Below, one piece after another: positions 1 through 37,178 of a stretch of 37,178 nucleotides of DNA. The stretch is from Gammaproteobacteria bacterium (lineage in GTDB: Bacteria > Pseudomonadota > Gammaproteobacteria > Tenderiales > Tenderiaceae): NCBI GenBank assembly GCA_021731365.1, contig JAKFXL010000041.1, forward strand, positions 1-37,178, in the 5' to 3' direction. The position numbers were made by a program, and so were the translations under genes. Each line of letters begins with the position of its first letter. The stretch's first letter is position 1. The notes below the pieces were generated by a model. That model saw only the letters and a list, made by a program, of their open reading frames with translations. It was not told where the DNA came from and did not search any database.

Positions 1-1
1 A

Positions 2-319
2 CTCAACCCCCCTGCTAAGGCACCCCCTACAGTACCCATAACCACTGCGGCCACCTCCTACGTGCTGCAGCTGGGTGCATTTAACAGCCAAGCCTCAGCA
101 GCGGCAGCATCAACAGGGCTACGCCAGCGTTACAGCAACCTGCTGCAGGGGTTGGAGATGCAAATCGAACGCGCCGATCTAGGTCCCAAGGGGGTGTTTT
201 ACCGTGTATTTGCCCGCGGCAACATGGATGCAAACGAAGCAAAGGCACGCTGTAACCAGCTGGGTACGCGTGGCCAGAACTGTCTGGTGGCCCCACACAG
301 AAATACAGCAACGCCTTAA
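2..319 (+). CDS. SPOR-domain protein, 3' part only (5' end outside window)
   Basis: The reading frame is open from the left edge of the window, so the gene is cut off and the GTG near 62 is not its start. The visible 105 residues are a Pro/Thr/Ala-rich linker (LNPPAKAPPTVPITT) followed by a SPOR repeat: YVLQLGAFNS, then the helix with NLLQGLEMQ, then GVFYRVFARG and EAKARCNQL. SPOR domains bind glycan strands lacking stem peptides and occur at the C terminus of periplasmic or membrane-anchored division and cell-wall proteins (FtsN, DedD, RlpA, DamX types). Which of these this is cannot be told without the N-terminal part. It is followed by a hairpin at 429-449 and then the glycine-zipper gene on the same strand. 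Confidence 0.85.
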   Translation, partial: LNPPAKAPPTVPITTAATSYVLQLGAFNSQASAAAASTGLRQRYSNLLQGLEMQIERADLGPKGVFYRVFARGNMDANEAKARCNQLGTRGQNCLVAPHRNTATP

Positions 320-629
320 CTCATTGCCGCCCCACCACTAAGACCGTTATCCCTAAGACGCTACGGCTTAGCTCAACCATTTTAGTAATCCCCCCCTGAC
401 ATGACGAGCTCGCCATCATAAAGTATCTGCCCCAAGGGACGCTTGGGGCCCAGTGTGTTTTGGGTACGGAAGAGTTATTTACGCCCCCCTAAAGTTATCC
501 TCACAACCGCCGAATTAACCCCTAGGACGCCTGATCCCTGACAAGAACATATGGGACAGCACATCACCGGCTAACAATGGATTCCGTGAACGTCGGTGAC
601 AAATATAATAATTCCAGAGATCTCCAGTC
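320..629. other. Intergenic region with one clear hairpin
   Basis: About 310 bases without a convincing gene. The only structure I see is the hairpin at 429-449. The stretch just before 630 should hold the promoter of the following gene, but I see no confident -35/-10 pair. The minus-strand reading frame across 515-883 mostly overlaps the next gene and has no family resemblance. Confidence 0.5.
429..449 (+). terminator. Perfect 8-bp hairpin, possible terminator of the SPOR gene
   Basis: GCCCCAAG at 429-436 pairs perfectly with CTTGGGGC at 442-449 across a five-base loop. It lies 110 bases after the SPOR gene stop. The downstream tract is only weakly T-rich (GTGTGTTTT), so intrinsic termination is plausible but not certain. 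Confidence 0.35.
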
Positions 630-1325
630 ATGAAACCTAGCCAGTCAAAAGTAAACAGCAGCCTCCCCCTGCTCGCCATTGCCACACTGTGCCTGACCGT
701 AGCCGCACCCGTCACACAGGCAGCAGAGGAGTCCGCGGGTGGGGTTCGCTCTTTTTTATCTGACCCCCAACGGGTAGGCTCGCTGACAGGCACCATCCTC
801 GGCGGTGCCCTGACGGCCCATCCAATCGGGACGCTGGCAGGCAGCATAATCGGCTTTTTTATCGGCAAAGAGACCATGCACAAAGACCCCGAGCAGCAAC
901 AGCCCGCTCAATATAGCTATGCTCAGCGCAGCTTCATTCCAACAACAACTAAAGAGGCCGCAATCCCCATGCTGGCCTTAGAGACATCGACCCCGGCAGC
1001 AATGGCACTACCAGCACCTGTAACCACCTTGATCACATCAGCACCACCAGCCACCCACGTTGCCTCCGCAACTCAGAACAAATCACCGTCAATATCAGTA
1101 ACGGCAGCTCCACCTGCTGTAGCTGTATCACTCCCATCACCGTCGGCAATGAATACCGACCTACACTCAGTCGAAACACTGACCATGGCGATGGACTATG
1201 TCCCTACAGCAAACAAACTATCGCCGCTGGAACAGATCGCCTCCCTCTGCTACGGCAATAGTGGGCAAATCAAAACCAGTAACCCCGACCTGCAGTCACT
1301 CTGCTACTACCACCAGTCCAGCTAA
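630..1325 (+). CDS. Secreted glycine-zipper protein of unknown function
   Basis: A 231-residue protein I do not recognise. It has an N-terminal signal peptide (hydrophobic core LPLLAIATLCLTVAAP, likely cleavage after PVTQA). A glycine-zipper hairpin follows at about residues 48-80 (GSLTGTILGGAL, then GTLAGSIIGFFIGKE), of the kind that inserts into or packs against membranes. Next is a long low-complexity Ala/Pro/Ser/Thr linker (about 90-185) and a small C-terminal segment with two cysteines (SLCYGNSG and LQSLCYYHQ) that could form a disulphide. The architecture suggests a periplasmic or outer-membrane-associated protein with a flexible spacer. Glycine zippers are common in proteobacterial envelope proteins such as SlyB-type lipoproteins, but no lipobox is present. 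It shares its strand with the SPOR gene and converges on the DUF4402 locus. Confidence 0.6.
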   Translation: MKPSQSKVNSSLPLLAIATLCLTVAAPVTQAAEESAGGVRSFLSDPQRVGSLTGTILGGALTAHPIGTLAGSIIGFFIGKETMHKDPEQQQPAQYSYAQRSFIPTTTKEAAIPMLALETSTPAAMALPAPVTTLITSAPPATHVASATQNKSPSISVTAAPPAVAVSLPSPSAMNTDLHSVETLTMAMDYVPTANKLSPLEQIASLCYGNSGQIKTSNPDLQSLCYYHQSS

Positions 1326-1507
1326 ACTCACAGACGTAATAGCAGGGGCTAACTCGCCCCACTTAAAACTTGTGTATCTATAGAAGCCATAGCCCTGCAA
1401 GAGAGTATTTAGGTGACGGGATAAATGGGGCATCAGCCGCCATTATGTGAGGGCTTAAAGAGATAACATCTTACAACGCGCTGACCACCTGAAAGTGCAG
1501 GTTTATC

Positions 1508-2488
1508 TCAGTAGGTCACCGTTAAAGAGTAGGTGCCGCTATAGGCACCATTCAAATACGCCTTATTGGTAAGCTCTGTCTCCAGCGTAGCGCCCACTTT
1601 AATTTGCAGCTCACCCATAGCATCGGTTCTGGCACCCGGTGAACTGGGGGAGGTGACAAAACTTTTCACCACAAAACGCGCCGCACTTAACCCCTCTGTC
1701 ACATGGGTAAGAAATATATCTGTTGCCTGAGGGGTAATCGTCACTACATTATTGGGTGCCGCACCGGTGACTCGAATCAAGCCAATCTGCGCCCCACCCA
1801 GAGGCAAAATACGCGCCCCACCCGAGTTCGCCACACTAAGCGCGCCGTTCACCCCTAACGTCATGCTGGCAACCACACCAGGGTTGGAAAATGCCGCAAT
1901 CAAACCAAAAGAGAGCGGCTGGGTTTCAGTAACACTAAAGACAGACTGCAGTTGCGCAACCAGTGTCACCACACCATAGTGGATCAAATAACCACCATCC
2001 GGCTCCGACCAGTAACGCACACGAACCTGGGTTGTTCCACTGTAGGGGGCATCCACATACATAATGCCACTGGCACTGGTCTTAAGCGTCGCCCCCACCG
2101 GCACCACCGCCTCGCCAAAGGCATCCGCCGCCAACGTTGGATTGACGTAGTTGGTCACCTGAAGATACTCCGGCAGACCACCACCGCCAGCGCTCAAGGT
2201 CGCATTATCCCATTGCAGCTCCAGCAATACACCCGGCGGGAATCCAGACAACCGGTACTGGCCACGGACAGCACCACCCATCGGGATAATTTCACCGGTA
2301 TTGCTCACCGCACCTGCAGAGGAGATCGTTAGAGTAGAGACAACGCCATTTGTCTTAACCGCTAACAGACCAAAATTTAACGGCACATTCGCCGTCACGG
2401 CCGGTGCTGCAGAGATGCTGGCAGAAACAGACAGCAGCAGCAACGCCGTCACTTTGCACAACCAACTCGACATCCACCCATTAATCAC
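1508..2488 (-). CDS. Secreted protein with two DUF4402 domains
   Basis: The start chosen is GTG at 2488 because GAGGAG lies six bases upstream. An ATG at 2527 would add 13 residues but has no ribosome-binding site. A signal peptide (core VTALLLLSVSASISA, cleavage before APAV) precedes two tandem DUF4402-like units of about 150 residues. Each opens with a phrase like LNFGLLA or LSFGLIA and closes with a strand ending in an aromatic: APYSGTTQVRVRY at the end of the first, GAYSGTYSLTVTY at the C terminus. DUF4402 proteins are secreted beta-sandwich-like proteins of unproven function. The closing strand resembles the donor strand of chaperone-usher pilins and spore-coat-U pilins. With a PapD-like chaperone two genes upstream, a tip or adhesin subunit is a reasonable inference, not a demonstrated role. 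Confidence 0.75.
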   Translation of the reverse strand: MINGWMSSWLCKVTALLLLSVSASISAAPAVTANVPLNFGLLAVKTNGVVSTLTISSAGAVSNTGEIIPMGGAVRGQYRLSGFPPGVLLELQWDNATLSAGGGGLPEYLQVTNYVNPTLAADAFGEAVVPVGATLKTSASGIMYVDAPYSGTTQVRVRYWSEPDGGYLIHYGVVTLVAQLQSVFSVTETQPLSFGLIAAFSNPGVVASMTLGVNGALSVANSGGARILPLGGAQIGLIRVTGAAPNNVVTITPQATDIFLTHVTEGLSAARFVVKSFVTSPSSPGARTDAMGELQIKVGATLETELTNKAYLNGAYSGTYSLTVTY

Positions 2489-2554
2489 ACCCTGCTCCTC
2501 TGTATTTTTATTTAACATCCGTATCATCAGGCAATACTGCTTATAACAAACAAA

Positions 2555-2577
2555 ACAGGGGCCTCAAAGGCCCCTGT
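2555..2577 (-). terminator. Rho-independent terminator between the two DUF4402 genes
   Basis: A nine-base-pair perfect stem (ACAGGGGCC with GGCCCCTGT, loop TCAAA). On the minus strand it is followed by TTTTGTTTGTT. It lies 31 bases after the single-domain DUF4402 gene stop and 67 bases before the start of the two-domain gene, so it would reduce transcription into the latter. Confidence 0.8.
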
Positions 2578-2607
2578 GCATCGCTTTCAAACCACTTCTA
2601 TTATCTA

Positions 2608-3303
2608 TTAATAATTGGCGGTCACAGTGAAACTTCCTGCATAAGTGGTTGGCTGATAAGCGGTATTACCACTAGAAATATCGGTAAGGATGGTCGCGCC
2701 GATTTTAAAATTCAACGCAGTGGAACCAAAAGCAGGGGTAATCTGACAGGCATATAGCGCATCAACAACGTTAGTGCACAGGGTATTTGCTGTGCCTCCG
2801 GTAACAGCCCCTACCGTAAACTGGGCCAACTGGAACTTGGCCACAGATGGATCAGCCGCCGAAACCAATACCAGATTAGTACCCGTGAGCGCACCGATAG
2901 TTGTACCAAAGGTAGCGGCGCCTAACGCCACGGTACTCACCTCTGCACCCGGTAGTGTCAGCGTGACAGGGGTGGTCGAGCTAACCGCAATAGTAGCCGA
3001 TGCAGGCACATGCCCACCCAGGGCGATCAATGGTTTATCAGCTGCGCTGCCCGGAACATGGGCCCCAACCGTACCGGCTGGACTCAAAACCAGTGCCCCA
3101 TAAGTCTCACCCGCAACCCCTGATGCTGTGTTGGCATACAAGGTACCCAGATTCATGCCGACAATATTAGTAATGGCAACGGTCGTCTGCACAGTGGCAG
3201 TGACCGGAAATGATTCTGCCGACACCGCCCCACTCATGGCCATGCTCAACATGGCCACTGAAGCTGCGATAGATGTCTTGCGGAAAGAGAAATTCATGCT
3301 CAT
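2608..3303 (-). CDS. Secreted single-domain DUF4402 protein, possible major surface subunit
   Basis: A 231-residue protein starting at ATG 3303 with GGAG seven bases upstream. The signal peptide runs to about residue 29 (AMSGAVSA, then ESFPV). The mature part has one DUF4402-type domain: an early strand VAITNIVGMNLGTLY, a Gly/Ala/Ser/Thr-rich middle, two cysteines (C176, C186) that could pair, and a C-terminal strand TTYAGSFTVTANY ending in tyrosine. The composition is low in charge and rich in small residues, as expected for a secreted fibre subunit. It is immediately followed by a strong terminator, which suggests it is the most expressed gene of the locus. An assembly role is inferred from the adjacent PapD-like chaperone. 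The family itself has no established function that I know of. Confidence 0.75.
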   Translation of the reverse strand: MSMNFSFRKTSIAASVAMLSMAMSGAVSAESFPVTATVQTTVAITNIVGMNLGTLYANTASGVAGETYGALVLSPAGTVGAHVPGSAADKPLIALGGHVPASATIAVSSTTPVTLTLPGAEVSTVALGAATFGTTIGALTGTNLVLVSAADPSVAKFQLAQFTVGAVTGGTANTLCTNVVDALYACQITPAFGSTALNFKIGATILTDISSGNTAYQPTTYAGSFTVTANY

Positions 3304-3413
3304 GGTGTTGCTCCATCATTCATTTTTAATTGTTGTATGTAACGGATATTTATTATTTATAAATTCACCGTTTCCGAGAATGATATCGCCTCACTGTTCT
3401 GAACCTTTAACGA

Positions 3414-3443
3414 ATTGTAAAAAATGTTATGACCACCTCACAA
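3414..3443 (-). promoter_or_regulatory. Candidate promoter for the single-domain DUF4402 gene
   Basis: On the minus strand TTGTGA (3443-3438) and TACAAT (3419-3414) are separated by 18 bases, giving a start point about 100 bases before the ATG at 3303. The fit is moderate (four of six and five of six consensus bases). It would allow this gene to be expressed independently of the chaperone. Confidence 0.35.
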
Positions 3444-3491
3444 CTGTTTTAAGCCGCTTCCGCCCCCCAATAAAGATAAAACCACTAATAG

Positions 3492-4373
3492 TTAACGTAT
3501 CTGGAAGACCTTCTCATCCCAGAGTATGCCGGCGTACTCATCCACACCTTCGTAGGCCACACGCACCCACGCCCCCGCCGGGATACTACTGTCACGCAAG
3601 TTCACGACTAACCGGCGCTTACCAACTTCCGCAAAAATACTGATGTTATCAGCCGTCCCGATACGCTCTACAGCAGCCCCGGCATTACGCTGCATATCAA
3701 CACTCACCCGGCCAACGCAACCCGCCAGACCACTGCTCTCCATCAGCACCGCAAGCTGAAGCGGCTGCCCTGGCTCTGTTGCTGGCACAACATCGACACT
3801 CGCGATCTTTACCTGTGGAGTCTCAGCCACCTGATGTCTCACCACCACTGGAATCGCCACGGACATCTGCATACTCACCATCAGGGTCATGCCTTTGTTA
3901 TCACCTTCACCCATAATCTTCTGAACACTCATGGGTTCCGAAAGCTCCTCGACGACACGGAATATCATATGTGAGCGATACTCCCCTGGCTTCATCTCCT
4001 TTCCTGGCTTAAATTCAACACGGACACTCTGGTTAGAATTGGGCAGCACCGTGATTTGGCGCGGTGAGAGGCGCAGGTAAGGACTGGCAGACGCATGTTT
4101 CTGCTCTTCTCCCTCTTTGTATTCACTGTAAACACCATCCTCTGACATGCGCTGCTCAAGCCACTCCAAACGATAGGTGCGTGGACCAGAACTAGGGTTA
4201 CGTAGAATGACGGTGGCCGACCGTTTGTCATCATCCAGATAAACACGTTGCGGGCTGACCAATACATCTGCCCGTAGCGGCAATGCCAGCAGCATTGCCA
4301 GAATAAATGCCACCACAACCGCCACCGAGCCACACTTACGATACCAACCGTGCGCCACCGAACTAAAATGCAT
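3492..4373 (-). CDS. PapD-like periplasmic fimbrial chaperone
   Basis: A 293-residue protein starting at ATG 4373, five bases after AGGAGG. The signal sequence (VAVVVAFILAMLLALPLRA) ends at about residue 35. The first immunoglobulin-like domain begins VLVSPQRVYLDDDKRSATV and continues with LRNPSSGPRTYRLEW, the usual opening of pilus chaperones. LRLSPRQITVLPNSNQSVRV, then KPGEYRSHMIFR, matches the F-G strand region that templates pilin folding. A second beta domain (VKIASVDVV to the end) follows. Such chaperones stabilise subunits by donor-strand complementation and deliver them to an outer-membrane usher. No usher is visible here. The gene lies between the FlgT-like lipoprotein gene (64 bases upstream) and the DUF4402 genes, which are its likely clients. 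Confidence 0.85.
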   Translation of the reverse strand: MHFSSVAHGWYRKCGSVAVVVAFILAMLLALPLRADVLVSPQRVYLDDDKRSATVILRNPSSGPRTYRLEWLEQRMSEDGVYSEYKEGEEQKHASASPYLRLSPRQITVLPNSNQSVRVEFKPGKEMKPGEYRSHMIFRVVEELSEPMSVQKIMGEGDNKGMTLMVSMQMSVAIPVVVRHQVAETPQVKIASVDVVPATEPGQPLQLAVLMESSGLAGCVGRVSVDMQRNAGAAVERIGTADNISIFAEVGKRRLVVNLRDSSIPAGAWVRVAYEGVDEYAGILWDEKVFQIR

Positions 4374-4437
4374 GAGGCCTCCTCATCTTATTTACCATAT
4401 GAATAGATTCAAATTTCACAGGACTAATACCACCCCG

Positions 4438-5388
4438 TTACCAGGCCCGGACACGCAGACCCGCGCTATATTTAGGTGCTCCGCCTTCGCCCTTATAAAC
4501 GGCTACTGCGGATTCCGGAAAAACCTTTATGACCTCAACCGCCCCCAGGCGGCTCTCAATTTGGCCACTCAGACGAAACAGTTGCAAAGTATCACCTGGG
4601 CGAATCAGTGCGGCACCACTGGTGCTGATATATAAACTATCACCCACTACCTTAGTGACTCGGGCCATCAAGGGCAGACAGGCAAGCTTTTTCAAACCCT
4701 GCTCAACCTCGGCATTCAAGACAGAATTTAATGCTTCACCCAGCGGCGTCGTGATAAACGCCCCACGCAATAACGGGCTGCGTGCCAAATTGATCACCTC
4801 GGATTCACTGCCCTCGGCCTGTGTGGCATAAAAGATAGAGGCTATCTGGGAGCCATACAGGCCATCAAATATCAGTAATTCAGCATCGATCTGGCGCTGC
4901 ATCCGTCGCGATGGAATGGTGTACCTGCCAACACCAAACTGCTCACGACTGGTATGCAGATTGTGAAACCGCACCGCCACCACAAACTGCACATCCAACC
5001 GGTTGGCCAGCGCAACAATCCACTCTTGCTGGAGCGGACCGCTGTGAAGATGCTGGTCACTGGCATTCACCACCAAGAGCCGCCCACTCTCATTCAGACG
5101 CTGCTGTAACAACTCAGACCAACCAACCATTAACCCCGGCAGATCGCCAGCATCTTGTGGCTGCAATAGCTCCGTCGCCAGCACCGCCACCTTTTTACGG
5201 TAGGAAAAGGGGGCGCCCTGCCCTGGATCACAAAAATCTACGTCTGCTGGCTTTGCAGGTTCAACCACTTCACTCTGCACCTCAACGACAGCCTGTGGTG
5301 CCACCGCCTGACCAGCACAACCGACCAGCAGCAACAGGGCAATAGCCCCGCTGAGAAATTTCGCTGGTAAATTTGTCATGGTCAACAT
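4438..5388 (-). CDS. FlgT-like outer-membrane or periplasmic lipoprotein
   Basis: Start taken at ATG 5388 (another ATG lies at 5379), because the frame upstream to 5595 runs into a terminator and lacks a signal sequence. The 316-residue product has a lipoprotein signal (LSGAIALLLLVGCAGQ, cysteine in the lipobox LVGC). The middle part (YRKKVAVLATELL, then WSELLQQRLNESGRLLVV, then VQFVVAVRFHNL and LIFDGLYGSQIA) resembles the FlgT middle domain or TolB-N type fold. The C-terminal 75 residues (CLPLMARVTKVVGDSLYI, IRPGDTLQLF) resemble FlgT_C, a small beta barrel. FlgT builds the H ring of sheathed polar flagella. No flagellar genes are present here, so I call this only FlgT-like. Its position ahead of the chaperone suggests a part in the same surface system. 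Confidence 0.55.
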   Translation of the reverse strand: MLTMTNLPAKFLSGAIALLLLVGCAGQAVAPQAVVEVQSEVVEPAKPADVDFCDPGQGAPFSYRKKVAVLATELLQPQDAGDLPGLMVGWSELLQQRLNESGRLLVVNASDQHLHSGPLQQEWIVALANRLDVQFVVAVRFHNLHTSREQFGVGRYTIPSRRMQRQIDAELLIFDGLYGSQIASIFYATQAEGSESEVINLARSPLLRGAFITTPLGEALNSVLNAEVEQGLKKLACLPLMARVTKVVGDSLYISTSGAALIRPGDTLQLFRLSGQIESRLGAVEVIKVFPESAVAVYKGEGGAPKYSAGLRVRAW

Positions 5389-5595
5389 GAAGCGTAGTCC
5401 CTGATCCCAAACAATATGTGCATCACCCGGCGGCCAATCACCGCGGGCATAGTTACCTGGAAAGCAAAATGCGCGCCACTCTTGAGATGAAATGGTGGTC
5501 AAAGAGAAGACAGAGGAATCAGCAGACCTGCAACAGGCCAATCTGGCAATACTTGAATGTGATGGCCCAGCCAAACCACACAGCGCCGTAGCCAT

Positions 5596-5635
5596 AAAAA
5601 AAGCGGCTATACCCGGTGGGCATATCCGCTTTTTT
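5596..5635 (-). terminator. Terminator after trpE (symmetrical hairpin)
   Basis: AAAAAAGCGG at 5597-5606 pairs with CCGCTTTTTT at 5626-5635, enclosing an imperfect inner stem around CCC/GGG. The A and T tracts make it work in either direction. On the minus strand it lies about 70 bases beyond the trpE stop and separates the rpe-gph-trpE unit from the FlgT-like gene. Confidence 0.8.
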
Positions 5636-5704
5636 GAACACTGGCCGACCTCTTCAACAAGGTGCTTGTACCCAGCTACAACCGCTTTATATCAGGGCAG
5701 CCCC

Positions 5705-7183
5705 TTACTCCAGGCCTGCTTCAGCCATGGCGACGGCGCGAAAGATAGCCCGCCCCTTGTTCATGGTCTCATCCCATTCGTTCTTAGCCACTGAGTCAGA
5801 CACCACACCGGCACCGGCCTGGATATGCAGCTTGCCATCTTTGATAACGGCCGTGCGAATGGCGATGGCGGTATCCATGTTGCCGTTCCAACCAATGTAA
5901 CCCACGGCACCACCGTAGACACCCCGCTTCACCGGTTCCAGTTCGTCAATAATCTCCATGGCACGAATTTTTGGCGCTCCAGAGAGCGTACCCGCCGGAA
6001 ATGTGGCGCGCAGCACATCCATCGCATTAAGCCCTGGCTTTAACTTGCCGGTAACGTTAGAGACGATGTGCATGACGTGTGAATAGCGCTCAACCGCCAT
6101 CTTCTCCGTGATTTTGACAGAACCAATCTCGGCAACACGACCCACATCGTTGCGTCCCAGGTCGATGAGCATCAGATGCTCCGCCAGCTCTTTGGGGTCG
6201 GCCAGTAACTCCTGCTCCAGCGCCAGATCCTGCTCCGGTGTCGCCCCCCGTGGCCGGGTGCCCGCAATTGGACGCACTGTCACCTCACCATCCTCCAACC
6301 GTGTCAATATCTCCGGTGAGGAACCCACCACCTGGAACCCATCCAGATTGAGATAAAACATATAAGGTGATGGATTGAGACTCCGCAGGGCGCGGTAAAG
6401 ATCCAGTGGCTCCGCTTTATAAGGGATGCTCAGGCGTTGCGACAATACCACCTGCATGCAGTCACCCTCCACGATGTACTGCTTGACCCGATTCACTGCT
6501 GACTCAAACGCCCGCTTGCCAAAGCCGGATCTGAAGTCGTTTTCAACCACACGGCGAGATTCACGCTTCTTGGCTGTGGCGGGCAACGCCTGATGGCGTA
6601 GCTGCCCCACAATCCCATCGAGACGTTTTTGCCCCTGCTCGTATGCCCCCTCCAGGGCAGGATCGACATGCACAACCACGTACAATCGGCCACGCAGATT
6701 ATCAAAGACCACCACCTCATCCGAGACCAACAGCAGGATATCCGGCACATCAAGGGGGTCTTCATTCACCTTATCCTTCAAACGCGGCTCGATATAACGG
6801 ACAGTATCGTAACCAAAGTAACCCACCAGGCCGCCCGTAAAGCGTGGCAAACCTGGAACGGCGGGGACTTTGAACTGGGCGCGAAAGGCTTCAATGGCGG
6901 CCAGCGGATCATCCACCGTGGTTGTGCCCAACACTTTGCCTTCGTGCTCAACACTCATCTCATAGCCACGCACCTTAAGCACCGTGCGGCACGGCAGGCC
7001 GATGATTGAATAACGGCCCCACTTTTCACCGCCCTCAACAGACTCAAAGAGATAAGAGTAGGGTTCACTGGCCAGTTTCAGGTAAATGCTCAGAGGAGTA
7101 TCCAGATCCGCCATCACTTCACGCATCAGCGGTATGCGGTTATAACCCTCCGCAGCCAGGGCATCGAACTGTTCATGAGTCAT
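5705..7183 (-). CDS. trpE: Anthranilate synthase component I
   Basis: TrpE converts chorismate plus ammonia (from the TrpG glutaminase) to anthranilate, the first committed step to tryptophan. The start is taken at ATG 7183, eight bases after AAAGG. ATG 7189 and GTG 7192 are alternatives. The N-terminal domain has the feedback-site phrase [11 protein letters not shown] followed by WGRYSIIGL. The chorismate-binding domain shows [61 protein letters not shown] and a terminal GAGVVSDS. About 492 residues is the normal length. It follows rpe and gph, a common gammaproteobacterial order, but trpG, trpD and trpC do not follow: a terminator comes next. Upstream are two tiny Trp-containing ORFs, described separately. 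Confidence 0.96.
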
Positions 7184-7188
7184 GATCA

Positions 7189-7265
7189 TCACCTTTCAAT
7201 TACATTTATCCATAAATCCAAACGCCATACGCGGTGCATCACCATCGTCTGCCAGAGTGGTTCAT
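7189..7265 (-). promoter_or_regulatory. Two chained tiny ORFs with Trp codons, possible trpE leader
   Basis: On the minus strand an ATG at 7265 opens MNHSGRRW with TGA at 7241-7239. That TGA overlaps the ATG of a second frame in TGATG, which reads [16 protein letters not shown] and stops at 7191-7189, again in TGATG that supplies an in-frame trpE ATG (7189). Three Trp codons in 24 sense codons is well above the usual one to two per hundred. Neither tiny ORF has a clear ribosome-binding site, and there is no room for a terminator hairpin, so classical attenuation is unlikely. Any control would act through translational coupling. This may be chance. Confidence 0.3.
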
Positions 7266-7303
7266 GACAATATGTATTTGTTGGGTAACTGTTATCCCGT
7301 TAT

Positions 7304-7987
7304 TCATGCAATTTTCTCAAACAGCCCTTTCAGATCGGCCAGTGACTCAACCAGATCATCCGGCTTGGCCTCACGGATATCCTGGCCATGATTATAACCA
7401 TAAGGCACACAAACCACCTGGAACCCCGCATTACGGGCCGCCTGCACATCATGCATGGAGTCGCCGACCATCAGGCAATCAGCCGCAGCCACACCGAGCT
7501 GTTCAGCCGCGTAGAGTAACGGCATCGGATCCGGCTTCTTCTTGGCAGTGGTATCACCACTCACCACCAGATCAAACCGGTCATAAATGGCCATATCCTT
7601 CAACAACGGCACTGTAAACGCCGCCGCCTTGTTGGTAACACAACCGATCTTGATGCCACTAGCCTTAAGATACTCAAGCCCCTCAACCACACCCTCATAC
7701 AGACAGCTGCGGCCACTGGTATTGTTGGCGTAGAGTTCCATATAGATCGGTAACGCCTTTTCAAACTCGGCAGGGTCGGGGTCAACCCATAGCTCATTGG
7801 TAAGCGCCCGCATCACCAGACGCTCAACACCATTGCCAACCCACATACGCACCTTGGCCTCACCCCATGCCGGACGACCTAACGCCTTCATCATCTCATC
7901 AGTGCAATAGGCCAGATCAGGCACGCTGTCGACCATGGTGCCATCAAGGTCGATCAAGACCAGCTTTGGTACTTTATTCAAGCTCAT
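7304..7987 (-). CDS. gph: Phosphoglycolate phosphatase (HAD family)
   Basis: This enzyme hydrolyses 2-phosphoglycolate, made by DNA repair and by Rubisco oxygenation, to glycolate. The 227-residue protein shows all HAD motifs: LVLIDLDGTMVDS (nucleophile D13, acid D15), the helical cap (about 20-90), IGCVTNK (motif II), KKKPDPMPL (motif III lysine) and LMVGDSMHDVQAARNAG (motif IV). It lies between rpe and trpE on the same strand, six bases after rpe, the common rpe-gph-trpE arrangement. Other HAD phosphatases look similar, but length and context favour Gph. Confidence 0.92.
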   Translation of the reverse strand: MSLNKVPKLVLIDLDGTMVDSVPDLAYCTDEMMKALGRPAWGEAKVRMWVGNGVERLVMRALTNELWVDPDPAEFEKALPIYMELYANNTSGRSCLYEGVVEGLEYLKASGIKIGCVTNKAAAFTVPLLKDMAIYDRFDLVVSGDTTAKKKPDPMPLLYAAEQLGVAAADCLMVGDSMHDVQAARNAGFQVVCVPYGYNHGQDIREAKPDDLVESLADLKGLFEKIA

Positions 7988-7993
7988 CAGCCG

Positions 7994-8683
7994 TTATTTC
8001 GCTTTGGCAAGTTCGGCACGCATCGCAGCAACCACTGTATCGTAGCTGTTAGCATCGCTGCTATTGCGCGCGCCAAAAATAGCTGACCCAGCCACAAAGG
8101 TATCTGCACCTGCTTCAGCAATCGCACGAATGTTATCCACCTTAACGCCACCATCAATCTCAAGGCGGATATCACGACCAGAGGCATCGATGATCTTGCG
8201 TGCTTCGCGCAGTTTATCGAGCGTGGCAGGGATAAAGCTCTGGCCACCAAAACCGGGGTTAACCGACATCAATAGCACCATATCGACCTTATCAATCACA
8301 TATTTCAGTACATCCAGTGAGGTGGCCGGGTTGAAAACCAGACCCGCTTTACACCCCTCGCCTTTAATCAACTGCAGGGTGCGATCGATATGCTCAGAGG
8401 CTTCAGGGTGGAAGGTAATGTAGGTGGCACCCGCCTTGGCAAAGTCAGGAATGATCCGATCAACCGGCTTTACCATTAGATGCACATCGATCGGTGCCGT
8501 TACGCCATGTTTGCGTAACGCTTCACAAACCAGAGGGCCAATCGTCAGATTAGGCACATAGTGGTTATCCATAACATCAAAATGCACGATATCCGTGCCA
8601 GCATTTAATACATTCACCACTTCCTCACCCAAACGGGCGAAATCGGCGGACAAAATCGAAGGGGCGATTTTGAAATCTAACAT
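7994..8683 (-). CDS. rpe: Ribulose-phosphate 3-epimerase
   Basis: Rpe interconverts D-ribulose 5-phosphate and D-xylulose 5-phosphate in the pentose phosphate and Calvin cycles. The 229-residue TIM barrel begins [18 protein letters not shown]. Metal ligands H34 and D36 lie in [14 protein letters not shown]68 in DVHLMVK, and D177 in RLEIDGGV. The flexible loop is [12 protein letters not shown] and the phosphate site is [11 protein letters not shown] 8683 follows AGAGG at six bases. It is the first gene of the rpe-gph-trpE unit and faces away from the DUF3530 gene. Confidence 0.96.
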
Positions 8684-8839
8684 GGTAAACCTCTACATTG
8701 TTTTAGATTAATCAATGACTTCTGCGAATCTCAGGTAAAGCACGCAGAGCAAACAGCCGCTAACTCTACCCGAATAGAGCAAAACTTTCACTCTCAGCGA
8801 CTCAACAATTGCCCCTACAATTCGGACCCATCGTAAACG

Positions 8840-9763
8840 ATGTTCATAATAAATATAAAAAACAATATGTTACATACCTTTTTCCATTTGGCTTGGGGGC
8901 TATTACTCATTACCCCAACACTGCTAACCGCTGAAGGCCTCTCCCCCATACAGGCACAAAACGAACTTAACGTGGCTGAAACACTGGCAAGCAGACTCAA
9001 CCCCGGTGAGGCACTCTGGCTGGATACTGAACAAGATAAATTTTTGGCTGTATATACGCCCAATCTAAACGGCCATCCCAAGGGCGGGACGGTGATCCTT
9101 CATGATGCCAACGGCCACCCAGACTGGCCCAATGTCATCAGACCACTGCGCAAATCGTTACCACTTTACGGCTGGGCCACCCTCTCAGTCCAGCTGCCTC
9201 AACTCAACAACATTGATGGCTACATCCCCTATCAACAACTCATCAACAGCAGAATCCAAAAAGCCGCCGAGCACCTGCAATCAACCGGCATCAACAATAT
9301 CGTGATCATCGGTCACGGCAGTGGTGGCATGGCCGCAGCGGCCTATCTTGCCAGTGACAACAGCCACCCAGAGATCCGCGGGTTTGTCGGTATTGGCCTG
9401 AGTGTCATGCCATCAGAACACAATGAAAACTACCTGCCACTACACCTTGAAAAGATAAAACTGCCCATCCTTGACATCTATGGCAGTCGCGACCTCAGCA
9501 GCGTTATCAATACTGCCGGGCAACGCTCTCAAGCAGCCAAACAGTCCAGCCTTAACGCTGTCAACAACAACGAACAAGAACCCTACAAAAAAGCAGGACT
9601 ATCGATGACCACCAACAACGTGCAAGGGTACATCGCATACCGACAGGTCATCATCGACGGCGCCAATCACAACTTCGAAAGGGAAGCCGACACACTCAGC
9701 AAACGCGTGTTAGGCTGGCTCGACCGCCATACCAGCAGCAAAACCATCCTACCACCGAGGTAA
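8840..9763 (+). CDS. DUF3530 family exported alpha/beta-hydrolase-like protein
   Basis: A 307-residue protein with an N-terminal signal (FFHLAWGLLLITPTLLTA). Two ATGs, 8840 and 8867, could start it, and neither has a good ribosome-binding site. The fold is alpha/beta-hydrolase-like: a strand GGTVILHDANGHPDWP, GWATLSVQLPQ, then the nucleophile-elbow-like IVIIGHGSGGMAAAAYL (serine in GHGSGG), a strand LPILDIYGSRDLS with a possible acid, and NHNFEREADTLSKRVLGWL with a possible catalytic histidine. These are the DUF3530 hallmarks, a family of uncharacterised periplasmic proteins. The substrate is unknown. The CopD-like gene follows two bases after its stop, so the two are probably co-transcribed. 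Confidence 0.75.
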   Translation: MFIINIKNNMLHTFFHLAWGLLLITPTLLTAEGLSPIQAQNELNVAETLASRLNPGEALWLDTEQDKFLAVYTPNLNGHPKGGTVILHDANGHPDWPNVIRPLRKSLPLYGWATLSVQLPQLNNIDGYIPYQQLINSRIQKAAEHLQSTGINNIVIIGHGSGGMAAAAYLASDNSHPEIRGFVGIGLSVMPSEHNENYLPLHLEKIKLPILDIYGSRDLSSVINTAGQRSQAAKQSSLNAVNNNEQEPYKKAGLSMTTNNVQGYIAYRQVIIDGANHNFEREADTLSKRVLGWLDRHTSSKTILPPR

Positions 9764-9765
9764 TA

Positions 9766-10221
9766 ATGTCCATCGCAATCACACTTCACCTACTCGCCGC
9801 CATCATCTGGATCGGCGGAATGTTTTTCGCCTACATGGTGCTTCGCCCATGCGCCGCACAACTACTGCCACCACCACAACGAATCACACTCTGGCACGGC
9901 TGTTTCAAACAGTTCTTTCCATGGGTATGGGGCAGCATAATAGTGCTCGCGGGAACAGGTTACGGAATGGCACTTATGCTTTTTGGTGGGATTAGTGGCA
10001 GTGGTTGGCACATAAAGGTTATGGGGTTCAACGGCTTATTAATGATCACCCTTTTTGTCTATCTATACCTACATCCTTACGCCCAATTTAAACGTCTGGT
10101 GGATAAAGAAGACTACCCAGAAGCCGGACAGGCATTAGCCACCATCAGAGCCGTTATCGGAACCAACCTGATCATCGGCCTATTAACCACTATCACCGCA
10201 GCAATGGGCCGAACCAGCTAA
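9766..10221 (+). CDS. CopD-like four-helix membrane protein
   Basis: A 151-residue integral membrane protein with four predicted helices: ITLHLLAAIIWIGGMFFAYM, FFPWVWGSIIVLAGTGYGMA, VMGFNGLLMITLFVYLYL and AVIGTNLIIGLLTTITAAMG. The opening with HLLAAIIWIGG and a second conserved histidine in the WHIKV loop match the CopD domain, seen alone in small membrane proteins and fused in copper-resistance proteins. Single-domain members are of uncertain function; copper handling and haem binding have both been considered. GAGG lies six bases before the ATG, within the end of the DUF3530 gene. A strong terminator follows. Confidence 0.7.
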   Translation: MSIAITLHLLAAIIWIGGMFFAYMVLRPCAAQLLPPPQRITLWHGCFKQFFPWVWGSIIVLAGTGYGMALMLFGGISGSGWHIKVMGFNGLLMITLFVYLYLHPYAQFKRLVDKEDYPEAGQALATIRAVIGTNLIIGLLTTITAAMGRTS

Positions 10222-10244
10222 CACTAATGGACCAAAATTTTGAC

Positions 10245-10273
10245 AAAAAAAAGCGGGGCACGCCCCGCTTTTT
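10245..10273. terminator. Bidirectional terminator between the CopD-like gene and actF
   Basis: GCGGGG at 10253-10258 pairs with CCCCGC at 10263-10268 across a four-base loop. It is flanked by an A run on the left and a T run on the right, so it can end transcription from both converging genes. It also shows that the act operon stops after actF and does not run into oxidase genes. Confidence 0.9.
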
Positions 10274-10296
10274 ACACTCTATAGAAAAGCTTAGTT

Positions 10297-11334
10297 TCAG
10301 CTACGGATTAAACCATAACGGGTCAAGCTCCACTTCACGGCCACCCAAGAGACCGCTACAACGGCAATAGTCACACCAATATCCCACAATGAACTCATCG
10401 GTGTATGGTAGTACTGAGGATCAGTAGAACCGGAGATCCACGTATAACGTTCCAACCACGAGCCTATCAAGATACTAAAGGCCACCATTACAATAACAAC
10501 CGGGTTATGGCGGTTAGGTGTAAATGCCAGCGTACAGAACGGAATGACAAACTTAAGCACCAGGAAGAGCCACCACAGACCACTCATATAATCCATCATA
10601 TTGTCATAACGAATCATCTCCTCAGGCAGACGTCCGTACCACATGATCAGATACTGAGTGAAATAGAGGTAAGTCCAGAGAATAGTCATCGCCAACATAA
10701 ACTGAGCCATAAAATTGAAGATATAACTCTGAACACCACCCGCTACCAATTTGCCTGAGCGATTCAAGAAGAACAGGAAAATAGTGAAGAAGGCCAAGAA
10801 CATATGAAAATTACTTTGGAAATGGTACGCGCCATAACTGGCACTATGCCAACCAGGGTTCAACCCTTGAGTCATTTCGAAGTCCCACGCCACCATTGAG
10901 CCATAAGCAAAATAGAAAAACGGAATCAGTAGAGCAACATTCCGAAAACGACGCTGCGCCGCATACGAACTATCAATCGCGGCTTGATGTTGAAGCTTAA
11001 TAAACAGCAGATAGAGGCCTGCAACAACCAAGAAACCTACCACCTCCCTCGCAACCAGGAACGTGTAATTGTGCCAACCAGGCAGATGATGCTCAGCATC
11101 ATGTGCATGAGTCAGCCACGGAAACGCAGCCTCACCAGACGCCAATATTATCAACAACAATACAAACGCTATTGGAAATAACACCGCCAGCGAACAGGCC
11201 AGATAACGAACCTGGAAACGCCATTGACCGTTACACAGATGCAACACAGCTGACAGGGTCACACCACCCAACGCCAGATATAGCACTAATATGAAGTTGG
11301 TCATCACAACCGACCAGAAGCCAAAGTTTTCCAT
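10297..11334 (-). CDS. actF: Alternative complex III subunit ActF (NrfD-like membrane subunit)
   Basis: ActF is the second NrfD-type integral membrane subunit of alternative complex III, a distant paralogue of ActC. The 345-residue protein is almost entirely transmembrane. About ten helices are visible, beginning FWSVVMTNFILVLYLALGG and ending in IGVTIAVVAVSWVAVKW. Polar phrases inside the membrane include TFLVAREVVGF and FNFMAQFMLAMTILWTYLYF. ATG 11334 is preceded by GAGGGG. It is the last gene of the operon, 33 bases after actE, and is followed by the terminator at 10245-10273. Its likely role is to support the membrane arm and possible proton path of the complex. In characterised complexes quinol is thought to bind in ActC. 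Confidence 0.9.
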   Translation of the reverse strand: MENFGFWSVVMTNFILVLYLALGGVTLSAVLHLCNGQWRFQVRYLACSLAVLFPIAFVLLLIILASGEAAFPWLTHAHDAEHHLPGWHNYTFLVAREVVGFLVVAGLYLLFIKLQHQAAIDSSYAAQRRFRNVALLIPFFYFAYGSMVAWDFEMTQGLNPGWHSASYGAYHFQSNFHMFLAFFTIFLFFLNRSGKLVAGGVQSYIFNFMAQFMLAMTILWTYLYFTQYLIMWYGRLPEEMIRYDNMMDYMSGLWWLFLVLKFVIPFCTLAFTPNRHNPVVIVMVAFSILIGSWLERYTWISGSTDPQYYHTPMSSLWDIGVTIAVVAVSWVAVKWSLTRYGLIRS

Positions 11335-11367
11335 GCTACCCCTCGTAATTTATTGGATTTTTACTCA

Positions 11368-11910
11368 TTACTTGGCCACAACAGAACTGGCAGCCGCCGC
11401 ATGGTCTTTCACTAGACCATTTTTAATGTAATTAACAACGTGCCAGCGTTCTTCAACACTGAGGTCATTAGAGCCACGTTTACCCTGCGGCACACCATAT
11501 GCCGGCATAACATAGCTACCAAACGTAATAGTTCCCCAGAGCCAACCTTCACTCAAGTTTTCTTGGACATAGCTATCTGTCAGACTAATTGCACCAATCT
11601 TGCTACTCACAGGTGAGTCAGCCGCACCTGTCAAACCATGACAAGCCGCACAATATATTACAAACAACCCTTGCCCTTTTTTAAGCGACTCAGGCGACAC
11701 AGCTACCGGATTTACCATCTCCTTTGCTTCATCTCTACTAGCAACCTTGGTTGGAATCCCTGTAGTTGGTATAGAGCGCTCAGGAAAGGGGATCATCGTC
11801 CCCTCTTGAGGCTTAATGCTCGGCTGGTTCATCATATCGGTTGACCATGGCCAAGCCAGCGCCGCAGTTGGCACCATCAGTGCGCCCGCAATTACACTCT
11901 TAAACCTCAT
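11368..11910 (-). CDS. actE: Alternative complex III subunit ActE (monohaem cytochrome c)
   Basis: A 180-residue exported monohaem cytochrome c. The signal sequence is short (MRFKSVIAGALMVPTAALA). There is no lipobox cysteine, whereas some ActE proteins are lipidated. The haem site is CAACH (C87, C90, H91) in FVIYCAACHGLTG. The axial methionine is probably M135 in SYVMPAYG. ActE accepts electrons from the Fe-S/haem relay of the complex and passes them on to an oxidase or a soluble carrier. The ATG at 11910 overlaps the actD stop in ATGA, with GAGG seven bases upstream, so translation is coupled. Confidence 0.92.
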   Translation of the reverse strand: MRFKSVIAGALMVPTAALAWPWSTDMMNQPSIKPQEGTMIPFPERSIPTTGIPTKVASRDEAKEMVNPVAVSPESLKKGQGLFVIYCAACHGLTGAADSPVSSKIGAISLTDSYVQENLSEGWLWGTITFGSYVMPAYGVPQGKRGSNDLSVEERWHVVNYIKNGLVKDHAAAASSVVAK

Positions 11911-12434
11911 TGCGACACCTCTTCACGAATTTCCAGAACCTTATGCTTGCCAAAGAGCTCCTTAATCGGATTAACGTTTTTCTCGTCCAACTCCAGCAAT
12001 ATTCCAATCTGATCAAGACTAACCTTTTCAGAGTAGAGAGGATGGCGTCTTGTAAATAATCGGGCGCTGATAAGAAACCCTATTACGGTAGACAGAACTC
12101 CAAATAGTATCAACAGTTCGTACGTTAGCACTATATTGGATGGCAACGGTATGACTGCCTTCCCACCTTGAGGCTGCACCAGAAAAGTCGCCTGGGCCGA
12201 AGCAAGAAACAGAAAACCAAAACACATCCCAAAAATCGCACCAAACAAGGTGAACTTCGGTATTGGCGAGCCTCTGTCTCCTAAAACCTCTTCAATCTCA
12301 GGATGCTCTATTGGAGACTTCAAGGTCACATCATCAACCGACACCCCTGGAACCGCATGGTTACGGATCTCAGCGATAGTGGCAAACGCCTCCTCAAAGT
12401 TGCTAAACAAACCCATGACGTAATAGCGCTTCAT
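11907..12434 (-). CDS. actD: Alternative complex III subunit ActD (DUF3341)
   Basis: ActD is the DUF3341 membrane subunit. The 175-residue protein begins MKRYYVMGLFSNFEEAFATI, a small cytoplasmic alpha/beta-like head. Two transmembrane helices follow (FTLFGAIFGMCFGFLFLASA and ELLILFGVLSTVIGFLISA), then RRHPLYSEKVSLDQIGILLE, the usual family end. ATG 12434 is chosen because GGGAG lies seven bases upstream; a TTG at 12440 would extend it by two codons. It begins three bases after the actC stop. In the known structures ActD packs against the ActC/ActF membrane pair and has no cofactor. Confidence 0.92.
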   Translation of the reverse strand: MKRYYVMGLFSNFEEAFATIAEIRNHAVPGVSVDDVTLKSPIEHPEIEEVLGDRGSPIPKFTLFGAIFGMCFGFLFLASAQATFLVQPQGGKAVIPLPSNIVLTYELLILFGVLSTVIGFLISARLFTRRHPLYSEKVSLDQIGILLELDEKNVNPIKELFGKHKVLEIREEVSQ

Positions 12435-12436
12435 GA

Positions 12437-13846
12437 TCAAACTCCCTTTGTACTTGGCGTACTGCCTGGCTGAGGGTCTTCAGCACGACGATGCAGAGAG
12501 ACCGCCAAGTCTGGACGATGTGCTGTACGGCGATGAAACACCATCTCTTTAACTTCATACATAGAGACCGATGGAAAGACCTTAACAAACACCAGGAACA
12601 ACAGTCCAAACCAACCAAAACTACCAAATACAATCGCCCACTGCACCATACTTGGCCAGACAATTGACCATGCAAACGGCTCATAGTTTTGTGATAACGT
12701 CGGTCCAACAATCATCCAACGCTCGAGCCACATACCTAGATTAAGAAACAGCGACACCACAAACATAGTAGGCAAATGCCGACGTAATTTCTCAACAGCT
12801 AGGGTAAACGGCATCACCGAACCCAAAAAGAGCATCATCCAAAAGTACGGTGCATATGGACCGGTAAACTTCCAGTAGAGCAACTCTTTTGCAACCATGT
12901 CATGGCCGTACCAAGTAGCCGCGAACTCAATCAGGTTCAGGTAAGTCCAGACCATCGCAATGGCAAACGTCAACTTACAGGTCTTTTCCAAGATTGGAAT
13001 GGTCATGTACTCTTCAAAGCGGAAGAAATACCGCAAGATGATAAACAGAGTAATGATGGCCGCACAACCTGAATACAACGCCCCTGCAACAAAGTACGGC
13101 GGGAAGGTTGTTACATGCCAACCAGGCATTATCGACATGGCAAAGTCAGCTGATACAATGGAGTGCACCGATACCGCCAGCGGAATCAGGAAACAGGCCA
13201 TCAACAGGTAGATACGGCGGAAGTTACGCCATTGCCGATCATCACCTTGCCACCCCAAAGAGAGCACGGTATAGAGCTTTTGACGCCAGCCGCGTGCATT
13301 ATCACGACATATCGCCAAATCAGGAATCATTCCGATAAACAGGAACATTGCCGAGGAAGTAAGATACGTTGTGATCGCAAACGCATCCCAAGAGAGAGGC
13401 GAGCGAAAGTTAGGCCAAATACCACGATCACTGACATACGGTAGTACCCAGTACATATTCCAGACACGGCCCAAGTGGATGATCGGAAAAAGACCCGCGG
13501 TCATCAAGGAGAAGGTTGTCATCGCTTCAGCAAAACGATAAATAGGTTTGCGCCAATCAGCGTGAATAATGTGCAGAATAGCCGACAAAAGGGTACCGGA
13601 ATGGCTCATACCAATCCAGAATACAAACGTTGCTATGTACAACCCCCACATCTGAGACCACGTCAGGTTGGCAGGCCCCAAACCTGTCTGATACTGGTAA
13701 ATTTCAGCAACCACTGCACAACTTACCATTGCCAGACAGCACACAACCGCTATCCAGTACCCCATTCGCGGATTTTCCATGCTTCGCAGCACATCCGCAT
13801 TAATTTTTGCCCAAGCTATATTTTCATCAATATCTTTTGTTTGCAT
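12437..13846 (-). CDS. actC: Alternative complex III subunit ActC (NrfD-like, quinol-binding)
   Basis: ActC is the large NrfD-type membrane subunit where quinol is oxidised, close to the Fe-S subunit. The 469-residue protein has about ten helices, from YWIAVVCCLAMVSCAVVAEI through MWGLYIATFVFWIGMSHSGT and MFLFIGMIPDLAI to FGWFGLLFLVFVKVF. Polar residues in helices that may take part in quinol binding or proton movement include the SHSGT phrase, the RFAEAMT phrase and the LIEFAATWYGHD phrase. Length and the N-terminal MENPRMGYW region fit gammaproteobacterial ActC. It follows actB2 after a 41-base gap, and its stop lies three bases before the actD ATG. Confidence 0.93.
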   Translation of the reverse strand: MQTKDIDENIAWAKINADVLRSMENPRMGYWIAVVCCLAMVSCAVVAEIYQYQTGLGPANLTWSQMWGLYIATFVFWIGMSHSGTLLSAILHIIHADWRKPIYRFAEAMTTFSLMTAGLFPIIHLGRVWNMYWVLPYVSDRGIWPNFRSPLSWDAFAITTYLTSSAMFLFIGMIPDLAICRDNARGWRQKLYTVLSLGWQGDDRQWRNFRRIYLLMACFLIPLAVSVHSIVSADFAMSIMPGWHVTTFPPYFVAGALYSGCAAIITLFIILRYFFRFEEYMTIPILEKTCKLTFAIAMVWTYLNLIEFAATWYGHDMVAKELLYWKFTGPYAPYFWMMLFLGSVMPFTLAVEKLRRHLPTMFVVSLFLNLGMWLERWMIVGPTLSQNYEPFAWSIVWPSMVQWAIVFGSFGWFGLLFLVFVKVFPSVSMYEVKEMVFHRRTAHRPDLAVSLHRRAEDPQPGSTPSTKGV

Positions 13847-13887
13847 AGGTCACACCACTTTATATTTGTATGGCCATTACGGACGGA

Positions 13888-14733
13888 TTAGGCTTCACGC
13901 ACTCGATCCAAGTACAACACCTTAGGATCTGTGTTCAACCCCTCCAGCACCCGATAACCGCGCAGCTCTTTGTTTTCTTTGCTCTGCTTCGCCTTCCCCA
14001 GCACTACCTGTTGTGACTCCCAGACCTTGCTAACCTTAGAGGTTTTATCCAAGAGATCCCCAAAGATAATCGCCTGAGTCGGACATGTCTGAGCACACGC
14101 TGTAATCACATCGCCATCTTTCACCACACGCTCCTCACGCTGAGCCGTGTCCTTAGCTGTACGAATACGCTGCACACAGAAAGTACACTTCTCCATCACC
14201 CCCTTATCACGAACACTCAGGTCCGGATTCAACTGCATATGCAGAGGAGCGGGCCATGACTCTTCGTAATAAGAGTAAAAATTGAAATAACGGAGACGAT
14301 ATGGGCAGTTGTTTGAACAGTAGCGCGATCCGATACAGCGGTTATACACCTGCGCATTCAAACCATCCGGTGTATGGTAGGTAGCCGCGACTGGGCAGAC
14401 AGGCTCACAAGTTGCTGAATTACACTGCTGGCACATCATTGGCAAAACACTGCCTCCACGCACCTGAAACTCATTGTCATCCCCACCCAAATCGGGCTCG
14501 TCCCAGTAGCGCTCCATCCGCAACCAGTGCATGCCCTGGTGTTTCATCATGCGATCTTTACCAACTGTGGCCAGATTATTTTCTGCATAACAGGCAACAG
14601 AACACGCATTACAACCAGTGCATTTATTCAGATCGATGGCCATACCCCACATATGTTCATATGTGTGATGGCCGCCCTCTTCCGCACCTTTGCGATAATT
14701 CGACCAATTCTCAAGAACATTCTTAAGCGACAT
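13888..14733 (-). CDS. actB2: Alternative complex III subunit ActB2 (four-cluster ferredoxin-like)
   Basis: This is the iron-sulphur half of ActB, encoded here as a separate gene of 281 residues. ATG 14733 follows AAGGAGG at five bases, a very strong site. The gene overlaps the actB1 stop by 11 bases. Four cysteine groups are visible: CTGCNACSVAC, CQQCNSATCEPVCP, CIGSRYCSNNCP, and CTFC with a later CAQTCP. In the third group a serine stands where PsrB/NrfC-type proteins have cysteine (CIGC), the expected signature of a [3Fe-4S] cluster. The set therefore predicts three [4Fe-4S] and one [3Fe-4S], as reported for alternative complex III. It has no signal of its own and is probably exported with ActB1. 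Confidence 0.93.
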   Translation of the reverse strand: MSLKNVLENWSNYRKGAEEGGHHTYEHMWGMAIDLNKCTGCNACSVACYAENNLATVGKDRMMKHQGMHWLRMERYWDEPDLGGDDNEFQVRGGSVLPMMCQQCNSATCEPVCPVAATYHTPDGLNAQVYNRCIGSRYCSNNCPYRLRYFNFYSYYEESWPAPLHMQLNPDLSVRDKGVMEKCTFCVQRIRTAKDTAQREERVVKDGDVITACAQTCPTQAIIFGDLLDKTSKVSKVWESQQVVLGKAKQSKENKELRGYRVLEGLNTDPKVLYLDRVREA

Positions 14734-16939
14734 CAGAGCCTCCTTCTGTCCTTCTGAAAACATCGGCAGCTACGGTAGCAACAAGCTTGCGTCCCATCTG
14801 ATATTCACTACCACCAAGACGTGCAAGCTTTGCATGTTTACCCGTCTTGCTAATACGAACCTGGGTTGCATACGCTGCAATCTCGCCACTCTTCTCTTCA
14901 ATCGCCGGACTAAGCATCTTCAACACATTCACGCCCACACCTTTGGCGTAACGACCGTATGCTTCGTGCCCCTGTCCCATTGGGATAGCGACAACGTCCG
15001 GATGAACACCTTTAAAGATATAAACCTGCACTTCAACCGCGCCTTGGGCCGATTCAACACGAATAAAATCACCCTCTTTCACACCCAGCTTATCAGCTGT
15101 TTTGGGGTGAAGCTCCGCCCAGGAATCCCAGAAAACCTTACTGACTTGGTCGGGAGCCTCCTGCAACCACGGTAAGTTAGCGTTACGTCCATCCCACATG
15201 TTTTGATGAATAGAAGGAACCAGATGCATTGGATAGTCTGTCGCCGGTTTCTGGCTAACCTGAGTTATATCACCCACAACAGCCGTCAACGCCGAGCCAC
15301 TCGCCGAGGCCTTAATAAAGCCCCGCTGCAAGGTGTCCGCCCAAAAAACATCGTCACTCTTTCCATCTTTTAATGAGGCTGGCAGCGACTTTAAAACACC
15401 ACGCAGATATGCGTAATAATCATCAAAGTCAGCATACCCTTCAACTCCGCGATGCTTCAACATTCCCAACAGAAGATCACCAAAAGCTCGTGTTTCAGGG
15501 TATAGCTGCTTCATCACAGGCTGAGACATGCTAATCGCCCCACCCTTTGGTTGATAAGGGGCCACGTGAGTAGCCCACTCCTCATAGGATGAAGACAGCG
15601 GCAACACCACATCCGCCACCATTGTGGTTTCGTCCATAAACATGGAGAACACTACTTTGAACGGAACTTTAGACAATTTCTCGCTTAACGCCAAATGGTT
15701 CGGGGCACTATAAACAGGATTTGCACCTTGGAAAAAAACAACATCATATTGCCCATCACCGACGGCCTTTGTGAAGTCAAGCAATGCCCGACTACTACCC
15801 GTGCGGGCACGTAACTCATCGAACATTACCGAGTTGGATGCCTCAATCGTTTTCCCAATGTTGCCCAACAATACATTAAGCATCATGATTGCCATTGCAT
15901 TTTGATAGCCATTAACATGGCCATGCGCTGATGCCCCCGAAAGGACAACGCTTGGCGAGCGCTCCTTTAGATAAGCAGCAATACGAGAGACTGTCTCACC
16001 CGCTACGCCTGTAATCTCCGTTACTTTTTCAGCACTATACTGTGCAATCACATCACGCTGGGCAACACTCAAAGATGCACCATCCAGCTGATGCTTGGTG
16101 AGTAATACGTTTGCTATACCAAGAGCCAAGACACCTTCCGTACCAGGACGCGCAGCAACCCACAGATCTGCGTTCATACCTGTCATTGACATCTTTGGTT
16201 CAACTTGTATCAAGACACCACGATCGCCACTGCGGAATTCGGCGTACTCTTGAGAGAAGTGTACTGGTGATAACCAAGTTCCCAGAAAATCGGCACCAAA
16301 CGATAAGACCGTTTTAGCTTTTGCAATGTGGTAACTTGGCATTGCATCCCCTAACACCTCTTTGTTCACCGCCTCACCCACAGCATTATTAATGGCCTCG
16401 TAGGTAAAGTGATCACCACCCCACGCTGTTTTAAGCTCAGCAAGCAACACAGATTGATGGCCACTCACGGTACCCGTGAACCAAGCACTTCGACCCGGAG
16501 CAACATTGGATGCTTTTTCCTGCATCAACTTCCAGACTTCATCCCAGCTAACGGGAACAAGATCACCTCCCTGGCGCACCATAGGCTGGGTAATGCGGTC
16601 AGGGTTATAGTGTGTTTGTACACTCGCCTGCCCCATCTGACACAGACCCACACCATTTATTGGTGAGTCTGGGTTCCCTTCCACTTTAAGCAGGCGTCCT
16701 TCACGTACACGCCCATGTACACCGCACGCAGATGGACACTGTTGACAGGTTGAGGCATACCACACCCCAATTCCAGGAATCACATACTCTTCAGGCGCAA
16801 GGTAGGAGACAACGGTCTCCTTTCCTTCCTCTAGAGTAACGGTAGTTGGCATGTCGCAACCACTTAGAGCTGCCGCACTTACACCACCCAGACCCATGTA
16901 CTTCAGGAAGTCCCTGCGGTTGATATCGTTACCACTCAT
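14723..16939 (-). CDS. actB1: Alternative complex III subunit ActB1 (molybdopterin-oxidoreductase-like)
   Basis: The 738-residue protein resembles the large subunits of polysulphide and tetrathionate reductases. It opens with a twin-arginine signal (NRRDFLKYMGLGG) and a lipobox ending in cysteine (AAALSGC, C28), so it is predicted to be folded in the cytoplasm, exported by Tat and lipid-anchored. C65, C68, C72 and C100 (TCQQCPSACG, then VGLCQMG) have the spacing of the [4Fe-4S] site of this superfamily. In studied alternative complex III enzymes this part carries no molybdenum cofactor, so presence of a pterin should not be assumed. The C-terminal beta-barrel domain (GVKEGDFIRVES, VVAIPMGQGHEAYGRYAKG) is complete. 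It follows actA by 63 bases and overlaps actB2. Confidence 0.92.
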   Translation of the reverse strand: MSGNDINRRDFLKYMGLGGVSAAALSGCDMPTTVTLEEGKETVVSYLAPEEYVIPGIGVWYASTCQQCPSACGVHGRVREGRLLKVEGNPDSPINGVGLCQMGQASVQTHYNPDRITQPMVRQGGDLVPVSWDEVWKLMQEKASNVAPGRSAWFTGTVSGHQSVLLAELKTAWGGDHFTYEAINNAVGEAVNKEVLGDAMPSYHIAKAKTVLSFGADFLGTWLSPVHFSQEYAEFRSGDRGVLIQVEPKMSMTGMNADLWVAARPGTEGVLALGIANVLLTKHQLDGASLSVAQRDVIAQYSAEKVTEITGVAGETVSRIAAYLKERSPSVVLSGASAHGHVNGYQNAMAIMMLNVLLGNIGKTIEASNSVMFDELRARTGSSRALLDFTKAVGDGQYDVVFFQGANPVYSAPNHLALSEKLSKVPFKVVFSMFMDETTMVADVVLPLSSSYEEWATHVAPYQPKGGAISMSQPVMKQLYPETRAFGDLLLGMLKHRGVEGYADFDDYYAYLRGVLKSLPASLKDGKSDDVFWADTLQRGFIKASASGSALTAVVGDITQVSQKPATDYPMHLVPSIHQNMWDGRNANLPWLQEAPDQVSKVFWDSWAELHPKTADKLGVKEGDFIRVESAQGAVEVQVYIFKGVHPDVVAIPMGQGHEAYGRYAKGVGVNVLKMLSPAIEEKSGEIAAYATQVRISKTGKHAKLARLGGSEYQMGRKLVATVAADVFRRTEGGSDVA

Positions 16940-17002
16940 AACAATTCATCCGTTCTTTAGTTAATCGTGCTGGCCAGACCCGAAGATCCTAGACCCACCC
17001 AG

Positions 17003-17638
17003 TTACTTATGACACTTCCAGCAATCGGAAGGGCCGCCATTAGCCTCGTGACAACGCACGCAGAACCCCATGTTCAATGGTTTGACTTTTTGCGCCACTG
17101 TCATTTTCTTTACATCTCCATGACAGAAGGCACACACTTCAGAAACATTTTCAACCTTCATGCCTTCGTTTTTAAAGACAAACCGCTGCAAATGTTTTTC
17201 ATGCGTAAAATGAACATAATCAGGGACGTCATGAACCTTATTCCACTGTGGTGGTTCATTTTTCTCCCAATACTCAGTCAACTGTTTGATACGGGGCTTA
17301 TCTGTTGCTATTACCGAATGACACCCCATACATTTACTGGTAGGCGGTATCCCGGCAACCTTGCTACGCCGTGCATATGTGTGACAATACATGCAGTTAA
17401 TGCCATTTACATCCGCATGAATATCGTGCGGAAACTCAATGGGCTGCGGCACATGCTTGCCATTATGAGTGCCTACAGGAGGCACCGCATTAGGCACTTC
17501 AGCAGACGCGCTGGCCACAAAGAACAGCCCGCTCAGCCCTAACAACGCGGCGCTCAATGAAACCAAGCCGCGACCGAGGCGTGATCGCTTCATACCAGAC
17601 CCACCCTGCTTAGAGTTAACGTTATCACTCACAAACAT
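17003..17638 (-). CDS. actA: Alternative complex III subunit ActA (pentahaem cytochrome c)
   Basis: ActA is the pentahaem c-type subunit on the periplasmic face. Five haem motifs are present: CMYCH (82-86), CMGCH (103-107), CAFCH (169-173), CVRCH (193-197) and CWKCH (206-210). Extra histidines (FPHDIHAD, HFTHEKHL) are candidate distal ligands. A membrane-targeting segment (LVSLSAALLGLSGLFFVASASA) precedes the haem domain and may be a signal peptide or a retained anchor. ATG 17638 is preferred because GAGG lies six bases upstream; ATG 17593 is an alternative with a weaker site. The frame stays open up to a GTG at 17848, which I regard as leader. It is the first gene of the act operon. Confidence 0.92.
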   Translation of the reverse strand: MFVSDNVNSKQGGSGMKRSRLGRGLVSLSAALLGLSGLFFVASASAEVPNAVPPVGTHNGKHVPQPIEFPHDIHADVNGINCMYCHTYARRSKVAGIPPTSKCMGCHSVIATDKPRIKQLTEYWEKNEPPQWNKVHDVPDYVHFTHEKHLQRFVFKNEGMKVENVSEVCAFCHGDVKKMTVAQKVKPLNMGFCVRCHEANGGPSDCWKCHK

Positions 17639-18093
17639 CTCAATCCTCGATCTGTTTAATAGATCCCAAAAGGTATCATTGTAAATATTAAGAACCATAC
17701 CCCAGAGCTGAAAATCAGAATGCGCCAACATAGAGAGCACACGCCATTCATGCTTTGATTTACTGGTACAGATGAACCCCAAATTTAATGAACCGGATAC
17801 ACTAAGACCAAACCACAACAGCCCTGCATCCCGCCCTAATACTGCCACCCTGTTTTAATACGGGTTTTTTGTTTTTCCAAAGGGTTTTCCCCTTTTCCTG
17901 CTACTCGACCTAGCTTTTCTATTTATTAGCCCCAACCATTAATCGGGTTTAACTGGTCGTTATTGTTAAGCAATTCCGCATCCTAGACCAGTTTCAAGTC
18001 GAATGTCAACGCTCAATACTCAACAAATAAAAGATATCAGAACATTCAATTAATTTTGCTGCTGCGACGCTGGATATTCCTGCCTTCTTTTTT
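17639..18093. other. Intergenic leader between Nif3 and actA
   Basis: About 455 bases without a supported gene. It contains a good minus-strand promoter candidate at 17980-18009 and so probably a 5' leader of more than 300 bases for the act operon. A small hairpin (AAAGGG with CCCTTT near 17879-17896) lacks a T tract on either side that would make it a clear terminator. The minus-strand frame in phase with actA is open from 17848, but it has no ribosome-binding site, starts only with GTG and shows no recognisable domain. Confidence 0.5.
17980..18009 (-). promoter_or_regulatory. actA: Candidate sigma-70 promoter of the act operon
   Basis: On the minus strand a perfect TTGACA (18009-18004) is separated by 18 bases from TAGGAT (17985-17980). 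Transcription would begin near 17973, about 335 bases before the actA ATG. The -35 box is consensus and the -10 matches four of six bases. Confidence 0.5.
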
Positions 18094-18852
18094 CTAAACA
18101 GGGTTATCCACATCGATAAATATATGCTCCAAACCAAATTGGTGCGCCAACTGCTCCCCCAGGGCCTGAACGCCATAACGCTCCGTTGCATGGTGCCCCG
18201 CAGCAAAGTAATGGATCCCGCTCTCACGCGCAAAGTGAGTGGTATGCTCCGACACCTCTCCACTTATAAACGCCTGCACCCCCAGCCGACTTGCCGCTTC
18301 AATGTACCCTTGTGCAGCGCCAGTACACCACCCCACGCGGACGATCTCATCACTGCCTGCACCAATATGTAGCGGATCACGGCCAAGGGCACGGCACAAA
18401 TGCGCTTTAAAACCCTGCGCAGATAACGGCTTCAACAATCTGCCGTACATTGCCAGGCCATCCTCCTCATCACGCCCAAATCGTCCCTCCACCACCAAGC
18501 CCAATATCCGCGCCAACTCTGCATTATTGCCCAAGGTCGCATGTGCATCCAAGGGTAGGTGATATGCAATTAAACTGATGTTATTTTCTATCAACGCGCC
18601 CAAACGCCGCCGTTTCAATCCAGTCACAACGGGATCCTCACCTTTCCAGAAAAACCCGTGGTGCACCAAAATTGCGTCTGCATTTACGTTAATCGCTGCA
18701 TCAATTAAGGCCTGACAAGCTGTTACCCCCGTTACCAGCCTTGTAATATCAGCACGCCCTTCCACTTGCAAACCATTGGGGGCGTAATCATGAAACTTTG
18801 CCACTGACAACAGCTCATCACAATAGCTAACCAGCTTATCCAATCGCACCAT
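18094..18852 (-). CDS. Nif3-like dinuclear metal centre protein (YbgI/DUF34 family)
   Basis: A 252-residue member of the Nif3/YbgI family, which forms hexameric rings with a two-metal site at each subunit. A role in metal-dependent hydrolysis, possibly GTP cyclohydrolase-like, has been proposed. Metal-binding motifs are visible: ILVHHGFFW (H64, H65), AYHLPLDAH (H98, D102, H104) and AAGHHATERYG (H220, H221, E224). The opening LDKLVSYCDELL and the NGLQVEG phrase are typical. The ATG at 18852 faces the DegS/AlgW-like gene on the other strand, about 67 bases from that gene's likely start. This protease/Nif3 pairing is common in gammaproteobacteria. Confidence 0.92.
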   Translation of the reverse strand: MVRLDKLVSYCDELLSVAKFHDYAPNGLQVEGRADITRLVTGVTACQALIDAAINVNADAILVHHGFFWKGEDPVVTGLKRRRLGALIENNISLIAYHLPLDAHATLGNNAELARILGLVVEGRFGRDEEDGLAMYGRLLKPLSAQGFKAHLCRALGRDPLHIGAGSDEIVRVGWCTGAAQGYIEAASRLGVQAFISGEVSEHTTHFARESGIHYFAAGHHATERYGVQALGEQLAHQFGLEHIFIDVDNPV

Positions 18853-18919
18853 GCAGACATCCTATAGTTACGTTAATATCAGTATCTTAATAAAACTCAT
18901 CACAGAGAGTACCGAAACA

Positions 18920-20083
18920 ATGCGTTTACGCAAACTTTTCTCTTTTGCTGCTGAAGCAATCACTGCTGGCCTTGCCTTTGCTTTTGTACTGATTTTGCTA
19001 TTCCGACCCGATTTTTTTGACGGACGTCCTGTAGTAGCCTTTCTGGAAGCGGACACCCCCGCCCCCGTCAGCAACGAAAGCTCTGCCACAAGCTATGCTC
19101 CTGCCGTCGAAAAGGCCGCGCCAGCAGTGGTAAACATCTACACACGAAAAGTAGTTCAGGACCAGAGGCCACCATTCGCCATTGATGACCCTCTTCTACG
19201 ACGCTTCTTTGGTGATCAAATCCCGCAGCAACCACAGCACCAGGAGAATAGCCTTGGATCTGGCGTTATCGTCAACGCACAGGGGTACATCCTGACCAAT
19301 AATCATGTTATCCAGGGGGCCGATGAAATTGAAGTGGCGCTGCATGATGGGCGCAGCGCCGCCGCCACTGTTGTTGGAACAGATCCTGAGAGCGATCTTG
19401 CCGTACTCAAAATCGAGCTGGCAGAGATCCCCAGCATTATCTTTGGCCAATCAGAAAAGCTTCAAGTGGGCGATGTGGTTCTGGCCATTGGCAATCCGTT
19501 TGGCGTAGGCCAAACAGTCACCAGCGGCATTGTGAGTGCCACCGGTCGTTCGCGACTGGGACTCAGCACCTTCGAAAACTTCATTCAGACAGATGCTGCC
19601 ATTAATCCCGGCAATTCCGGCGGCGCGCTGGTCAACGCATACGGCCAGCTGGTCGGCATTAACACCGCTATTTTTTCGCGCACAGGCGGTTCACAGGGGA
19701 TCGGCTTTGCAATCCCTGTCAGCCTCGCCAAGGGCGTTATGAAAGAGATTATCGAATATGGTCGTGCCCTGCGTGGCTGGTTAGGCGTTGAAGTGCAAGA
19801 TCTCAATCCGGCGCTGGCAGAATCCTTTGGCATCGCCAACGTTAGCGGGGCCTTGGTCGCGGGCGTACAGGTTGGCGGTCCGGGTGATAACTCTGGATTA
19901 CGTCCCGGTGATGTAATTACGGAGGTGAATGGCAACGCCATTAATGGAAACCGCGCCCTGATGAATATTGTTACCAGCAATGCGCCGGGCACGAAACTTC
20001 AGCTAAAGGTTTTACGCGAAGGGCGCACAAACAACATTGAAACCGTCATTGGCGAACGCCCACAACCACAAACCGAGCAGTAA
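18920..20083 (+). CDS. Membrane-anchored trypsin-like protease with one PDZ domain (DegS/AlgW type)
   Basis: The start is taken at ATG 18920, after GAGAG. An upstream ATG at 18851 would overlap the Nif3 start and add an unlikely 23 residues. The 387-residue protein has one N-terminal helix (ITAGLAFAFVLILLF) acting as a membrane anchor. An S1C protease domain carries the triad H129 (LTNNHVI), D159 (ESDLAVLKI) and S233 (NPGNSGGALVN). A single PDZ domain follows (GWLGVEVQDLN to LRPGDVITEVNGN). One PDZ and an anchor fit DegS/AlgW, the periplasmic sensor that starts cleavage of the sigma-E anti-sigma factor when misfolded outer-membrane proteins appear. DegP/DegQ have two PDZ domains. It converges on tatC with an eight-base gap. 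Confidence 0.9.
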   Translation: MRLRKLFSFAAEAITAGLAFAFVLILLFRPDFFDGRPVVAFLEADTPAPVSNESSATSYAPAVEKAAPAVVNIYTRKVVQDQRPPFAIDDPLLRRFFGDQIPQQPQHQENSLGSGVIVNAQGYILTNNHVIQGADEIEVALHDGRSAAATVVGTDPESDLAVLKIELAEIPSIIFGQSEKLQVGDVVLAIGNPFGVGQTVTSGIVSATGRSRLGLSTFENFIQTDAAINPGNSGGALVNAYGQLVGINTAIFSRTGGSQGIGFAIPVSLAKGVMKEIIEYGRALRGWLGVEVQDLNPALAESFGIANVSGALVAGVQVGGPGDNSGLRPGDVITEVNGNAINGNRALMNIVTSNAPGTKLQLKVLREGRTNNIETVIGERPQPQTEQ

Positions 20084-20100
20084 TCAAGCTACTACTGCTC
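20075..20100. repeat. Inverted repeat spanning the converging protease and tatC stops
   Basis: GAGCAGTA at 20075-20082 and TACTGCTC at 20093-20100 form an eight-base-pair stem with a ten-base loop. Each arm encodes the last two codons (Glu-Gln) and most of the stop of its own gene, so both proteins end in TEQ. There is no T tract, so it is at most a weak terminator or mRNA-end stabiliser. Confidence 0.6.
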
Positions 20101-20946
20101 TGTCTGATCCGACGCCATCGCCTCCTCAGCCTCACGTGCCTGTTGTTGCCTGACCACAAAACGCGACAGCAACAGGCCAACCTCAAACAGAACGCAGATA
20201 GGCAGCGCTAGAAAGGTTTGCGAAAAGACATCTGGCGGCGTCAATATCATCGCCACCAGAAAGGCACCTACGATAATATACCGACGCTTTTGCGCCAATA
20301 CTTCCGGCGTCACAACACCCACCCACACCAATACAATCGTGACGATGGGAACCTGGAACGCCACCCCAAACGCAAAAAACATCGACAACACAAAATCGAG
20401 ATAACTGCTGATATCAGTCATCACCGCCACACCCTGTGGTGCGATTTTGACAAAGAACCCAAAGACCATCGGGAAGAAGATAAAGTAGGCAAACAATACA
20501 CCGCTGTAAAACAGCAGCACACTGCCAAACAACAGAGGGAAAATCATGCGCCGCTCATGCTTATAGAGTCCCGGCGCTATAAACCCCCAAAAGTGGTACA
20601 AAATGATCGGCATTCCCAAAAATGCAGCCAGTACCATGGCAAACCTGAGTGGCGCAAGAAATGGTGACGTCACCGATGTGGCAATCATGTTAGTACCTGC
20701 CGGCATGTTAGCCATTAACGGCTCAGCCAGCAGGTTGTAGAGGTCATTGGAATAGAATGCCAGTGGCAGAAAAATGATCAGCACTGATATAAGCATCTTG
20801 ATCAGCCGATTACGCAGCTCGACCAGATGCCCCACCAGCCCCTGCTCATGCTGCGGGGTCTTGTTGGCTCGGCTATTCAACCTTTGGCTGATCAACGAAC
20901 GGCTTTTCCGGCCTTTGATCGGGGTACGCTCCTGTGGTGATTCCAT
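20092..20946 (-). CDS. tatC: Twin-arginine translocase subunit TatC
   Basis: TatC is the six-helix receptor that binds twin-arginine signals. Family features are clear: GLVGHLVELRNRLIKML, the periplasmic loop LLAEPLMANMP, FWGFIAPGLYKHERRM (conserved first-loop glutamate phrase), VFGFFVKIAP, then FQVPIVTIVLVWVGVV and VGAFLVAMILTPPDVFSQ. The start is uncertain. ATG 20946 overlaps tatB by 74 bases and has only a loose GCAGGCGG site. A TTG at 20880 overlaps tatB by eight bases and gives a more usual length of about 262 residues. The charged C-terminal tail ends EEAMASDQTEQ. It is the last gene of the long ibaG-to-tatC run and would serve the Tat signal on ActB1. Confidence 0.93.
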   Translation of the reverse strand: MESPQERTPIKGRKSRSLISQRLNSRANKTPQHEQGLVGHLVELRNRLIKMLISVLIIFLPLAFYSNDLYNLLAEPLMANMPAGTNMIATSVTSPFLAPLRFAMVLAAFLGMPIILYHFWGFIAPGLYKHERRMIFPLLFGSVLLFYSGVLFAYFIFFPMVFGFFVKIAPQGVAVMTDISSYLDFVLSMFFAFGVAFQVPIVTIVLVWVGVVTPEVLAQKRRYIIVGAFLVAMILTPPDVFSQTFLALPICVLFEVGLLLSRFVVRQQQAREAEEAMASDQTEQ

Positions 20947-21244
20947 CCGCCTGCTCAACCTTGCTCACATCAGCCAAAGCGCTCTGTTCCAGCGTCTGGG
21001 CAACATTATTTTTTAAAACCCGATGAAGCTCTGCGATCTCGGACTCTTTCTCCATTAATCGCTTCAGCTCGTTAGCCTTATCAATCTCATAATTGAGATC
21101 TGACTTCATGGCATTCAGAAAGCCTTTCGCCTTGCCAATGCCACGTCCTACACTCTGGACCAGCCCCGGCAGATCCTTGGGCCCCACCACCAGCAGGGCC
21201 ACAATACCAACCAGCACCAACTCCCAGAAGCCGATATCAAACAT
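20873..21244 (-). CDS. tatB: Sec-independent translocase subunit TatB
   Basis: A 123-residue TatB: N-terminal MFDIGFWELVLVGIVALLVV helix with the conserved glutamate, the GPKDLPGL hinge, an amphipathic helix (VQSVGRGIGKAKGFLNAM) and a long charged coil (EIDKANELKRLMEKESEIAE). The C terminus is variable and Pro-rich. The MFDIGF opening and length separate it from TatA. GGAG lies six bases before the ATG. It follows tatA by 18 bases and overlaps tatC. TatB works with TatC to receive folded precursors. Confidence 0.95.
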   Translation of the reverse strand: MFDIGFWELVLVGIVALLVVGPKDLPGLVQSVGRGIGKAKGFLNAMKSDLNYEIDKANELKRLMEKESEIAELHRVLKNNVAQTLEQSALADVSKVEQADGITTGAYPDQRPEKPFVDQPKVE

Positions 21245-21262
21245 GGCTGCTCCGTAAAATCG

Positions 21263-21532
21263 CTAAATTTTCTGTTCGCTCTTACTGCTAGTTGATTCGC
21301 TGTCAATCACACGGGCACCATCTTTATCCTCGTGTAACTGTCCCTTAGGCTGCTCCGTCGCGCTTCTTTCAGCGCTGGCCTCGGTCTCACCATCACGAAC
21401 CGAACTGCGAAACCCCTTGATTGCACTCCCCAGGTCGCCGCCAAGACTGCGTAACTTTTTGCCGCCAAACAGCAGTAATACAATTACCAATACAATCAGC
21501 AACTGCCAAACACTTATTCCGCCCATGCCCAT
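21263..21532 (-). CDS. tatA: Twin-arginine translocase subunit TatA
   Basis: An 89-residue TatA: short transmembrane helix [18 protein letters not shown], the [20 protein letters not shown] hinge and amphipathic helix typical of TatA, then an acidic, disordered tail. GGAGAG lies five bases before ATG 21532. It starts 24 bases after hisE and begins the tatABC group. TatA polymerises to form the transient passage for folded proteins. Linking hisIE and tatABC is common in proteobacteria. Confidence 0.95.
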
Positions 21533-21556
21533 AATCGCTCTCCAAATTAACCCTGT

Positions 21557-21886
21557 TTACTTAATATCGCTCCGCGCCGCTTTCTCTTCCAGCCCCGAAA
21601 GACCAAAACGGCGCGCCAATTCATCCAGCACATCATCAGGCCCGAGCCCCTGATGGGCCAACAGAACTAATGTGTGAAACCAGAGGTCTGCCACCTCGTA
21701 AACTAACTGTGTTTTATCGTCGCCTTTGGCGGCAATCACCGTCTCCGTCGCCTCTTCACCCACCTTTTTAAGAATGGAGTCCAACCCTTTGGCATACAGC
21801 GATGCAACATACGAGGAGTCTGCAGCAGCACCCTTGCGCGCCTCAAGCACCTCAGCCAGTTGAACCAAAACATCATTCAGGGCCAC
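21557..21886 (-). CDS. hisE: Phosphoribosyl-ATP pyrophosphatase
   Basis: HisE hydrolyses phosphoribosyl-ATP to phosphoribosyl-AMP, step 2 of histidine synthesis. The start is taken at GTG 21886, six bases after AAGGAGT; a GTG at 21904 lies inside hisI. The product is about 109 residues with the all-alpha MazG-like fold: [38 protein letters not shown] and [15 protein letters not shown], containing the EEATE and EVADL acidic metal sites. It is separate from hisI here, unlike the fused HisIE of enterics, and follows it by four bases. Confidence 0.94.
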
Positions 21887-21890
21887 TACT

Positions 21891-22292
21891 CTACTCCTTG
21901 CCACGGTGGGCGTATATCACGGCAGGATCCTTTACGACACCCTCCGCCTCCTGCCACTGCCCTTGCACAAAACGGCGGTAAAAACAGCTGCGTCGCCCAG
22001 TATGGCAGGCAATGCCTCCCAGCTGCTCAATCTCCAGAAGAATGACATCCTCATCACAATCCAGATAGATCTCTTTCACAATCTGCTCATGACCAGACTC
22101 TTCCCCTTTGCGCCAGAGCTTTTGTCGGGAACGCGACCAATAGACCGCCTTGCCACTCGCGACTGTCTCAGTCAATGAATCTCGGTTCATCCAGGCGAAC
22201 ATCAGCACCTTCCCTGTACCCGTCTCCTGGGCAATCACAGGCACCAAGCCATCACCAGTCCATTTAATCTCATCGAGCCAGGCCACCGCCAT
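21891..22292 (-). CDS. hisI: Phosphoribosyl-AMP cyclohydrolase
   Basis: HisI opens the adenine ring of phosphoribosyl-AMP, step 3 of histidine synthesis. The 133-residue protein shows [32 protein letters not shown], the metal-binding [13 protein letters not shown] and the zinc-cysteine region [18 protein letters not shown] 22292 overlaps the hisF stop by one base (TAATG), so translation is coupled. It is a stand-alone enzyme, not fused to HisE. Confidence 0.95.
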
Positions 22293-23053
22293 TACAGACG
22301 CACCTCAATATTATGCTGCGCCATGTACTGCTTGGCCTGTGCCACCGTGTATTCACCAAAGTGGAAGATACTCGCAGCCAGCACTGCGTCGGCCCTGCCC
22401 TCAACCACCCCATCTACCAGATGCTGAAGATTCCCCACTCCCCCGGAGGCGATGACCGGCACGGCCACGGCGTCACTCACCGTGCGGACCAGTGCCAGAT
22501 CAAAACCATCTTTGGTACCGTCACGATCCATGCTGGTCAGCAACAGCTCTCCAGCACCGTAACTGACCATTTTGCAGGCCCACTCTATCGCATCGATACC
22601 AGTCGCCTTGCGACCGCCGTGGGTAAAAATCTCCCAACGCCCAGGGGATACCTGCTTGGCATCCATGGCAACAACAATGCATTGGGAACCAAAGGCGTCA
22701 GCCGCCTCTTTCACAAACTCAGGGCGAAAAACGGCGGCCGTATTGATCCCCACCTTATCCGCCCCCGCATTTAACATGCGGCGAATATCGGCCTTCTCGC
22801 GAATGCCTCCCCCCACAGTCAACGGGATAAAGACCTCTGAGGCGACCTGCTCCACTACGTGGACCATCGTCTCGCGCTCCTGATGCGAGGCGGTGATATC
22901 AAGAAAAACCAGCTCATCCGCCCCGGCTTGATTGTAGCGGCGGGCAATCTCAACCGGATCACCTGCATCACGGATTCCAACAAACTGCACCCCTTTAACA
23001 ACACGTCCGGCATCCACATCAAGACAGGGGATAATTCGTTTGGAGAGTGGCAT
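22292..23053 (-). CDS. hisF: Imidazole glycerol phosphate synthase cyclase subunit
   Basis: HisF joins ammonia from HisH to PRFAR, giving imidazole glycerol phosphate and AICAR. The 253-residue TIM barrel has the family opening [20 protein letters not shown] with catalytic D12, and D131 in [10 protein letters not shown]. Phosphate sites lie at [14 protein letters not shown] and [11 protein letters not shown] 23053 overlaps the hisA stop by one base. The order hisH-hisA-hisF-hisI is the usual proteobacterial core. Confidence 0.97.
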
Positions 23054-23784
23054 CAGACGTCGCCCACCAAGGCGTTGGCTTCGGCCAGATCAATGGTCCC
23101 TTCATAAAGGGCGCGCCCCAGTATCGCCCCCATAATGCCTTCGCCCTGCACCGCCTTCAGCGCACGCAGATCATCGAGATTGGTCACACCACCCGAGGCG
23201 ATCACCGGAATACTGATAGCCTGAGCCAACCGGAGTGTTGCCTCTACGTTAACCCCCTGCATCATGCCGTCACGGCTGATGTCAGTATAGATAATCGCCT
23301 CCACACCATCGCGCTCAAAGTGCTGCGCCATATCAATCACATCGTGATGTGAAAGTTTGGACCAGCCATCAATCGCCACCTTGCCATCTTTGGCATCCAG
23401 GCCAACGATAATATGCCCAGGAAAGCTGGTGCAGACATCACCCACAAAATGGGGGGCATTCACCGCCTTGGTGCCGATGATGACAAACTGCACCCCTGCA
23501 GCAAGATAGGCCTCGATGGTCTCTTCGTCACGAATCCCCCCCCCTACCTGTATTGGCAGATCAGGAAAGGCCGCCGCAATCTCGCGAATCACGCCGGCAT
23601 TCACCGGTTTGCCGGCAAAAGCGCCGTCCAGATCCACCAGATGCAGGCGCTTTGCACCCGCCTCAACCCAGCGGCCAGCGACCGCCACGGGGTCATCGGA
23701 AAAGACCGTATCATCTTCCATACGGCCCTGACGTAAACGAACGCACTTGCCACCCTTAAGGTCAATTGCGGGTATCAACAACAT
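23053..23784 (-). CDS. hisA: ProFAR isomerase
   Basis: HisA isomerises ProFAR to PRFAR, step 4 of histidine synthesis. The 243-residue barrel opens [20 protein letters not shown] with catalytic D8, and the second catalytic aspartate is D130 ([10 protein letters not shown]). Phosphate-binding phrases are [18 protein letters not shown] and [13 protein letters not shown] lies about eight bases before ATG 23784. It lies between hisH and hisF, with which it shares a common half-barrel ancestry. Confidence 0.97.
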
Positions 23785-23819
23785 TGTCGGTTTCCTTGCA
23801 GAGTTTTATCGAAATAAAT

Positions 23820-24470
23820 TTAATTACCATCCCACATCAGAAAGTTGCGGTAAAGACGCAGCCCCGCCTCAGCACTCTTCTCTGGATGAAACTGTGTCGC
23901 AAACACATTGCCACGGCTCACCGCCGAGCAGAACCGCTGTCCATATTCAGTAGTCGCGGCGCACACACCCGTCGCCAGGCCGTCAGGTAAAAAATAGCTG
24001 TGCACAAAATAGAACGCACTATCCTGCTTGATCTCATGCCACAACGGGTGCGTCGGATCAGCCTGGTGAACCTGGTTCCACCCCATGTGCGGCACCTTTA
24101 AATGGTCAGACGGCGGAGTACGGATAAACGCATCACCAAAAAAATCGAGCCGACCGGGCAGCAGCCCCATGCAGTCCACCCCGCCATTCTCAGCGCTATG
24201 TTCAAGCAGCGCCTGCATACCCACACAGACCGCCAACAGCGGTTTATTCCGGGAGACCTCTTGCACCACCTCCGGCATTCCCAGACGTTGCAACTCAGCC
24301 ATGCAGTCACGAATGGCACCCACGCCCGGCAAGACCACCCGGTCAGCGGCCAAAATAAGCTGCGGGTCACTGCTCACCACCACACGGGTGTCGATGGCAA
24401 CATGCTCCAGCGCCTTGGCAACCGAGTGCAGGTTGCCCATACCATAATCAATCACTGCCACTGTTTTCAT
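23820..24470 (-). CDS. hisH: Imidazole glycerol phosphate synthase glutaminase subunit
   Basis: HisH hydrolyses glutamine and channels ammonia into HisF. The 216-residue class I glutaminase opens [20 protein letters not shown]. The nucleophile is C82 ([13 protein letters not shown]), with the oxyanion strand [10 protein letters not shown], and the partners are H195 and E197 ([13 protein letters not shown]). The start is ATG 24470; a TTG three bases upstream is unlikely. There is no obvious ribosome-binding site. Gaps of about 35 bases separate it from hisB and hisA. Confidence 0.96.
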
Positions 24471-24507
24471 CAAAAAATTCCGTAACCCAGATCGACCTTA
24501 GCCGTAA

Positions 24508-25101
24508 TTAGAGCGCACCCTTGGTCGAAGGGATAACCCCCTGCATACGCGGATCAAGCTCCAGCGCAACACGCAAGGCGCGGCCAAAGGCTTTAAAGAT
24601 GGTCTCAGCTACATGGTGGGCGTTGCGGCCACGCAACGAATCAATATGGAGCGATACCTGGGCGTGATTCACAAAACCCTGGAAAAATTCGCGCAGCAGA
24701 TCTACATCAAAATCCCCAATGCGGGCGCGGGGATAGTCAACGTGATACTCCAGCCCAGGACGGCCAGAAAAATCCATCACCACACGTGACAACGCCTCAT
24801 CCAGCGGCACATAAGCGTGACCATAACGGCGAATCCCTTTTTTATCGGCCAACGCCTGACTCATCGCCTGTCCCAGGGTAATGCCGATATCCTCCACTGT
24901 ATGGTGGGCATCAATCTGCAGATCACCTTTGGCTTTAACATCGATATCAATCACCCCATGACGGGCAATTTGATCCAACATATGGTCAAGAAAAGGGACG
25001 CCCGTCTCAAAACAGCCCGTACCGCTGCCATCAAGATTGATACTGATCTCAATCTGGGTCTCAAGGGTATTACGTTTTACGGTGGCTTTACGCTCAACCA
25101 T
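24508..25101 (-). CDS. hisB: Imidazole glycerol phosphate dehydratase (monofunctional)
   Basis: HisB dehydrates imidazole glycerol phosphate to imidazole acetol phosphate. The 197-residue protein contains only the dehydratase: [33 protein letters not shown] and [18 protein letters not shown] carry the manganese-binding histidines and glutamates. The N-terminal histidinol-phosphatase domain of the enteric fusion is absent, so a separate phosphatase must be encoded elsewhere. GGAGAG precedes ATG 25101. Confidence 0.97.
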
Positions 25102-25139
25102 TTAATCTCTCCATCACCAACTTACGATACCCAATACAA

Positions 25140-26240
25140 CTACAGTGCTGAAGTCAGCGCTGAGAGGAAGGCTACATTTTCACTGGGCTTGCCAACCGTT
25201 ACCCGCAAACAGTCCTGCAACAGTTCGTGTACGCCATTCATGTTTTTGATCAACACCCCCTTCTTCTGCAAGGCAATATGGATACGGTCCGCCTGACCTT
25301 TGCCAACCCGGAACAGTACAAAATTGGCATCGCTGGGGAACACTTCTGTCCCCTTCAGACGGCGAATACTTTCAGCCAGCCAGGCGCGATCACGATTGAT
25401 CTGCCCAATCTGCTCTTCAAACTCATCCTCAAAGCGCAGCACAAACTCCGCCGTCGCCTGGGTTAAGGTGTTGATATTGTAGGGCAGACGCAACTTATCA
25501 AACTCGCACAACCAGTTGGTTGGCCCCACCAGATAGCCGAGACGCAGCCCGGCCAGACCCATTTTTGACAATGTCCGCATCACCAGCAGATTACTGAACT
25601 CACCGAGACGATTCATAAAACTGCTGCCAGAGAAGGCCGTGTACGCCTCATCCACCACCACCAGACCACGGCTGGCACGCAGGATCTGCTCGATATCCCC
25701 ATCAGCAAAAAGGTTACCCGTTGGGTTATTTGGGCTGGCAAGATAGATCACTGAGGGCTGGTGTTGCTCAATGGCGGCCAGCATCGCAGGCAGATCAAGG
25801 GAAAAATCGGGGTTAAGCGGCACACCCACATAAGGCAGCCCCACATAGGCGGCAATCATACGGTACATGGAGAAGGATGGCTCCGGCACCATCACCTTGC
25901 TGTCACGCCCTCGCAAAGAGAGATTGATGATTTGAATCAGCTCATCCGAACCGTTGCCCAGCAACAGATCCATGCCCGCTGGGATACCAAAAGTCTGGCG
26001 TAGACGGGCCTTCAGCTCAGTCGACTCCGGATCAGGATAGCGGTTGAGCGTAACGTTCTGCATCTCCTCCAACCACTCGCCACGCAGATATGCCGGCCAG
26101 CTGTAGGGGTTCTCCATCGCATCCAGTTTAATAAGACCACGGGAGGGCGGGACATGATACTGCTTCAACGCCTGTACTTCAGGCCGGATCAGATGAATGA
26201 TCTTCTGGTCTTTTCTATCCACTATAGGTATCACTGGCAT
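25140..26240 (-). CDS. hisC: Histidinol-phosphate aminotransferase
   Basis: HisC transfers an amino group from glutamate to imidazole acetol phosphate. ATG 26240 is chosen because GGGGA lies nearby and the sequence MPVIPIVDRKDQKI starts a normal N terminus; an ATG at 26291 would overlap the spacer palindrome. The 366-residue fold-type I PLP enzyme shows LGNGSDELIQII, SPNNPTGN, VVVDEAYTAF and the PLP-lysine phrase RTLSKMGLAGLRLGY. A C-terminal arginine phrase (DCLRVTVGKPSEN) binds the substrate carboxylate. It follows hisD by 67 bases. Confidence 0.96.
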   Translation of the reverse strand: MPVIPIVDRKDQKIIHLIRPEVQALKQYHVPPSRGLIKLDAMENPYSWPAYLRGEWLEEMQNVTLNRYPDPESTELKARLRQTFGIPAGMDLLLGNGSDELIQIINLSLRGRDSKVMVPEPSFSMYRMIAAYVGLPYVGVPLNPDFSLDLPAMLAAIEQHQPSVIYLASPNNPTGNLFADGDIEQILRASRGLVVVDEAYTAFSGSSFMNRLGEFSNLLVMRTLSKMGLAGLRLGYLVGPTNWLCEFDKLRLPYNINTLTQATAEFVLRFEDEFEEQIGQINRDRAWLAESIRRLKGTEVFPSDANFVLFRVGKGQADRIHIALQKKGVLIKNMNGVHELLQDCLRVTVGKPSENVAFLSALTSAL

Positions 26241-26297
26241 GGCGATTTCCCCGATTTTACAATGATTGCTTAGGTAAGGCACTACACCCATAGCATA

Positions 26298-26311
26298 TTA
26301 GCATATGCTAA
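26298..26311. repeat. 14-base perfect palindrome at the hisD 3' end
   Basis: TTAGCATATGCTAA reads identically on both strands and covers the hisD stop codon. It is preceded by another TAGCATAT copy at 26291-26298. It could be a chance A/T-rich palindrome or a binding site. No terminator T tract follows. Confidence 0.4.
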
Positions 26312-27615
26312 CTTTTTATCCGGTACTCCGCCGAACGGGCATGGGCAGTCAAACCTTCACCCCGTGCCAGTACAGATGCCGTCTTACCCAGGAAAGAGGC
26401 CCCCTCTGCCGAACACATGATCAGACTGGAGCGCTTCTGGAAATCATAGACACCCAATGGCGATGAAAAGCGCGCTGTGCGTGACGTGGGCAGGACATGG
26501 TTGGGGCCAGCACAATAGTCACCCAACGCTTCAGCGGTATAACGACCCATAAAAATAGCCCCTGCATGGCGAATGCCCTCCAGCAGTTCGTCCGGATCTT
26601 CGACAGAAAGTTCCAAATGTTCCGGGGCCACGTGGTTGATCACCTTGGCAGCCTCGTCCATATCAGCCACCAAAATCATGCCGCCACGCCCACTGAGTGA
26701 GTTACGAATAATATCAGCACGCTCCATGCCCGGCAGCAGGCGGTCAATACTGGCCTGAACCTGATCAAGGAAGGCGGCGCTGGGGGAGACCAGTATCGAC
26801 TGCGCATCTTCGTCGTGCTCGGCCTGGGAGAAGAGATCCATCGCCACCCAATCCGGATTGGTCTCGCCATCACAGACCACCAGAATTTCTGAAGGTCCGG
26901 CAATCATGTCGATGCCTACCGCGCCAAACACCATACCCTTGGCGGTAGCCACGTAGACGTTCCCGGGCCCGACGATCTTGTCGACCCGTGGAACAGTCGC
27001 GGTGCCATAGGCCAACGCCGCTACCGCCTGGGCACCACCGATGGCAAAGGCACGATCCACCCCTACCAGCGCTGCGGCAGCCAGCACCAGATCGTTAATC
27101 TCACCATCCGGGGTGGGCACAACCATAATAATTTCTGAGACACCGGCCACTTTGGCCGGTACTGCATTCATCAATACAGACGAAGGGTATGCCGCCTTGC
27201 CGCCCGGCACGTAGAGCCCCACCCGATCCAGGGCCGTCACCTTCTGCCCCAGCATGGTGCCGTCGGGTTCGGTATAGGACCAGGACTCGGCGCGTTGGTG
27301 CTCGTGATAGGCAAAGAGCCGCTGCAGCGAAAACTCCAGCGCCTTGCGCTGCTCCACCGGAATACGCTCAAGTGCCTCTTTCATACGCGCCTGGGATATC
27401 TCCAGCTCGGCCATGCTGCCAACGTCCATGCGATCAAAACGGTTGGTATATTCAACCAGCGCCTCATCACCACGATGGCGAACGTTGGCGATGATGTCAC
27501 GCACAACCGTGGCCACTCGCTCATCAGAGGCGCTATCCCACGCCAGCAGCGCATCAAGCCGAGGCCAGAAATCGTCATCCCCGGCGTTTAACCGTTTGAT
27601 TGCCAGATCACTCAT
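26308..27615 (-). CDS. hisD: Histidinol dehydrogenase
   Basis: HisD oxidises histidinol to histidine in two NAD-dependent steps. The 435-residue protein has its full set of zinc ligands and catalytic residues: Q264 and H267 ([12 protein letters not shown]), D366 ([12 protein letters not shown]), H425 ([10 protein letters not shown]), and the E332/H333 pair (VAPEHLEL). Other family phrases are [30 protein letters not shown] and [13 protein letters not shown]. It lies between hisG and hisC in the standard order. Confidence 0.97.
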
Positions 27616-27644
27616 ATCATTACTCCACTCACTCTACAGCCACC

Positions 27645-28283
27645 TTAACTTCGTTCTGCCACAGCCCTGGCCATGCAGTCGATCAACGGTTTTACTGCCG
27701 CATGTTTCATCTTCATAGAGGCTTTGTTCACGATCAAACGTGAACTGATATCGGCGATATGTTGCAACGGTGCCAGGCCGTTTGCACGCAGGGTATTGCC
27801 TGTATCCACCAGATCAACGATCCAGTCGGACAGCCCCACCAGCGGTGCCAGCTCCATGGATCCATACAGCTTAATGATCTCCGCCTGTTTGCCCTGGGAG
27901 GCAAAATAGCGCCGCGCCGAGTTGACATATTTAGTAGCAATCCGCAGCCGCGATGACTCGGTCGGCACATCCGTCACCCCCGCCACCATCAGTCTACAGC
28001 AGGCAATTTTGAGGTCGAGCAGCTCATACAGACCATCGCCCTCGTACTCCATTAATACATCCTTGCCGGCAATGCCAATATCAGCCGCACCATAATCAAC
28101 GTAGGTGGGGACATCAGAGGCACGGATCAATACCAGCTTCACATCCTCGCGACTGGTATCCAGAATCAGCTTACGGCTGGTCTCCGGATCATCAATCGGT
28201 ACAATGCCAGCCTCGGCCAACAGCGGTAGTGCATCCTTAAAGATACGCCCTTTGGAAACAGCGATGGTTAAAACCTTGCTCAC
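27645..28283 (-). CDS. hisG: ATP phosphoribosyltransferase, short form
   Basis: HisG condenses ATP and PRPP, the first and regulated step of histidine synthesis. At about 212 residues it is the short form (opening [18 protein letters not shown], then [21 protein letters not shown] and [14 protein letters not shown]). It ends before the ACT-like regulatory domain of the 300-residue long form. Short HisG works only with the regulatory subunit HisZ, which is not in this window. The start is ambiguous: GTG 28283 is ten bases after GAGGAG, while GTG 28292 is only one base after it. The ribosome-binding site overlaps the murA stop, so it is probably coupled to murA. Confidence 0.95.
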
Positions 28284-28295
28284 GTCCTTCACTCC

Positions 28296-29555
<1,260 letters not shown>

Positions 29556-29623
29556 TCAATAGACCGCTTTTAGGGCGCGTACAACGCCGCTGGAAGGAGA
29601 GATAACACCAAAAAAACAGCAGT

Positions 29624-29869
29624 TTAACCGTTCTTGTTCGCCCATGACTCAGGGGTATAGGTCTTCATCGACAGGGCATGGATCGCCGAGCGCATATTAT
29701 CGCCCAACGCCCCGTATACCAGACGGTGCTGCTCCAACATGCCTTTGCCAACAAAGGCCGGGGATACCACAATGGCCTCAAAATGTTGGCCATCATCGCC
29801 AAAAACCTGCACCTGACTGCCGGGCAGACCGGTCTCAATCATCTGCTTAATCTGCTCTGCTTGCATCAT
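29624..29869 (-). CDS. ibaG: BolA-family protein, IbaG type
   Basis: An 81-residue BolA-family protein. The class II KH-like fold is visible: MQAEQIKQMIETGLPGSQVQ, DDGQHFEAIVVSPAFVGK and LEQHRLVYGALGDNM, ending in SMKTYTPESW. The H of QHFEAI and the H of EQHRLVY correspond to conserved residues used for Fe-S coordination with monothiol glutaredoxins. The neighbours mlaB and murA are those of Escherichia ibaG, which is why I prefer IbaG to BolA. Two adjacent ATG codons (29869, 29866) could start it. Confidence 0.9.
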   Translation of the reverse strand: MMQAEQIKQMIETGLPGSQVQVFGDDGQHFEAIVVSPAFVGKGMLEQHRLVYGALGDNMRSAIHALSMKTYTPESWANKNG

Positions 29870-30058
29870 ACATAACCTGCTTGATCAATCGTGGGGAGAG
29901 CCAACGGCTGTTCCGGAACGGCATAGGATACCGCTTATGACGGGACTTTTTAAGTCTGACGTAGAATTTAGGGGCCATCGCCCCACGTAAAAGAGGCGGA
30001 GATCGCCGGCAACAACACACCCCATACGGCGCTATCCGGGATTCTGGCGTGATAAGAC

Positions 30059-30385
30059 CTACTCTGGCGAGACACCCTCTGACACAGAGGGAAAAGCCAA
30101 TAACTGATCCACCCCCCCTACCCTGGCCAGCCCCAACAGCTGTGCTGGCACATTATGGAAGGTGATAGACCCTTTCTGCTGCCGCGCCAACCGCGTCCAC
30201 CCCACCAGCAGGGCAAGACCGGCGCTATCGCTACGCTCAACCCCGGCCAGATCGAGGACCACCGCCACACTGCCAGCACAGAGCTGTTGCCCTTGCTGAA
30301 ACAGCTGTGGCACGGTATCGAAGGTTAGTGCGCCGAAGAGGGCACAACCGCCATCCTCACGCCGCTCCAGCCGGGCTGCACTCAC
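30059..30385 (-). CDS. mlaB: STAS-domain protein MlaB
   Basis: MlaB is the small cytoplasmic STAS subunit that stabilises and activates the MlaF ATPase. The 108-residue product shows LFGALTFDTVPQLFQQG, then VAVVLDLAGVERSDSAGLAL with the conserved STAS serine/aspartate loop, and LLVGWTRLARQQKGSI. GTG 30385 overlaps the mlaC stop in GTGA, with AGGT seven bases upstream, so it is translationally coupled to mlaC. It is the last gene of the mla operon. Confidence 0.88.
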   Translation of the reverse strand: MSAARLERREDGGCALFGALTFDTVPQLFQQGQQLCAGSVAVVLDLAGVERSDSAGLALLVGWTRLARQQKGSITFHNVPAQLLGLARVGGVDQLLAFPSVSEGVSPE

Positions 30386-30993
30386 TTGCTGACCTGTTTG
30401 TTGCGATCAGCCAGGGTTTTAACCAGCCCGTCCAGCCCACTATCACGAACCTCCTTAGCGAAGCTGGAGCGGTAGTTGGTCACCAGACTCACACCATCGA
30501 TCACCACGTCAAAGACCTTCCACTGCTCGCCTTCCTGACGCAAGCGGTAATCGATAGGGATCGGAAACCCCCCTGGCTGCGCCACTTCTGAGTGAACGGT
30601 GGCCAGTTCAGGACGTGCCTCCGGACGAAATGGTTTAAAGGTAAGCTTTTGATCAGTATATTGATTTAATGAAGTTGCATAGGTACGCACCAACAAGGTC
30701 CGGAACTCTTCTACAAAGGCCTTCTTTTGTGCCGGTGTGGCACGCTGCCAGTACTTTGCCAGCACCATCTGCGACATATACTCAAAATCAAAGTGGGGCA
30801 GCACGATCTGGTTGACCAGCTCATAGATTCGCCCCGGCTCAGCCTTAATGACCGCCGCCTCCTCCTTGAGCTTGCCAAGCATCAGTTTCGAGGTCTCTTC
30901 CACCAGCGCCTGTGGTGCCTGAGCGGCAGCCATCACCGGCCCTGCCATCAGGAGCGTTGCCCCCAGTACCATCACTGCCATCAGCCGTCTCAT
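30382..30993 (-). CDS. mlaC: Periplasmic phospholipid-binding protein MlaC
   Basis: MlaC carries phospholipids across the periplasm between the MlaA-porin complex and MlaFEDB. The 203-residue protein has a signal peptide (MRRLMAVMVLGATLLMAGPVMA) and the Tol-Ttg2D family fold: VNQIVLPHFDFEYMSQMVL, KYWQRATPAQKKAFVEEF and RTLLVRTYATSLNQY. It continues with PIDYRLRQEGEQWKVFDVVI and GVSLVTNYRSSF. The ATG overlaps the TolC-like gene stop in ATGA. Confidence 0.93.
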   Translation of the reverse strand: MRRLMAVMVLGATLLMAGPVMAAAQAPQALVEETSKLMLGKLKEEAAVIKAEPGRIYELVNQIVLPHFDFEYMSQMVLAKYWQRATPAQKKAFVEEFRTLLVRTYATSLNQYTDQKLTFKPFRPEARPELATVHSEVAQPGGFPIPIDYRLRQEGEQWKVFDVVIDGVSLVTNYRSSFAKEVRDSGLDGLVKTLADRNKQVSK

Positions 30994-32336
30994 TTCCTTG
31001 CTCCTATTACTGACTCAAGCTGAGCCACATGCATATTGTACTCAAAGGTTGTCTGAATGTAGTCTGAACTGGCCACCACATAGGCCTGGAACGCCGTCAT
31101 CACCTTATCAGCCTTCTCCAACCCCGCCTCAAAATCGGTATAACTGGCAATCATCCAGCGCCGCGACGAGCGGCTCGCCTCGGCCAGACTCTCTACCGAT
31201 TCGTGGTACCCCTGCACCTGATAATACTGCTCTGCGACCTGATAGGGGATGCCCATCCGGGCCAGCGCCGACTTTGATATCAAGGCGTTCAACTCCGCCT
31301 GGGCGGCAGCAGTTTTACCACGCTGCACCCCCCCTTTCCAATCCCACTTCATGCCTACCACTGGTGTAATACCGGCGTCATTGAATGGATCACTGATAAA
31401 GGGGTTTTCAATTCGGTCACGCCCCGGCGCGTAGGAGACAATACCCACCAGACCGGCATACAGGTTAGGGCGATTGCCCGCCTTGTTCGCCTCCAGCAGC
31501 GAACGGCGCGCCTTTAAACCCGCCTCCAGCTGCTGCATCTCAGGTCGGTCGCTCAACGCCTGCTGCTTGAGTTCAGCCAGCGACAAGGGTGGCAGCGCCA
31601 CCGGCTCCAGCCGCTGATCAACCACCTCGATCTCACCGTCCAGCCCCACGCCCGTGACCACCTTCAAACCATCAAGGGCAATTTTTTCCAGCGCCGCCGT
31701 CTGCGCCCGGTATTTACCCAGCAGCGCCTGGCCCGCCTGCAGGGCAAACAGGTCGGACTGTTTGGCATCACCACCCTCTTCCAGCCAGCTGCTGACCAGC
31801 TCTATGGCGCTCTGAATCCGTTTATCCACATCGGCCAGCAGCAGCCGTGCATCTCGTGCGGCCAGGTAACCGTAGTAGGCCTTTTTAACATCCATCACGG
31901 TGGCGTCCCGCTGTAGGCGCACATCACCACCCTTAATGTCGATGTTGGCCTTGGCCGCTGCGGAGTAGTTCTCCAGCTTGCCAAAGGTGTAGAGCGGTTT
32001 GATCAACCCCATCTGCACATTAAACCAGCCGGTCAAGCCATCAATATCGTAACGATCATCACGCAGATCACACTTTGCGGCGGTGCAGGCACCCCCCTCA
32101 AATATATTGCCTGAGACCTGGGGTGCCAAACCGACAAAGGCGTTGGCATCAACAAACCAGTCACCGTTACCTTCAACCTCCTGCAACAGACCCCGGGCTG
32201 CCTCAACCAGATGCTCCCGCTCTTCGATACGGGGGTCGGCATTCAAGGCACGTTCAATCGCCTGATCCAGCGTCAGACTCTCCGCCAGCACCGTCAACGG
32301 GGCCAGCAACAACAACGCCGCTAATCGTTTTTTCAC
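30990..32336 (-). CDS. TolC-family outer-membrane protein inserted in the mla operon
   Basis: A 448-residue outer-membrane efflux-type protein. The signal peptide (RLAALLLLAPLTVLA) is followed by the TolC-like N-terminal phrase LTLDQAIERALNADPRI. Two repeats of long helices with beta-strand regions follow: QMGLIKPLYTFGKLEN (TolC family GLIKPLYTFGK-like strand), DVKKAYYGYLAARDARLLL, SDRPEMQQLEAGLKARRSLL, and PVVGMKWDWKGGVQRGKTAAA. Two cysteines (C84, C89 in GGACTAAKCD) may form a small disulphide loop. TolC trimers form channels through the outer membrane and periplasm. The GTG start overlaps the mlaD stop in GTGA, and its stop overlaps mlaC in ATGA. This coupling on both sides implies a shared function with Mla. 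Confidence 0.88.
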   Translation of the reverse strand: MKKRLAALLLLAPLTVLAESLTLDQAIERALNADPRIEEREHLVEAARGLLQEVEGNGDWFVDANAFVGLAPQVSGNIFEGGACTAAKCDLRDDRYDIDGLTGWFNVQMGLIKPLYTFGKLENYSAAAKANIDIKGGDVRLQRDATVMDVKKAYYGYLAARDARLLLADVDKRIQSAIELVSSWLEEGGDAKQSDLFALQAGQALLGKYRAQTAALEKIALDGLKVVTGVGLDGEIEVVDQRLEPVALPPLSLAELKQQALSDRPEMQQLEAGLKARRSLLEANKAGNRPNLYAGLVGIVSYAPGRDRIENPFISDPFNDAGITPVVGMKWDWKGGVQRGKTAAAQAELNALISKSALARMGIPYQVAEQYYQVQGYHESVESLAEASRSSRRWMIASYTDFEAGLEKADKVMTAFQAYVVASSDYIQTTFEYNMHVAQLESVIGARK

Positions 32337-32821
32337 TGTCCGCCCTCTGTCTTATCGCTACCTTCTGCGGCAGTTTTAAAGAGGAACTGACCAATCAGCT
32401 GCTCCAACACCAGTGCCGACTGGGTCATGATGAGATGGTCATTGGCCTTGAGATACTCGGGATCCCCGCCAGCCTCCAGGGCAATATACTGCTCCCCCAG
32501 CAGTCCGGAGGTGAATATGCTGGCACTGCTATCAAGCGGCAGCTTATTGTATTCATTATTGATTTTTAACATCACCACCGCCTCATAAGTAGTGCTGTCA
32601 AAACCGATCTGCTCAACGCGCCCCACCCGGACCCCCGCCATGGTCACAGGGGCCTGCACCTTCAGCCCGCCGATGTTGTCAAACCGCGCCTCTAGCGGAT
32701 AACCCGCTGCATCGGAAAAATTACTGAGGTTGCTGACCTTAATCGCCAGGATAAAGATCGCGGCCAGCCCCAGCGCCACAAAAATACCGACGGAGATCTC
32801 TAATGTTCTATTATGAAACAT
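32333..32821 (-). CDS. mlaD: Phospholipid transporter substrate-binding subunit MlaD
   Basis: MlaD is the inner-membrane-anchored MCE protein that forms a hexameric lipid ring on top of MlaE. The 162-residue protein has one N-terminal helix (LEISVGIFVALGLAAIFIL) and one MCE domain: YPLEARFDNIGGLKVQAPV, MAGVRVGRVEQI, and the LGEQYIAL loop near residue 110. A C-terminal hydrophobic helix (ALVLEQLIGQFLFK) would line the central channel. AAAGG precedes ATG 32821. A 50-base gap separates it from mlaE. Confidence 0.94.
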   Translation of the reverse strand: MFHNRTLEISVGIFVALGLAAIFILAIKVSNLSNFSDAAGYPLEARFDNIGGLKVQAPVTMAGVRVGRVEQIGFDSTTYEAVVMLKINNEYNKLPLDSSASIFTSGLLGEQYIALEAGGDPEYLKANDHLIMTQSALVLEQLIGQFLFKTAAEGSDKTEGGQ

Positions 32822-32871
32822 GGTTTATACCTTTCAAATTAATCCCTGCCACCCACTGGCAACAGCCAATA

Positions 32872-33645
32872 TCAGTCAAACATCAACGCCGTCATAATCA
32901 CATCCAGCCCCAGCACCACCAGCGATGTATGCACCACAGTACGGGTAGTCGCCCGGCTCACCCCTTCAGAGGTAGGCACTGCATCGTACCCCTCATATAA
33001 CGCAATCCACGACGCAGCAAAACCAAATACAACACTTTTGATAATGCCATTAAGCACATCATCATAAAAATCGACACGGCTCTGGATCTGTGACCAAAAG
33101 GCCCCTTCATCCACACCGAGCAGGCCAACACCTACAAAGTAACCGCCAAAAACACCCACGGCACTGAAGATCGCCGCCAACAGTGGCACCGAGATAAAAC
33201 CAGCCCAGAAGCGTGGTGCAATCACCCGTTGCAACGGATCCACCGCCATCATCTCCATCCCTGAGAGCTGTTCCGTCGCCTTCATCAGGCCAATCTCCGC
33301 CGTCAGCGACGTTCCGGCACGGGCTGCAAACAGAATCGCCGTCAACACCGGCCCCAGCTCCTGCACCAGCGACAGCGCCACCATCACCCCCAGCGACTCT
33401 TCAGAACCAAAGTCGACCAGGGTATTGTACCCCTGCAACCCCAGCACCATGCCGACAAACAGCCCGGCCACTGCCACAATCAGCAGCGACAATACACCGA
33501 TACTAAAGAGCTGCTGCAACAGCAGACGGAAGCGAATGAACATGCCGGGCGACCCCGCCAGCACATAAAACAGGAAGATGTGGCCACGCCCCAGCCGCTC
33601 AAAAAAGTTGAGTCCCGCACGTCCCAGCTGTTGTAACCAGTTCAT
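32872..33645 (-). CDS. mlaE: Phospholipid transporter permease MlaE
   Basis: The start is taken at ATG 33645, which overlaps the mlaF stop by one base and follows AGGAGAG at eight bases. The longer frame up to 33747 lies inside mlaF. The 257-residue permease has an N-terminal amphipathic helix and five membrane helices. Family phrases are FVGMVLGLQGYNTL, LVQELGPVLTAILFAARAG (the conserved coupling helix region) and EIGLMKATEQLSGMEMMAVDP. It dimerises and carries lipid between MlaD and the bilayer. Confidence 0.94.
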   Translation of the reverse strand: MNWLQQLGRAGLNFFERLGRGHIFLFYVLAGSPGMFIRFRLLLQQLFSIGVLSLLIVAVAGLFVGMVLGLQGYNTLVDFGSEESLGVMVALSLVQELGPVLTAILFAARAGTSLTAEIGLMKATEQLSGMEMMAVDPLQRVIAPRFWAGFISVPLLAAIFSAVGVFGGYFVGVGLLGVDEGAFWSQIQSRVDFYDDVLNGIIKSVVFGFAASWIALYEGYDAVPTSEGVSRATTRTVVHTSLVVLGLDVIMTALMFD

Positions 33646-34466
33646 CAACACTTCTCTCCTGAAAGCAGATCGTCGGCATAGTCCCGGGCCGGGAAGTGAA
33701 ACGGCACCGGGCCGTCGGGCAACCCCTTCATAAACTGCTGCACCCATTCGGAACCGGAGCGATCCAGCTCATCCGGTGAACCGTGGCCCACCACCTTGCC
33801 GTTGGAGATGACATATATATAGTCTGCAATCGCGGCGGTCTCGGCCACATCGTGGGAGACCACAACGCTGGTCAGCCCCAGCGCCTTATTGATCTTGTGG
33901 ATCAATTCTACCAAGACCCCCATGGAGATCGGGTCCTGACCGGTGAAGGGCTCGTCATACATAATCATCATCGGATCAAGGGCGATGGCCCGCGCCAGCG
34001 CCACACGCCGCGCCATGCCGCCAGAGAGCTCAGCGGGCATCAAGCCACGTGCACCACGCAGCCCCACCGCCTCCAACTTCATCAACACCAGATCACGGAC
34101 CAGCTCTTCCGGCAGCTGGGTATGTTCACGAACAGGAAAGGCGACATTGTCAAAAACGTTAAGATCGGTGAGCAGCGCACCGCTCTGGAACAACATGCCC
34201 ATGCGCTTGCGGAGCTGAAACAGCTTGGTACGAGACAACTGCGCCACATTCTCGCCGTCCACCTCAATGGTGCCGGCCAATGGCCGCAGCTGGCCACCGA
34301 TCAACTTCAGCAGCGTGGTTTTACCCGTACCACTCGGCCCCATGATGGCGGTCACCTGGCCACGGCGGATATCGAGATCCAGGCCGTCAAAGATCATCCG
34401 GCTGCCACGCTGAAAGCTCAGACCACGGATGCGTACCAGCACCTCACTCATATCAGTTCCTGACAT
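33645..34466 (-). CDS. mlaF: Phospholipid transporter ATPase MlaF
   Basis: MlaF is the ABC ATPase of the retrograde phospholipid transporter. ATG 34466 follows GGGGAG at five bases; ATG 34451 is an equally plausible start. All nucleotide-binding motifs are intact: Walker A GPSGTGKT (43-50), Q-loop FQSGALL, signature LSGGMARRVALARA, Walker B MIMYDEPFTGQDP and H-loop VVSHDVAE. A C-terminal extension past the core contacts MlaB and the neighbouring MlaF in known structures. It is the first gene of the mla operon, 30 bases after pmbA. Confidence 0.95.
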   Translation of the reverse strand: MSGTDMSEVLVRIRGLSFQRGSRMIFDGLDLDIRRGQVTAIMGPSGTGKTTLLKLIGGQLRPLAGTIEVDGENVAQLSRTKLFQLRKRMGMLFQSGALLTDLNVFDNVAFPVREHTQLPEELVRDLVLMKLEAVGLRGARGLMPAELSGGMARRVALARAIALDPMMIMYDEPFTGQDPISMGVLVELIHKINKALGLTSVVVSHDVAETAAIADYIYVISNGKVVGHGSPDELDRSGSEWVQQFMKGLPDGPVPFHFPARDYADDLLSGEKC

Positions 34467-34496
34467 GTACACTCCCCACGCCCATACAAACCACCT

Positions 34497-35849
34497 TTAC
34501 TCTCCCGCAACTGTCATGTTGCTGATCAGGATGGAGCCGGTGTGGATATTGCCACGGCTATCCACATCATTGCCAATGGCAACGATATCCTTAAACATCT
34601 GTTTCATGTTGCCCGCCACCGTCAGCTCCTCCACCGGGTACTGGATCACACCGTTTTCGACCCAAAACCCGGCGGCACCGCGGGAGTAGTCCCCCGTGAC
34701 CATATTGGCCCCCTGACCCATCATCTCAGTCACCAGCAGACCGGTCCCCATCTCACGACAGAGCCCTTGAAGATCAGAGCCACCACTGCTGACAAACAGG
34801 TTGTGCACCCCCCCGGCATTACCGGTGGTCTGGCGACCCAGGCGACGCGCCGAATAGCTATCCAGCACATAACTCTGCAACCGGCCATCAATAATAAAGG
34901 CACGATCCTGTGTCGCTACCCCTTCACGATCAAAGGGGGCGCTGCTATTCCCACGCAGTAGCTGTGGCCGCTCATCAATCTGCATAAAGTCGGGAAAGAC
35001 CTGCTCACCCAAGGCATCCAGCAGGAAGGACGAACGGCGATACTGGGCACCGCCACGAATAGCACTCAGAAAACTGCCGATCAGGCCACTGGCAATCTCC
35101 GCCGAAAAGAGCACCGGCACGTTGCAGGTCTTAACCCGCCGTGCACCAAGACGCCTGAGCGTACGCTCCGCCGCCTTGCGCCCCACCGCCTCCGGCGACT
35201 CCAGCGCATCCGCATGGCGTGACGAGGTATACCAGTAGTCGCGCTGCATATTCTCATCCTGCTCGGCCAGTACCGAACAGCTCAAGCCGTGACGGGTACC
35301 GCCATAGGCCCCGACAAAACCGTGGCTATTGCCATAGACCCGGAAACTCTGATGGCTGCTGACACTCGCCCCTTCAGAGTTGCTGATGCGTTTATCAAAA
35401 CCCCGCGCCGCCGCCTCACATACCAGCGCCAGTTCGATCGCCCGCTCCGCCGTAATATCCCAGGGGTGGGTCAGATCCAGATCAGGGATATCCTTCGCCA
35501 TCAGTGCCGCATCGGCCAACCCGGCAAACTCATCCGCCGCAGTATAACGGGCGATGCGACAGGCGGCAGCAACGGTATCTTTGATCGCGGCATCGGCAAA
35601 ATCAGAGGTGCTGGCAGAACCTTTTACCTGACCGACATAGACCGTCACCCCCAGCCCCTTGTCGTGGTTATGCTCCACCGTCTCCACCTCACCCAACCGC
35701 GCCGTCACCGACAGCCCCGACTCGATACTCACCGCCGCCTCCGCCGCCGTCGCCCCCTGCACACGGGCCTCGGCGAGGATATCAGCCACCACATTTTCGA
35801 GCTGTTCACGACTATAGATAGAGTTTTTAATCACTGGCATCTGCGCCAT
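34497..35849 (-). CDS. pmbA: PmbA/TldE, subunit of the TldD/TldE metalloprotease
   Basis: The start is taken at ATG 35849, giving 450 residues, the usual family length. The frame extends to 35897 but without a good site. PmbA (TldE) forms a heterodimer with the metal-carrying TldD and degrades unfolded or leader peptides, for example in microcin maturation. Family phrases are seen: GLGVTVYVGQVKGSASTSD, ISNSEGASVSSHQSFRVYG, HADALESPEAVGRKAAERTL, PVLFSAEIASGLIGSFLSAI, and the C-terminal GDYSRGAAGFWVENGVIQY. It has no HExxH, as expected of the non-catalytic partner. It diverges from yjgA across 65 bases, a conserved pairing. Confidence 0.94.
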   Translation of the reverse strand: MAQMPVIKNSIYSREQLENVVADILAEARVQGATAAEAAVSIESGLSVTARLGEVETVEHNHDKGLGVTVYVGQVKGSASTSDFADAAIKDTVAAACRIARYTAADEFAGLADAALMAKDIPDLDLTHPWDITAERAIELALVCEAAARGFDKRISNSEGASVSSHQSFRVYGNSHGFVGAYGGTRHGLSCSVLAEQDENMQRDYWYTSSRHADALESPEAVGRKAAERTLRRLGARRVKTCNVPVLFSAEIASGLIGSFLSAIRGGAQYRRSSFLLDALGEQVFPDFMQIDERPQLLRGNSSAPFDREGVATQDRAFIIDGRLQSYVLDSYSARRLGRQTTGNAGGVHNLFVSSGGSDLQGLCREMGTGLLVTEMMGQGANMVTGDYSRGAAGFWVENGVIQYPVEELTVAGNMKQMFKDIVAIGNDVDSRGNIHTGSILISNMTVAGE

Positions 35850-35914
35850 AAAGCACCGTTCCTTTATGTTTCCACAACTATATTTTTTCGCCCACATCGG
35901 TTACCGTAGCGACC

Positions 35915-36436
35915 ATGCAAAATGACGATCAATTTGAATACGACGAGCCCCAGGGCAAAAGCAAATCCCAGCTCAAACGGGAGATGACTGCCCTACAATC
36001 GCTTGGCACCCAGCTGGTCAGACTCTCCAATAAGGAGCTGAGCCATATCCCCCTGCCGGAAAAACTGGCCGAGGCGATCAAGCTGGCCCGCACCATCAAC
36101 AGCAACAGTGGCCTACGGCGACAGATGCAATATATCGGACGCCTGATGCGCGAGATCGACGCAGACCCCATCCAACACGCCTACGACCTGCTGATCAGCG
36201 GCAAACAGGCATCGACCCAGCAGTTCCACAATGTTGAAGTCTGGCGCGACAACATCATCGCCAATGGCGAGAGCGCCATCGAAACCTTTCTCGCCGACCA
36301 CCCCAACGCAGAGCGGCAACGGCTGCGCCAACTGCTACTCAACATCAAAAAAGAGCAGGACAAAAACCAGCCCCCCAAATCAGCGCGGCTGCTGTACCGC
36401 TATCTGCGCGAACTGCTGGAACCCGGCGCGGAGTAA
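35915..36436 (+). CDS. darP: Ribosome-associated protein YjgA/DarP (DUF615)
   Basis: A 173-residue DUF615 protein that associates with late 50S assembly intermediates. Family phrases are KSKSQLKREMTALQSLGTQL, LSHIPLPEKLAEAIKLAR, LRRQMQYIGRLMREID and the charged C-terminal LLLNIKKEQDKNQPPKSARL with YRYLRELL. It is highly basic with acidic ends and all-helical. It stands back to back with pmbA, as in many gammaproteobacteria. No strong ribosome-binding site precedes the ATG. Confidence 0.92.
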   Translation: MQNDDQFEYDEPQGKSKSQLKREMTALQSLGTQLVRLSNKELSHIPLPEKLAEAIKLARTINSNSGLRRQMQYIGRLMREIDADPIQHAYDLLISGKQASTQQFHNVEVWRDNIIANGESAIETFLADHPNAERQRLRQLLLNIKKEQDKNQPPKSARLLYRYLRELLEPGAE

Positions 36437-36599
36437 GAGTAACACGCACACCCCCCAGACAGCATCACCGGCGGCCTACAACGCCCCATCTTTAACCGCG
36501 TCACCACCCTGCTCTACCAGAAAGTTTAGACTTGATCTGACACCCAGCTTAAATAATAGAGAATCACCATCTCTTGTATGACTGGAACGACCATTAAAT

Positions 36600-37178
36600 C
36601 TACCAATCTGCACTCACAAATTTTTTCAGTTCGATCGACTCTTTATCGTTGTACAGCCGTATCTTGATCTGCGACCGTGGCATGCGGGGTTCAAAATCAA
36701 GGTAGACCTTTTGGCCATTGGCGCCGAGTTTTTCAAAGGCGGCCATGGTTTCGAACTCATCGAACTTGACCCTGAATATTACATTTCTCTCGTTAACAGG
36801 CGCTGAGAATAATACCTGACTCGGCACTGGACGCAATTTACTCGCAGCATTTTTATCAGCCCAAAACCACTTACGCTCAGACTCACCATTAACAAAACTA
36901 ACAGTCGCATCATCGGTTTGATTAATATCACCACTGGGCAACCACTCGTAGCGGTTTCGATAACGTGACCAAAGGTCAAACGGAACGCCGTCCCGTTTTA
37001 AGGAGTCCAATTCGGCGGCTGTGAGCACATCTTCCATTACCTCCCTGACATAGTCATCACTATCCTGTTTGTCCTTAAAAGGGAGTGCAAAGGCGGCACC
37101 GGGATCCAGATTTATTTTTTCGGCCTGGCCAAAAAAGACCTCGATGTAGTCACCTCGCCCCCCCACCCAGACCGCCAC
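36600..37178 (-). CDS. Unidentified protein, 3' part only (runs off the right edge)
   Basis: The frame is open to the end of the window. The GTG at the edge is not evidence of a start, so the N terminus is missing. The visible 192 residues are soluble and mixed: VWVGGRGDYIEVFFGQAEK, an acidic helix region (DDYVREVMEDVLTAAELDSL), WSRYRNRYEWLPSG, then beta-rich EFETMAAFEKLGANGQKVY and SQIKIRLYNDKESIELKKFV. Two widely spaced beta-rich parts with a Trp/Tyr-rich centre suggest a DUF2931-like lipoprotein, but I am not sure and give no function. The codon choice is more A/T-rich (ATA, TTA) than in the neighbouring pmbA and yjgA. Confidence 0.6.
   Translation of the reverse strand: MAVWVGGRGDYIEVFFGQAEKINLDPGAAFALPFKDKQDSDDYVREVMEDVLTAAELDSLKRDGVPFDLWSRYRNRYEWLPSGDINQTDDATVSFVNGESERKWFWADKNAASKLRPVPSQVLFSAPVNERNVIFRVKFDEFETMAAFEKLGANGQKVYLDFEPRMPRSQIKIRLYNDKESIELKKFVSADW

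Follow-up and report, generated by a model that had tools for sequence, protein, structure and literature searches.

The window analysed here (37,178 nucleotides) is the whole of contig C33 (JAKFXL010000041.1) of a Gammaproteobacteria bacterium genome (GCA_021731365.1; label G000). It carries four minus-strand ORFs whose presence and family assignments, as proposed in a preliminary description made from the letters alone, were borne out by ORF prediction and by Pfam and profile matches, namely a FlgT-like lipoprotein (4438..5388; FlgT_M 57 bits, lipobox LVGC, frame open to 5595), a PapD-like periplasmic chaperone of apparently archaic type (3492..4373), a protein with a single DUF4402-type domain and a long N-terminal extension (DUF1, proposed major pilin; 2608..3303) and a protein with two DUF4402 domains and a short N-terminal extension (DUF2, proposed tip subunit; 1508..2527). 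An intrinsic terminator or attenuator (10-bp stem followed by a T-rich tail; 2555..2577, minus strand) lies between DUF1 and DUF2. The plus strand encodes a PdsO-like glycine-zipper protein (630..1325; weak TIGR03789 match of 25 bits, below its cut-off), a putative accessory of the module, and, in bases 2..319, the C-terminal 105 residues of a large protein (with a SPOR domain, PF05036, 35 bits), whose gene runs off the contig and whose remaining ~920 residues lie at the end of contig C40 (G000:C40:27872-30683).

In the closest relative having the locus (genome G005, locus L038) a PdsO-like gene and a gene for a 1016-residue protein come next after the four-gene block, both in convergent orientation to it, and this protein possesses a C-terminal SPOR domain like the one encoded by bases 2-319 of C33. 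Used as a query against the source genome, the 1016-residue protein was recovered in two parts, the end of C40 encoding the equivalent of residues 3-923 (56% identity) and the start of C33 that of residues 931-1015, and the two contig ends have 8 bases in common. Moreover, trpG, trpD and trpC lie beyond the large gene on C40 and trpE beyond the FlgT-like lipoprotein on C33, and the same trp flanks enclose an intact large gene and a contiguous block of six genes (FlgT-like, chaperone, DUF1, DUF2, PdsO-like and usher) in the relatives G005 and G010. Judged by these comparisons, the usher-like gene belongs to the locus and is merely interrupted by the contig edge, since its split between C40 and C33 falls within trp flanks arranged as in the contiguous relatives; the adjacency of the two contigs was inferred rather than assembled. 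Six genes thus stand between trpE and trpG in the source genome, G005 and G010, while in the block-free relatives G003, G007 and G008 the gap between trpE and trpG measures 9, 2 and 10 bases, respectively (within the arrangement rpe-gph-trpE-trpG-trpD-trpC), and in the block-free G001 about 470 bases. As the sites are empty in these relatives, the six genes were gained or lost as a block.

The family to which the split protein belongs is not recognised as usher by Pfam or NCBIfam in any general way (42 members scanned): the usher model PF00577 finds no usher in the source genome and is matched by 2 of the 42 members at E below 0.01, and the Pfam labels that the family does attract, SdrD_B (40/42) and CarboxypepD_reg (39/42), both fall in the C-terminal part. 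Likewise, the searches of solved structures with a single sequence and with the first profile gave no usher match and returned SdrD-type B domains only, in the C terminus. A plain Pfam scan and the early structure searches would, taken alone, conceal the usher identity. The reading as a CarboxypepD_reg/SdrD_B protein is overruled by the profile and fold matches to ushers: a profile of 70 members aligned with six E. coli K-12 ushers at 97.1% probability (457 collinear columns, ~13% identity), with controls (TonB receptor, porin, FadL-type proteins, shuffled and reversed profiles) at 0.1-4.9%, and with 23 ushers from genomes of the same class at 99.6% (E 2e-23, 702 columns). The predicted fold of the L038 usher (pLDDT 83.8) shows an N-terminal domain, a plug-interrupted barrel, C-terminal domains and the SPOR domain, so that profiles and model together recover the usher architecture of the superfamily (N-terminal domain, barrel with plug, C-terminal domains). 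The 18 best matches of this model in the PDB were all FimD or PapC (E 1e-29), and in VIA-align its Z scores with ushers reached 18.9, the next barrel family scoring 14.6. A further candidate, the NCBIfam model PamR ('CPR pilus'), matched 3 of the 42 ushers weakly and was set aside, since in the one usher protein inspected the match was local, around the plug region, and scored 16 bits, with the cut-off at 300; no paper on PamR was found in the literature searched. By profile and predicted structure, the large protein is a divergent usher overlooked by standard family models, an identity that the source-genome protein takes from its homology and its fold from the relative L038.

The preliminary description had stated that no usher was visible, which holds for complete genes on the window, yet bases 2-319 are the tail of an usher whose remainder lies on C40; the premise arose from a contig-edge effect combined with the blindness of the family models. 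Its alternative suggestion, that an usher may lie elsewhere and could be sought as an orphan, was answered by the gene next door on C40. A system that lacks an usher and uses the FlgT-like lipoprotein as the outer-membrane base of its fibre, as also suggested there, could draw on the missing complete usher on C33, on the silence of PF00577 in the genome and on the constancy of the lipoprotein in the six-gene block of the source family. We nevertheless regard it as exceedingly improbable, given that a full, divergent usher belongs to the locus and that in most relatives elsewhere no FlgT-like gene adjoins the subunit, chaperone and usher genes of the module.

The chaperone falls below the PapD_N cut-off of Pfam (14.6 vs 23 bits), and its profile matches archaic chaperones (98.4% probability) better than the classical chaperones of E. 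coli K-12 (90.8%). Within the chaperone alignment, Arg133 of a GEYR motif is nearly invariant, Pro104 and Pro175 are invariant, and the position of the classical Lys is occupied by an invariant Pro. It has been described that one Pro is invariant across the chaperone superfamily, that in archaic and alternative chaperones an Arg (position 89 of CsuC) anchors the subunit C terminus, and that the classical basic pair has no counterpart in either of these groups (PMC4654587). The profile matches and Pro104 are those expected of a PapD-like chaperone. With regard to the clade, the non-classical Arg is present and the classical Lys absent, the GEYR arginine being paired with the archaic one by the profile alignment and placed two residues away from it by the multiple alignment; as this Arg is also found in alternative chaperones, it is not diagnostic of the archaic clade alone. 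On its sequence features as a whole, the chaperone is of the archaic type.

As for the subunits, DUF2 matches PF14352 with a protein score of 74 bits (two DUF4402 stretches of 51.7 and 34.3 bits). DUF1 gave no direct Pfam match, and profile comparison places it with DUF4402 at 98.5% probability. The eight best Foldseek matches of the DUF1 model (pLDDT 79) were chaperone-usher pilins, with CfaB pilins at the top and a modest E of 0.011, and VIA-align gave Z scores of up to 6.6 for pilins and of 7.5, over fewer residues, for carbohydrate-binding modules; by itself, this modelled fold is suggestive of a pilin identity. The DUF4402 profile scored 32% against spore-coat U and 17% against K-12 pilins (local and weak matches), and DUF4402 was not established as a plain spore-coat-U relative, the profile similarity being only suggestive. 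Furthermore, 38 of 53 subunits matched DUF4402 and none matched spore-coat U (PF05229) at E 0.01, so that the spore-coat-U subunits that mark the archaic clade were not found here. The subunits have a conserved C-terminal strand (G.Y....V.V.[YF]). In known pilins the last C-terminal (F) strand is the one held by the chaperone and the donor strand is the N-terminal extension. By this analogy the C-terminal motifs GTYSLTVTY and GSFTVTANY, taken for donor strands in the preliminary description, would instead be chaperone-held F strands.

The proposed division of labour between the two subunits, with the single-domain protein as the main subunit and the two-domain protein as the tip, gains support from two sequence features. 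DUF1 of the source genome carries a long N-terminal extension and DUF2 a short one before its first strand, and one long-extension plus one near-extensionless subunit were found in 38 of the 53 loci with at least two subunits (the pattern is absent in the other 15), the extension length being set by a crude signal-peptide rule. Moreover, the terminator at 2555..2577 lies directly 3' of the DUF1 gene (folding z-score -4.7), as would be expected if DUF1 were needed in excess, and L038 and L039 have hairpins of different sequence at the corresponding position. On account of the contrasting extensions and of this terminator, the sequences suggest that DUF1 is the polymerising major pilin and DUF2 the tip. 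It could be argued that the machinery works and its product is a thin amorphous coat or matrix layer, with DUF4402 proteins as short oligomers, rather than a rod-like pilus: archaic and F1-like systems are able to make thin or coat-like fibres, and the DUF1 fold also resembles the carbohydrate-binding modules mentioned above. We consider such a product rather unlikely, as the pairing of one extended with one extensionless subunit per locus suits a tip-and-shaft fibre and the attenuator after DUF1 suits a subunit made in excess.

Of the three FlgT domains, Pfam finds FlgT_M alone in the lipoprotein, and FlgT_N in particular was not found. FlgT_M occurs in exactly 3 of the 11 genomes of the family, which are those with the module and have it only at this locus, and is absent from all eight family genomes without the module, complete ones included. 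Its sole bearer in the source genome is the lipoprotein, and the same genome encodes two flagellins. This would be compatible with the lipoprotein being the flagellar FlgT of the genome, placed by chance beside pilus genes; such an explanation is, in our judgement, very unlikely. A full flagellar FlgT would combine FlgT_N, FlgT_M and FlgT_C and adjoin flagellar genes, as does the true FlgT of Pseudoalteromonas, with its three domains and its position among flagellar genes (beside flgO), while the protein described here has no FlgT_N and travels with the trpE-trpG block. We argue that it is a part of the module and not a flagellar gene, because FlgT_M is restricted to module-bearing genomes of the family in spite of the flagellins. 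Across relatives, FlgT-like matches were found in 22 of 66 loci, mostly of Pseudoalteromonas; owing to the flagellar nature of the latter this figure was rejected as a strong link, and only matches in or beside the module outside Pseudoalteromonas were counted. Besides the source family, these comprise L043, L063, L064 and three Marinobacter loci (L040-L042), and FlgT_C is present in some module relatives. We regard the lipoprotein as an accessory and not as a replacement for the usher. The PdsO-like gene adjoins the usher in L017/L038, L018/L039, L023/L043, L025/L063 and L064. The third peculiarity, the SPOR tail, is found in 9 of the 42 ushers of the family. As the C-terminal domains of ushers are periplasmic in known systems, a SPOR tail located there could reach peptidoglycan and might serve a septal or polar role.

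Relatives were sought with a single degenerate motif derived from the usher alignment against a species-level genome collection, which yielded 244 relatives, 80 of which were fetched (a wider first alignment had no stretch conserved enough for a motif, and a later one was used); a scan of genome contigs with the single chaperone sequence of the source returned none, this protein being too divergent. The fetched relatives include Pseudoalteromonas, Shewanella, Marinobacter, Halomonas, Paraglaciecola, Alphaproteobacteria, Desulfobulbus and Chlorobi, and the gene set recurs in hundreds of bacterial genomes, mostly marine. Among the 66 usher loci with enough flanking sequence, the chaperone gene was present in 65, a DUF4402 gene likewise in 65, and the two together in 64 (the chance expectation for the chaperone alone is ~0.7 loci, assuming three copies per genome). 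The neighbourhood is thus recurrent, as the preliminary description had proposed to check, and subunit, chaperone and usher genes share one locus, contiguously in G005 and G010. Copies on plasmids were found in Polaromonas, Pseudoalteromonas, Novosphingobium and Sphingopyxis; the plasmid collection contained no match to DUF2 of the source genome. Of 369 sampled genomes of the class, 11 had the divergent usher family and 26 had PF00577 ushers, none of the latter at loci of the former.

In comparison with known systems, the locus comes closest to the archaic (sigma) pili, as typified by Csu of Acinetobacter baumannii, with which it has in common the type of chaperone (judged from profile and signature residues) and a similar C-terminal subunit strand. 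Furthermore, by profile score, its usher is nearest to the sigma-like ushers of the class, which beat the K-12 match. From the archaic pili it differs in its DUF4402 subunits without a spore-coat-U Pfam match, in an usher that escapes PF00577 and has SdrD_B-like C-terminal domains (and in part of the family the SPOR tail), and, in the source family, in the additional FlgT_M and PdsO-like proteins. With the classical (gamma) type 1 and P pili of E. coli it has in common the usher fold (FimD and PapC being the best PDB matches) and the combination of subunit, chaperone and usher genes, whereas the usher identity is low (~13%, for all the 97.1% profile probability) and the chaperone has the archaic Arg and not the classical Lys. 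The alternative (alpha) systems CFA/I and Ecp are approached by the CfaB matches of the DUF1 model, by the chaperone Arg (common with EcpB) and by one usher of the family that weakly matches the TcfC E-set model, but the usher profile finds no match in EcpC (0.1%). The H-ring protein FlgT of flagella contributes the FlgT_M domain (and, in some module relatives, FlgT_C), from which the lipoprotein of the window departs by the lack of FlgT_N, by its predicted lipidation (lipobox) and by its tie to a pilus module instead of flagella. Given that the subunits belong to DUF4402 instead of spore-coat U, and that the usher escapes PF00577, we speak of an archaic-like branch and do not file the locus as a sigma member.

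Taken together, these observations make it very probable that the locus, known here from its genes, is a chaperone-usher pilus module, complete in its gene set and belonging to a divergent, archaic-like branch, and the idea of a chaperone-dependent surface-fibre system is thereby upheld in outline by the homology of usher, chaperone and subunits. Against this stand the inferred adjacency of C40 and C33, the modest fold match of DUF1, the weak profile matches between DUF4402 and pilins, the crude extension rule and the discrepancy in the alignment of the Arg. In such a module, DUF1 and DUF2 would enter the periplasm via Sec, where the chaperone would donate its G1 strand to each subunit and anchor the subunit's C-terminal tyrosine, and the chaperone-subunit pairs would dock at the outer-membrane usher. 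DUF2, without a free N-terminal donor strand, would be taken first and become the tip, and DUF1, which has one, would polymerise into the shaft through donor-strand exchange, with its excess over DUF2 secured by the terminator that follows its gene; both polymerisation and this order of assembly are putative. The SPOR tail of the usher might tether it, from the periplasm, to glycan-stripped peptidoglycan at the septum or poles, and the FlgT_M lipoprotein and the PdsO-like protein would probably act as outer-membrane accessories. A more far-reaching reading, which we offer tentatively and hold to be possible rather than probable, is that of a separate deep chaperone-usher branch outside the described clades, in which the SPOR-tailed usher recruits the FlgT_M lipoprotein and pili are placed at septum or poles; if true, this would be a pilus usher with a built-in division-site anchor.

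No description of the gene cluster and no mention of 'DUF4402' was found in the open-access literature searched (subscription journals being outside its scope). The DUF4402 family is hereby given a concrete proposed role, that of pilus subunits, and neighbours labelled 'carboxypeptidase regulatory-like' or 'SdrD B-like' are explained as ushers. Furthermore, the 11 genomes with the divergent family, set beside the 26 with PF00577 ushers, indicate that surveys based on PF00577 overlook a sizeable share of environmental chaperone-usher systems. By its sequences, the branch is widespread, divergent and archaic-like, with unusual accessories, and its SPOR tail makes it possible to test whether pilus placement is linked to peptidoglycan.

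Gene order was found to vary among the pilus loci of relatives that carry the divergent usher, i.e. the chaperone-usher outer-membrane protein family of the window's own pilus locus (loci L083, L086, L092, L106, L112, L051 and L059). In several relatives from Alphaproteobacteria and Desulfobulbus the usher lies on one strand and the subunit and chaperone genes on the other, which is the layout of the window's family. In L054 (11850-15851) and similar Pseudoalteromonas loci, flagellar genes of the flgO/flgT/flgP type immediately adjoin the pilus locus, and three FlgO-family lipoproteins are encoded directly after the usher. Locus L024 (genome G066, 4866-8040) presents several frames instead of one intact usher gene, and resembles a decaying copy.

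Elsewhere in the window, translations read by eye revealed a minus-strand gene run (10297-17848) encoding a multihaem cytochrome, an iron-sulphur/molybdopterin-like large subunit and two NrfD-like membrane proteins, which resembles a respiratory gene cluster for an alternative complex III of the ActA-F type. Read in the same manner, the minus strand at 22292-28292 carries the histidine biosynthesis genes hisF, hisA, hisH, hisB, hisC, hisD and hisG, followed by murA.

Two genomes, G010 (a family member with a contiguous six-gene block) and G166, each harbor a PF00577 usher (G010:C73:24209-25786 and G166:C28:9273-10631, respectively) that is separate and away from the divergent usher of the same genome; both usher kinds therefore coexist.
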